From Haliclona indistincta (Eukaryota; Porifera; Demospongiae; Haplosclerida; Chalinidae), in NCBI GenBank assembly GCA_964017065.1, contig OZ024792.1, positions 7,963,385 through 8,027,384 on the forward strand: DNA of 64,000 bases. Reading direction: 5' to 3'. Every line of letters starts with the position of its first letter. Positions within the stretch are counted from its first letter, which is position 1. A program made the translations under genes and the position numbers. Below the pieces are notes generated by a model. The model saw only the letters and a program-made list of their open reading frames with translations. It ran no database searches and had not been told where the DNA came from. Shown piece by piece: positions 1 through 64,000 of the stretch.

Positions 1-230
1 TTTTCCTACACCTTTTACAACTGTCAATTACTTCATCGGACTGCGTCCTCCAAATACAGCTACCTGCAGCTTATTTACAACTGTCGTCCTCCAAACACAG
101 ATACCTCTAGTTATTTACAACAGTGTCAACTACTTCATCGGACTGCGTCCTCCTAAAAACAGATACCTCTAAATTTATTTACAACCGTCAATTACTTCAT
201 CGGACTGCGTCCTCCTTCAAGCCGCTGATG
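1..230. repeat. About 62-bp tandem repeat, cut by window edge
   Basis: About four imperfect units of roughly 62 bp share the core ATCGGACTGCGTCCTCC. The same array recurs at about 40652-40880, where it is the spacer of a large inverted repeat, so the window probably opens inside a second copy of that structure. No coding potential seen. Confidence 0.75.
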
Positions 231-1745
231 TAGGGATACTTGGGACTTTTACATTTGCAAGCATTATTCCATCTTGTTCCTTTACTTTTGCAAGCATCAT
301 CCCATCTTGTTCCTTTACTTTTGCAAGCATCATCCCATCTTGTTCTTTTACTTTTGCAAGCATTATCCCATCTTGTTCCTTTACTTTTGCAAGAGCCATC
401 CCTACACTTTTTAGTTTTTTTTATTAAAACTTTTTTACTTTACTTGTTCCTGTTACTTTTTTGATCACTATCAGTTTAAAATTATCAGCTGTATTCTATG
501 CTAGCTGTTATTTCATTTTTACAACTCTGTGAGCAGCAGTTACTAGCTAGTAGATGAGAAGGTGCATAGCCTCTATAGTCAGAGAGTCAAGGAACATGGA
601 ATGTTATTATCGGCAATCACGAAAAGGTTTAAATTAGTTACAGAGGTGGAGTTGACAACATGATATTTCCTAGCACTGTAATGGATGAAGAAGACACTAA
701 CGCTGACAATCCAGTGGAACACTATGGTGATCAAGGCTGGAAGACTCTGAGTCCGCCGGGATAGAGGATTCGACTCTAGACACGCCTAGTAGAGCCTTGT
801 TGATGTCGATATCACGATCACAGAGGCTTCTAGCCATTTACAATGACCAACGTCCAGTTGTCAACAGCACAGGGGTCCTATAGGTACAGCTCACGCCACG
901 TAGCTAGTGTAAGAAACCTACTAGCTAGACTCGGGTAGCATCACCGTCGTCCGGTTCGCGCCTGCCGTGGGTCATGATGACAGCATAGACAGATCCGCAG
1001 TGTTACCCAGGGTATGGTATACTACTTGTTCATACCTCTAGGCTCTAGCTTGCGCGCTGAAGCGCCCATGAGCAGAGAGAAAGCGAGAACCGAGCTCACT
1101 TTCAAAAGTGATGTGGGCGGAGTCAATGATCAGCAGCGACAAGAGGGTTAATGAATGGAGTCGCTCAGCCCAAAACGGTCCAAAAACCATGTTTTTCAAG
1201 GATTACTCGCTTCTGGTAGTGTTTGATGCCTATCTAAGAACTAAGTGCACTACCCCAGATATATACACGTGCGATGGTGCAGGTCTGATAGTGATTCGTT
1301 CACTCAGGACAGCGCTAGGCTTACTGAAAGAAGAAGAAGAAGAAGAAGAAGAAGAAGAAGAAAGAAGATGAACAATTCGCGTGGGCGGCGATTTTGTTTT
1401 ACCCCTTTAGAAACGTCTGCCAGCTTCGCCAAAGGTATTTCCATGCTCAGAACAATCGCCTGATCAATCTTAGATGTCTGGAATTTCGATAAACGCTAAA
1501 ACAGCGAAGATCTGCAACTTGCTCCCTGAGAGTCGCCATCTTGATTTTCGTCGTCGAGCAAGCAATCCCGGCGACTTTCATGGACTTCCTACAGGCGCTT
1601 ACACTTCAGATTCCCTCAGAGATAGTTAAAATGCAGTAGAAATGTATAACAAAAGAGATATGTGCGAAAACTAATTTTCACACATGAGTAGCCGCCATCT
1701 TAATTCGTGGTCATCCCTACATATCATTGCCTATCGGCAATGATA
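231..1745. mobile_element. TIR-like element, copy 1
   Basis: The left border TGTAGGGAT is mirrored by ATCCCTACA at about 1716-1724. The interior contains a 33-bp tandem array (246-405, about five units containing GCAAGCATCATCCC) and a GAA microsatellite at about 1328-1368. The whole unit is repeated at 40885-42217, and a related end occurs at 25230. A near-perfect palindrome (ATCATTGCC with GGCAATGAT) directly follows the right border. No transposase reading frame is visible, so it looks non-autonomous. The small open frames inside (including the one translating the GAA run) are not credible genes. The true outer ends and target duplication are unclear. Confidence 0.55.
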
Positions 1746-2404
1746 ATACCTTCAATAGTTAGTATCATCTTACAACTTGTGACAATAATCAACAATGGGT
1801 TACCAGCGATAAACTGTCGCCATCGATCATTATACAACAATCAAGCATACTTAATCCCCATTATGAGATCAATAATAATCAAGGGCAACACAGACTATGC
1901 AGACATCATCACTGATGATGTTGTGTGCATGCATCACCAAATTATCACACTCTATATTATGCTGCTCTGTAGTACGATGCTCTGATACAGAGACTGCTGC
2001 TCCCGATAATCACACTGGGATACTGGTCGTACTATGGGCGTGTATCATCTTAGGTGAACCAGCTAGCATTCATACCTTCTCTCCCACTCTCATGATAAGT
2101 GACTCCAGTTCACTCTCAGGGTCCTTCTCCTTCTGACCAGGATCACTGTATCGACCTCGCTTCAAACGAGACGGACCTGCAGATTGGACACACTCAACTC
2201 AGGAACTAGCTGATGAAATGTACAAGTATCTACAAACCATCTTTTGCGCTTAAGTCATGATCGTCTCTTGAACGTTTTCTGTCTTCCCGCCACGTTGTTG
2301 ACTCCATTTTGCAAGTTGCAAGGAGGGGTTCCCTATAATCATCCACGTGCACGTGGAGAAACTTTGACTTCTGTCCATTATACGGTTTACCTTCTAGTAC
2401 ATGT
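1746..2404. other. No gene recognised upstream of TRIM copy 1
   Basis: AT-rich DNA without a convincing reading frame. It does not match the leader and 5'-UTR intron found upstream of the other three TRIM-NHL genes; similarity to them begins only about at the start codon. Confidence 0.6.
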
Positions 2405-4580
2405 ATGGCTACTCCCTCAGTACAGCAGCAGGACCTTCACTGTGGTATATGCTCCAATGTCTTCACTAACCCGCTCATGATGCCTTGCCTTCACTCCTTC
2501 TGTAAGAAGTGTCTTGAACAGCAACTAGAAGAACAGGGCAGCTCTGCTGGCTCCATAAAATGCCCTACCTGTGACACTGTCTCCACACTGCCTAGTGGAG
2601 GTGTAGCTAGTCTCCCCAGCAACCACAGGTTAGCCCATCAAGCAGAGGTGTCCACTTACCAACAAAAGATAGAGGATGGTGGCAACATACCGTGTGACCG
2701 CTGTGTGAAGAAGACAAGTGGAGCAGCAGTCTCCTTCTGCTGTGAGTGCTGCCTCTTCCTATGCAGTTCATGTCAAGAAGACCATCAGTGGTGGAGAGAG
2801 ACTATCAGCCATGAACTAGTGAGTGTTGGAGAGAAGAAAACCAACAGCAAATCAATGATTTATTCTCATAAACCAGTTACGTGTACCAAGCATATGAAGA
2901 AAAAGCTCAAGTTCTACTGTGATACTTGCCAATGTCTGATATGTCGAGATTGCATTGCAATGGAGCACAGCGACCACAAGCGAGTCTACCCAGAAGATGT
3001 TGCAGCAAAGGAGAAGGAGTCAATAATGGAGACCCTCCAGGAAGCAGAGGATGCCATTACTAAGCTGGAAGCTGCCATTACCAGTCGAGATGACATGAAG
3101 AAACTGATCGAAATTCAAAGAGATGAAATGAATGAAGAGATTGCACAAGGGTTCGAAATGATATACGCCTCTCTTAAAGAGAGAGAGGAAGCATTGCACA
3201 GCAAGTGTGAGGAGTTTGCTAACCAGAAGCTATCCTTGCTCTCGATGGAGATGGAAGAAATTGAGAATTTCAAGAGGAGTCTTATCTTTTCAACACAGAT
3301 TGCATCTGAAGTACAAACGTACTCACCAACCGAGCTACTAGGCACCAAGAAGCCAATCCAGGAGCACCTTCATAATAGGCTGGCATTGTTTGCTCGATTG
3401 AATCTAGTGCCCGGTGAGAGTGATGATATTTCTGTTGTTTTTGACAAAACTGCGATAAATGAGGCCATAGCAGAATTGGGTAATGTATTAGTGGCTTGTG
3501 ATCCTGAGCAGTGCACAGTAGAGGAAGGACTGGTCATCCCTGTGGCTACTGTGGGGAAGAAGAGAGAGGTCAAGGTGGCTCTTAGAGATAGCAATGGAGA
3601 GCTAGCATATGTCAAGGTACCCATTAGTGCTAGGGTAGAGGCAGAGGAGAATGGGTCTATGGTACCAGGTTTGAAGATGATGGCCGTGCATTGCTCAGTT
3701 TCCAGACTATGGTAGCTGGTGAGCATAGACTCACTATCAAGGTGAAGGGTAAGCAGCTAGCTGGCAGCCCCTACAAGATATGGTCACGACAGAATGCCAC
3801 ACACGAGAGCGTTTCATCTGGAGGTAAACAATCTTTCAATGTTGGTGGCTACGTTTTTGGTGTAGCTGTTCATGACAATGGAGATGTGTTTGCTAGTAAC
3901 TATAGCAATGGCTGTGTACAAGTGTTCAATAGTGATGGATCACAGAAGCTACAGTTTGGTACAAAAGGCAGTGGAGATGGTCAGCTAAGTAATCCGCAAG
4001 GTCTTGTCATTGTTGGTGAAGTGTTATATGTTGTAGAATACAATAACCATCGTGTGCAGAAGTTCACTCTCACAGGTGAATATCTTGGTCAGTTTGGTAC
4101 CAATGGTTCCAATGAGGGTCAGTTTAGTTGTCCCTGTGGTATCTGTACTGATGGTAGGGGGCGTGTCCTAGTGGCTGATTATAACAACCATATAGGGTAC
4201 AGATCTTCACTGCTGATGGTACCTTTGTCTCATCAATCTCTTGTGGAACATCTCCATATGATGTGGCAGTAGATAACTCTGGCAATATACATGCAACATT
4301 GTACTCATCCAACTGTGTTGCAGTATTCTCCTCTGATGGTAAAAGGCTCACTACCTATCTGTCATCAAATAACTCCAAGTCACCCACTGGTATAACTGTT
4401 GACCAAGATGGTTATCGCTATGTTAGCTGTGTTGAAAGCAATTCCATATGCATCTTCAGTCCAGAAGGAACTTATGTAAACTGCTTCTCTTGTTCTTCTA
4501 ATCCACGATGCATGACCCTTGACAACCATGGCAATGTATATCTTGCTAGTAAAGACCGCCATACCGTCACCAAGTACTAA
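2405..4580 (+). pseudogene. TRIM-NHL (RING, B-box, filamin, NHL) pseudogene, copy 1
   Basis: This matches the three intact TRIM-NHL genes along its whole length, but the frame is broken twice. Near 3668 a 10-bp deletion, relative to the intact copies, sends the frame out just after the filamin-type strand beginning GSMVP. Near 4190 a 2-bp insertion shifts it again inside the NHL propeller. The three resulting pieces (2405-3715, about 3691-4272, about 4263-4580) together cover the whole protein. The N-terminal RING (C-x2-C, CLHSFC, CPTC), both B-boxes and the coiled coil remain intact, so a truncated RING/B-box/coiled-coil product of about 436 residues could still be made if it is transcribed. 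The conserved promoter-like leader and 5'-UTR intron of the other copies are absent. It is most likely a decaying duplicate. Confidence 0.9.
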
Positions 4581-4836
4581 CATGTGCCGTGCAGAGACAC
4601 CATTAGCCTCTAATACGAGCCTGGTCGCGAGGCTAAGTTAGTAGGTGACATCATAGACTTGTAGGTGACATCATTTGGTCAGTAAAGACATTCATTGTAG
4701 TGTGCATAATCACTTTATATTATTATTATAATTGAACTTGTTTATACACAACTGTTATGATTTAGTTCCTAGTTTTGATCCCTATAACAAGTAAACAAAC
4801 AACAATTATTAATTTTTGTATTATATCACTTAGTTG

Positions 4837-5186
4837 TAATTTTTCACTTCTGATTTCAATGTCTTGTTTTTTGATCTTTCTTGTTCAAGTAATGCGTTCA
4901 AACTCTCAATCTAATAAAATCAGTGATGATAGAACATAGTCAATAAGTAATGATTCACGTACCTCTGATGATAGTTCATCCTTCATTGCTGTCATATCCT
5001 CTATTTGTTGAACTAGCTCCGTCTTGCTAGCAACTACACACACAAGAAAGGTCTGATTCAAATAACCTGCATGCTGGTCACAAACCTGCCGTTTTCTGTT
5101 ATTTTCTTGATGACAATAATTTATTTCTCTTCTCTAAGTTGTCTTGTAGCTGTGCTACTCGTGCTGATTTTCTTGATCTCTAACAA
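4837..5186 (-). pseudogene. Coiled-coil gene exons, copy 1 (decayed)
   Basis: Three minus-strand exon-like blocks match the better preserved set at 38094-38698. In order of transcription they encode residues like VAQLQDNLEKR, then TELVQQIEDMTAMKDELSSE, then ESLNALLEQERSKNK, with GT donors and AG acceptors. Copy 1 differs by a few added bases in the first block, which change its exit phase, and a one-base loss in the run of A's of the third block. The exons therefore no longer join in frame. The heptad-like, Glu/Lys/Leu-rich sequence points to a coiled coil; the parent protein is not recognised. Confidence 0.6.
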
Positions 5187-5836
5187 TCCATCACATAAAA
5201 TTGAAATCATGATTCAGTGATAGGTTATCATCGCAGTGACTAACCTCAGTCACACATGGCTTTGACCCTGAATGCACCTTGTCAAGGAACCTATGCCTCT
5301 GGTTCAGCTGTAGCCTACTTTAATTATAGATTGTCGATGGATTTGCAGTTGCACTGTTCTATCCAACATCAGGACATGGACCTGAGAGAGGGTGGAGTTG
5401 GGGTCACACAGCTGTGAACGGCCCTCTCTACCTGAATCAGTCACAGCTTGACAGTTGACAGCACATTCTCCAGTCTCCAGTAACTCAAAAAACAGTGATT
5501 TGAACCAGTGAGAGAGATGTGGAGTAAGGAGAAAGGTGTTTATAATTGCATGTGGAGAGCAAGCAAGAAATGAGTGATGAGCACATGAAGGGCACGCTGC
5601 AGTGATACTCTTGTCTGGACAGCATGCAGTAAATAACAGGTTTTTAATCCTTTTATTGACCTATACACATAACCACCACTGGCATTTGAAACAGTCTCTC
5701 AAGTGCTTGTCATGATTGTGGTTTTGTGACCTCCCAAATGGTGTTTACTGGTATTTTGAAACCTCCGTTCATTAAAGTTGAAAGCCCTGCCTCACTTGGT
5801 TCAACTGCTATTTTGAAAGCCCTCACTGTAAAAAAT

Positions 5837-5930
5837 GCAGTGAGACGTTCACTCCTTTTTTGCCACAGTATTCACTCTTTTCACTAAAAGAGTGAATACT
5901 GTGGCAAAAAAGGAGTGAACGTCTCACTGC
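5837..5930. repeat. Perfect 45-bp inverted repeat with 4-nt loop
   Basis: The left arm (5837-5881, starting GCAGTGAGACGTTCACTCC) is exactly complementary to the right arm (5886-5930), with only CACT between. A direct repeat CTATTTTGAAAGCCCT flanks it on both sides. The duplicated locus at about 33175-33215 lacks the palindrome, so it is an insertion specific to this unit. Confidence 0.95.
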
Positions 5931-7727
5931 TATTTTGAAAGCCCTTGGCTCACCATACAACCACTACTAAAGGTACAAAATGGCTGATCACTGACTCACC
6001 AGCTAGCAGAGATTTTTATTACTCACTAAATAGAGAAACACCATTAGATCAACTCATTCACTTCAGATTTTATCTAACCTCTTCTCATAACATATAATTG
6101 CAATTAATAATGTAGAGCAATTCTAGATATGCTAAAGATATAACCACAACCAGCTCAAAACTGGCTTATAATGGTAATCGATGGGTAAAGAGTAAATGTA
6201 ATTAAACACAATCAGGTGTGCCTAGATAGTGTCTATGGAAACGCAATCAATACTTTACTACATAAAGGGTAACTTAGTAAACAACATAAAGGAGAGAGAC
6301 ATATACAGTATGAACAACACCTGAGGGAAGATGGGTGGAGCTAGTGAGAGAGCCTGGAGCTATAGTGACAATACTGATAGAAGCAGTTACCATTATTAGG
6401 AGTTGCTGTCCATTCAGTTACCCCCCATCCTCAGGACTTGAGCTTCTCAATCAGGACAAAATAAGCAAAAGCTAGGAATTAAGCCTGGGGATGAGGCTAT
6501 TCTCCTGCATTTTTGCAAGTTTCACTAAGATTGTATGTCTACAGTAACTCAAGATAAATTGGGAAAAAATTAATAAGTTTCTCTTTTAGTACTGTATAAT
6601 AAGAAAAGTTGCCGGCAGTCCATATGCTTGTGTATAAACTTAAGACTTCACGGATCTATTTTTCGTGAATGGCACTAAAACTCTCAAAATTTAAATACCT
6701 TGAAAATTATTATAAGTCTATGATAACCATGGCAACATATATCTAGTCAGACAAAATTCATGTGTCACACAGTTACTGTGTGCAGAGACACAGCAGACTA
6801 TATACTATTGTGACACAAATCTGGCGTGATTATTCCTCTTTATGATTCAGTTCCTATATCCTTTAATAAGTCAACAAACATCTAATATTGTGCTTTTTTG
6901 ACTTGCTCTTCTGATGCATGGTCTGATCTGTTAGTGGAGAATGAACTAAGGGTCACTCCTGCATGTTACATGCTAGTGAAGAAATAAGCTACAGCTTGAC
7001 AGCACATTTTTTTGGCTTCTCCAGCTGTCTCCAGTAACTGAACTAGAACCTGAGAGAGAAGGTGATGATGGAATGATAGAGGAGAATAGTGCTTGGTTGA
7101 GTAGAGCAAGCAAGCAAGCAATGGCTGATAGTCTACTCTCTCCAATATGGAGGACACATTAAGTGAGAATGGTCTGGGATCAACCTCTGACCCTAGAGTG
7201 ACTACATATCGAGTGTCGTAGTCAAATTGCATTACCATGGGCACAAAAATTGGTGAACAAAGCGAACCAGGAACTGTCTATTGTGATATGAGGCACAATA
7301 TACAGTAAACCTCTCTTAATGGACACTATAGATATAATGGACAAAAACCACTTGTGCATTTGTTTGTGTGTTGTGCAAATGTGCTTGAACTCTTCTTAAT
7401 CATTTAATTCTGTGTACATGCAAGCATGCTACTCCACCTGTAGCCTAATATTATTGATGTGTGCGCTGATATTCCATTTCCTCTGCCTTTGTTGTGTCCA
7501 TAATTTAGTTAGCTCATGGACCTGATATGAAAAGTTCAAGGCTAGATGAATTAGTGGTCACAGTTTAGTGAGTAAGCTTGTTGACATCAAGTGATAGCTT
7601 GTTTTTGAATTAAAGGTCCATAATGTGTAGAACGCTATATACATGTAGCTTCCTGTTTCTCCACTGATTCCATGATCCTAGTACTCACCTTCTCATGTTC
7701 TCCCTATTTGTTCTTCTCTCTCTACAG

Positions 7728-7839
7728 AACTATCTCTGAAGAAAATCTCGCCCATCATCTCCTTGAACAGATGGGCTGGAGAGAAGGCAAAGAGCTAGAA
7801 CGCTCCTGTGATGGGATGCAAAACCTAGGACACTGTTGA
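7728..7839 (+). pseudogene. G-patch-like terminal exon fragment, copy 1
   Basis: A pyrimidine-rich tract ending in CTACAG precedes an open stretch encoding TISEENLAHHLLEQMGWREG and then KELERS, with a stop at 7837. The core LLEQMGWREG resembles a G-patch motif, found in RNA-processing proteins. No upstream exons of such a gene were found, and the exon recurs at 27605. It is probably a duplicated terminal exon; whether it is expressed is unknown. Confidence 0.45.
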
Positions 7840-8402
7840 ATGACCCATTAGCTACTAAAATAGCTAGTCAAGGTACATGTAATTAGTTAAGAAAACCGTA
7901 TAAGTGGTGAATAGTGATAACTGCCACAGTCTCACACAGAATGTAGCTAATTACACAACTATAGCGTCAACTATTTGTGCCTGAACTACTAATTTCCATA
8001 TCAATGATGATAATTGTTTGGGGGGTTCGATGATCCATCCTTTTTACAATAATTGTGCGGACAACTCACCTTCAGTTTGTCATAGTGACTAAGACTCTGC
8101 ACTGTGGGGACTGAGAATAGATTGGTACCTTCTTGCTGTTCGGTATCTGACTGTGCACACGGTCATCGCTATCTGCATTACTAATTTTGTGAAAATAGAC
8201 CCACAATGTAAACACAATTAGTCGAATTACGACTGAATTGAAGCCTCACTGATAAAAAGCGCGACCAAGATCTCATAAAAGTAGCAGGCTCAACTGAAAA
8301 GGGAAAATTCAGCAGCTGTAATTAGCCAAGTTATCTAGCTAAAGCAACGCTCTTCTTATAGCAGGAATAATTTATATCGCGACAAATTACTACACCGCCA
8401 CG

Positions 8403-9885
8403 ATGCAGAATGGAAAAGAAATCATTATCCTTCTACTCGTTCTGTGTCTGCAGACCAGCACAGTCCTAGCATACAGCAATTTTGTACCCCCTGTTCCGAG
8501 CGTCTGCGATGAGTTTCTAACTTGGCATGGAGGCACACTAAACAGCACTGTAGCTAGGACAAAGCGAGTTTGGGTGGAGCTCTGGGATTCGTCTCAACAA
8601 AACCAGCAGAGCTGCTTTGAACATGGAGTATCTTATAAAGGTATCTTTCTTGCTTTGTGCAGGCGATCGCCAGCTTGCTTAATTTTAAATTTGTAGTTAG
8701 CATTAAAGCCATGGACACAGTTACCAACCGGCCAGTTCGTATCAAGGGATTCTTGTTTGGGACAACCGCAGGAACACTGCCAGGAGATGGATACGGAGCC
8801 GACCTACCTTTGTTTGCCAGCGAGTTAAATTGCCGAAGGAACGAAAATAGTAGACGACGCAAAAGAGTTTTACATAAGTAAGTGGATGTAACTATATATG
8901 ACTGTGTTAAATCTTTGCTTGGTTGCTGTCTTGGGTGACGGTAGCTATGATATATTTATTGTTAAGTGCAACCAATATATTTTGATGTCTTTTTCTTATA
9001 TAGGTATCCACTTGGTCCTGGAACAGACTTAACATTTCATTATAGTGCACCAACTAATGAATCAACAATAGAAGAAACTTTCAGGTACGTCTTTGCGATG
9101 CGCACAATCATCCTTATACCTCACTGCTTGCTATAGTAATAAAGCCAGCTCAGGAAGTTTTATTTTAAAAGATTTGTTTCTTTAACTACAGAGCTGCAAT
9201 CACCTTCACAAAGGAAGAAAACCTTGAAAATTTAAAATTTGAATTTCCACTCTGCAGAAATGAAGTAGGTTGAATAATGCAGTTATGCGGACTCCGATTT
9301 ACCAGCTTTTAATTCCCTACAGACATCTTCGACAGTAATGCTGCAGGCAACCTCCACCATTGCTCCTAGTCCTTCCAGCACATTCTCCATATCACCAACA
9401 AGCACCATCACCAATGTCACAATTACACCAGCTCCCAGTCAGTGCAGCTGCAACAGTTCTTTCAGTAAGTGACCAAGCACACCACACACAATAATAATTA
9501 TGTTCGATGCATTTCAAACATATTTTACTGAATTTTTTTTTCTCTAACAGCTCCCTCTTGTAGAAAAGAAATCAGTTTTTATAACCGCACTTTAAAACTT
9601 TTTAGTATTGCAACAAACAAGACCTATCACTGTCAGAGCAAAAAGGCTCTCAGAAATGTTACCTGTACTAATACATGCAACAGAAAATGCCCGACTGACT
9701 CAAGCTGTGGAATTGACATAGTCTGCACAGTGGATGCTAAACTGAAAATCAAGAAATTTAACTGCTACGGACTGGACAGCAGAGGGAACATACTCAGTGG
9801 TGCAGGGTCAATTTTGCTACGACAGAGAGTGACAATGTACACCGGATGCACATGCAGACGCGAGGACATTATAGCACTTAACTAG
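8403..9885 (+). CDS. Secreted cystine-knot-like precursor, copy A (six exons)
   Basis: The inferred exons are 8403-8640, 8697-8877, 9004-9084, 9192-9264, 9323-9464 and 9551-9885. All have GT/AG borders and compatible phases, giving 349 residues. The N-terminus has a basic start, then a hydrophobic core (IIILLLVLCLQ) and a probable cleavage site after VLA: a signal peptide. Exon 2 ends with a RRRKR furin-type site. Exon 5 is Ser/Thr/Pro-rich. Exon 6 is a cysteine-rich domain (CQSKKAL, CTNTCNRKC, final CTCR) whose spacing resembles a C-terminal cystine-knot (CTCK) domain. Several N-x-S/T sites are present. It therefore looks like an extracellular, proteolytically processed ligand-like or matrix protein. 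It lies directly upstream of a TRIM-NHL gene, as do both other copies. A possible AATAAA lies near 10174. The family assignment is tentative. Confidence 0.8.
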
Positions 9886-10827
9886 TTAATAACCAATCAA
9901 TTATTATGGCACGTTTCTCTGTCTATAAATATTCTCTAATTCTTGTTACCACTTATTTCTATTTTTTTCTGAAGTCTCCTGTTCTTCCTTCACCCTTCGC
10001 CCTTCCTGTTTATGGCGGACAAATTGCCCGATTTTAGTGCACCTGTTCTAGTTGTTTGATAATCCAATCATTACTGATTCTAATGCAACTTACCATTATT
10101 AGCAAAACCTCTGGCACATAGCTAATTTAATTGCACAAAATTATTAGTCTTTAAACAGTAGCTAGAAAGCCTAGAATAAATAGAGGTATTTTCTGTTACA
10201 CATTATTGTGATGTGTCCGTTTGCCTAAGGCTAAGGCTTTTGTGATATAAGTAGGGAAAAGGCAGAGGACAGAGTTCAACTAAGCTAATGTTCGTTATCA
10301 GAGTCTGATGAATCGTCTCCATAAGCAACCAAAGAGGATAGTTTCATTCTCTTTGGCTGCTCAGTATTGGGAGGAGGAGGAGGAGGCGATCTTGAAGGGG
10401 TGTTGATTTTTCATGGTGTCTTTTGAGCCTTGCACACACAGATTGATATGTGGTGATTTTATAATTAAATTACTCTTAAAAGATTGAACAATTTCACATC
10501 TACCACAACAAGTGAGAATCATTAAAAACATAAAATTGCCATACAAAAACAAGATGATAGCCGCAAATTCACAAATTCATTGTGACAGCACCTAAATTCA
10601 GGAATTCAATGGTGTGGTTGGTTACCACACATCAAATTATAGTTTAGCTTGTGACCATAAGTTAACTTTGCTCACAGTACAAGACCATGCAAGTACTCAT
10701 GACGTGGTAAACGTACTGCTTGTGCACACATTCTGCGTCATTTACCATGCATACCAACACTCTCTTAGACCTTTTTGTTGTGTGCACGGACACTATTGAT
10801 TTCATATTGTTTGTGGGGGAGTGTAGT
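9886..10827. other. 3' flank of copy A and intergenic DNA
   Basis: Probably holds the 3' UTR of the secreted-protein gene (AATAAA near 10174). The 10770-10825 part is shared with the upstream flanks of the TRIM genes at 30132 and 35708. No gene is recognised. Confidence 0.6.
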
Positions 10828-11578
10828 TATGCCTCGGTGGGCGGAGCCACGAGGCATACAGTAGTTCGTTTGTTTGTTTGTCAGTCAGTCAGTCAGTCAG
10901 TCAGTCAGTCAGTCAGTCATTCCGTCCGTTACTTCAGTTTTGCGGCGCACGCTGAACGATGAGCCCTGAAACTAGCAATGCAAGTAGAACTCTATATTAT
11001 CTCGCTTTTGAACATTTGAAACGTGTATACGAAGCTTTGTTCTCGAGTTATGGCGTGATTTGCTTACCTCGCGATCGATGGTTGTTGCTGGCGATCTGGA
11101 GTTCTCCGTAGACATATATAAATATCCACAGTTGACTGTCTAGAAGCTGATAGGTTAGAATTTCACTACAAGATAGCAGCGCATGTCTAAAGAAATTGTG
11201 TGTAAGCTAATAGCTATGGACGCTATCTCGATGCTGTGCTGTGCCGTGCTGAACATTAAAGACACGCCCAGTTGAATTAGTGGTCAGCACTGATTGGCTT
11301 CTGATTCCATAACTATTATACTGCACTGTACAGAAAAGTACAACAACTGCAGTTTACTGTGTTTGCTGTACAGAAATCCTGTATACATGCATCTGCAGTT
11401 GCTGTGTTTGTGGAATGGTAGATAGTTGTGTTTGTGGATATTTGCTTATGGTATTAGTAAAAGCTGGATACCGTTAGCTCTATATCAATAATTATTTTGT
11501 CAAACAAAATTTAAAATTTTTGTTGTAAATGTGAAATTGTGGCATTCCACCGAGGCATCTGCACCTTAGGTGCTTCAT
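10828..11578 (+). mobile_element. Hairpin-ended non-autonomous element, copy 1
   Basis: It begins with a hairpin (TATGCCTC pairing with GAGGCATA, an inner GTGG/CCAC, and a 6-nt loop) at 10828-10858, and ends with CCACCGAGGCAT followed by the palindrome GCACCTTAGGTGC. ATGCCTCGGTGG and CCACCGAGGCAT form a 12-bp TIR. A TCAG microsatellite lies at about 10880-10918. The same element occurs in reverse at 51184-51916, and its left part at 14814. It interrupts the upstream flank of TRIM copy 2, which is continuous in front of copies 3 and 4. No transposase frame is seen. Confidence 0.8.
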
Positions 11579-11609
11579 TACACATGCATTCATTCTCTAT
11601 TATTATCGA

Positions 11610-11764
11610 GGGCGTGGCTTGTTGGTCGGCGCCGCATTATTCAGCATTATTAAAGTGTTTGTTCTCGTGTTCTAGCTCAGTACAGTATTCACTTCTTGAA
11701 GTTCACTAGAGGTAAGCTATCGATTGTTCTAATAATGATAATTATCTGAGACCATTTTGTAGCT
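11610..11764 (+). promoter_or_regulatory. TRIM copy 2 leader with GC/KLF-like box and 5'-UTR intron
   Basis: A GGGCGTGGC box (11610-11618) lies about 150 bp before the start codon. A short leader exon ends CACTAGAG, followed by a 51-bp intron (11712-11762, GTAAGC to TTTGTAG), and ATG comes two bases later. The arrangement is conserved upstream of copies 3 and 4 and missing from copy 1. Promoter function is inferred from this conservation. Confidence 0.6.
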
Positions 11765-13948
11765 ATGGCTACTCCCTCAGTACAGCAGCAGGACCTTCAC
11801 TGTGGTATATGCTCCAATGTCTTCACTAACCCGCTCATGATGCCTTGCCTTCACTCCTTCTGTAAGAAGTGTCTTGAACAGCAACTAGAAGAGCAGGGCA
11901 GCTCTGCTGGCTCCATAAAATGCCCTACCTGTGACACTGTCTCTACACTGCCTAGTGGAGGTGTAGCTAGTCTCCCCAGCAACCACTGGTTAGCCCATCG
12001 AGCAGAGGTGTCCACTTACCAACAGAAGATAGAGGATGGTGGAAACATACCGTGTGACCGCTGTGTGAAGAAGACAAGTGGAGCAGCAGTCTCCTTCTGC
12101 TGTGAGTGCTGTCTCTTCCTGTGCAGTTCATGTCAAGAAGACCATCAATGGTGGAGAGAGACTATCAGCCATGAACTAGTGAGTGTTGGAGAGAAGAAGA
12201 AAGACATGAACACAAATGTGAAAGTACCTCGTAAACCATTCATGTGCACCAAACACACGAAGGAAGAGCTCATTTTCTATTGCAATACTTGCCAATGTCT
12301 GATTTGTCGAAACTGCATAGTGATGGAGCACAGTGACCACAAGCGAGTCTACCCAGAAGATATCGCAGCAAAGGAGAAGGAGTCAATAATGGAGACCCTC
12401 CAGGAAGCAGAGGATGCCATTACTAAGCTGGAAGCTGCCATTACCAGTCGAGATGACATGAAGAAACTGATCGAAATTCAAAGAGATGAAGTGAATGAGA
12501 AGATCACACAAGAGTTCAAGATGATATATGCCTCTCTTAAATTGAGAGAGGAAGCATTGCACAGCAAGTGTGAGGAGTTTGCTAACCAGAAGCTCACAGT
12601 GCTGTCAATGGAGATTGAAGAAGTTGAGAATCTTAAGAGGAGTCTTATCTTTTCAACACAGATTGCATCTGAAGTACGAACATACTCACCAGCTGAGCTA
12701 CTAGGCACCAAGAAACCAATCCAGGAGCACCTTCAGCATAGGCTGGCATCGTTTGCTCGACTGGATCTTGATCCCGGTGAGAGTAATAACATTTCTGTTG
12801 TTGTTGACAAAACTGTGATAAATGAGGCCATAGCAGAATTGGGTAATGTATATGTTTGTGATTGTGATCCTGAGCAGTGCACAGTAGAGGAAGGACTGGT
12901 CATCCCTGTGGCTACTGTGGGGAAGAAGAGAGAGGTCAAGGTGGCTCTTAGAGATAGCAATGGAGAGCTAGCATGTGTCAAGGTACCCATTAGTGCTAGG
13001 GTAGAGGCAGAGGAGAATGGGTCTATGGTACCAGTTGATATCAGGTTTGAAGATGATGGCCACGCATTGCTCAGTTTCCAGACTATGGTAGCTGGTGAGC
13101 ATAGACTCATTGTCAAGGTGAAGGGTAAGCAGCTAGCTGGCAGCCCCTACAAGATATGGTCACGACAGAATGCCACTCACGAGAGCGTTTCATCTGGAGC
13201 TAAACAATCTTTCAATTTTGGTAGCAATGCTTTTGGTGTAGCTGTTCATCACAATGGAGATGTGTTTGCTAGTAACTATAGCAATGGCTGTATACAAGTG
13301 TTCAATAGTGATGGATCACAGAAGCTACAGTTTGGTACACCAGGCAGTGAAGATGGTCAGTTCTGTAATCCGCATGGTCTTGTCATTGTTGGTGAAGTGT
13401 TGTACGTTGCTGACCGTGGTAACCATCGTGTGCAGAAGTTCACTCTCACAGGTGAATATCTTGGTCAGTTTGGTAGCTATGGTTTCAATGAGGGTCAGTT
13501 TAATAGTCCCCGTGGTATATGTACTGATGGTAGGGGGCGTGTCCTAGTGGCTGATTATGACAACAATAGGATACAGATCTTCACTGCTGATGGTACCTTT
13601 GTCTCATCAATCTCTTGTGGAACAAGTCCATATGATGTGGCAGTGGATAACACTGGCAATATACATGTAACATTGCATTCATCCAACTGTGTTGCAGTTT
13701 TCTCCTCTGATGGTAAACAACTCACTACCTATGGATCAGGCTACATTCCATCGCCCACTGGTATAACTGTTGACCAAGATGGTTATCGCTATGTTAGCTG
13801 TGCTAATAACAATTACATATACATCTTCAGTCCAGAAGGAACATATGTAAAGAGCTTCTCTTGTTCTTCTAATCCACGAAACATGACCCTTGATAACCAT
13901 GGCAATGTATATCTTGCTAGTTATGACCATAATGTCACCAAGTACTAA
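11765..13948 (+). CDS. TRIM-NHL E3 ubiquitin ligase-like protein, copy 2
   Basis: An intact, intronless frame of 727 residues with TRIM2/3/71-type architecture. The RING finger (C13, C16, C28, H30, C33, C36, C53, C56) is a complete C3HC4 set. B-box 1 spans about 97-128 and B-box 2 about 161-192. A Glu/Lys-rich coiled coil covers about 200-310, a filamin-type repeat about 372-469 (ending AGSPYKIWSRQ), and a C-terminal NHL beta-propeller about 479-727 (blades marked NPHGL, SPRGI, SPTGI and VQKF). By family knowledge it should act in the cytoplasm as a RING-dependent E3 ligase, with the propeller binding RNA or protein targets. The start is supported by the conserved leader intron. In B-box 2 this copy has Asn in FYCNTC where the others have Asp. 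Differences from the other copies cluster in the B-box linker and propeller loops. Confidence 0.93.
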   Translation: MATPSVQQQDLHCGICSNVFTNPLMMPCLHSFCKKCLEQQLEEQGSSAGSIKCPTCDTVSTLPSGGVASLPSNHWLAHRAEVSTYQQKIEDGGNIPCDRCVKKTSGAAVSFCCECCLFLCSSCQEDHQWWRETISHELVSVGEKKKDMNTNVKVPRKPFMCTKHTKEELIFYCNTCQCLICRNCIVMEHSDHKRVYPEDIAAKEKESIMETLQEAEDAITKLEAAITSRDDMKKLIEIQRDEVNEKITQEFKMIYASLKLREEALHSKCEEFANQKLTVLSMEIEEVENLKRSLIFSTQIASEVRTYSPAELLGTKKPIQEHLQHRLASFARLDLDPGESNNISVVVDKTVINEAIAELGNVYVCDCDPEQCTVEEGLVIPVATVGKKREVKVALRDSNGELACVKVPISARVEAEENGSMVPVDIRFEDDGHALLSFQTMVAGEHRLIVKVKGKQLAGSPYKIWSRQNATHESVSSGAKQSFNFGSNAFGVAVHHNGDVFASNYSNGCIQVFNSDGSQKLQFGTPGSEDGQFCNPHGLVIVGEVLYVADRGNHRVQKFTLTGEYLGQFGSYGFNEGQFNSPRGICTDGRGRVLVADYDNNRIQIFTADGTFVSSISCGTSPYDVAVDNTGNIHVTLHSSNCVAVFSSDGKQLTTYGSGYIPSPTGITVDQDGYRYVSCANNNYIYIFSPEGTYVKSFSCSSNPRNMTLDNHGNVYLASYDHNVTKY

Positions 13949-14132
13949 CATGTGCTGTGCAGAGACATAGTATGTGACCTTATTTGATCAGTATAAAGAC
14001 ATTCATTATTATAGTGTGCATAATCACTTTATAATAATTATTATGTTTATATACAACTATTATGCCTAGTTTTGATCCCTATAACAAGTAAACAAACAAC
14101 AATTATTAATATTTTGTGTTTATCACTTACTT

Positions 14133-14331
14133 GTAATTTTTTCACTTCTGATTTCAATGTCTTGTTTTTTGATCTTTCTTGTTCAAGTAATGTGTTCAAA
14201 CTCTCAATCTAATAAAATCAGTGATGATAGAACACAGTCAATAAGTAATGATTCACGTACCTCTGATGATAGTTCATCCTTCATTGCTGTCATATCCTCT
14301 ATTTGTTGAACTAGCTCCGTCTTGCTAGCAA

Positions 14332-14365
<34 letters not shown>

Positions 14366-14500
14366 GAAATGTCTGATTCAAACAACCTGTTAGTCACAAA
14401 CCTGCCGTTTTCTGTTATTTTCTTGATGACAATAATTTATTTCTCTTCTCTAAGTCGTCTTGTAGCTGTGCTACTTGTGCTATTTTTCTTGATCTCTAAC
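14133..14500 (-). pseudogene. Coiled-coil gene exons, copy 2
   Basis: The same three minus-strand exon blocks as at 38094-38698 are present. A CA microsatellite (about 14333-14362; TG on the gene strand) abuts the acceptor of the middle exon. The first block carries the extra bases that change its exit phase, so the copy looks non-functional. No start or outer exons could be found. Confidence 0.55.
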
Positions 14501-14813
14501 AATCTATCACACAAATCATGATTCAGTGATAAGTTATCATCGCAGTGACTAATCTCAGTCACACATGGCTCATTATTTGACCCTGAATGCACCTTGTCAA
14601 GGAACCTATGCCTCTGGTTCAGCTGTAGCCTACTTTAATTATAGATTGTCGATGGATTTGCAGTTGCACTGTTCTATCCAACATCAGTACATGGACCTGA
14701 GAGGGGTGGAGTTGGGGTCACACAGCTGTGAGCGGCCCTCTCTACCTGAATCAGTCACAGCTTGACAGTTGGCAGCAAATTCTCCTGTCTCCAGTAACTC
14801 AAAAAACAGTGAT

Positions 14814-15190
14814 TATGCCTCGGTGGGCGGAGCCACGAGGCATACAGTAGTCGTGTTGTGTGTGTGTGTGTGTGTGTATCTGTCCGTTGCCGGCATAGCG
14901 CATCGCACGCTGAAAACTAAGCGCTGATATCAGCAATACAGGTAGAAATCGCTATTTGCTCAGAACTGAATTGATAAATTGTTGGTTCTAAAGCTCCGTT
15001 CGTGAGTTATGGAGTGAGCTGCTTACCTCGATGGCTGTTCCCGGCTATCTGGACTCCTCTAAAGACAAAACAGTTTACAGCTGACTGCCTTACAGCTAGT
15101 GAGTTCGTTTGTACTACAAAACAGCTTGGTAGGTCCAGCGAAATTCTCTCGAAGGCCTACAGCTTCAGCTTGAGCTCGCCGGCTTGAGCT
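14814..15190 (+). mobile_element. Hairpin-ended element, truncated copy
   Basis: The hairpin TATGCCTC/GAGGCATA at 14814-14844 and about 300 bp that follow resemble the elements at 10828 and 51184. A GT microsatellite lies at about 14852-14877. Similarity fades after about 15140 and the other terminus is missing. It marks the left edge of the block foreign to the cassette. Confidence 0.6.
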
Positions 15191-15687
15191 ACAGTAGTTG
15201 CTGATGATCTAGAGTTAGGGTCCGCAAGTCCAAAATCTAACATCCGAATTTTATGTATCTCGGTAGTTCTATATGAAGTGCTCACTGATACTTAAACAAT
15301 GGCGCCCAGAAATAGCGAAAGCCTCCTTGCGTGTTTTAGCAACACGAAAGAAACATTCGCGGACATGTTCTTTCTATGACGTCATAATTGATTTGTTGTT
15401 ATTATTAACTTTTCGCCCGGCTAGTTTGTCACCGTCTTGGTCGCTGAAGGTCCCGCTGCTATCCACGTGGCAAATAGTGGTCAAAGCCGAGTGCTTTAGG
15501 AACTTTAGTGGCAGTAGTTCAGACTAAGGTGAGCTAGACACACGCGGTCAGGGGAAATATTTGGTTATTGTGGGTCAGTCAGTCAGGCTACAGCGAGCTA
15601 GTCCTAGGTTGCTTTTGTAGGCCATTAGTACAGCTATCCATGTGGCAAGTTAGTTTGAATTTGAACAACATTTGCCATCTGGTCGAA
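15191..15687. other. No gene recognised; possible 5' leader
   Basis: No supported coding region. A possible donor (CTAAG then GTGAGC) lies near 15535, which could belong to an untranslated leader exon of the downstream small gene; this is speculative. Confidence 0.4.
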
Positions 15688-16002
15688 ATGAATTTGTTTT
15701 GGGCTGGTATGTATTTATCATGATTATTATCAATTATTCATTATTATTTAAATTTAGACCAGCAAATGACTAGTCCTACATATAAAGAGCTGATTGAGCT
15801 GTTGGAGAAAGCTGAGAAATCAGCATCAGAGCCAGGGAATGTACTTTCAACAGCTGAAATCCTCACTGCCAATTTTTCTTGCTTATATCCACGCATCAAA
15901 ATTGGAAGACCAGCACGATTTCTGGAAACAGTTAACAGGATCAATGCTCCTATTGTAAAGGGAAGCCTCGAACTAGGAATCCAGGTCCTGCTCAAACTGA
16001 AG
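15688..16002 (+). CDS. Small two-exon gene or upstream frame of the large protein
   Basis: ATG at 15688 begins a short exon (MNLFWA) that ends at a GTATGT donor (15707). The second exon, 15758-16002, follows a TTTAG acceptor and encodes a soluble, lysine/leucine-rich sequence (TSPTYKELIELLEKAEKS, then KIGRPARFLETVNRIN), ending at a GTATGC donor in phase 0. The next credible acceptor is at 16572. Joining there adds only VDNGH before a stop that overlaps the ATG of the 1,899-residue protein by 11 bases. This could be a 93-residue protein translated from the same transcript as a leader frame, or the first exons of a gene with another partner exon. No known domain is recognised. Confidence 0.45.
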
Positions 16003-16579
16003 GTATGCACAATGTTCCTACATGTTTGTTGCTACCTTACAGTCGACACGCCAAATAACCGGAAGTCCAATACAACACGTACAAATTTATTATCATGCCG
16101 TGCTACCGTGTAGCGTCTATTCCAGGATGTTTGAATTATTCATAAGCAAACTAAACAGTTCATATCTATTGTTATCTTGGTGCTTTTGCTTTTATTTTTG
16201 CAATAAAGTATCTTCATCATCTGCTTTATCAATACAATAATCCCTGTAGCCTTACGCTTTAAACCAGCCTCTGTATCGGAGCTAAACCAAGCACGACACC
16301 GAATTCGTATGCTTCCATAGACTGCGTCAGGAATTTTTTTCTCAACCAGCTTTCAATATTATAATGCATCTCAGCAAATGAACACACACTAAGCTCAATA
16401 TAATACAAATTTCGAGTTGTTCTAGCATGCAATTACTGAACTATGAGCGCTTCAAAGTACGCTTGCGCAATCCCATTTAGACACGCTATCGCCAGCTGGT
16501 CACCTCAGGTATGCTTTGATATTAGCAATAAACAATACTGTATAAACAACTATTATATTCTAATGACGACAGGTAGATA

Positions 16580-19500
16580 ATGGCCACTAGAAGCAGCAAG
16601 CGGCGTCTGTCCTATGATAGCAATGATGACAGTCAGCCAGGAGAGTCAGTTAGCCAAGTATGCACACTTTGTGAATTAGTTCACCAACACACAAGTAAAG
16701 TGCACACATGGCAAAGTCAAAGTGCACGCGATGAAGCCTTTAAACTTGGTATAATACCAAGTGACGTGATATGCCGCCCATGTCGTGACGACATTCGTAG
16801 AATTGGTAGTGATTCGAACCATGTACCTAGGTGGGAGAAGAAAAGGCAAGGGTTAACCAAATGCAGCATACATGGCTGTGGTGATGTATGCTTCGCCAAA
16901 TTGCAAGTTACCAATGTCAAGGAACATTTGGAAAAAATGCATTTTGACGTAAAATTCAAAGAAAATGTACCTTTCCCAACCCCCTTGTGCAATAGCCACT
17001 ATCATATTGTATACCACGCAATTCACCAACCTTGGCAAAGAAACTGCCAAACATGTGGGGCATATTTGAGGCATGAAACATCCAGGACATGCCCAAATGC
17101 TGCTTTTATCAAAAAGCATTTGCAAGACAATGCTGCCTTTGAGGGCAATCTTGAAGTTGATGATCGAGTATGTTTCTCTTGCTACAAGTCACATCTGATA
17201 ATCTTACAAAATGAGAAACAAATTAGCTATGATAGTGACCTTCGATCATTGCTAGAAAACATCCGTCGCAAAATAACTGCAACTAACTCACCTAGCACAT
17301 TACTACAAGTCAGGGAACTGGCTCTGGACAAAACTGTCCTCTATGTAGGTGAAGAATTGCTCAATGGAATGGCAGTTATTTTGCCCGATGCTGTTGATTA
17401 TTTCCAACAAGCATGCCATGACAACAGTTTAGATAGCCAACATCAGTTAGGAGCAGAACCAAAAGTGTCATCAATTTGGTTACTAGGCAATCTAACCAAT
17501 GCTTTACAACAACACCTAGAGTACTCATGTGCGGCACGCAAGTATGGTGTCCTTATGTATCGTAGTGGTGTCAACTTAGCTCCTCTGTTGCAAAGGTCAT
17601 TGTACCAGCTACGCCAGCACAAAAAGAAAGACCCCACAAATGTAGAATTCCAAAAAGTGCTGGATGGCATTAACAACAAAATTCTAGAGCAGTGTCAACA
17701 TTTTTTGACCAAATATCACTCTTTCTGCGAAGATTACAGCACCATAGATATCAATGAAGTCATTAATCATGATATAAATCCTGAGCTATGGAATGCTGTA
17801 TGCTCAATGACTAGGTCAGCATCAGAGAGAAAGGGCATTGCAAACAAACAGGCAGAAAAAGAACAACACAAAAAGCGGCTAAGAAGATTTTTTCTTTTGT
17901 GCATGGTGATGTTTTGTGTTGATGATCGCTGTTCAATGCCTATGCACACTATGCTAGCAGATGTTGTTGAAAGTCAAGGAGGTACTAGATTTTTGATTCA
18001 ACTACTAAACAAGCTTGGGATATGTTCATCCCATGACACCTTGGATAGGCATATTCAGAGTAAGATTGAAGCAACACATACAAAGCATCCTTGTCATAGT
18101 TTTTTTAATTCGAACTCTTTCACCGTTGTCTCTGTTGACAACGTTGACTTCATGCACAGCTTTGCTCAAGTATTTAAAGGCAGTACCAACAGCAGTTGGC
18201 ATGGGACAACAGTACAGTTAGTACAACCCCTTCCAGCAATCGAACCAGTACAGCAAACCCAGACTCTACCACCAGTACAGCCAACCCAGACTCTACCACC
18301 AGTACAGCCACCCCAGAATCTACCACCAGTACAGCCACCCCAGAATCTACCACCAGTACAGCCAACCCAGACTCTACCACTAGTACAGCCGCCCCAGAAT
18401 CTACCACCAGTACAGCCACCCCAGAATCTACCACCAGTACAGCCAACCCAGACTCTACCACCAGTACAGCCACCCCAGAATCTACCACCAGTACAGCCAA
18501 CCCAGATTCTACCACCAGTACAGCCAACCCAGAATCTACCACCAGTACAGCCAACCCAGACTCTACCACCAGTACAGCCAACCCAGAATCTACCACCAGT
18601 ACAGCCAACCCAGACTCTACCACCAGTACAGCCAACCCAGACTCTACCACCAGTACAGCCAACCCAGACTCTACCAGCAGTACAGCCAACCCAGACTCTA
18701 CCACCAGTACAGCCAACCCAGACTCTACCACCAGTACAGCCAACCCAGACTCTACCACCAGTACAGCAAAGGCTGTCTGTGCTAGAAATTGAACCTATAC
18801 AACAGCTTACTTATCAGTCATCAACGAGAAAAAGAACTGAGAGAAGTTCACCCATACAATCTCCACTTAAGCTCACTCAATCACCAATAGCTAAAACACG
18901 TCCTCGAGCTCGTTCTGGAACTGAATGCTTAGTAGAGATGGACCAACGGCTTACATGTAGAACCAAATTTGTAGATGTTCAACACTCAGATCATGTCAAA
19001 GACCTGGAACGTGTAACTATTACCGACTTTTTAACTAGTGAAACAGAAAACGAGTCACTTGACGATTTGAACCAGGACTTATTTACGTACATGCTACAGA
19101 AGCAGGCCATTGAAGAAAGTGAATCTGATCAACCATTTATGAATATGCAAGACTACTTTAGCACAACTAGAGTAACACACACTGAAAAGTCTGAGGTTGC
19201 TTATTTTGAGGTTATGAATGCAGTATCCGACAGCAAGGACACACAGATTGAAATGCTACATAGCTTGTTCGACAAGTTTATCAGAGGTAGCACTAGAGAG
19301 TATCTGGTTGTCGAGGGAGACCAAAAGTTGTATGACATAATACAAAGTTTGAAGTTTGAATATGGTAAGGAACTAGATTGGGTTATTCCCTTTCCGGGAG
19401 ATTGGCATCTACTGAAGAACTTCCAGGTGGCTCTAATCAAGCCATACTTTGATGCGGGGATAAAAGACCTGGCAAAGGCAGCTGGTTACCCAGTGGCATC

Positions 19501-22279
19501 AATTGAAATATGTGGGCAATTTAAAAGAACTCACCATTTCTTGTTAGAAACATGGGAAGCCTTGTACAGAGCTATGATCACAATTTTCCTGCATGAACAG
19601 CAAGGTGAGTCAGCAGAAAATCCTCTAATAGCTCTATCAGAACAGATTATAACAAATGCAGGCAGAGGTACGCTCAGAGAATGCATAGCTATTCAATCAC
19701 AACACTTCCACGAGTTCAAATTGTTTATACAAAAACGAGCTCGTACAGATAGTACCTGGAAATTCTGGGTGCAATTTGTCTTTCAAGATCTAAATGCCTA
19801 TGTTGGCTTGTTTTTGTCTATAAGAAGTGGAGACTGGTACCTCCGAACTGCCTGCATAAAGCAGATGGCAGCAGTGTTCTGTGCATTTGATCATTCAAAT
19901 TATCGCAGACTTATATCAAGACATTTAACAGATATAGTTACTATGCCAGACTCTGTGTTAGAAATGTTTAAGCAAGGTGGTTTTGTGGTATCTATCACTG
20001 GTAGAGAATGGCACTCAGTAGGAATTGATGAAGGTCATGAAATGATGATAAACAAGGCATGTAAAATGTCTATCATCAGACCAACACCTGACTACATCAA
20101 CAGAATAGTCCGTTATCTCCCGTACAGAAACAAGGCAATAGAGAATCTCACTAACTATCTTTTCCAAGAGGACAAACAACGTGAAGAGAAATTGTCATTA
20201 TTGTCTAAAAAACCAGATGATGTGAAACATGAGCATAACATCTGTTGCCAAATCAAAGCAATTCAAGACTGTGGCATGCTACAGTATGCTTCTACTGACA
20301 GAGGGTTAATCAATCCATTTACAAACAAAACTGCTACAGCACAGCAAGCATGTGATTTACTCAGTTTTCGTACTACTGGCCAAAAGGAATTTCTTAATGA
20401 CGTTGAGTTTCGAATTCTAAAAACACCAAGTACAGCAGCAACAATAAGAAAGCGCCGATTGCAGACTTTCTCAACAAAAAAAGTTAACAAACAACGCTAT
20501 AGCCAAATCGAAAAAGACCGAAATCTAATCTTAGCGTGCATGCGCAAAAAGATAAAATGGTCAATTCGTACAAGTACCCCAATGACAAATGGAGGAGAAC
20601 AACTAATACCCTTCCCACTGGCTATATCAGATCATGACGGTAACCCTAAAAAGGGGCAAAAAAGTCAGATGACCAAGACACTAGCTAGTAGGTATCAGCA
20701 GAATGCTGTCCTACTCAATACCTACCCAATAGGATGGCAGCCACAGTGCTGTGTGATGGAAGGCATGTTCATCATCAACACAGCTCCAATTGGGTGCCAT
20801 AGAACATATAGAGATTATGCAGAATTTTTAATAACCAGATACATTAGTCCACATTTGATAAAGGGTTGTACAGAAGTACATCTACTGTTCGACAATGTAG
20901 GACAACTCAGTAGCACACCAAAATTTTTTGAGCACCAAAGAAGGGATGAACTAGCAACAATTGCTGCTGGGCACAGTTGTAAAATAATACATGCAACAAC
21001 AATTCTGCCGACAAAGTGGAGAGAAAATCTTTTGCATTGCCGTAAGTGCAAGCGTACATTAGTATGTTTTCTAGCTCAGTTTATGCTACAGAACATCCAT
21101 GCTCACCTTTCTTCACACCAAAAATTCTATGTTGCCGGTGCATTTACTGAGCAGTTGGCAAACACTTGTTGGTTTGTGCAGGGAAAAAGTAGTCCAGAGC
21201 CAGATCCCACCTACTCCTGCAATGGAGAGGAAGCAGACACACTGATCTGGTTACACACAACCAAAACAACATGTGAAAGGATTTTAGTTGTGTCAGCAGA
21301 CACAGATGTCTATATGATAGGCTTGACTCGACCATGTGCCATTAATAAAGATGTTATCGTACAAGTTAGCAAGATCAATTCACGAGAATTAAAGCTACTT
21401 AGCCTAAAGAATCTGATTGGGGCAGTTCACAATGACCCTGACATGGCACATATTCCACTATCAAGTCGGCTGGCTGTAGTACAAACTTTGTTTGTAGTTA
21501 CAGGCTGTGACTACATATCATTTTTTGGTGGTATAGGCAAGGCTACCTTTCTGAAGCACTTTTTCCAACATGCAGAATTCGTAACAGGACAGACACACTA
21601 CACAAAGGGCTCTCTGGCAGACACACTTCTGCGAAACAATAGCTACAAAGAAGGGTTTATGGCTTTTCTTCGTCTTGTTGGAACCGTTTATTATCATAAA
21701 CATGCGTCCATATTTACATCAGATTCGCCTGAAACCCATTTCAAAGGCTATCTTTGTGTCTCAGATGTAGTTAAACAGCACAGTGATTGGCTAGAAGAGA
21801 TTAGACAGAGTATGTGGGCCAGAATTAGTTTTGAAGATGAAATGATTCCATCAACAGAAGCACTGTGGCGACATTGGAAACGCTCATGTTGGGTAATAGA
21901 TATGTGGAGCCAGGCTGATCAAAATACAATGACAGTAGCTAGGCTCACTGATTTTGGCTGGAGTATCACTCACGATAGTATCCTTACAGTTGATTGGGAT
22001 AGTAGTGAAAATCAGGAGGCTATAAAAGGAAGAGTACTGCTATTCACAAAAGGCTGTAAGTGCAAGACCGGTTGTGCGACTGGAAGGTGTGCCTGTAAAA
22101 AGAAGGGACACAACTGTACTGAAGGCTGTTCGTGTCTAAATTGCCTAAATCTACCAAACGCTACTATGGATACAAGAGAATGTACAACAAATAATATTGA
22201 AGACAGAACTATAGAGTGGAGCAGTGATTCTGATCAGTCAGACGATGAAGAGAGTGATATAGAACAAGTACATGGATAG
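16580..22279 (+). CDS. 1,899-residue PIN/FEN-like and CXC-domain protein, repeat-derived type
   Basis: A single uninterrupted frame just after a likely acceptor (AG at 16571-16572). N-terminal cysteine pairs (CTLC at 28-31, CRPC near 65, further C/H clusters to about 210) suggest zinc binding. Residues about 551-731 are a 9-residue Pro-Gln repeat. About 880-1330 is a conserved-looking region with VIPFPGDWHLLKNFQ and IDEGHEMMINKA. About 1430-1670 resembles a PIN/FEN-1-like nuclease fold: LLFDN, EEADTLIWLH, SADTDVYMIGL and GCDYISFFGGIGKATF supply regularly spaced acidic residues and a GIG helix-hairpin motif. The C-terminus (about 1825-1857: CKCKTGC, CACKKKGHNC, CSCLNC) is a CXC/tesmin-type metal-binding, DNA-binding cluster. 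An acidic tail follows; a possible AATAAA lies near 22360. From memory, similar long intronless proteins occur in many copies in cnidarian and sponge genomes; their function is not known to me. Nuclease activity and mobility are inferences. Confidence 0.85.
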   Translation: MATRSSKRRLSYDSNDDSQPGESVSQVCTLCELVHQHTSKVHTWQSQSARDEAFKLGIIPSDVICRPCRDDIRRIGSDSNHVPRWEKKRQGLTKCSIHGCGDVCFAKLQVTNVKEHLEKMHFDVKFKENVPFPTPLCNSHYHIVYHAIHQPWQRNCQTCGAYLRHETSRTCPNAAFIKKHLQDNAAFEGNLEVDDRVCFSCYKSHLIILQNEKQISYDSDLRSLLENIRRKITATNSPSTLLQVRELALDKTVLYVGEELLNGMAVILPDAVDYFQQACHDNSLDSQHQLGAEPKVSSIWLLGNLTNALQQHLEYSCAARKYGVLMYRSGVNLAPLLQRSLYQLRQHKKKDPTNVEFQKVLDGINNKILEQCQHFLTKYHSFCEDYSTIDINEVINHDINPELWNAVCSMTRSASERKGIANKQAEKEQHKKRLRRFFLLCMVMFCVDDRCSMPMHTMLADVVESQGGTRFLIQLLNKLGICSSHDTLDRHIQSKIEATHTKHPCHSFFNSNSFTVVSVDNVDFMHSFAQVFKGSTNSSWHGTTVQLVQPLPAIEPVQQTQTLPPVQPTQTLPPVQPPQNLPPVQPPQNLPPVQPTQTLPLVQPPQNLPPVQPPQNLPPVQPTQTLPPVQPPQNLPPVQPTQILPPVQPTQNLPPVQPTQTLPPVQPTQNLPPVQPTQTLPPVQPTQTLPPVQPTQTLPAVQPTQTLPPVQPTQTLPPVQPTQTLPPVQQRLSVLEIEPIQQLTYQSSTRKRTERSSPIQSPLKLTQSPIAKTRPRARSGTECLVEMDQRLTCRTKFVDVQHSDHVKDLERVTITDFLTSETENESLDDLNQDLFTYMLQKQAIEESESDQPFMNMQDYFSTTRVTHTEKSEVAYFEVMNAVSDSKDTQIEMLHSLFDKFIRGSTREYLVVEGDQKLYDIIQSLKFEYGKELDWVIPFPGDWHLLKNFQVALIKPYFDAGIKDLAKAAGYPVASIEICGQFKRTHHFLLETWEALYRAMITIFLHEQQGESAENPLIALSEQIITNAGRGTLRECIAIQSQHFHEFKLFIQKRARTDSTWKFWVQFVFQDLNAYVGLFLSIRSGDWYLRTACIKQMAAVFCAFDHSNYRRLISRHLTDIVTMPDSVLEMFKQGGFVVSITGREWHSVGIDEGHEMMINKACKMSIIRPTPDYINRIVRYLPYRNKAIENLTNYLFQEDKQREEKLSLLSKKPDDVKHEHNICCQIKAIQDCGMLQYASTDRGLINPFTNKTATAQQACDLLSFRTTGQKEFLNDVEFRILKTPSTAATIRKRRLQTFSTKKVNKQRYSQIEKDRNLILACMRKKIKWSIRTSTPMTNGGEQLIPFPLAISDHDGNPKKGQKSQMTKTLASRYQQNAVLLNTYPIGWQPQCCVMEGMFIINTAPIGCHRTYRDYAEFLITRYISPHLIKGCTEVHLLFDNVGQLSSTPKFFEHQRRDELATIAAGHSCKIIHATTILPTKWRENLLHCRKCKRTLVCFLAQFMLQNIHAHLSSHQKFYVAGAFTEQLANTCWFVQGKSSPEPDPTYSCNGEEADTLIWLHTTKTTCERILVVSADTDVYMIGLTRPCAINKDVIVQVSKINSRELKLLSLKNLIGAVHNDPDMAHIPLSSRLAVVQTLFVVTGCDYISFFGGIGKATFLKHFFQHAEFVTGQTHYTKGSLADTLLRNNSYKEGFMAFLRLVGTVYYHKHASIFTSDSPETHFKGYLCVSDVVKQHSDWLEEIRQSMWARISFEDEMIPSTEALWRHWKRSCWVIDMWSQADQNTMTVARLTDFGWSITHDSILTVDWDSSENQEAIKGRVLLFTKGCKCKTGCATGRCACKKKGHNCTEGCSCLNCLNLPNATMDTRECTTNNIEDRTIEWSSDSDQSDDEESDIEQVHG
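18231..18772 (+). repeat. 27-bp minisatellite coding a 9-residue Pro-Gln repeat
   Basis: About 20 units of 27 bp encode variants of PTQTLPPVQ inside the large frame. Because 27 is divisible by three, another plus frame (Ser/Thr-rich, 18196-18792) and a minus frame (Val/Leu-rich, 18174-18758) stay open through it. These are shadows. The array probably forms a flexible linker of variable length. Confidence 0.95.
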
Positions 22280-22356
22280 TATTTAACTACTTCTTTCTAA
22301 CTGTACTATATGTGTTATATAATCCCACATTTTTTAACGATTATTATGTTTATAGC

Positions 22357-22539
22357 TTAATAAAACTCAGTTGTCACGTTTGTAACCGTCAGGAAATTTT
22401 TTCTCGCAACAGATACACGCTCATAACTGGTAAAACACATTAAGCAATATTCAATGTAAAACATACCTTGAATATAAGTTGTTCCACAGCATGTACGAGG
22501 CGTTAGCTTCCCGAGAATTCTGTTCCTCCACGACGCCAT
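22357..22539 (-). CDS. Possible 60-residue small protein
   Basis: An ATG at 22539 opens a frame to a stop at 22357 beginning MASWRNRILGKLTPRTCCGT. A GTATGT donor-like site follows the codons for TTYIQ, so it may be the first exon of a spliced gene rather than a complete gene. It is antisense to the 3' flank of the large protein and points away from the gene at 23142. Basic N-terminus, no recognised domain. Low confidence. Confidence 0.25.
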   Translation of the reverse strand: MASWRNRILGKLTPRTCCGTTYIQGMFYIEYCLMCFTSYERVSVARKNFLTVTNVTTEFY

Positions 22540-23141
22540 TTTCAAGTGTAGTACAATAAACGACGGAAGACGGCAAACACAACAGCCAACTGAAGTCAAG
22601 ATAACCATAGAAATAAACTAAAGTTCTCCCTGGACCGTTCTGGTTATGTTTTTAAGTCCTCTATCGTCGGGATAACGTACAAAAGAACGTTCTTCACTAG
22701 CAACCAGACACACCTCAAACGCTCCATTTTGTGTTTACTCGTGACGTCACCAAAATAATAAATTTCTGCTTGGCGTGTCGACTGCCTTATGCTGACTATT
22801 ATTAGCGGCCACTAGATTTTAGTTTTAGTAAGATTTGGGTTCATTTTATATTATAATGGTAACCATCGTGAGACATTAGTGCAAATAAAATTAGTATGTA
22901 TAACTAAAACTCTCTAATAATACCACCGAACTTTAATATTGTAATGAGATTCACACCGAATTTATTATTGAGGGCAAGGTTTGAGGTGTACTGTATGTGT
23001 AGACATATCCAACCTGCAAGCATGACAGCTAGCATTACAGTGTATAATTAAATGTTTCCCCAAGGATTTCTGTAATTGGTGAAGTGCGTGTACAAATTGA
23101 TCATAGTAGTTTTTCTACATCTAGAATCTCAGCCGTTTCCC
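22540..23141. other. Intergenic, no feature
   Basis: Lies between divergent small frames; no further coding sequence or repeat structure was recognised. Confidence 0.4.
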
Positions 23142-23591
23142 ATGGAACTTACTCACAACTATGGCCTGACAATAGAATTCCTTAGCCAGATTTTTCAAGC
23201 TCCAGATGAAGTACAGAATTGGTCGCTTCATGGCATCCCAGCAGTTCTCTTCTACAGAAAGCTACACACGTTTCTCAAGAAATGGAACACAACTAGATCA
23301 CTCCAGAAAACAGCAATAGGACGATTTTACCTTTCGATCGATAGCCAGCTCCAAGCTAGGAACAGCACTCCTTGCAATACATACAGATTCATAGAGCGAA
23401 TCGTCAACTCCGACCTACCTGATTCCACTATCATGTCATATGGCATACTGGACGACGAAGCAAGTGTTCTTCAAGCAGAGATTAGCAGTTGCAATGAACA
23501 CATTCAAGTTTTATACCAAAAGCTAGTTCAGCAGCAACACGAGATTGAGGAGATGAAGAGAGATATAGGCTTATTGAGAAATCAAAGTTGA
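23142..23591 (+). CDS. Hypothetical protein with C-terminal coiled coil, 149 aa
   Basis: The frame starts at MELTHNYGLTIEFL and ends at 23589-23591. It stays open upstream through an AG acceptor-like site near 23123, so the true start could lie in an upstream exon. The middle (NWSLHGIPAVLFYRKLHTFL, then FYLSIDSQLQ) looks folded and hydrophobic. The last 40 residues (EISSCNEHIQVLYQKLVQQQ, then HEIEEMKRDIGLL) have heptad spacing. AATAAA occurs at about 23655. It lies in the 10.4-kb block and converges with the minus-strand gene at 23815. No family recognised. Confidence 0.55.
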   Translation: MELTHNYGLTIEFLSQIFQAPDEVQNWSLHGIPAVLFYRKLHTFLKKWNTTRSLQKTAIGRFYLSIDSQLQARNSTPCNTYRFIERIVNSDLPDSTIMSYGILDDEASVLQAEISSCNEHIQVLYQKLVQQQHEIEEMKRDIGLLRNQS

Positions 23592-23814
23592 CATTATTAA
23601 AAAGTAGTTAGAAACTATTGACAAATTTTATTGTGTAATTATTATTGACACAATAATAAAGTTAAGATTCTGAATTTATTGATATCAAAACAAAACAATG
23701 AGAATGTATAGAGAATGACAACAAAACAATGCAAACGTATGTGTATCAAAAATGTAGTCAAGTGCTAGTTATCAAAATTGTCAACTTGTATGTCGCCTCC
23801 CTCTATATCATCAG

Positions 23815-24198
23815 TTAGATATAGTGCTGATGTTCTTCTTCATCTTCATAAGCAATTTCATGTGTTTTAGCAACAGGATTATAGCTGATTACGGCACCAC
23901 AGAACCACTTGTGTTCACCTGACTCGAGGCAAAATCTATGCTGAATTGTTTTGCCAACAAGGGAAAAAGGGTCACTAGAGAGAAAGAGAGAGGAAGAAGA
24001 GTCACCAACTGGAGAGAAAGGGTTACTTGCATCAGATTGGGAATGACTGTGAATAAAGTCACTCAATTCCTTTATAATAACTCCTATTGAACGCTGCTTG
24101 CGATGATGCGTGAAGGGAATGCTCAGAGTTTGGCCTAGTACCTTCCTTCGAATCTTCACATGCGTTCGAACAAGATCAAGTTTTTCCCTTCGCTTTCT
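23815..24198 (-). CDS. Tudor/chromo-like domain terminal exon, partial
   Basis: Open from a stop at 24199 down to the stop at 23815, about 128 codons. No ATG suits the beginning, so it is read as a terminal exon or a 5'-damaged gene. After a basic N-terminal part and a Ser-rich linker, the last 50 residues (LVGKTIQHRFCLESGEHKWF, then CGAVISYN, HEIAYEDEEEHQHYI) have the beta-barrel look of a small Tudor- or chromo-like domain. The assignment is by pattern only. It converges with the gene at 23142; both may be partners of the large protein in the same inserted block. Confidence 0.4.
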   Translation of the reverse strand, partial: RKRREKLDLVRTHVKIRRKVLGQTLSIPFTHHRKQRSIGVIIKELSDFIHSHSQSDASNPFSPVGDSSSSLFLSSDPFSLVGKTIQHRFCLESGEHKWFCGAVISYNPVAKTHEIAYEDEEEHQHYI

Positions 24199-24303
24199 TT
24201 ATACTGAAAGTGGTTGCGAATCAATAGTGTCTAGTAATTGTTTAAGCTCATACTTGTTGACTGCTGACACCTGACGTGCATTCAGCTTGTGTACAGCCAC
24301 TGA

Positions 24304-25234
24304 TGTAGGGATCTATGGTCTGTTAGCAAGTCAATTGTGTTACCATTCCATGCTTGTTCCTTGTTAGTTTACATTGTGAACCAGTGGTAGATTTCACAAC
24401 CCTACATCCTTTTGATTTCGATAGAAATCTTTTTAATTTTCTTGTTTGTGTACTTTTTACTTTTTTAGTGAAGTGCAGTTCAAATATCATGGACATACTG
24501 AGCCATCTTTGTTCCACCATTGCTTTAGTTTCTTGTTGTTGATTGCTTTTCTTTACTTTAAACTTGAAGCAAAAAATAATTTACATCAGCTTGCCTACGC
24601 ATGTATGCATGCAGTGCATACGAGCCCCGCCCACACTAGTTTATTGACCTGTACTGTACGGCGGTTATAATTTATATCTGGCAAGCGCAGAATGGTGATC
24701 ATATAGCTTGCCGTTCTTCGAAGACTCCATACAGATATGTGTTCTCCGTGAACCATACGGCGCGGAGATACTCTAGCTAGTGCTTGGTCACGTGCGCTAA
24801 CCACTGCTTGGTCACGTGCGTATTGCGCAATCACATTAATGGCGTCTAACACTTAGCTGACAATGGATCACGATCGAGAAATCGCGGAATTTATATCGTC
24901 GTTTCGCTAAAAACTAAGTTTAAAAGGCACATGCCAGGAGAATATCACGACTGTTCGTGGGTGTTTTGGTCCCGGCACTGCTCGCGTAAAGGTGCTAGGC
25001 GAGTGGAAGAAAGAAGAAAACGAAGATGACGAAACTCGATTTTCACCGTTTCCAGGTTCGTCACTTTAGCAACAATTTCGAGCAATCCCCTTGCTACTGT
25101 AAGATGGGGCAACGCCAGAGAGCAGATCTAAGTGTCTTTTGACGTATAAAATTCATCACCAGGCGAAATATCAGCGTTTGAACGCTAATACATGGTATGT
25201 AGCCGCCATCTTTTTTTCTCGTTCAACCCTACAT
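24304..25234. mobile_element. TIR-like element related to those at 231 and 40885
   Basis: The left border CTGATGTAGGGAT matches the left borders at about 228 and 40885. The right end, GTAGCCGCCATCTT followed by CCCTACAT, matches the right ends at about 1690-1725 and 42160-42195. The interior is mostly different and shows no transposase. A perfect hairpin (25234-25259) directly follows the right end. Confidence 0.5.
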
Positions 25235-25259
25235 AGGGAGGCACTACCGTGCCTCCCTA
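25234..25259. repeat. Perfect 11-bp-stem hairpin
   Basis: TAGGGAGGCAC pairs exactly with GTGCCTCCCTA across a 4-nt loop (TACC). It sits at the right border of the 10.4-kb block; ordinary cassette sequence (AATAAGCAAAAGCTAGG) resumes at about 25259. Confidence 0.85.
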
Positions 25260-25640
25260 ATAAGCAAAAGCTAGGAATTAAGCCTGGGGATGAGGCTATT
25301 CTCCTGCATTTTTGCAAGTTTCACTAAGATTGTATGTCTACAGTAACCAAGATAAAATTGGGAAAAATAAGTTTCTCTTTTAGTACTGTATAATAAGAAA
25401 AGTTGCCGGCAGTCCATATGCTTGTGTACAAACTTAAGACTTCGCAGATCTATTTGTCGCGAATGGCACTAGAACTCGCAAAATTTAAATCCCTCGAAAA
25501 TTTATTATAATATTATATCTAGTCAGACAAAATTAATGTGTCACACAGTTACTGTGTGCAGAGACACAGCGGACTATAATATTGTGACACAAATCTGGCG
25601 TGATTATTCCTCTTTATGATTCAGTTCCTATATCCTTTAA

Positions 25641-26243
25641 CCCTTTAGGGCCTATAGCGGATTTAGCCGTCATAATTGACTCCACCTACTGTAGACGTCA
25701 TAAATAGTGTGAAAAGTGCTCTAGAAAGGTCAAATAAAGTTTAATTGATAAAGCTAACTTTACCTGAAAAAACCCACTGTTTTTCGCCGCGCCCTCCCCA
25801 CTAAAATATATAGAACGGGGGGATTTTTAAAGGGGGGTGCCCCCCCTTTAACCCGGGGTTCAAAGGGGCGGAGCCCCTCGCCGCTTTCGGCATTTTTTGG
25901 GCTTCAGGATGCCCGTAAATGCATACTTGGGCATAGAATAATTATGGTCTAAAATATGCTGTTTGCTCACCTGGACACCACCAGGTTTTTGTATCAGTCA
26001 CCAGGGCTAAATGAAGACCAAAATTGGCTGAAAAATGACGAGGTCGCAGCACTTAAGCGGCTTCTGTTCCGAATTGGGAGTGGTCAACTCAGAGTTTAGT
26101 ACATGGTCGTAAACTTTGACATGCCAGGAAAAAACTGTGCTAGTTTGGAACAGCTAGCGTACTGCATGTTGTAGAAATCGCAAGACAAACTGTCAGTTTA
26201 GAGCAAGCCGAATTTTCGTCAAAATAATTCAGTCACTAAAGAG
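25641..26243. mobile_element. piggyBac-like MITE with TTAA target duplication
   Basis: A 603-bp insertion flanked by TTAA at 25637-25640 and 26244-26247. Its ends are CCCTTTAG and CTAAAGAG, an imperfect TIR. The duplicate locus near 6862 has a single TTAA at the exact point, giving an empty site. GC-rich hairpins lie inside (about 25824-25880, for example GGGGC and GCCCC around GGA). No transposase is encoded; piggyBac-type mobilisation is inferred from TTAA and the end sequence. Confidence 0.88.
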
Positions 26244-26938
26244 TTAATAAGTGAACAAACATCTAATATTGTGTTCTCTGACTTGCTCTTCTGATGCATG
26301 ATCTGATCTGTTAGTGGAGAATGAACTAAGGGTCACTCCTGCATGTTACATGCTAGTGAAGAAATAAGCTACAGCTTGACAGCACATTTTTTTGGCTTCT
26401 CCTGTCTCCAGTAACTGAACTAGAACCTGAGAGAGAAGGTGATGATGGAATGATAGAGAAGAATAGTGCTTGGTTGAGTAGAGCAATCAAGCAAGCAATG
26501 GGTGATAGTCTACTCTCTCCAACATGGAGGACACATTAAGTGAGAATGGTCTGGGGATCGACCTCTGACCCTAGAGTGACTACATATCGAGTGTCGTAGT
26601 CAAATTGCATTACCATGGGCACAAAAATTGGTGAACAAAGCGAACCAGGAACTGTCTATTGTGATATGAGGCACAATATACAGTAAACCTCTCTTAATGG
26701 ACACAATGGACAAAAACCACTTGTGCATTTGTTTGTGTGTTGTGCAAATGTGCTAGAACTCTTCTTAATCATTTAATTCTGTGTACAAGCATGCTACTCC
26801 ACCTGTATAGCCTAATATTATTGATGTGTGCGCTGTTATTCCATTTCCTCTGCCTTTGTTGTGTCTATAATTTAGTTAGCTCATGGACCTGATATGAAAA
26901 GTTCAAGACTAAATGAACTAGAGTTCTAATGAACACAT

Positions 26939-27421
26939 ACCCGTGCGCTGAGCTAGGAGCTAAACACCTGCATTACTGCAACAGACCTAGCCCATAGACA
27001 GCTCCAGAATAATAGATGATAGCATACATGCACTAACAATTGATTGGCACATCACAGAAGGCCTCAAGAAAGGCTGATACACCGTACTAGCTATAATAAG
27101 ATTTTGCGCGCGCATCTCTGACGTACTGTACATGTGAGACTGAGTGAGGACATCGACAGGTTGGGTGACACACCCACAATACCGTAAAGTGCTCTTACAA
27201 GGACACGTAGCTTTAGATAGCCATGAATTAGCCGCTCGAACAAGGCTTGCCAGCACAGAAAGCGTCTTCTTGTGACTATAAATTCAGTGAAGAAGCTGCA
27301 GAGAGAGTTTTTGTGGAGATTTTCGAGCGGTGAGACGTAAACAAGCGTGTTTTTTGTCCACACACACACACACATACCGACGGACACAAACGCATAACCC
27401 TGGCGCATACTGCGCACGGGT
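26939..27421. mobile_element. 483-bp insertion with 10-bp TIR
   Basis: The ends ACCCGTGCGC and GCGCACGGGT are exact inverses. The insert is absent from the parallel locus at about 7546, where GATGAATTAGTGG is continuous. A CA run lies at about 27360-27374. The left flank also has some extra bases, so the target duplication cannot be read cleanly. Confidence 0.7.
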
Positions 27422-27604
27422 AATTAGTGGTCACAGTTTAGTGAGTAAGCTTGTTGAGATCAAGTGATAGCTTGTTTTTGAATTAAAGGTCCATGATGTG
27501 CTGAATGCATATGATATAGCCTCTCTACTTCCTGTTTCTCCACCAGCTGATCCTAGTATACTCACCTTCTCACATTCTTCCTGTTTGTTCCTCTCTTTCT
27601 GCAG

Positions 27605-27680
27605 AACTATCACTGAAGAAAATCTCAGCCATTGTCTCCTTGAGCAGATGGGCTGGAGAGAAGGCAAGGAGCTAGAATGA
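27605..27680 (+). pseudogene. G-patch-like terminal exon fragment, copy 2
   Basis: After a TTTCTGCAG acceptor it encodes TITEENLSHCLLEQMGWREG then KELE, and stops at 27678. It is earlier terminated than the copy at 7728 because of a TGA. No upstream exons of the gene were found nearby. Confidence 0.45.
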
Positions 27681-28291
27681 CGTTCCTGTGATGGGATGCA
27701 AAACCCAGGACATTCATATATAAGGGCTGTTGAATGACACATTAGCTACTAAAATAGCTAGTCGAGGTAATTATTAGTTAAGAAAACAGCTAATATAAGT
27801 GGTGAATGGTGATAACTGCCACAGTCTCACACAGAATGGAGCGTATTATGCAACCAGCGCCTCAACTATTTGTGCCTGAACTAATTTCCATATCAATGAT
27901 GATAATTGTTTGGGGTTCGATGATCCATCCTTATTACAATAGTTGTGCGGACAACTCACCTTCAGGTTGTCATAGTGACTCTGCACTGTGGGGACTATAA
28001 GTGCCTTAAATTCTTGCTGTTCGGTATCTGACTGTGCACACGATCATCGAATTGCTAATTTTGTGAAAATATACCCACAATGTAAACACAATTCAGTATT
28101 AGGATCGAATTACGACTGGATTGAAGCCTCATAAAAAGCGCGACCAAGATCTCATAAAAGTAGCAGGCTTAAAAACTGAAAATTCAGTAGTGAAATTAGC
28201 CAAGTTATCTAGCTAAAGCAACGCTCTTCTTATCGCATCGCAGGAATATATCGCGACGAATTCAGTCAGGTACTACACCGCGACCGTCACG

Positions 28292-29742
28292 ATGCAGAAT
28301 GGAAAAGAAATCATTATCCTTCTACTCGTTCTATGTCTGCAGACCAGCACAGTGCTAGCATACAGCTATTTTATACCCCCTGTTCCAAGCGTGTGCGATG
28401 GGTTTCTAACGAGCCATGGAGGCACACTAAACAGCACTGTAGCTAGGACAAAGCGAGTTTGGGTGGAGCTCTGGGATTCGTCTCAACAAAACCAGCAGAG
28501 CTGCTTTGAACATGGAGTATCTTATAAAGGTATCTTTCTTGCTTTGTGCAGGCGATCGGCGCCAGCTTGCTTAATTTTGTAGTTAGCATTAAAGCCATGG
28601 ACACAGTTACCAACCGGCCAGTTCGTATCAAGGGATTCTTGTTTGGGACAACCGCAGGAACACCGCCAGACCTACCTTTGTTTGCCAGCGAGTTAAACTG
28701 CCGAAAGAACGAAATTAGTAGACGACGCAAAAGAGTTTTACATCGGTAAGAGCTAGCATGTAACTATATAAATCTTTGCTTGGTTGCTGTCTTGGGTGTA
28801 GCTATGATATGTTAAGTGCAACCAATATATTTTGATGTCTTTTTTCTTATATAGGTATCCACTTGGTCCTGGAACAGACTTAACATTTAATTATAGTGCA
28901 CCAACTAATGAATCAACAATAGAAGAAACTTTCAGGTATGTCTTTGCGATGCGCACAATCATGCATCCTTATATACCTCACTGCTTGCTATAGTAATAAA
29001 GCCAGCTCAGGAAGTTTTATTTTAAAAGATTTGTTTCTTTAACTACAGAGCTACAATCACCTTCACAAAGGAAGAAAACCTTGAAAATTTAAAATTTGAA
29101 TTTCCACTCCGCAGAAATGAAGTAGGTTGAATAATGCAGTTATGCGGACTCCGATTCACCAGCTTTTAATTCCCTACAGACATCTTCGACAATAATGCTG
29201 CAGGCAACCTCCACCATTGCTCCTAGTCCTTCCAGCACATTCTCCATATCACCAACAAGCACCATCACCAATGTCACAATTACACCAGCTCCCAGTCAGT
29301 GCAGCTGCAACAGTTCTTCCAGTAAGCATTCAAGCACACCAGCACACAATAATAATTTTATGCTCGATGCATTTCAAACATATTTTAACAGATTTTTTCT
29401 CTAACAGCTCCCTCTTGTGGAAAAGAAATCAAATTCCACAACCGCACTCTAAAACATTATAATACAGCAACTAACAAGACCTACCACTGTCAGAGCAAAA
29501 AGGCTCTCAGAAATGTTACCTGCACTAATACGTGCAACAGAAAATGCCCGACTGACTCAAGCTGCAGAATAAACATTGACTGCACAGTGGATGCTAAACT
29601 GAAAATCAAGAAATTCAACTGCTATGAACTAGATAGCAGAGGGAACATACTCCGTGGTGCAGAGTCAGTTTGGCTACGACTGAGAGTGACAATATACACC
29701 GGATGCACATGCAGACGAGAGGACATTATAGCACTTAACTAG
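28292..29742 (+). CDS. Secreted cystine-knot-like precursor, copy B (six exons)
   Basis: The inferred exons are 28292-28529, 28583-28745, 28855-28935, 29049-29121, 29180-29321 and 29408-29742, all phase-compatible and with lengths equal to copy A except exon 2. Exon 2 lacks 18 bp (six residues of the loop LPGDGYGAD). Total 343 residues. The signal peptide, RRRKR processing site, Ser/Thr/Pro-rich linker and cysteine-rich C-terminal domain are all retained. One cysteine of copy A (exon 4, LCRNE) is Arg here. Both genes are intact, and the retained frame across six exons suggests selection on protein function. Cystine-knot assignment is by cysteine spacing only. Confidence 0.8.
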
Positions 29743-29988
29743 TTAATAACCAATCAATTATGGCACGTTTCTCTGTCTATAAATATTTCTCTATTTCTTG
29801 TTACCACTTATTTCTTATAAAGTCTCCTGTTCTTCCTACACTCTTCCTGCTCAGACTTTTTTATTGTGTGCATGGACACTATTGATTTCATTTTGTTTTT
29901 GGGGAGTGCATGATTATTATTTTTAGTTAGACATAGTTAGTGGTCATGGTCAGATATGCACATGCAAGCAAAACTGTATTATTATCTA

Positions 29989-30131
29989 GGGCGTGGCTTG
30001 TTAGTGCTCATTATTTAGCATTATTAATGTGTTTGCTCTCGTGTTTATAGCTAAGTCACTTCTTGAAGTTCACTAGAGGTAAGCTATCGATTGTTCTAAT
30101 AATGATAATTATCTGAGACCATTTTGTAGCT
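29989..30131 (+). promoter_or_regulatory. TRIM copy 3 leader, GC/KLF-like box and 5'-UTR intron
   Basis: GGGCGTGGC at 29989-29997, a leader exon ending CACTAGAG, a 51-bp intron at 30079-30129, then ATG at 30132. Nearly identical to the leaders at 11610 and 35565. Confidence 0.6.
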
Positions 30132-32294
30132 ATGGCTACTCCCTCAGTACAGCAGCAGGACCTTCACTGTGGTATATGCTCCAATGTCTTCACTAACCCG
30201 CTCATGATGCCCTGCCTTCACTCCTTCTGTAAGAAGTGTCTTGAACAGCAACTAGAAGAACAGGGCAGCTCTGCTGGCTCCATAAAATGCCCTACCTGTG
30301 ACACTGTCTCTACACTGCCTAGTGGAGGTGTAGCTAGTCTCCCCAGCAACCACTGGTTAGCCCATCAAGCAGAGGTGTCCACTTACCAACAGAAGATAGA
30401 GGATGGTGGAAACATACCATGTGACCGCTGTGTGAAGAAGACAAGTGGAGCAGCAGTCTCCTTCTGCTGTGAGTGCTGCCTCTTCCTGTGCAGTTCATGT
30501 CAAGAGAACCACCAGTCATGGCGTGAAATGGCTAACCATGAACTAGTCAGCACTGTTGGAGAGAAAAAAGTGAATGAAAAAATAAATATTCCTCGTAAAC
30601 CATTCATGTGCACCAAACACACGAAGGAAGAGCTCAAGTTCTACTGTGATACTTGCCAATGTCTGATTTGTCGAGACTGCATTGCAATGGAGCACAGCGA
30701 CCACAAGCGAGTCTACCCAGAAGATATCGCAGCAAAGGAGAAGGAGTCAATAATGGAGACCCTCCAGGAAGCAGAGGATGCCATTACAAAGATGGAAGCT
30801 GCCATTACCAGTCGAGATGACATGAAAAAACTGATCGAAATTCAAAGAGATGAAGTGAATGAGATGATTGCGCAAGAGTTCAAGATGATATATGCCTCTC
30901 TTAAAGAGAGAGAGGAAGCATTGTACAGCAAGTGTGAGGAGTTTGCTAACCAGAAGCTCACAGTTCTGTCGATGGAGATTGAAGAAGTTGAGAATCTTAA
31001 GAGGAGTCTTATCTTTTCAACACAGAGTGCATCTGAAGTACGAACATACTCACCAGCCGAGCTACTAGGCACCAAGAAAGCAATCCAGGAGCACCTTCAG
31101 AATAGGCTGGCATCGTTTGCTCGACTGGATCTTGATCCCGGTGAGAGTAATGACATTTCTGCTGTTGTCAACAAAACTGCGATAAATGAGGCCATAGCAG
31201 AATTGGGTAATGTATTAGTGGCTTGTGATCCTGAGCAGTGTACAGTAGAGGAAGTCCCTGTGGCTACTGTGGGGAAGAAGAGAGAGGTCAAGGTGGCTCT
31301 TAGAGATAGCAATGGAGAGCTAGCATGTGTCAAGGTACCCATTAGTGCTAGGGTAGAGGCAGAGGAGAATGGGTCTATGGTACCAGTTGATATCAGGTTT
31401 GAAGATGATGGCCGTGCATTGCTCAGTTTCCAGACTATGGTAGCTGGTGAGCATAGAGTCATTATCAAGGTGAAGAATAAGCAGCTAGCTGGCAGCCCCT
31501 ACAAGATATGGTCACGACAGAATGCCACTCACGAGAGCATATTATCTGGAGCTAAACAATCTTTCATGGTCAATAACTGCTTTGGTGTAGCTGTTCATCA
31601 TAATGGAGATGTGTTTGCTAGTAATCATAATGGTTGTTGTATACAAGTGTTCAATAGTGATGGATCACAGAAGCTACAGTTTGGTACATCAGGCAGTGGA
31701 GATGGTCAGCTAAGTAATCCAATAGGTGTCACCATCATTGGTGAAGTGTTATATGTTGTAGATTACAATAACCATCGTGTGCAGAAGTTCACTCTCACAG
31801 GTGAATATCTTGGTCAGTTTGGTAGTCCTGGTTCCAATGATGGTCAGTTTAATGGTCCCTATGGTATCTGTACTGATGGTAGGGGGCGTGTCCTAGTGGC
31901 TGATTATGGCAACAATAGGGTACAGATCTTCAATGGTGATGGTACATTTGTCTCATCAATCTCTGCATCAAATCCATATGATGTGGCAATAGATAACACT
32001 GGTAATATTCATGTAACATTGTGCTCATCCAACTATGTTGCAGTATTCTCCTCTGATGGTAAACAACTCGCTACCTATGGATCAGGCTACACTACAACAC
32101 CCACTGGTATAACTGTTGACCAAGATGGTTATCGCTATGTTAGCTGTGAAAACAATTACATATACGTCTTCAGTCCAGAAGGAACATATGTAAACTGCTT
32201 CTCTTGTCCTTCTAACCCACGTTGCATGACCCTTGATAACCATGGCAATGTATATCTTGCTAGTTACGGCAGCCATAATGTCACCAAGTACTAA
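30132..32294 (+). CDS. TRIM-NHL E3 ubiquitin ligase-like protein, copy 3
   Basis: An intact 720-residue frame with the same domain order as the gene at 11765: complete C3HC4 RING, two B-boxes, coiled coil, filamin-type repeat and NHL propeller. It is shorter because of small in-frame losses, for example four residues (GLVI) before the filamin repeat, and a changed first blade (SFMVNNCFGVAVHHNG). The B-box linker differs from the others (EKKVNEKINIPRKP), and the B-box 1 tail reads SCQENHQSWREMANHE instead of the EDHQWWRETISHE form. AATAAA occurs at about 32342. Expected function is a cytoplasmic RING E3 ligase with a propeller recognition surface; target unknown. Confidence 0.93.
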   Translation: MATPSVQQQDLHCGICSNVFTNPLMMPCLHSFCKKCLEQQLEEQGSSAGSIKCPTCDTVSTLPSGGVASLPSNHWLAHQAEVSTYQQKIEDGGNIPCDRCVKKTSGAAVSFCCECCLFLCSSCQENHQSWREMANHELVSTVGEKKVNEKINIPRKPFMCTKHTKEELKFYCDTCQCLICRDCIAMEHSDHKRVYPEDIAAKEKESIMETLQEAEDAITKMEAAITSRDDMKKLIEIQRDEVNEMIAQEFKMIYASLKEREEALYSKCEEFANQKLTVLSMEIEEVENLKRSLIFSTQSASEVRTYSPAELLGTKKAIQEHLQNRLASFARLDLDPGESNDISAVVNKTAINEAIAELGNVLVACDPEQCTVEEVPVATVGKKREVKVALRDSNGELACVKVPISARVEAEENGSMVPVDIRFEDDGRALLSFQTMVAGEHRVIIKVKNKQLAGSPYKIWSRQNATHESILSGAKQSFMVNNCFGVAVHHNGDVFASNHNGCCIQVFNSDGSQKLQFGTSGSGDGQLSNPIGVTIIGEVLYVVDYNNHRVQKFTLTGEYLGQFGSPGSNDGQFNGPYGICTDGRGRVLVADYGNNRVQIFNGDGTFVSSISASNPYDVAIDNTGNIHVTLCSSNYVAVFSSDGKQLATYGSGYTTTPTGITVDQDGYRYVSCENNYIYVFSPEGTYVNCFSCPSNPRCMTLDNHGNVYLASYGSHNVTKY

Positions 32295-32499
32295 CATATG
32301 CTGTGCAGAGACACCATAGACTAGTATGTGACCTTATTTGATCAATAAATACATTCATTATAGTGTGCATAATCACTTTATAATAATAATTATAATTGAA
32401 CTTGTTTATACACAACTGTTATGATAGTTCCTAGTTTTGATCCCTATAACAAGTAAACAAACAACAATTATTAACATTTTGTGTTTTATCACTTACTTG

Positions 32500-32852
32500 T
32501 AATTTTTTCACTTCTGATTTCAATGTCTTGTTTTTTATCTTTCTTGTTCAAGTAATGCGTTCAAACTCTCAATCTAATAAAATCAGTGATGATAGAACAC
32601 AGTCAATAAGTAATGATTCACGTACCTCTGACGATAGTTCATCCTTCATTGCTGTCATATCCTCTATTTGTTGAACTAGCTCTGTCTTACTAGCAACTAC
32701 ACACACACAAGAAAGGTCTGATTCAAATAACCTGCATGTCGGTCACAAACCCGCCGTTTTCTGTTACTTTCTTGATGACAATAATTTATTTCTCTTCTCT
32801 AAGTTGTCTTGTATAGTTGTGCTACTCGTGCTGATTTTCTTGATCTCTAACA
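32500..32852 (-). pseudogene. Coiled-coil gene exons, copy 3
   Basis: The three exon blocks recur downstream of TRIM copy 3 with conserved splice-site dinucleotides. The first block again has the altered exit phase and so would not join in frame with the second. Read as a decayed duplicate. Confidence 0.55.
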
Positions 32853-34415
32853 ATCCATCACATAAAATTGAAATCATGATTCAGTGATAGGTTATCATCA
32901 CAGTGACTAACCTCAGTCACACATGGCTCATTATTTTGACCCTGAATGCACCTTGTCAATGGATTTTTATCCAACATCAGTACATGGAGCTGAGAGAGGG
33001 GTGGAGTTGGGGTCACACAGCTGTGAACGGTCCTCTCTACCTGAATCAGTCACAGCTTGACAGTTGACAGCAAATTCTCCTGTCTCCAGTAACTCAAAAA
33101 CAGTGATTTGAACCAGTGAGAGAGATGTGGAGCCCTGATGATAAAGCCCTGCCTCACTTGGTTCAACCTAGTTTACGGCTATTTTGAAAGCTCTACCTCA
33201 CTTGGCTCACCATACAACCACTACTAAAGGTAGTGGAGATGAAAAAGAGAAACACCAGTATATCAACTCATTCACTTCAGATTCTTCCCATAACATACAA
33301 TTGCAATTAATACTAGATATGCTAAGGATATAACCACAACCAGCTCAAAACTGGCTTATAAAAGAATTGATGATTGGTAAAGAGTAAATGTAAACATGAT
33401 CAGGTGTGCCTAGATAGTGTTTATGGAAACACAATCAATAGTTGTACTACATAAAGTAAACAACAGAATGGAGAGAGACATATACAGTATGAACAACACC
33501 TGAGGGAAGATGGGTGGAGCTAGTGAGAGAGCCTGGAGCTAATGACAATGAAAAGATCAGCTAGTGAGTTCAACTGATTAGCACTGGAGAGAGATTATAC
33601 ATTTGTTTGTCCCATAGGGTCAACATAATGTACACTACCTTTATTAAATGATTCACAGTATGATGAGCCTCTACCAAACACTTGTACAGAGCATGCAGAT
33701 GGTAGAGGATAGTGTGAATCCTGTAGTGAAGAGTGTAGGAGCTGACATGTAGTACAACATGGACACATTGAGCTGAATGTACAGGAAGACAGTGTTTACA
33801 TTTACCAGCTTACCCTTCATACACTATCATAATACTGATAGTATAGCAGTTACCATTATTAGGATTTGCTGCCCATAGCCTCCGTCCTCAAGGCCTGAGC
33901 TTCTCGATCAGAAGAAAATAAGCGAAAACTAGAGATTAAGCCTGGGGAAGACCGGACGAGGCTATTCTCATGCATTTTTGCAAGTTTCATTAAGATTGTA
34001 TGTTTACAGTAACTCAAGATAAATTCGGAAAAATAACTTTCAGTTTCAGTAAGCATACTGTATAATAAGAAAAATTGTAATTGCTAGCAGTCCATAATGC
34101 TTATGTATAAATTAAGACTTCGTGGATCTATTTTTCGCGAATGGCACTAGAACTCGCAAAATTAATTTTAAATCCCTCGAAAATTATTATACTGTGATAA
34201 CCATGGCAACATATTTATCTAGTCAGACAAAATTAATGTGTCACCATGTACTAACAGTTACTGTGTGCAGAGACACAGCAGACTAACAAATATGGCGTGA
34301 TTATTCCTCTTTATGATTCAGTTCCTATATCCTTTAACAAACATCTAATATTGTGTTTCTCTGACTTGCTCTTCTGATGCATGATCTGATCTGTTAGTGG
34401 AGAATGAATAATTTG
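32853..34415. repeat. Duplicated intergenic segment, third copy
   Basis: Collinear with parts of 5187-6950. The 33640-33850 part is also repeated at about 53650-53815. At about 34410 the segment jumps straight into exon 3 of the truncated secreted-protein copy, which marks a deletion of about 2.1 kb relative to the other units. No genes recognised. Confidence 0.75.
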
Positions 34416-35264
34416 TAGTACACCAACTAATGAATCAACAATACAAGAGACTTTCAGGTACGTCTTTATACAATGCGCACCATCATCCTTACCTCACTGC
34501 ATGCTTGCTATAGTAATTAAACCAGCTCAGGAAGTTTTATTTTAAATTGAAGATTTGTTTCTCTAACTACAGAGCTACAATCACTTTCACAATGGAAGAA
34601 ATCCTTAAAAATTTAAAATTTGAATTTCCACTCTGCAGAAATGAAGTAGGTTGAATAATGCAATTATGCGGACTCCGATTTCAGATTTTAATTCCCTACA
34701 GACATCTTCGACAGTAATGCTGCAGGCAACCTCTACAATTGGTCCTAGTCCTTCTAGCACATTCTCCATATCACCAACAAGCACCATCACCAATGTCACA
34801 ATTACACCAGCTCCCAGTCAGTGCAGCTGCAACAGTTCTTCCAGTAAGCGTTCAAGCACGCCAGCACACAATAATAATTTTTTGCTCGATGCATTTCAAA
34901 CATATTTAACAGATTTTTTTCTCTAACAGCTCCCTCTTGTGGAAAAGAAATCAAATTCCACAACCGCACTCTAAAACATTATAGTATTGCAACTAACAAG
35001 ACCTACCACTGTCAGAGCAAAAAGGCTCTCAGAAATGTAACCTGCTCTAATACATGCAACAGAAATTGCCCGACTGATTCCAGCTGTGGAATTGACATAG
35101 ACTGCACAGTGGATGCTAAACTGAAAATCAAGAAATTCAACTGTTACGAACTAGATAGCAGAGGGAACATACTCAGTGGTGCAGAGTCAGTTTTGCTACG
35201 ACAGAGAGTGACAATGTACACCGGATGCACATGCAGACGAGAGGACATTATAGCACTTAACTAG
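34416..35264 (+). pseudogene. Secreted cystine-knot-like precursor, copy C, 5'-truncated
   Basis: Retains part of exon 3 (34416-34457) and exons 4-6 (34573-34645, 34702-34843, 34930-35264), with lengths and splice sites identical to the intact genes and no frame break. The signal peptide, exons 1-2 and the furin-type site are gone through the deletion at about 34410, so a secreted product cannot be made from this locus alone. Confidence 0.85.
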
Positions 35265-35564
35265 TAATAACCAATCAATTATGGCACATTTCTCTGTCTA
35301 TAAATATTTCTCTTTCTCGTTACCACTTATTTCTATTTCTTTTATAAAGTCTCCTGTTCTTCCTTCACTCTTCCTGTTTGTGGCGGATAAATCGATTTTA
35401 GTCCTGTATTATAATTGTTTGATAATTCTCTCAGACTTTTTGTTGTGTGCATGGACACTATTGATTTCATTTTGTTTTTGGGGAGTGCATGATTATTTTT
35501 AGTTAGACATAGTTAGTGGTCATGGTCAGATATGCACATGCGAGCGCAACTGCATTATTATCTA

Positions 35565-35707
35565 GGGCGTGGCTTGTTAGTGCGCATTATTCAGCATTAT
35601 TAATGTGTTTGCTCTCGTGTTTATAGCTAAGTCACTTCTTGAAGTTCACTAGAGGTAAGCTATCGATTGTTCTAATAATGATAATTATCTGAGACCATTT
35701 TGTAGCT
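35565..35707 (+). promoter_or_regulatory. TRIM copy 4 leader, GC/KLF-like box and 5'-UTR intron
   Basis: GGGCGTGGC at 35565-35573, a leader exon ending CACTAGAG, a 51-bp intron at 35655-35705, and ATG at 35708. Confidence 0.6.
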
Positions 35708-37888
35708 ATGGCTACTCCCTCAGTACAGCAGCAGGACCTTCACTGTGGTGTATGCTCCAATGTCTTCACTAACCCGCTCATGATGCCTTGCCTTCACTCC
35801 TTCTGTAAGAAGTGTCTTGAACAGCAACTAGAAGAACAGGGCAGCTCTGCTGGCTCCATAAAATGCCCTACCTGTGACACTGTCTCTACATTGCCTAGTG
35901 GAGGTGTAGCTAGTCTCCCCAGCAACCACTGGTTAGCCCATCAAGCAGAGGTGTCCACTTACCAACAGAAGATAGAGGATGGTGGAAACATACCATGTGA
36001 CCGCTGTGTGAAGAAGACAAGTGGAGCAGCAGTCTCCTTCTGCTGTGAGTGCTGCCTCTTCCTATGCAGTTCATGTCAAGAAGACCATCAATGGTGGAGA
36101 GAGACTATCAGCCATGAACTAGTGAGTGTTGGAGAGAAGAAGAAAGACATAAACACAAACGTGAAAGTACCTCGCAAACCATTCATGTGCACCAAACACA
36201 CGAAGGAAGAGCTCAAGTTCTACTGTGATACTTGCCAATGTCTGATTTGTCGAGACTGCATAGTGATGGAGCACAGCGACCACAAGCGAGTCTACCCAGA
36301 AGATGTCGCAGCAAAGGAGAAAGAGTCAATAATGGAGACCCTCCAGGAAGCAGAGGATGCCATTACAAAGCTGGAAGCTGCCATTACCAGTCGAGATGAC
36401 ATGAAGAAACTGATAGAAATTGAAAGAGACGAAGTGAATGAGAAGATTGCGCAAGAGTTCAAAATGATATATGCCTCTCTTCAAGAGAGAGAGGAAGCAT
36501 TGCAAAGCAAGTGTGAGGAGTTTGCTAACCAGAAGCTCACAGTATTGTCGATGGAGATTGAAGAAGTTGAGAATCTCAGGAGGAGTCTTATCTTTTCAAC
36601 ACAGACTGCATCTGGAGTACGAACATACTCACCAGCCGAGCTACTAGGCACCAAGAAACCAATCCAGGAGCACCTTCAGAATAGGCTGGCATCGTTTGCT
36701 CGACTGGATCTTGATCCCGGTGAGATTGATAACATTTCTGTTGTTGTTGACAAAACTGCGATAAGTAAGGCCATAGCAGAATTTGGTAATGTATTAGTGG
36801 CTTGTGATCCTGAGCAGTGTACAGTGGAGGAAGGATTGGTCATCCCTGTGGCTACTGTGGGGAAGAAGAGAGAGGTCAAGGTGGCTCTTAGAGATAGCAA
36901 TGGAGAGCTAGCATGTGGCAAGGTACCCATTAGTGCTAGGGTAGAGGCAGAGGAGAATGGGTCTATGGTACCAGTTGATATCAGGTATGAAGATGATGGC
37001 CACGCATTGCTCAGTTTCCAGACTATGGCAGCTGGTGAACACAGACTCATTGTCAAGGTGAAGAATAAGCAGCTAGCTGGCAGCCCCTACAAGATATGGT
37101 CACGACAGAATGCCACTCACGAGAGCGTTTCATCTGTAGGTAAACAATCTTTCAATGTTGGTGGCTCTGTTTTTGGTGTAGCTGTTCATGACAATGGAGA
37201 TGTGTTTGCTAGTAACTATAGCAATGGCTGTATACAAGTGTTCAATAGTGATGGATCACAGAAGCTACAGTTTGGTACACCAGGCAGTGGAGAGGGTCAG
37301 CTAAGTAATCCATTTGGTCTTGTCATTCTTGATGAAGTGTTGTATGTTGTTGACAGTGGTAACCATCGTGTGCAGAAGTTCACTCTCACAGGTGAATATC
37401 TTGGTCAGTTTGGTACCAATGGTTCCAATGAGGGTCAGTTTAATAGTCCCTTTGGTATCTGTACTGATGGTAGGGGGCGTGTCCTAGTGGCTGATTATAA
37501 CAACCGTAGGGTACAGGTTTTCACTGGTGATGGTACCTTTGTCTCATCATTCTCTTGTGGAACATCTCCATATGATGTGGCAGTAGATAACACTGGCAAT
37601 GTTCATGCAACATTCATCTCATCCAACTATGTTGCAATATTCTCTTCTGATGGTAAACAACTCACTACCTATGGATCAGGCTACCTTAAATCACCCACTG
37701 GTATAACTGTTGACGAAGATGGTTATCGCTATGTTAGCTTTGGTAGCAATTACATATGCATCTTCAATCCAGAAGGAACATATATAAAAGGCTGCGGTTG
37801 TTCTTCTAATCCACAATGCATGACCCTTGATAACCATGGCAATGTATATCTTGCTAGTTACAACGACAATAATGTCACCAAGTACTAA
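35708..37888 (+). CDS. TRIM-NHL E3 ubiquitin ligase-like protein, copy 4
   Basis: An intact 726-residue frame with complete RING, B-box 1, B-box 2, coiled coil, filamin-type repeat and NHL propeller. The RING differs by a single conservative change (CGVCSNVF). The propeller carries many copy-specific substitutions: SGEGQLSNPFGLVILDE, FNSPFGI, and a last blade reading SFGSNYICIFNPEG then KGCGCSSNP. Its leader and 5'-UTR intron match copies 2 and 3. Function as for the family; which copies are expressed cannot be told from sequence. Confidence 0.93.
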   Translation: MATPSVQQQDLHCGVCSNVFTNPLMMPCLHSFCKKCLEQQLEEQGSSAGSIKCPTCDTVSTLPSGGVASLPSNHWLAHQAEVSTYQQKIEDGGNIPCDRCVKKTSGAAVSFCCECCLFLCSSCQEDHQWWRETISHELVSVGEKKKDINTNVKVPRKPFMCTKHTKEELKFYCDTCQCLICRDCIVMEHSDHKRVYPEDVAAKEKESIMETLQEAEDAITKLEAAITSRDDMKKLIEIERDEVNEKIAQEFKMIYASLQEREEALQSKCEEFANQKLTVLSMEIEEVENLRRSLIFSTQTASGVRTYSPAELLGTKKPIQEHLQNRLASFARLDLDPGEIDNISVVVDKTAISKAIAEFGNVLVACDPEQCTVEEGLVIPVATVGKKREVKVALRDSNGELACGKVPISARVEAEENGSMVPVDIRYEDDGHALLSFQTMAAGEHRLIVKVKNKQLAGSPYKIWSRQNATHESVSSVGKQSFNVGGSVFGVAVHDNGDVFASNYSNGCIQVFNSDGSQKLQFGTPGSGEGQLSNPFGLVILDEVLYVVDSGNHRVQKFTLTGEYLGQFGTNGSNEGQFNSPFGICTDGRGRVLVADYNNRRVQVFTGDGTFVSSFSCGTSPYDVAVDNTGNVHATFISSNYVAIFSSDGKQLTTYGSGYLKSPTGITVDEDGYRYVSFGSNYICIFNPEGTYIKGCGCSSNPQCMTLDNHGNVYLASYNDNNVTKY

Positions 37889-38093
37889 CATGTGCTGTGC
37901 AGAGACACCACAGACTAGTATATAGGTGACATCATTTGATCAGTAATGACATTCATTATAGTGTGCATAATCACTTTATAATAATTATAATTGAACTTGT
38001 TTATACACAACTGTTATGATATAGTTCCTAGTTTTGATCCCTATAACGAGTAAACAAACAACAATTATTAATATTTTGTGTTTTATCACTTGC

Positions 38094-38294
38094 TTGTAAT
38101 TTTTTCACTTCTGATTTCAATGTCTTGTTTTTTTATCTTTCTTGTTCAAGTAATGCGTTCAAACTCTCAATCTAATAAAATCAGTGATGATAGAACACAG
38201 TCAATAAGTAATGATTCACATACCTCTGATGATAGTTCATCCTTCATTGCTGTCATATCCTCTATTTGTTGAACTAGCTCTGTCTTACTAGCAA

Positions 38295-38339
<45 letters not shown>

Positions 38340-38363
38340 CACACACACAGCACACATACACAC

Positions 38364-38408
<45 letters not shown>

Positions 38409-38698
38409 ACACAGCACACACGCACACGCACACACACACACACACACACAGCACACATAAGTATGCATGGTTATCGAAGGAATGCTACTAGCAGTTTTCT
38501 CACTTTCTTCGTTACTAATAATCTTTGATTACACTTTTCCATTCATTCAACTCACCCTAAAATAGACAAAAAACGTCTGATACAAACAACCTTGTTAGTC
38601 ACAAACCTGTCGTTTCTGTTATTTTCTTGATGACAATATTTCTCTTCTCTAAGTCGTCTTGTAGCTGTGCTACTCGTGCTGACTCACTTGCTCTCTCA
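38094..38698 (-). CDS. Coiled-coil protein, three consecutive exons, partial (copy 4)
   Basis: The best preserved of four copies. In transcription order, exon i (38607-38698) encodes SARVAQLQDDLEKRN then IVIKKITETT, exon ii (38224-38294) SKTELVQQIEDMTAMKDELS, and exon iii (38094-38171) ESLNALLEQERSKNKTLKSE. The exons join in frame (phase 1, then 0). Exon iii ends at a GC donor (GCAAGT) where the other copies have GT. The intron between i and ii contains a 160-bp CA/TG microsatellite abutting the acceptor. The sequence is a strong coiled coil; upstream exons and the start were not found, so this may be a fragment. Family unknown. Confidence 0.45.
38295..38457. repeat. Compound CA microsatellite
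   Basis: About 160 bp of CA with CACAG and CATA interruptions, inside the coiled-coil intron and next to its acceptor. An apparent minus-strand Cys/Val frame running through it is an artefact. Confidence 0.95.
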
Positions 38699-38840
38699 CT
38701 AACAATCTATCACACAAATCATGATTCAGTGATAGGTTATCAGTGCAGTGACTAACCTTAGTCACACATGGCTCAATACGTTGACCCTGAATGCACCTTG
38801 TCAAGGAACCTATGGCTCTGGTTCAGCTGTAGCCTACTTT

Positions 38841-38906
38841 AGCACAGCTACAAGACAGCTTAGAGAAGATAAATATTGTCATCAAGAAAATAACAGAAAA
38901 CGGCAG
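38841..38906 (+). pseudogene. Inverted fragment of coiled-coil exon i
   Basis: This plus-strand stretch matches coiled-coil exon i (38607-38698 on the minus strand), including its GTTTGT donor region, so the two form an imperfect inverted repeat. The following 38907-38998 part likewise mirrors about 38510-38600. Confidence 0.65.
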
Positions 38907-39027
38907 GTTTGTGACTAACAAGGTTGTTTGTATCAGACATTTCTTGTCTATTTCAGGATGAGTTGAATGAATGGAAAAGTGGAATCAAAGATTATTAGTA
39001 AGTGTCCGGTACTACCACAGTGTCTAC

Positions 39028-39149
39028 CTCATGTAGCTGTCAACAGTGCTCAAGAGTCTGTCCAGATCGTTAGGTTTCTTGGAGTACAGCTCTCTCGCTA
39101 CCCAGGGCAATACTGACAGCACAATGAGAGTGTACCAGTCGGAACGAAC
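39028..39149 (-). pseudogene. NCBP1: NCBP1 (CBP80)-like exon fragment
   Basis: A 122-bp exon with an AG acceptor (TATTGCAG) and GT donor (GTAGAC) encodes VRSDWYTLIVLSVLPWVARE then LYSKKPNDLDRLLSTVDSYM. It recalls the DWYVYAFLSSLPWVGKELYE region of nuclear cap-binding protein subunit 1. No neighbouring exons of that gene were identified. Shorter, more decayed copies of the same stretch lie near 44780, 47775 and 54175. It is therefore taken as a duplicated exon fragment, not a gene. The assignment is from remembered family sequence. Confidence 0.55.
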
Positions 39150-39536
39150 CTGCAATACAAGAGCAGAAATAACACAGCTATCACTCAGACTGCACAAGAT
39201 GATTAGTTTACCAATACCACAACTATTGTCAGCTGAGCAGATGAATATCATTAATCAAACTCAGACAGCACTCGAACCTACAATAGTACAAGAGAATACA
39301 GCGTAGAAAAACAGATTGGTCTTGGACTTTCTAAAAAGTGATCTTTTCACATTACACTGCCTTCTACAATGTATCTGTGACTGTGTTGAGTACATTGTAT
39401 GTAGTCCTATACATTTGCTAATACTAGTGTCTTATGTACACACACCAAAATAATTAGCAGGAAACCCAGCAGTACAGATGCTAATTACCCTGGGCACGTA
39501 GGCGCCGGAGGGTTAAGCGTTTGTACTTGTCCATGT

Positions 39537-39635
39537 CCGTATGTATGTATGTATGTATGTATGTATGTATGTATGTATGTATGTATGTATGTATGTATGT
39601 ATGTATGTATGTATGTATATGTATGTATGTATATA
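39537..39635. repeat. GTAT tetranucleotide microsatellite
   Basis: More than 20 GTAT units. Open frames through it (Met-Tyr-Val-Cys or Tyr-Ile-His-Thr repeats) are artefacts of the period. Confidence 0.97.
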
Positions 39636-40031
39636 TGTGTGTGTACAAAAAACAGGGCCGTTTGGTGTTTGTCGATTGGGACTTACCATACAATACTTCT
39701 CTAATTGGGACTTACCATACAATACTTCTCTACGGCTGTGTAGAGAGATTCTTACTCCTCTAAAGTGGTCTACAAAGTCGGCAGACTCTTCTGCGGCGTG
39801 CTATGGCCATAGTATCTAATAATACAGCGCTAATAATTATTATGAACATTATACGGTAACTCACTAGAGGTGTGTCGCCCAACCTTCCCGCATGAGCGTT
39901 GAAACTTATGTCAAAGAGACAAAGAATGCCTTCATGGAAGGCTGTAGAGGCTATGGAAGCAGAGGAATTTTTGCGGTGATTATTGCTTCTCGTATGTCAG
40001 TACTTAGTTTTTGCTCAGAGAAACAAAACGG

Positions 40032-40402
40032 ATGGCTCGTAAAAGGAAAAACACCTGTGCTGTTGCTGTTGATCGACAGTTGGAAATGTCAGCACGCCAA
40101 ACAGATCGCCTTGCCTCTGAGACACCAGAGCAGCGGCAGATTCGGTTGCAAAGTATGTCAGCAAGCAATGCAGTTCGCCTTGCCTCTGAGACACCACGGA
40201 GCAGCGGCAGATTCGGTTGCAAAGTATGTCAGCAAGCAATGCAGTTCGCCTTGCCTCTGAGACACCAGAGCAGCGGCAGATTCGGTTGCAAAGCATGTCA
40301 GCACGCAATGCAGTTCGTGTTGCCTTGATTCAGAGAAAATTTTTATTCTCCGCCACAAAAGGAGCTCAGAACTTCATGAACACTATAATTAAAGTAAAGT
40401 AA
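40032..40402 (+). pseudogene. Arg-rich LASETPEQRQ-repeat protein fragment, frameshifted
   Basis: After MARKRKNTCAVAVDRQ, a unit of about 23 residues containing LASETPEQRQIRLQ and SASNAVR repeats about three times (DNA period about 66-69 bp). A 2-bp insertion near 40198 breaks the frame; the next frame continues to a stop at about 40400. This kind of Arg/Glu ETPEQR repeat is, from memory, common at the N-termini of large repetitive or helicase-type mobile-element proteins. No helicase domain is present here. Confidence 0.5.
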
Positions 40403-41108
40403 AAAAGTTTTAATAAAAAAAACTAAAAAGTGAAGGGATGACGCTTGCAAAAGTAAAGGAACAAGATGGGATGATGCTTGCAAAAGTAAAGGAACAAGAT
40501 GGAAAAAAGTAAAGGAACAAGAGGGATGATGCTTGCAAAAGTAAAGGAACAAGATGGGATGATGCTTGCAAAAGTGAAGTATGAAAAGTCCCAAGTATCC
40601 CTACATCAGCGGCTTGCTGCGATGGCGTGCAACTGACAAATGCGGAATCCTCTTCCTATACCTTTTACAACCGTCAATTACTTAATCGGACTGCGTCCTC
40701 CAAACCACAGATACCTCTAGTTGTTTACAACCGTCAGTTATTTCATCGGACTGCGTCCTCCAAACACAGATACCTCTAGTTGTTTACAACCATCAGTTAC
40801 TTCATCGGACTGCGTCCTCCTAACACAGATACCTCTAGTTGTTTACAACCGTCAGTTACTTCATCGGACTGCGTCCTCCTTCAAGCCGCTGATGTAGGGA
40901 TACTTGGGACTTTTCATACTTCACTTTTGCAAGCATCATCCCATCTTGTTCCTTTACTTTTGCAAGCATCATCCCTCTTGTTCCTTTACTTTTTTCCATC
41001 TTGTTCCTTTACTTTTGCAAGCATCATCCCATCTTGTTCCTTTACTTTTGCAAGCGTCATCCCTTCACTTTTTAGTTTTTTTTATTAAAACTTTTTTACT
41101 TTACTTGT
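40384..41108. repeat. Large inverted repeat, about 230-bp arms
   Basis: The left arm (about 40384-40614) is the reverse complement of the right arm (about 40880-41108). Each contains the 33-bp GCAAGCATCATCCC array and the border TGTAGGGAT. The 265-bp spacer is the 62-bp tandem array also seen at 1-230. Confidence 0.85.
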
Positions 41109-42217
41109 TCCTGTTACTTTTTTGATCACTATCAGTTTGAATTTATTAGCTGTATTCTATGCTAGCTTTTATCACTAACAACTCAGCTCAGCTATGATGC
41201 ATATGATCATGGCTGGAAGCCTAGTCCGAACAGTGAGCTAGTACCATGCTGGCTTCGGCATGTTGATGTCGATATCACGATCACAGAGGCTTCTAGCTTT
41301 TTACAATGACCAATGTCCAGTTGTCAACAGCAGAGGGGTCCTATATGGGTACAGCTTACGCCGTGTAGTGTTTTAGTAGCCTGGCTAGCTAGCTAGTGAG
41401 ATCGGGTAGCATCACCGTCGTCCGGTTCGCGCCTGCCGTGGGTCATGATGTCAGCATAGACAGATCAGTGTTACCCAGGGCATAGTATACTGCTTGTTCA
41501 TACCTCTAGGCTCTAGCTTGGGCGCTGAAGCGCGCCCAGAGAAAGCGAGAACCGAGCTCAGTTTCAAAACTGATGTGGGCGGAGTCAATGATCAGCGGCG
41601 ACAAGAGGGTTAATTATTGGAGTTGCTGTAACAGTCCAAAACGGTCCAAAAACGATGTTTTTCAAGGATTACTCGCTTCTGGTAGTGTTTTATGCCTATC
41701 TAAGAAGTAAGTGCACTACCCCAGATATATACACGTGCGATGGTGCAGGTTTGGTACTCATTCGTTAACTCAGGACAGCGATAGGCTTACCGAAAGAAGA
41801 AAGAAAGAAAGAAAGAAAGAAAGAAGAAAGAAGAAAGAAGATGAACAATTCGCGTGGGCGGCGATTTCGGTTTACCACTTTAGAAACGTCTGCCAGCTTC
41901 ACCAAAGGTATTTTCATGCTCAGAACAATCGTCTGATCAATCCTAGGTGTCTGGACTCTCGATAAACGCTAAAACAGCGAAGATCTGGCAACGGCTCTCT
42001 GAGAGTCGCCATCTTGATTTTCGTCGTCAAGCAAGCAGTCCCGGTGACTTTCATAGACTTCCTACAAGCGCTCGAACTTCAGATTCCCTCAGAGATAGTT
42101 AAAATGCAGTAGAAATGTATAACAGTAGAGATATGTGCGAAAACTCATTTTCACACATGAGTAGCCGCCATCTTAGTTCGAGGTCATCCCTACATATCAT
42201 TGCCGATCGGCAATGAT
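40885..42217. mobile_element. TIR-like element, copy 2
   Basis: Collinear with 231-1745: border TGTAGGGAT at the left, ATCCCTACA near 42187, a GAAA microsatellite at about 41795-41840 in place of the GAA run, and a 33-bp array. A perfect 22-bp palindrome (42196-42217, ATCATTGCC GATC GGCAATGAT) follows the right border. No transposase. Confidence 0.6.
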
Positions 42218-42758
42218 TATGTCTACAGTAGTGAAAATATTCTTTTTTGTTCTAATGGGCGATCACAGTACACAATACAACTAGCATTCACAACAATTTC
42301 TGCACATTTGCATAGCGCACAGGGTATGTGTTCCATTGAACTCTTGTTTTGTAAGCAAGGACTACCTTGTTTACAAGGAGTGTCCCTAAACAGTGGACTG
42401 GACTGGAATGGAATGACCGTACACGAGCTCGCAAATAACTCAACTTGAATCTGAGAGAGAAAGTGATGGAGTGATGTAGTGATGGAGGAGGAGAAAGGTG
42501 CTTACATGTGCAGGGCAAGCAAGCAATGGCTGACAGTCTTCTCACCAACATGAAAGACACACTGAGTGAGGATGGACACTCTTGTCTGCATGCTGCGAAG
42601 GTTACAGGTAAAATGTTACACAAGTCTAATTTATTTCCTCTCACAAGTCTCACAAGCCTAAACCCTTCAGTGATGTTCATTTTGTCATAGCACAGTATCT
42701 ATCAGCTCCTCAACATAATGAGTACACAACACAACATTACTCTAACTGTTATGAACTC

Positions 42759-42793
<35 letters not shown>

Positions 42794-43395
42794 CCTCCCT
42801 CTCTCTCTCTCTCTCTGTAGCACCATCTTCCACCCATCGTCACTCACTGGTGAGCTATTCATAGTACATTGTAACTGAATGTATGATCAGAATCACTGCT
42901 TTCACAATACAACTTTATACATGTAATAATGTAGCGTCTGTGTGTACATTATGGGCAGTATAGCTAAATCAACAGGAAGACATTGAGTTACATAATAATT
43001 TATATACTGAATGCATTTTGTACTTGACTGCAGTCACACAAAAAATGAGGACACCACCTGGACACCACACTGCTTTTGATCCCAAATTAACATTTTTATA
43101 TTAACAACACCTGAAATCAGGTCACTATCTGTGGGCCCCAATGGTGTCTGGATTAGAGGTTCCACTGTAGATACAGATCCACTGTATCAGCTCTCCTACT
43201 CTATAGACTGTTCATTCTGGAGAAATAATTATTCTGGTTAATCTGGTCACTCTTGGGCCAGTAAAATAGGCCTAATTAGGCAGGTGGCTGCATTATAGAG
43301 GGTGAAACTCATTTCAAATTATCAGTTGGGACTCTAGCAAGTATAGCCGTATTAGAGAAGTGACTGTATTACACAGTGGACCCGCATTAGCAAAG
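42218..43395. other. Exon fragment and repeats
   Basis: A small exon-like frame, 42526-42607 (MADSLLTNMKDTLSEDGHSC, ending at a GTAAAA donor), is echoed in degraded form near 7119, 26500 and 48797. A CT microsatellite lies at about 42764-42818 before a TGTAG acceptor. The 43110-43390 part is repeated at about 50240-50515. The exon may once have belonged to the kinase gene whose remnant follows. Confidence 0.45.
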
Positions 43396-43598
43396 ATTGC
43401 TGATCTCAGGGTAACCAAGCTGTTCGATAGAAAGACTGCCATGGTACATACAAGAACGAAGTGTCCAGGACAGGACTAGCACAGGACTTCATGCCCCCAG
43501 AGTGCTTTGATGAGTCTCCTAAATACAACGCTCAACTTGATATATTCTCATTTGGTCACCTCGTCATTTTCTTAGTCAATCAGAAGGCAACGTTCTGA
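43396..43598 (+). pseudogene. Protein kinase domain fragment
   Basis: One frame reads IADLRVTKLFDRKTAMVH then TRTKCPG, and after an 11-bp duplication-like insertion (CAGGAC repeated) another continues QDFMPPECFDES then KYNAQLDIFSFGHLVIFL. This is the activation segment of a protein kinase, from the DFG position (DLR here) through PPE to DIFSFG. The altered DFG, the frameshift, the stop at 43596 and the missing catalytic lobes make it a dead fragment. A similar segment with a larger deletion is implied near 50500. Confidence 0.75.
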
Positions 43599-43599
43599 T

Positions 43600-46500
43600 G
43601 TTGCACCCCAAGGCATTCCACTCCACTTCTTTCTAAGAGAGGCATGTCTCTATCTAACTAGGTATTGATAGCATTGTTTATTTGGTAAACTGAAGCCATA
43701 TTGTGGAATCCCACCAAGGAATAGTTCCTACCTCCCTCTTTTGTGTTACCAATAGTGTACCCATCACAAGATCTCCATGTTCAAGGTGTAGGTGTCTGGC
43801 AGTGGGCCTCAAGTGAAACATCAAATTCTGTTGAGTTTTGATATCAAAGCTATTGGTTATTAATGTTGTTATTTAACATCGAATAGCAACCCATCATTCT
43901 ATGGTCTAGCAACCCATCATTCTATGGACACATTTAGAGCACATTACTGCCATTTCAGTGTGACAAATTGTTTAACCCAGAGTAATATTTATTAGTAGAG
44001 AGTAATAGTTTTGATAATAACCTGTCTCTAGGGCTCTTGGGGCTTCTAATCCCACTTTTATTTAACTCTATTCTATTTTGTTAATTAATTTTGTTTACTC
44101 TATTCTTGTTTATTTTGTTTACTCTAACCAAATCTATTTATGTGAAATTCATTTAATTCTGCTATGGGTTGCTAATCGTACGTTCTGATGTACGTTCGAG
44201 GTGACCAGTGAGCGAAATCGAACATGTTCTGATGTTTTAGCAATCGGTTTCACTTCAGACACACTATTACACATACCAGAGGCTGTGGTTATTAGGCTGT
44301 GGTGTGGTTACACATACCAGAGGCTATCAATGGTTGTACTAAGTGGTTGTTTATAATTATTTATAATTATTAGGAGTACCTTCCTGTTCTGAGTATGCAA
44401 ATGGAATTCCATTCAGCAAGTAGAAATCAAAGTAGCCTAATATATTGTAAAAATCAAAGTAGCCTAATTATGATTCACACACTTGCAATTGCTTTACTGC
44501 TTTTTTGTAAAACAATTATTACAACAAGGATTTCCATTGAACCTGTGGCAGAACCAGTGAGCGAAATGTTCATCAGTTGGTACTGAAAAACAATGCAATA
44601 CTGATTATACTGATTTGAAAATCAAAGTAGCCTAATATGATTCACGCACTTGCAATTGCTTTACTGTAAAACAATTATTATTATATAATTTTATTGTCAT
44701 ATCAAAGTACAACTTAATTAACTCATATTATAGCTGTCAAGAAACTGTCGTGTAGTACAGTTCACTCACTCTTAATTCTCAGGGCAATGCTGAGAGCACA
44801 ATGTGAGTGTATCTATACATGAGAGAATACTGTAGACTACTGTATTGCTATAATATAGAAACACACATTATCATAGGCATTTGCTAGTTCATGAGCAGAT
44901 AACTAGGTATACCCTGTTATGAGCTTGTGGTGAATACAAGATACCCAGACTATCCCTCGAACAATTATGATGTTGGCATACATATGCAGATACCTGAGTT
45001 ATCCTTTGGCTATGTGCACACATTTCCAGAAATAATTATACATTATTATGTGTGTTGTTTGGGGTGTGTGATCAGTGACAACTACAAATGTAAGCTGTAT
45101 GATTCTTGCCGGAGTGCTTGCTGAAAACTATAAACTTGCTGAAAAGCTGTTCGTTTGTAAGTTACCATCTATAGCGGGTAATTTTGGAGGATCAAAATAA
45201 TTATTGGCGAATGATCCAGATTTTGCATTTTGGCACCCAGCGCCTAGTTCACGTATTACTACAATAGAAGAATAAGATTTTGGTACGGAATAATATTATT
45301 TTAGTGAAAGCTTGATGATTCGCTAAATTCGCCTCCCACTAAAATTACCCGCTATACGATAATGGGTCGAAATGACATGAAAAAGCTGTAAAATTTTAAC
45401 CGTTCAAGATTTTTTTGCGTTTTGCTCAGATGCACAACAAATGGTTGACACTGTTTGACACTGTTGAGTATAGGACGCATAATCAGTACATGTACTTATC
45501 ACAAAATGGTAAATAATTATGGTAAGTTACACTGGGCACTTGTTAGACCATTCCATAATCCATTCAGACTACAGTATGTAGATCAGGATGTCTATAAAAG
45601 CCTTCACATTCGTATAACATAAAATGCACATTGTGTTAACAGTGACGGCAAATTAAGATGGCATGTAAACTCAGAGCTTATTAATTTTGAGGATTATGAA
45701 ATTGCATGTCTTCTACTCTTCCATGATAAATGGTAAATCATATTGTGCTGAATATTAGAGTACTAGATGAAGCAGCGAACAGAACATGAGAGTCCATGTA
45801 GGGCAGCTGTCTCCAAAATTACCCCCCAAAACCTAGAGATTTAGGTCTCAAAGATTGCAATAATCAATGTAATATCAAGTTATTTATGAATAAATATTGT
45901 GACAATATCAAAAGAGTCATTTGAAGAGGATCTGAAGCAGCAGGAGTATGCACTTGTACAGTAAAAAAATTAAAAATTATTTCTTGTTTTAGTATATGCT
46001 CATATCAATCTAAAGCACAATGATAATCACACCAAACGCCTGTTTACAACTGTTTGATATAAACTTAGACAGATAGATCGACCTTGTAGCACAACTGAGG
46101 CTGTTTTGAACTGCCATACTGCTCTCGTTAATTACCAAGTGTGTATACCCCACCACAAAACAGGTCATGTGAATGAACCACACACGTCAATTAAGAAAGT
46201 GTTTGTTACCAGTGGTTCACTCTAGATTGCTAGTTCATTGATCACAGCTAGTACAGTTAATCGTATCTTTTGGTTAGTCTAGTCTCTACACCTGAAAATC
46301 CACTCCTGAACAGCAAAATTAATTTTGATTAAGTCAGGATTATTATTACAAAATCGACTTCCGGATAGTTGTTGGAATAAAGAGTCCGCACGTGTAGACG
46401 GTGCGACAGAATACTCGAGCGAAGTGTGCCTCAGTGACTGTGTGTGCGGTGGTACTGAAAAGCAAGGATATCCAAACTCATCTTCTTCATCCTGTTTATC

Positions 46501-46780
46501 TTTGGTCTTTACTGATTTCTTTGTGATCTCTGCTACTTTCTCACCTTCCTCTTGCCTGTATTCATTTCGCTCTCTCACGATCAATGTTCTATCACTTCTT
46601 TCCTTTACTCACCTGGCCACTAAGCTTAAGATTACTCAAACTATAGATGCTCAAATCAGACCGTACCTCATCGACTGTTTTTGTTTTTTGTTTGTTTTCT
46701 TTTCTTTGGCTGTCTCACATGTTGAGGCTAGACCATCAGTGCTTAACTATCTTATAACTGTATCAATCTGTCATAGTCGA
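43600..46780. other. No intact gene; duplicated segments and one MITE
   Basis: The 44690-45160 part is repeated at about 54060-54500. An AT-rich MITE is listed separately at 45170. A minus-strand frame at 46279-46584 (hydrophilic, with KSVKTKDKQDEEDEFGYP) just upstream of the gene at 46782 could be a divergent exon, but no start or splice partner was found. Confidence 0.5.
45170..45356. mobile_element. 187-bp MITE, TATAGCGGG type
   Basis: TATAGCGGGTAATTTT (45170-45185) and AAAATTACCCGCTATA (45341-45356) are a perfect 16-bp TIR. TA at both tips suggests a TA target as in Tc1/mariner-type elements. A decayed copy is at 54560-54716 inside a segmental duplication, and a relative is at 52454-52618. 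Confidence 0.85.
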
Positions 46781-46781
46781 A

Positions 46782-47414
46782 ATGACTGATGCAGTAGTCG
46801 CGTTCCTGTCCGATCCTGCAACGCTTGTCGGGCTCGGAGTGATTGCATTTGGCACAACAAGTATTATCTTGTTGTCTTTTCGTTCAGTTACTCAAGGGGG
46901 TATGGAGCCGCCTGCCGCGAGATTGTCAGTTATGCTGTTGCCGACGCCACAATTTGAGGCTCGAGTCACTCCAGTGAACAACGAAGAAATGTTTTCCATG
47001 CTGTCACTAGCTGTTCAGCGTTCATCGTCGTTCTGCTCTGGAAATATGCAGCAGTTTGTAACAAACTCGGGGAGATCGTTCCAGATGCGGCGTTACTGGA
47101 TGACGCTACACGTGCAAGACGTGGATGAAATCCAGTGCTCCGAGAACGGAAGAGTGCAGCTACTTGGGAATAATGGAGCTTTCGCTGCAGCTTGCTTGGG
47201 GAGAGTGTCAGCTCCACTGCCTTTCCAGCAGCTGTTTCAAAATCCTCCACACGAAGACAACGAAGAAACAGCTGCTCCGTACTGCTTGCGCGAACCAGTT
47301 CAAGAGAGCTCCGCCGCGGATCCCGGCTCAGACGAGCAGTTTGCAGTCTCGACCAGCATAGAAGAAGCACACTTCGATAAAGCAAAGAGTTTACTGATTT
47401 GCAACAAAAGATAA
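46782..47414 (+). CDS. Orphan 210-residue protein with N-terminal membrane segment
   Basis: A single frame starts with ATG at 46782 and stops at 47412-47414; AATAAA follows at about 47595. Residues about 14-34 (ATLVGLGVIAFGTTSIILLS) form one hydrophobic segment, suggesting a signal anchor. The middle (RLSVMLLPTPQFEARVTP, then FQMRRYWMTLHVQDVDEI) looks like a folded globular domain, and the tail is acidic with many Glu/Ser. Base composition is visibly more GC-rich than the surroundings, as expected of coding DNA. No family recognised. Opposite-strand frames across it appear to be shadows. Confidence 0.6.
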   Translation: MTDAVVAFLSDPATLVGLGVIAFGTTSIILLSFRSVTQGGMEPPAARLSVMLLPTPQFEARVTPVNNEEMFSMLSLAVQRSSSFCSGNMQQFVTNSGRSFQMRRYWMTLHVQDVDEIQCSENGRVQLLGNNGAFAAACLGRVSAPLPFQQLFQNPPHEDNEETAAPYCLREPVQESSAADPGSDEQFAVSTSIEEAHFDKAKSLLICNKR

Positions 47415-47639
47415 ACAGGAGGAAGGAGAGGAGATTGAGGAGGACATAGTTGCGTGGTTGTGCCGGTCAATGATCAAAGCTTGTACCTTCTTATTTTATC
47501 TATCATAATTATTAGTTGGGACCTTGTTACCCTAGGGCCTTAATTTAGTGCTTGTTTATTTTCTGTTGTATACTATAATTATTGTCACTTCAAATAAAGA
47601 ATAACAGTGAATAACTATGACTTGTATTTTATTGTTGAA

Positions 47640-50600
47640 TGAAGGAGCATGTAAGATAAATCCAGACCACAAGAACTCTCAAAAATTAATAATGCAATTA
47701 AGTTACCAGTTATAGCCCAAAAAGAATTTCAAATACAAAAGTAATACATAGGTACTGTTGCAGTGCCTATGTAGCTGTCGACGTGCTCAAGAGATCGTTA
47801 GGTACAGCTCTTTTACTACCTACGGTAATGCTGGCAGCACAATGAAAAACACTGCAAGTATGTAATGCTATTCTAGTATGTAATGCTATTCTAGTATGCA
47901 GTGCACTAGTTAACACAATCTTTCCAAAATTGACCATTGTGACACAGCAAAAACCTTACCTGAGAAGAGCATAGCTACATACAAACTAGTCATTCTGACT
48001 CACAAATACAAGCGCTGCCTTCAGATCCTCAAACAACAGATCAAAAGTTACACACAACACACACACTATGATGATGGGTAAGAGGAAAGTGCATAACATG
48101 ATAAATATCTAAACATGCTTCCTGTTAGGTATGCCAAGATTGTTCTCATGGCCCATGTGGTAGACAGCAGATGTATATGTACTCTAATCAGTCTTAGTTA
48201 TGATTATTCCACTACAACGGCTTCCCAAGTAAAATATGTTGTGAATAAAATATGTCATTCCTAACATTCAGTGTTGAGGTGGTACAATGCTATTAATATC
48301 CCCTGATAAGCATAAAAATAATGGTAACCCTTAGGTATACACCATTAATTTTGTTAAACAAACTATACCAGGAATGCTTGGTATTGGTGTCATCTTCCAT
48401 CTTCTTGGTGTCATCTTCCTATGGGACCTTGCTACCATAAAGCATGCACTTCACAGCTTGATTGTCTAGAAACACAATTCATTCAACATCGGCGCATGAA
48501 CCTGGAGAGAGAGGAAAGGATAGAGAAAGGGTCACACAGTGTATTTATGCCTCTTTACCTGCTGTTGTTGGCAGCCACAGCTGGACAGTACAGTCTCTTG
48601 GCTTCCCTGGTCTCTAGTAGCTCATGTGATTTCATTTCACTTCGATTATGTGTGAGTGCAAGCGTGATTTATAATTATGTAGACACGTTCACCATAGCCA
48701 CACACGCACTCACGCATATTAAAAGTGAATGAAATCAACTGTAGCAGGTAAGTGATGGGAGTGATAGAGGAGGAGACTTGGGAGAGTGAGCAAACAATGG
48801 CTGATGTCTTCTCACCAACATGGAGGATACACTAAGTGAGGATGGACACACTTGTAGAGCAGCTCTACACTAAGCTATTACGCTGTAGCAATTGATCATC
48901 ATGTTACCATGACAGCAGTACAATTAATAGTGACTAAAAACAAGCAGCCCCAGTGTCAGTATGCTGTCAAGTTTGGCATCTTGCCAGCCAAGGTTCATAT
49001 GTTTGGCTACATGTGCACACAGTTTCATAAGAGGGAAGGAATGGTTCTGTTACATTATTATGATGTTTACTTACTTGTTGAATAATAGTAACATTATAGG
49101 CAAAATAAATAACTTGTTACCATTAAGGTTTCATACATGTAGCTCATAGACAAGGCGTATCAAAATACCAGTTACAAGTCACAATTACAAGTAGCAAGTA
49201 CTTCAATACAAAACTCAAACTGATTACACACAGTTAGCTCTAGCCCAGAGGACCAGCTCATAATCCTAGCTAGGAGGCAAGCAGTCATGAAATGAGTGAA
49301 ATCAAACACCATTTATGGTCCTCACCACCACACATATCCAGAGATTATGAATTTTATTAGTGGCTTAACAACTGTTTGTACAGCAAACTGCTATACAAAC
49401 TTCTTGAGCACAAAAACACCACACCACTGGACTATTATACAGACATGTATGCTGGTATTTATAAACTGTATCTACCAAACTTGAAAAAAGGCCACAAACC
49501 TTTGTCGTTGAAAAACATGCTGTTTTGTTTCTTTTGCATCATCAGGAGTATTCTAGCTCTCCAAGTAGTAACCATCTTTGTGAAACAATTTGGAGTGCTT
49601 ATGCTTTACAGAGAAAAGATAATGTTAAGTGCGTGTGTGCACACAACTAGACAACTATGACAAGCAATGAGGACATTATGCATGGTCTATGAGGTTGTAT
49701 CACACACAACATGTCAACATGATCACAACCTCAGGTAATGTCCATCAGCTGATATGGCCCAGTGCACATGTCCCACTGACACAATACTTGTATTGGGAAT
49801 TTGTACTTTCACTGCTCTTGCTCCAATTCCAACCAGTATAACAATACCAAGTTAAGTTTACTAATTTAACTATTTTAACTATTTTTAGTCTAGTTCATTT
49901 TTCTTTTTTACCAATACCACAACTATTGTCAGCTGAGCAGATAAATATCATTAACGAAACTCACCAAACCAACAATAATTTTGTAAGCAAGCACTACCTT
50001 CTTTACAAGTGACAAACTTTTCCCACACAGTTGATGTTTGTGTCACTGTTCTAGGACGACTGGTAGAGACTGTGATACTTAATGATGCTGGTATTCATAA
50101 CATGTAAACAAACTATACTGTGAAAGGAATTATGACAGTAGTTCAGACAGTAGTTCAGATAGCATTAGTTATTAGTGCAATAAAATGTCAAAGTGTGCAA
50201 TATGGGATTTTTAGCACAGACGCCGTCTTTGATCTAGATATACTTTAAACAAATACCATTGGGTCCCAATGGTGTCCGGATTAGAGAGGTTCTACTGTAG
50301 ATCACTGTATCGGCTCTCCTACTCTATAGACTGCTCATTCTGGAGAAATAATTATTCTGGCTAATCTGGTCATTCTTTGGCCAGTAAAATAGGCCTAATT
50401 AGGCAGGTGGCTGCATATAGAGGGTGAAACTCATTTCAAGTTATCAGTTGGGACTCTAGCAAGTAGCCGTATTAGAGAGGTGACTGTATTACACAAGTGA
50501 CCCGCATTAGCTCAGGTTTCACTTCAGACACACTATTACAATGATATACCAGAGGTGCACCTCAATGGTTGTACTAAGTGGTTGTTTAAACAAGTTGCTC

Positions 50601-51183
50601 AATGCAAGCTGTTATGTCCTGCTTTTACCATCTCATGCGCACAACATTCTTTACAGGTATTGTTTGACTAGCTCATGCTGCTGACACAGCACCCTATGAG
50701 TCTGTCAGATCACGAGTCCATTTCCTCTGCATGAAGTGGCTAGTATGGCTCATGTAACTTGACAAACCCACATCTTAGTCCAAGCCTAATAACAGCAGTA
50801 GCTGCAGTAGCAGCATCACAACCCACTCAATGTGTTACAATGTACTAGCTAGACAACACCACCAATGATGTGCATACTACCAGTAACAACTAAAGTCTTA
50901 ATAGTGCTCCCACAATACAAGGACCAGGGTTAGTGGGTGAGCTGGAGGTACCTGATAGAGCTAACATTCCTCCTGCCCTGGACCAGGTCTTTATCACACC
51001 CCACACACACACACATACAGGCTGGTTTGATCAATATATTCTCACATCTTCTCCAATCTCCATCTTGCATGTATTCAACTAGATTGTGGCTTTCTCTTGG
51101 CACAAGGTCACATGATGGTACTGCTGTAGGTAGAGAAAATAGGTGAGTTTGATCAATTTTTAAAAAATAACCAAAATAATGAA
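47640..51183. other. No gene; decayed duplications
   Basis: Contains degraded relatives of the NCBP1-like exon (near 47775), of the 42526 exon (near 48797), of the 39210 flank (near 49915) and a second copy of 43110-43390 (about 50240-50515). Short open frames here have no support. Confidence 0.5.
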
Positions 51184-51916
51184 GCACCTAAGGTGCAGAT
51201 GCCTCGGTTGAATGACTCATTATCCACAAACACAACTATCCACCATTCCTCAAACACAGCAACTGCAAATGCATGTATACAGGATTTCTGTACAGCAATC
51301 ACAATGCAGTGCTTTAGTTATGCAATCAGAAGCCAATCAGTGCTAACCACAATTCAACTGGGCGGGTCTACAGTGTTTAGCACAGCTCGAGCACAGCACA
51401 GCAGTTACACGCATACAACGAGCGAGATAGCTCCATAGTTTGCTTACATAATTTCTCTGGACCTGCGCTGCTATCCTGTAGTAAATTCTAACCTATCAGC
51501 TTCTAGGCAGTCAACTGTGGACAGCAAGTTTGCCTCCAGTGGAGAAGTCCACTGTCCAGATCGCCAGCAACGGTGAACAAATAGCGCCATAACTCACGAA
51601 CTAAGCTTCGCATAAAGTTTTCACATGTTCGAAAGTGAGATAATACCGTGTTCTACTTGCATTGCTAGTTTCAGGGCTTAACTTTCAGCGCGCGCTACAA
51701 AACCGAACCAGGAGACGCAGTAACTCACGAACAGAGCCTTACAACCAAAATCCTTACAATTCATTTTCAAGCAAATGTTGACTTTAGCTTGTGTTGCACG
51801 TTTCAGCGCTTGATTTTTAGCGAGCTACGAGAAATCGTTGCGACAGACTGACAGAATGAATGACAGAATGACAACACGACTACTGTATGCCTCGTGGCTC
51901 CGCCCACCGAGGCATA
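51184..51916 (-). mobile_element. Hairpin-ended element, copy 3 (reverse)
   Basis: Reverse-oriented full-length relative of 10828-11578: it starts GCACCTAAGGTGC then ATGCCTCGG, and ends with the hairpin TATGCCTC/GAGGCATA at 51886-51916. 733 bp, no transposase. No convincing target duplication. Confidence 0.8.
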
Positions 51917-52453
51917 ATGAGGTGACAGTGTTTCTGATGGTTCGGTTTCTAAGAAAGTGGAAAATGTTATGATAACACTGATTCTTATACAAACAGTAAT
52001 TGTACATTCCTATGAGTACTAACATTCAGGGACGGATTCAAAAAATTTGAAAGAGGGTGCACGTGTGATTGCGATCTTTGCGTGCAGCGAAAATTGTAAT
52101 TGATACTCATTTATAATAGCTAGTGTAGTAAATACTAACACGGTTAAGTTAGTAGTCACCTCGATACTTCCTTCTGTTTGTCAGTTAGTTGCTCACCCGG
52201 GCCGGTAGTTGATTGGTTCAAGCTCAGTATCATAGTACCATCTGCTGTAAGTGACGTGTATTGAGTAGAAGGACCATCATTAGTAGACCAAAGCTGAACA
52301 CATCTAGTTTAGTAGTGATGAGAGGCATGACATCAAGATGGTTACCAATACAGTGCAGGCAACCCTGAAGAGAAGATTCCACTTATTTGTATATTGTCAG
52401 CAACTAACTAAGCAAAATTAATATAAATGTGTGTTTTGAGAAATTACCATAAA

Positions 52454-52618
52454 TATAGCGGAAAAATTTTGAGGTAGAAATTTTTTTGTGAATTTCGTGA
52501 AAATTTATTCACGAATGTCTTGTTTTAGTTGACAAAGATAGCCCAATAGCGCTGATTCGCAAAATGCTCTATCTCGCGCATTCGCCAAAATTTTCTCCTA
52601 TGAAAATTTCCTGCTATA
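52454..52618. mobile_element. MITE relative with TATAGC ends
   Basis: The TATAGCGGAAAAATTTT end at about 52454 is mirrored imperfectly by AAAATTTCCTGCTATA at 52603-52618; related to 45170-45356 but diverged. Confidence 0.6.
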
Positions 52619-53370
52619 ATATGGTATTTACAGTCAATGTCTCAATCATTATGTGACTGATTGTGTACTCAAGTTTCTCTGTACAGATATGCAGAGAGCC
52701 CTGGGAGGAGGCTGTCTAGAAACGACATGATAAATATCTCACTCTCACCTCAGATGATTTGAAGCCAATAGTGCTGACAGGTGAGATATTAGGAGAAGAT
52801 GAGAATTGTCAATGAGCATCTGGTGGTAGTCTAGCCTCACTAGTACCACCTTCACTCAACTCAAGAGAGGCATCAAAGTCAGAGAACACCTAATAACAAT
52901 ACAAGCAGTAATAACACATGGCTAGGTCACTACTACATGCCCCTGCTTAGCTCTGCAGAACTAGACAACACCATTAATGACCATCTAATGATGTGCATAT
53001 TAATAGTCTACAAACAGTCAACAGAAAGTCACAAAAAAAACATTTGGAAATCAATTCATTATTAAATTACTTACTCAATACATGAGACAATGACAAAATC
53101 TTAATGTACACACATATGGGAATGATGACAGAACTGAACATGATGGGAACACATGATTACTGCTGTAGGGTATATAGAGTTATCAGAGCAACAAGTGTTT
53201 TTGCTCATAACAAAATGCAATGAAGTGACAGTATATTTGACAACCAGCATCATTAATGTTATTGAAGTTATTACAGAAATTTGAACCAAAAAAATGTTTT
53301 GACATTGTGCAGTGCAGATTGCATAGCAATAAAAAGCGAAAATGCTAAAATGAATGTGTACATAAACTAT

Positions 53371-53408
53371 TTGTACTATTGCTGTTCACATGAACAGCAA
53401 TAGTACAA
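53371..53408. repeat. Perfect 18-bp snap-back palindrome
   Basis: TTGTACTATTGCTGTTCA pairs exactly with its inverse across a 2-nt loop (CA). Confidence 0.95.
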
Positions 53409-53613
53409 TAGCACCACTTCAAGAATCCACTTTGCATTGAAAAATGGTGTTTGGATCTGGAAGCATGTCAATAGGCATTCTAACCAATAGTAGTGTTTTC
53501 GCTGAAAATGACAAGTAGACAGTTCAACCATACAATGTTCATAACTAGATTCACAAGTACATGTACAAATTACGTCTGTTGGATTAGCCATTGAAGTTGA
53601 CTGCACTGGCTGA

Positions 53614-53644
53614 AGCTCCCTCATCACTGAATGATGAGGGAGCT
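53614..53644. repeat. Perfect 13-bp-stem hairpin
   Basis: AGCTCCCTCATCA pairs with TGATGAGGGAGCT across CTGAA. Confidence 0.95.
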
Positions 53645-54559
53645 GATGGTAGAGGAACCATTTGTACAGAGCAGATGGTAGAGTGTGAGTCCAGTGAAGA
53701 GTATAGGAGCTGACATGTAGTACAACATGGATACATTGAGCTGAATGTACAGGAAGGCAGTGTTTACATTTACCAGCTCACCCTTCATACACTATCATAA
53801 TACTGACCATATTAGGAGTACCTTTCATTCAGTACCTGTTCTACAATTTCAGCAAAACATACAAAACGTGTCTCTACAAACTTCACACTACACACACTTG
53901 GATAAATAAAATACTCATGAGTCGGCATGGCAATGCTAACACCCAATCATTACCACTACAACACTAGTATACATAACTTGCTCAAGTATTACCACGACTG
54001 TGAGTCAGGAGAGTACATGACTACATGCTCAATTACATAACGGCATTGCAACAAGACATAATTATTGTTATATCAAAGTAGAACTTAATGCAGTACTATG
54101 TGTAACACTTAACTCATATTATAGCTGTCAAGAAACTGTCTACTTGTAGTACAGTTTACTTACTCTTAATTCTAAGGGCAATGCTGAGAGCACAATGTGA
54201 GTGTATCTATACATGAGAGAATACTGTAGACTACTGTATTGCTATAATGTAGAAACACACATTATCATAGACATTTGCTAGTTCATGAGCAGATAACTAG
54301 GTACACTGTTATGAGCTTGTGGTGTATACAAGATTCCCAGACTATCCCTCGAACAATTGTGATGTTGGCATACATGCGCAGATACCTGAGTTATCCTTTG
54401 GCTATGTGCACACATTTCTAGAAATAATTATACATAATATGTAGTTTGGTTGTGTGATCAGTGACAGTTCCTGACAACTACAATTAATGTAAGCAGTATT
54501 GGCGGAGTGCCAGAGACTATAAACTTGCTGGAAAAGCTGTTTGTTTGTAAGTTACCATC

Positions 54560-54716
54560 TAGCGGGTAATTTTGGAGGATCAAAATATTGGCGAATGATC
54601 CAGATTTTGCATTGTGGCGCCCAGCGCCTAGTTCACGTATTAGAAAAATCAGATTTTGGTGCGGCAAAAGCTTGATGATTAGCTAAATTTGCCTCCCACT
54701 AAAATTACCCACTATA
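54560..54716. mobile_element. Decayed copy of the 45170 MITE
   Basis: AGCGGGTAATTTT to AAAATTACCCACTATA, inside the duplicate of 44690-45360; the left tip has lost TATA. Confidence 0.75.
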
Positions 54717-55293
54717 ATGGTATGGGTCGAAATGTCACGAAATAGCTGTAATATTTCAACTGTTCTTGAGTTTTACTCAGACCCAGCTAGACATGCACAA
54801 CACTGTTTGACACTGTTGAGTATAGGATGCATAATCACAAAATGGATTATGAAAATTATAAAATGCATATTGTGTTAACAGTTTGTGCATTGTTGCAAGG
54901 ATGGATGACAAAAAATGTCAATCATTAATCTTTGGCAGACTGAACTAGTAACAACTGTTTGTTTTAGAGGAAGATTGTCATTGCTATGACAACCATAGAA
55001 AAACATGAAACCTATTTAACATGTCTTGTGCACCAAAATGAAAAATATTGAACTAGGCTCAACTAGCACATCCAACTACACAATAAACTATGCTATTGAA
55101 TTACGAAAACAGTGATTCTGATCATGTGTGTCATTATTTACAATGACATACCATGAATTATAACAACTTACTGAACAGTGACTTCAATACTGAAACACTT
55201 GTACAGAGCAGAAGGTATACAGGATAGTGGTTCAGACTAGGCACTATGATGATGGATGGAAGATGATGCTGGAGGGAGGGAGCATACTTTAAC

Positions 55294-55530
55294 CATCAAA
55301 ACATGAAAACTCCTGAGAAGTTGAGAACTGGTAATACAGAACTGCTCAATCTAAATGTGTAGACAATAAGTATAGTCTCATAGTTGTTACAAGCAGTGCA
55401 CACCTTCTTGAACTGATGAACTCTAAAGATGCCTCTGGTGTCTCTACCATGTGATCCAACTTCCTGTCTAAAGCAGGTGGATATACCAGCATAGCGTAGA
55501 GGCAGCTGACTGGGGACCATCCACTCACCT
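55294..55530 (-). pseudogene. Seryl-tRNA synthetase exon fragment(s)
   Basis: The exon at 55404-55530 (acceptor TTCTCAG, donor GTGTGC) encodes [20 protein letters not shown] then [20 protein letters not shown]. This is the class II motif-2 region of seryl-tRNA synthetase, including the ATP-contacting FRQE. After a 53-bp intron, 55294-55350 continues IEQFCITSS, matching the next family residues, then departs from it. Catalytic motifs 1 and 3, the tRNA-binding arm and other exons were not found in the window, so it is a fragment copied from the real gene or a badly decayed copy. Confidence 0.75.
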
Positions 55531-55817
55531 CTGAGAACAGACAGAGATATCATATGTCATGTATAACACCTAATTAATAATTATACCAACCACATCCAAA
55601 ATACGGGCACCAGCCATGCTGACAATATAAATGTTTTGATGCAATGTTTTGGAAATTAATGAGCAAAAAGAGTTTTGAAGATTACTTTAGTCACTTTTCT
55701 AAAGTGCAATCACAAAGCCTTCAGAGAAGTGCTCCTGGAATGTGAAAAACTGGATTTAACAATTTAACTCTTAAGTTAACTCTCTTCAGTGGCACTGGCA
55801 CACTGCACTCACTCAAC

Positions 55818-57655
55818 CAGTGTCTTATCAGTGGCACCCTCCACTAACTCAACCATGCTGCATAGCATAGTAACTGCATAGCCCAATGTCCAACCAATGT
55901 CTTATCAGTGGCACACTGCACTCACTCAACCATGCTGCATAGCATAGTAACTGCATAGCCCAATGTCCAACCAGTGTCTTATCAGTGGCACACTGCACTA
56001 ACTCAACCATGCTGCATGGCATAGTAACTGCATAGCCCAATGTCCAACCAGTGTCTTATCAGTGGCACACTGCACTAACTCAACCATGCTGCATAGCATA
56101 GTAACTGCATACCTCAATGTCCAACCAGTGTCTTATCAGTGGCACCCTCCACTAACTCAACCATGCTGCATAGCATAGTAACTGCATAGCCCAATGTCCA
56201 ACCAGTGTCTTATCAGTGGCACACTGCACTAACTCAACCATGCTGCATGGCATAGTAACTGCATAGCCCAATGTCCAACCAGTGTCTAATTATCAGTGGC
56301 ACACTGCACTAACTCAACCATGCTGCATAGCATAGTAACTGCATACCTCAATGTCCAACCAGTGTCTTATCAGTGGCACACTGCACTAACTCAACCATGC
56401 TGCATGGCATAGTAACTGCATAGCCCAATGTCCAACCAGTGTCTTATCAGTGGCACACTGCACTAACTCAACCATGCTGCATAGCATAGTAACTGCATAC
56501 CTCAATGTCCAACCAGTGTCTTATCAGTGGCACCCTCCACTAACTCAACCATGCTGCATAGCATAGTAACTGCATAGCCCAATGTCCAACCAGTGTCTTA
56601 TCAGTGGCACACTGCACTAACTCAACCATGCTGCATGGCATAGTAACTGCATAGCCCAATGTCCAACCAGTGTCTAATTATCAGTGGCACACTGCACTAA
56701 CTCAACCATGCTGCATAGCATAGTAACTGCATACCTCAATGTCCAACCAGTGTCTTATCAGTGGCACACTGCACTAACTCAACCATGCTGCATCATGGCA
56801 TAGTAACTGCATAGCCCAATGTCCAACCAGTGTCTTATCAGTGGCACACTGCACTAACTCAACCATGCTGCATAGCATAGTAACTGCATACCTCAATGTC
56901 CAACCAGTGTCTTATCAGTGGCACCCTCCACTAACTCAACCATGCTGCATAGCATAGTAACTGCATAGCCCAATGTCCAACCAGTGTCTTATCAGTGGCA
57001 CACTGCACTAACTCAACCATGCTGCATGGCATAGTAACTGCATAGCCCAATGTCCAACCAGTGTCTAATTATCAGTGGCACACTGCACTAACTCAACCAT
57101 GCTGCATAGCATAGTAACTGCATACCTCAATGTCCAACCAGTGTCTTATCAGTGGCACACTGCACTAACTCAACCATGCTGCATGGCATAGTAACTGCAT
57201 AGCCCAATGTCCAACCAGTGTCTTATCAGTGGCACACTGCACTAACTCAACCATGCTGCATAGCATAGTAACTGCATACCTCAATGTCCAACCAGTGTCT
57301 TATCAGTGGCACCCTCCACTAACTCAACCATGCTGCATAGCATAGTAACTGCATAGCCCAATGTCCAACCAGTGTCTTATCAGTGGCACACTGCACTAAC
57401 TCAACCATGCTGCATGGCATAGTAACTGCATAGCCCAATGTCCAACCAGTGTCTAATTATCAGTGGCACACTGCACTAACTCAACCATGCTGCATAGCAT
57501 AGTAACTGCATACCTCAATGTCCAACCAGTGTCTTATCAGTGGCACACTGCACTAACTCAACCATGCTGCATGGCATAGTAACTGCATACCCCAATGTCC
57601 AACCAGTGTCTTATCAGTGGCACACTGCACTCACTCAACCATGCTGCATAGCATA
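55818..57655. repeat. 77-bp satellite with 388-bp five-monomer higher-order repeat
   Basis: About 24 monomers of 77 bp (CCAACCAGTGTCTTATCAGT...). Monomer types are distinguished by CATGGC (G), CATACCTC (T), CACCCTCC (C) and an AATTA insertion with CATACCTC (A). They recur in the order G-T-C-G-A four times. Block starts are 55967, 56355, 56743, 57134 and 57522, giving spacings of 388, 388, 391 and 388. A degenerate monomer trails to about 57720. Confidence 0.97.
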
Positions 57656-57659
57656 GTGT

Positions 57660-58875
57660 CTGAAAAGCCTAATGTATACTATTACACAGTCAGTGTCTTA
57701 TCAGCGGCACACACTGTGCTCTGCTGCAGAACCATTATAACCCAATGTATAGTAGAGTGGGAACAAACTCTTTAAAGGACTAAGACATGTAACCGTTTCA
57801 ATTAAATTATTTCAAAATTCGAGCAGGCACATGGAGTGAACTACCCGCTGTTCTTGTAACAACCAGCATGCAATGACAAGGTACTCCAAAATCAGGAAGA
57901 AAGTACTCCGGAAATGACGTCACGTCAATTAACATAATTTTCTGGTACCGGTTATCCTGGTCTAGTCTAACATTAACAGTACAGCTATAGGTAGTACAGA
58001 TGATTGCAAGTTGTTTGACCAAAAATTTGCTGCTAGAGCATGCGCACAGTATGTTATCTGTACAATTAGTATACAGAAACATGCTATGGGCATGCGCTAA
58101 CAGGAAATTGTAACCTGCAATCCCCTGTACTAGACTGCACTGACATAATTATGTACATGGAATTAATTGGATGGATCATGGAGTGGTATTTACTGTTTGG
58201 ATAGTGTGCGCATGCGCCCAAACTTACTCTTTTTTCAGAAATGAGTACAACTCTGACAACAACTCCTTCGTTTGCTGCTTTTCTCCTACTGTGACAACGA
58301 CGCCTTTGTCTACTTTTCTACCTAGACAGCTGAGCGTGATACCGCGTTACATGGTTAAGCGTCTTCAACAAAGGTTCCTTTGCCCGTTTTGTTCGACTCC
58401 GACTGACCTTTGGCCTCTGAGTGGACACCTACACGTGCAGGGCTGAGGCATCAGGGGTGACCGCTAGACGTGTCCACGTGAGTGGTGGGAAAATACCATG
58501 CTTTGGTCATCTCACACTCATGGTGAGATGGGTAGCCTCCCTGGGGCGTGTTGCCGACAGTCATCTGCTGGTGTTCGTCCTGTGCTGTAATTCTCTACTC
58601 ATGAATGAAGTCCATTGTGTTCGTCGTCGTCTTTGTGTGTGTGGACTCACTGAAGCGTGTAGTAAGTGGTGGAGGAATTTATGGCGACCTCAGTGTTCTT
58701 TCTACACATAAAGTTCATGGCTCAGCTCATTCCCTCTTTCCTCATACTAGTATTGACTCTGATGGTGGCTCAGAACTGTTGACTGTCCACTTTTGTATGT
58801 TAATGTGTTGTATTATACTGTATGTGGCTGTACCCTTTGGGTCTCTGCCTTATTAAACATTAAACTAGTTAATTT
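57660..58875. other. No firmly supported gene
   Basis: An open frame ending at 58444 contains FLCPFCSTPTDLWPLSGHLH, with C-x2-C and H-x-H reminiscent of a zinc finger, and is the only hint of coding. A second frame (58605-58856) is unsupported. ATTAAA occurs near 58855. Confidence 0.35.
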
Positions 58876-58911
58876 CATAGTTGGGGCGAGCCTGAGCGAG
58901 CCCCAACTATG
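58876..58911. repeat. 12-bp-stem hairpin
   Basis: CATAGTTGGGGC pairs with GCCCCAACTATG across a 12-nt loop. Lies about 50 bp before the Ulp1-bearing element. Confidence 0.9.
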
Positions 58912-59919
58912 ACGTCGAATGACGTCCCCCGCGAGCTATCAATATTATATCAATGTATCTGTTCTGCGCAAACCGTGGATCGGGACCATCCATGGATTGT
59001 CTTGCGCAAACCGTGGATAGGCCGCCTATCCGCGGTTTGCGCAAGCAATCCATGGATTGTACTTACCGAGCGTCAGCCGCTATGAAGCGCAAGCGCAGTT
59101 TGCCACGCGAATTGGAAGAAAGAAGGTAGAAGAGATGCCTGCCTGTCACTTTCAAAACGAAAAAGCTGATGAGTGGACATCACATCTCCCTATGATTCAA
59201 GGTAAGCTATATTTGTGTGCATACTAACTATCCAATGTTTTGTACAGACCAGCTAAACACATGTGTCCATGCCACTATTAATACCACTCCTTCTGAAGAA
59301 TAGCAACAGTCTATCCTGGAGTATCAGGTCTTACTATCCCATACCATTATGCATGTGATAACTAGTCATAATGCAGATGCCGATCATGATACTCAAGTTG
59401 TATGTTCTCTTTCTAACTCAACTTCTGTCAGGACTACTGATTCACTATCATGTACTATGCCATGTGAACCCACTACTCTTGTTACTGGTACGTATTATAA
59501 TTATGTTGTAACTGTCATGTTAATATACTGCCAATACTCTAGCCACCTCATCTACTGTTGATAGCAACAGTGTCACCACTACAACTACTCTCCTTTCCTC
59601 ATGTACTACCACTTCCACTTCACGTGCAAACACTCGCCTACATCAACTGCATGTAGCGGCACTTAATTCACATGTTGCTGCTGGCACTACCAATGCAACT
59701 GTTGTTGCCACCGACAGCAGTTCTTTAGTTAACCTTATTTCTACTTCCTCTGAAGGTATGTAACTATACGTAGGAGTATACAAATTACTATACACTCTGT
59801 CTCATACAGCTGTACAAGACATGCATTATGGATGTGGATAAGATCAAGAAGAAGATAGTTCAGGAGATGATGGTTAGTTGCTATACTTTATTACTGTTTT
59901 CCTATGCATTATGATATAG

Positions 59920-60214
59920 ATTTGTTGATTCAGTCACATTGGGAACTTCTCGAAAGCACTACATGTATCTGTGTCGTAAGAATGCCGATGATCATTACCG
60001 TCAGAATGCAAAGCGGATGCATGAGAAATACAGTGTTGGCCATTCAGACTGTGGACTGTTTGCTATTGCTTATGCCACCGGAATTCTACATGGCTACAAT
60101 CCGGGCAGCTACAACTTTGATCAGAACTTGATGCACACACACTTGCTACAATGCTTTGAACTAAAAACTTTTCCTATGATTATGCTTGAGAATAACCCCC
60201 TAAATGTTCCCTAA
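59920..60214 (+). CDS. Ulp1-like (C48) cysteine protease C-terminal exon
   Basis: After an ATATAG acceptor, the frame reads FVDSVTLGTSRKHYMYLC, then KYSVGHSDCGLFAIAYATGI, then YNFDQNLMHTHLLQCF, and stops at 60212. The DCGLFAIA block with its preceding small residues is the nucleophile-cysteine region of SUMO/Ulp1-type proteases, and FDQ-x-MHTHL is usual just after it in transposon-carried members. The upstream histidine/aspartate part of the catalytic core was not recognised, so the copy is probably incomplete. It is carried by the element at 58960-61444. Confidence 0.65.
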
Positions 60215-60530
60215 ATGTTCTTTTTGAGCACACTGTGAACAATGATCAAGCCCAGTAGATTGTTATAGCTAATAATTTAGTAATGACAAGTTGTGCTGTG
60301 GTATATAAACATGCTGTGGGGCGCCCAGAATGTCGGGTTTGCATCCTGCACCGGAGAGAACTTGATGCATAGAAATGATAGCAGGCTGTGATCATGATCC
60401 ACGGTTTGTTCCGTATCCACGCTTTGCGCAAGCCTAATCCACGCTTTGCGCAGGTGATCCATGGTTTGCCTGATCAAAGCATGGATATCGCCGATCCAAG
60501 CTTTGCACAAGACAGTCCATGGATGGTCTA

Positions 60531-60993
60531 GTCTGGCCGCTGCCCCTCCCCGCCTATTGAGTGGGTGGTGGACGGCGTGTAGGGTCTAGCAAACATTACC
60601 ATTCATCGATTTTATATGAATAATAATTATTAATCGTGTATAGATATTAATTATTGCAATGATAAGCGGGGCTTCCTCAATGTCATTGTACCACACGAAT
60701 TGCCTCAAACTGTGCTGCTTGGTTTAAGCGATCTATGCTTGAATCGCGGTAGACTATGTTCAATAGCATCGTCAACACAACGACTGTTAGCTTTCACCCA
60801 CAGTAGCTGTTTTTCCATAGCCTGTAATATTATTCACGATTAAACCCAGCCCATGATCCATGAATATTACTGCTCAGGGTCTTGAGCAGTAGAATCTGAT
60901 TGGTCAGTTGGGAAACTATGAATGGCAATGTTTGCTAGACCCTACACGCCGTCCACCACCCACTCAATAGGCGGAGAGGGGCAGCGGCCAGAC
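60531..60993. mobile_element. 463-bp MITE with about 80-bp TIR and TA duplication
   Basis: The left end GTCTGGCCGCTGCCCCTC and its inverse at 60976-60993 belong to TIRs of about 80 bp. TA flanks both ends (60529-60530, 60994-60995). It is inserted in the right subterminal array of the Ulp1 element. The centre is AT-rich; no coding. Confidence 0.9.
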
Positions 60994-61010
60994 TATGGAT
61001 GGTCCCGATC

Positions 61011-61418
61011 TAGGGATGCGGCTATTATGCGGGCACTGCTTCCGGCATAATAGGTAAAAATTTTCCGAGCATTATTCGAAGCATAATCGGTAAAAAATGT
61101 GATATCATTGGTAGGTGTGGTCGTTACACCCACCACGTTCCGAATGCGCGTTGAAGTTCAACAGCAACACAAGAACAAGCAAGCACAGCTTGTACTCGAA
61201 AATGCGTTTTCATCTTGTCGACAGTAAGCTAGCAGCTGTGAGCTGCCTTAACCTGCCTATCAATCGTTCAATCTTTTGTTTCAATGATCACGTGAGGCTA
61301 AACTAAGTAGCACAATTGAAAGCATAATAGGAAACTTTGTGAGCATAATCGGTGAAAAATTTTAGCAGTGCGGAATAGAATAATGGGTAAATTTTTTAGC
61401 ATAATAGCCTCATCCCTA
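61011..61418. mobile_element. hAT-like MITE with 8-bp target duplication
   Basis: TIR TAGGGATGCGGCTATTATGC against GCATAATAGCCTCATCCCTA (one mismatch). TCCCGATC flanks it on both sides (61003-61010, 61419-61426). Repeated GCATAAT motifs lie in both subterminal regions. 408 bp, non-coding; hAT is inferred from the 8-bp duplication and TAGGG tip. Confidence 0.9.
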
Positions 61419-61672
61419 TCCCGATCCACGGTTTTCGCAGAACATATCAATGTATCTATGTATGCGTACGTCATTCCGTAAATGCCCCCTCGTTCTATTT
61501 CATTGGACTTTTGAATTTACATTCGTAATACCACGTGTATTGGGTTGCGCCAGATAGTATTCTCTTTGTTAACAACAGAGAATATATGGCATCCAAGAAG
61601 GAAGAGCAACTGCTCAAAAGAAGAACACGTGAAAGAGATCGCCGAGCTGCTGAAACCGCGGAAGAAAAAGAG

Positions 61673-62605
61673 TAGTCAGGCGTGGCCTGACCCATCACGT
61701 GCCGTATGGGTCAGGACTCAGGAGACACTAGTATCATCGAGTTGTACACCTTTGCATGAAATCGTGCAATCCAATCAGATTGCAGCAAAGGTCGCGTCAC
61801 GTCCGGGTGGGTGGTAACTTAACTAACCACAGCGCGAGAACTCACCTCTGTTATAGATGCAAGCAAGACCGCGATTGAGCGACGAAGATATTGAAAGAGC
61901 AGCCACCAAGGCATGTAGGAGATTGGGCCACGACTACGACAGGCTGAAAGGAGAACAGTTATTACAACGTGGTTATTAACCCTTCAAGTGCGGACAGCAA
62001 TTCTAGCCTCTATTTTGTGAATTTCACTAACCTTTGAAACCATTAGACAGACAAACTAGCGCTGTGATCACAGTTAATATGCAAAATCAACTTGCACAAC
62101 GTGCGGGCTTGTTGTCAATGACAATTGCGGTTAACCACGCCCACTTGACGATCTACCAACTGTCGTGTGCTAGAATCACTCTCACCGGAGCAAAAAACGC
62201 CGCTTGTTTGGTCAAAACAGCACGTGTGAGACAAAGTTAGTGCACGTATGGCTGCTTTTTATGTCAAGAAGCCCCTGGAGACCCAGTGGTGCTAGGTGAT
62301 CCCGCCATAGCTCTGATTGGCGGGGCCGCAGGCCCCGCCAATGGCTCGCAATCACACCCCACATAGCTGTATTTGGTCTATAGGTGAAATAAACTATCTT
62401 CGAATTTTAACGCCCACTTCCGGTGACGTCAAACTTGCCGGGCGACTATAGTTGCCCGCCGCATGTGAAGGGTTAACAAACGACACGTGATTAACTTTAT
62501 TCATCACTCAATTATTGCGTAGTGCACATTCCAGAGCGACAACTCGATTATACTAGTGTCTCCTGACCCATACGTAGACGCGATGGGTCGGGCCACGCCT
62601 GACTA
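61673..62605. mobile_element. MULE-like TIR element with 9-bp target duplication
   Basis: TIRs of about 55 bp start TAGTCAGGCGTGGCC and end CGCCTGACTA. GAAAAAGAG flanks both sides (61664-61672, 62606-62614). A 40-codon frame from 61857 (MQARPRLSDEDIERAATKAC) runs into the TTAA of the nested MITE. It has no transposase. Superfamily inferred from duplication length and long TIRs. Confidence 0.88.
61980..62472. mobile_element. piggyBac-like MITE nested in the MULE-like element
   Basis: CCCTTCAAGTGCGG and CCGCATGTGAAGGG form an imperfect TIR, with TTAA on both sides (61976-61979, 62473-62476). Contains a perfect 12-bp-stem hairpin at 62316-62342 (ATTGGCGGGGCC, GCA, inverse). Confidence 0.9.
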
Positions 62606-62737
62606 GAAAAAGAGCTGCCATAGAATAAGCGAAGAGCTCGTGATAAGGCGCGTCGTGCTGAGCGTCATTACTGCTCAACAAAGAGAAGAGCAACAACAGC
62701 TGATACGTCAACAGTATGAGCTACGTACTGCTGAGAC

Positions 62738-63600
62738 CACGGATAATACATACTTACATGGATTGGTAACGGGTCCGTATACCACGAACACGGAAAACTA
62801 TCATCGTTAACGTTTCCGCTCAAAATGGCTACAGCTGCTGGTAACAGCAGCGGCAACTCTGGCTACTTTACTGCTAACGGAGAATCTTAAGAAGTTAGAA
62901 AGGTATCTGTACATGACAATGAATGAATAACGCGCTGTATTTCAGCCCAGCCAGTCACAGCAGCTTGGATTGTCTACCGAGGCGGGCGTACTACACCGAG
63001 TACTACACCATGCTGCAGTGGCATACAAGTCACGAATCAACTGTCATGAAGTCAAAAACTGTTGCTAAAGAAATGAATACACTATCATGCTTTCATATTA
63101 TCTGCTGATCTCTCAGTTTTACTTGACCGATACTTATAAAAATCGATACTCCACGGGCCACTAGTTTATCATGTAGTCGAGAATTACGAGAAGAACACAA
63201 ATACCACGGACTGTTTTTGTATCTAAAGCAATAGAACTAAGTACAATGTATACAAATGCACTGCTGTGAAACTCTTAACTTTCTTCGTAACAACAAGATA
63301 TCGATACAGCTGTTCTGGCCCTGTCAAGACAGGGATTTTCGCCTTTAGCTCAACACCAACCGAAACTGGCTTGTATTACAGTAAAAACGACACATTGGCG
63401 GTGGTATCCAGCACAACGAGCCGTTTAGTCTATCCCTTGACTTGAATTTGCAGTGTTTGCTTCGAAACAAGGAACCTGCTACAGTGTTAACATTGTTAAC
63501 AACGATGGTTTTCCCGTTTTTGTAGATTACGATGGATTACGGTCAATTATTTATAGTATACGGACCCGTTGCCAATCCATGTAAGTATGTATTATCCGTG
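62738..63600. mobile_element. 863-bp TIR element with 8-bp target duplication
   Basis: About 45-bp near-perfect TIRs begin CACGGATAATACATACTTAC and end in the inverse. GCTGAGAC flanks both sides (62730-62737, 63601-63608). No transposase frame; hAT- or MULE-like. Confidence 0.9.
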
Positions 63601-63654
63601 GCTGAGACCGATGAACGTAGAAAGAATAGGCTAAAGGCGCATGAGGGACCATGA

Positions 63655-64000
63655 ACATGAACGATGTGCTGCTGAGACTAGTGAGCAAAGAGGAGACAGG
63701 CTACAGTGAGGGGACACGAATCGTTGTGAAAGTAATAAACCCCCTGTAGAAACACTCTCGGGAAAGTAACATGACCACTCGCATGACCAGCACGTGAGAT
63801 ATTTTACGCATTGTGACGAAAGCGTGTTGCACAAATTCACGACTACGTCACAACGAAGGCGTGTCCTGCAGGAAGCAAGCACCCATGATGGAAAATACAG
63901 CTACTCAGGGCTCTTTATTGACAAGCTACCTCTACCTCTAACAAGCAGGCGTTCATTAGTCGCTGAACATCAACAATGTGATTATTGTAGACGAACGCGC
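63655..64000. other. No feature recognised at window end
   Basis: A minus-strand open frame here (63631-63882) shows no recognisable domain and was not accepted. Confidence 0.5.

Follow-up and report, generated by a model that had tools for sequence, protein, structure and literature searches.

Within the 64-kb window analyzed here (the whole 64,000-nucleotide stretch of contig OZ024792.1 of the sponge Haliclona indistincta), one uninterrupted reading frame encodes a giant protein of 1,899 amino acids, which raises the question of what this protein does and whether it belongs to the host or to a mobile element. An earlier note had delineated this frame, which we found exactly where it was placed, and had read its product as a transposon or domesticated-transposon protein. 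We conclude that the frame very likely belongs to a 6.7-kb DNA transposon with terminal inverted repeats (TIRs), recently mobile and of the AcademX kind, and encodes its transposase (Table 1).

Table 1. Features of the transposon and of the protein it encodes (positions in the window)
Feature	Position	Strand	Remarks
Target site duplication CCTTA, left copy	16035..16039	.	
Complete DNA transposon, 6,745 bp	16040..22784	+	TIRs, target duplication, four unoccupied sites, many related copies with the same start or end position
Left TIR CAGTCGACACGCCAA	16040..16054	+	15 bp
Left subterminal direct repeat CGTCAGGAATTTTTTTCTC, candidate transposase site	16325..16343	+	18/19 identical with right copy
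Transposase ORF, 1,899 aa, no interruption	16580..22279	+	
N-terminal Cys-rich region, residues 28-201, CxxC pairs	16661..17182	+	
Putative DDE transposase domain, residues 431-1188, includes DUF6589	17870..20143	+	
D520, proposed first catalytic Asp (xDN.D)	18137..18139	+	Asp in every row with letters there; in strand 1 of the model
27-bp tandem repeat, 19.4 copies, encoding the PTQTLPPVQ-type 9-aa-repeat linker between strands 2 and 3	18244..18767	+	
D914, proposed second catalytic Asp	19319..19321	+	Invariant in alignments; right after strand 4 of the model
E1154, proposed catalytic Glu (DExHE)	20039..20041	+	Invariant in alignments; in the helix after the helical insert of the model
Putative FEN1/EXO1/XPG-type nuclease domain, residues 1360-1789	20657..21946	+	Predicted fold, conserved acids
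CXC module, nine cysteines, residues 1824-1857	22049..22150	+	
Right subterminal direct repeat CGTCAGGAAATTTTTTCTC	22387..22405	+	19 bp, 18/19 identical with left copy
Right TIR, perfect complement of left TIR	22770..22784	-	
Target site duplication CCTTA, right copy	22785..22789	.	Single CCTTA at the four unoccupied sites

Boundaries, insertion site and copies of the element

The frame lies within an element delimited by two 15-bp TIRs that pair without a mismatch, with the 5-bp sequence CCTTA on both outer sides. Host sequence without the element was identified at four places (C3:11904727-11905367, C4:6065133-6065773, C4:7646063-7646703 and C4:7649213-7649679); at all four, the matches to the left and right flanks overlap by exactly five bases, which in every case are CCTTA. 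Against the unoccupied copies, the right flank shows 98-100% identity, across the full 300 bases at three places and across 126 bases at the fourth. For the left flank, the aligned pieces are 98.1-99.6% identical, and the overall score is 86% because each unoccupied copy has about 46 extra bases away from the joint. The four close host copies, each with a single CCTTA and no element, show that the insertion is real and that it took place recently compared with the copying of the host sequence.

Searching the genome (144 Mb, 46 contigs) with the left 1,361 bases of the element yielded at least 47 matches, and with the right 515 bases, at least 30, and many of these matches begin or finish exactly where the element does. 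The exact 15-bp terminal repeat occurs 25 times genome-wide, compared with no occurrences of a reversed control. Related copies are numerous, and most among the matches listed are partial or internally deleted; several are deletion derivatives of 1.8-3.1 kb that have kept both ends. Before any duplication was read, each end was paired with the closest opposite end on its contig. Perfect 4-bp target duplications were found in eight of the ten same-family copies, besides the one in the window, for which both flanks were paired and read (AGTT, CATG, TATC, TACT, GATA, TGTA, TATT and GTCT; the right TIR of the TACT copy is partly missing), and no target duplication was found at the other two, C7:12154493 and C8:1409432. 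The ends of three of the eight pairs are 12.3, 13.8 and 20.8 kb apart, so these copies contain other sequence. Left out of the ten were exact terminal repeats that had no partner (C3:10684384, C3:13804013, C4:9260359, C5:5050326, C6:8053445 and C7:9192443) and right-end or left-end matches without a terminus.

Both more distant copies that we compared also carry 4-bp duplications, namely, TCTG in one copy of a second family, with about 66% DNA identity to the window element, and GTTC in a relative with 38% protein identity, which has a 1,808-aa open frame and the termini CAGTCGCGTCGCAACCGT. The earlier note had proposed a comparison of paralogues and their flanks, and its reading of the product as a transposon protein is borne out, with the ORF inside an element whose relatives share its boundaries and have target duplications. 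In the 38%-identical relative (C2:11177200-11184600), the two flanks, at 192-345 and 6839-6927, match each other in inverted orientation; therefore, this relative may sit inside another inverted-repeat element.

The surroundings of the element have features of their own. The host sequence on its two sides (15740-16039 and 22785-23084) is itself repeated, here and at the four unoccupied places, and includes a short coding-like frame. Four uninterrupted RING/B-box frames on the same strand (2405-3715, 11765-13948, 30132-32294 and 35708-37888) are a local expansion of TRIM-type genes; three encode filamin and NHL repeats (TRIM2/3-like), and the one at 2405-3715 ends at 436 aa without them. Minisatellite blocks at 40-393 and 40435-41081 have 33-bp and about 60-bp units in common. 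Within 40435-41081, these units run in both orientations, and they recur at the start of the window. A satellite array at 55814-57675 consists of a 77-bp unit (24 copies) with longer, 311- and 388-bp periods, and the GC skew of the 2-kb bin 56001-58000 is -0.26.

Domains of the protein and their conservation

In the central part of the protein, Pfam identifies one of the domains of unknown function, DUF6589 (residues 862-1158, E 1.7e-9), which is matched by 21 of the 22 aligned proteins, the window protein included. In the structural model, residues 431-1188 form a predicted RNase-H-fold DDE/D transposase domain, nearest to the P-element (6p5a) and Hermes transposases when Foldseek candidates were ranked with VIA-align; a Foldseek search with the same model gave no match at E <= 0.001. 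The DUF6589 protein thereby acquires a proposed function as a DDE transposase. Two other residues, D941 and E1151, were considered for the catalytic Asp and Glu and rejected; both vary in distant relatives and, therefore, D914 and E1154 are preferred. The PTQTLPPVQ-type linker is modeled with low confidence and as unstructured. The sole match in a sequence search of the PDB, 9e5c, falls in this proline/glutamine repeat and is meaningless.

The earlier note had seen a FEN/PIN-like core with nuclease-like acidic motifs. A fold of this type is indeed predicted by the structural model for the FEN-type domain, but the main catalytic part of the protein appears to be the DDE transposase upstream, which had been missed. 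Judged by motif alignment, the acids E1394, D1438, E1551, D1553, D1574, D1576 and D1644 of the nuclease domain are conserved, and by its predicted fold and full metal-binding acidic set, the domain falls within the FEN/XPG superfamily. The likeness to FEN1, EXO1, XPG, GEN1 and the XRN nucleases extends to the predicted fold and to the active-site acids, whereas sequence identity is only 8-13% among the matches listed, the equivalent of FEN1 D34 is Glu (in this clade), that of E160 is Asp, and the nuclease here is fused to a transposase. K1448 and R1455 are conserved, and GxGK after GCDY is kept in most alignment rows; FEN1 has a Lys/Arg pair with equal spacing as well as GxGK after GCDY, where it is part of the helix-two-turn-helix DNA-binding feature.

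Both ends of the protein are rich in cysteine. In the N-terminal region, C156, C159, C198 and C201 are nearly invariant in the alignment and the consensus contains more CxxC pairs, a pattern from which zinc binding is probable. As the earlier note had pointed out, there is a C-terminal CXC cluster: the nine-cysteine pattern of the Tesmin/TSO1/LIN54 CXC domain (PF03638) is present, with a sub-threshold score (15.8 bits, below the curated cut-off of 23.5). The CXC model is matched at E <= 0.1 by 8 of the 22 aligned proteins (window protein included; best 1.7e-4), and the cysteine pattern was found in 34 of 53 homologues.

These homologues come from a search that listed 54 proteins, from which one fungal match (P0054) was discarded because it rests on the proline/glutamine repeat alone. 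Transposase motifs (GDWH, DExHE) and nuclease motifs (DTD, GCDY) occur together in 44 of the remaining 53, and both putative active sites are conserved; among the nine proteins that miss a motif set, eight do not exceed 1,340 aa and the ninth has 1,735 aa. Among the matches listed, a protein from the sponge Halichondria panicea is 37% identical to that in the window, and a search started from a distant relative (P0060) listed 14 proteins, query included, one of which is from the lancelet Branchiostoma belcheri.

Host gene or transposon, and of which kind

A domesticated, host-serving transposase gene that is no longer mobile would be expected to have lost its TIRs and target duplications and to be fixed at its locus. 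The intact long frame is compatible with this reading, and so are the purifying selection seen in the deep comparison with one second-family copy (dN/dS 0.106 at dS 1.08) and the nature of the closest copies elsewhere, which, among the matches listed, are fragments or deletion derivatives. However, the frame is still enclosed by TIRs and a target duplication, and the four close host copies are unoccupied, which counts strongly against domestication at this locus. A genome search with residues 828-1899 listed 46 matches (331 candidates, 43 scored), of which four extend over 1,000 or more of the 1,072 residues and 19 are interrupted by stops, and dN/dS against the two closest copies is 0.65-1.69, with very few changes (dS about 0.01-0.02). 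Together, these comparisons give the pattern of a lineage that is mobile and under selection, with copies that drift. We therefore regard domestication, which the earlier note had allowed for, as highly improbable, given the recent movement that the four empty sites demonstrate.

As for the kind of transposon, the earlier note considered such proteins uncharacterised, but a matching superfamily, Academ, with its AcademX lineage, has been described; the lineage is traced to Kojima 2020, AcademX elements are given 3 or 4 bp duplications and AcademH elements 9 or 10 bp, and these lengths are related to the encoded nuclease (AcademX) or helicase (AcademH) (PMC10045372). Compared by description only, the element resembles AcademX in its predicted DDE transposase, in encoding a nuclease domain where AcademH has a helicase, and in the 4-bp duplications of eight of ten copies and of both distant ones; against this stand the 5-bp duplication in the window and the two copies with none. 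Reported hosts of Academ elements include bivalves, for which a curated library gives a mean element length of 5,565 bp (PMC10294476), several kb as for the 6,745-bp element here; further reports concern whitefly (PMC9143410) and a mushroom, where the copies are putatively nonautonomous (PMC8290104).

In the older literature, Academ elements are credited with an XPG-type nuclease; the two names were not found together in the literature searched. Elements of the P and hAT superfamilies duplicate 8 bp of target and are not known to carry a FEN-type nuclease domain. The predicted transposase shares with P-element (6p5a) and hAT Hermes transposases the RNase-H-type fold and the all-helical insert preceding the catalytic Glu, but filing under P/hAT was dropped because the duplications here are 4-5 bp, and filing under Zisupton/KDZ, whose duplications are likewise 8 bp long, was dropped for the same reason.

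It is unlikely that the element comes from a different or undescribed superfamily and is AcademX-like in domain content only. The likeness to Academ is one of description, DUF6589 was not mentioned in the literature searched, and neither the CXC module nor the 5-bp duplication figures in the AcademX description consulted (PMC10045372). Besides the CXC module, the protein here has a 9-aa-repeat linker. Nevertheless, the combination of DDE transposase, nuclease and 4-bp duplications jointly fits that description (PMC10045372), and the mean length of Academ elements in the bivalve library is similar (PMC10294476). We file the element as a new family within the described AcademX kind, placed there by comparison with published descriptions.

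Proposed mechanism and comparison with known systems

In the mechanism that we propose, the Cys-rich N-terminus, the C-terminal CXC module, or both, would bind the terminal and subterminal repeats, the 19-bp direct repeat of both subterminal regions being a possible binding site besides the TIRs. The DDE domain (D520, D914, E1154) would then cut the 3' ends and connect them to the two strands of the target, at positions 4-5 bp apart. The FEN-type domain, as a structure-specific 5' nuclease, might trim the flanking donor DNA off the 5' (non-transferred) ends: donor DNA at the joined branch would be a 5' flap, the removal of which would yield a simple insertion, with the gap filled by host repair to give the 4-5 bp duplication. 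Deletion derivatives that keep both ends could be mobilized by this protein as well. The trimming of the 5' side is the least certain step, which we put forward tentatively. Equally conjectural is the broader proposal that a single polypeptide makes both cuts, with a P-element-like DDE domain acting at the 3' ends and in joining, and a FEN1-type domain at the 5' flaps.

The FEN-type domain could instead act outside the transposition chemistry, as a repair or anti-silencing nuclease, either XRN-like on RNA or in gap or flap clean-up. We consider this possibility somewhat less likely. The better VIA-align scores are those of EXO1 and FEN1, for a shorter stretch, and the GxGK after GCDY that most rows conserve is part of a DNA-binding feature in FEN1. 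In the literature found, no role for the AcademX nuclease has been worked out, beyond the remark that it may be related to duplication length (PMC10045372).

The giant anonymous gene thus becomes part of a mobile element that is defined by its exact ends, its target duplications and the empty sites, and its intact frame and recent insertion make the family a practical system in which to ask why a FEN-type nuclease is joined to a transposase. We know of no earlier case of a FEN fold shown to be a transposition nuclease. The closest parallel to the proposed trimming of 5' ends, as a mechanistic analogy only, is Tn7, where two unlike nucleases divide the work: TnsB acts at the 3' ends, by cutting and joining, and TnsA, with its restriction-enzyme-like fold, cuts the 5' ends. 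The difference is that TnsA is a separate protein, whereas here a single polypeptide, with a predicted FEN fold, would hold both activities; if the proposal is correct, the element would be a eukaryotic system, unrelated to Tn7, with a division of labor like that between TnsA and TnsB.
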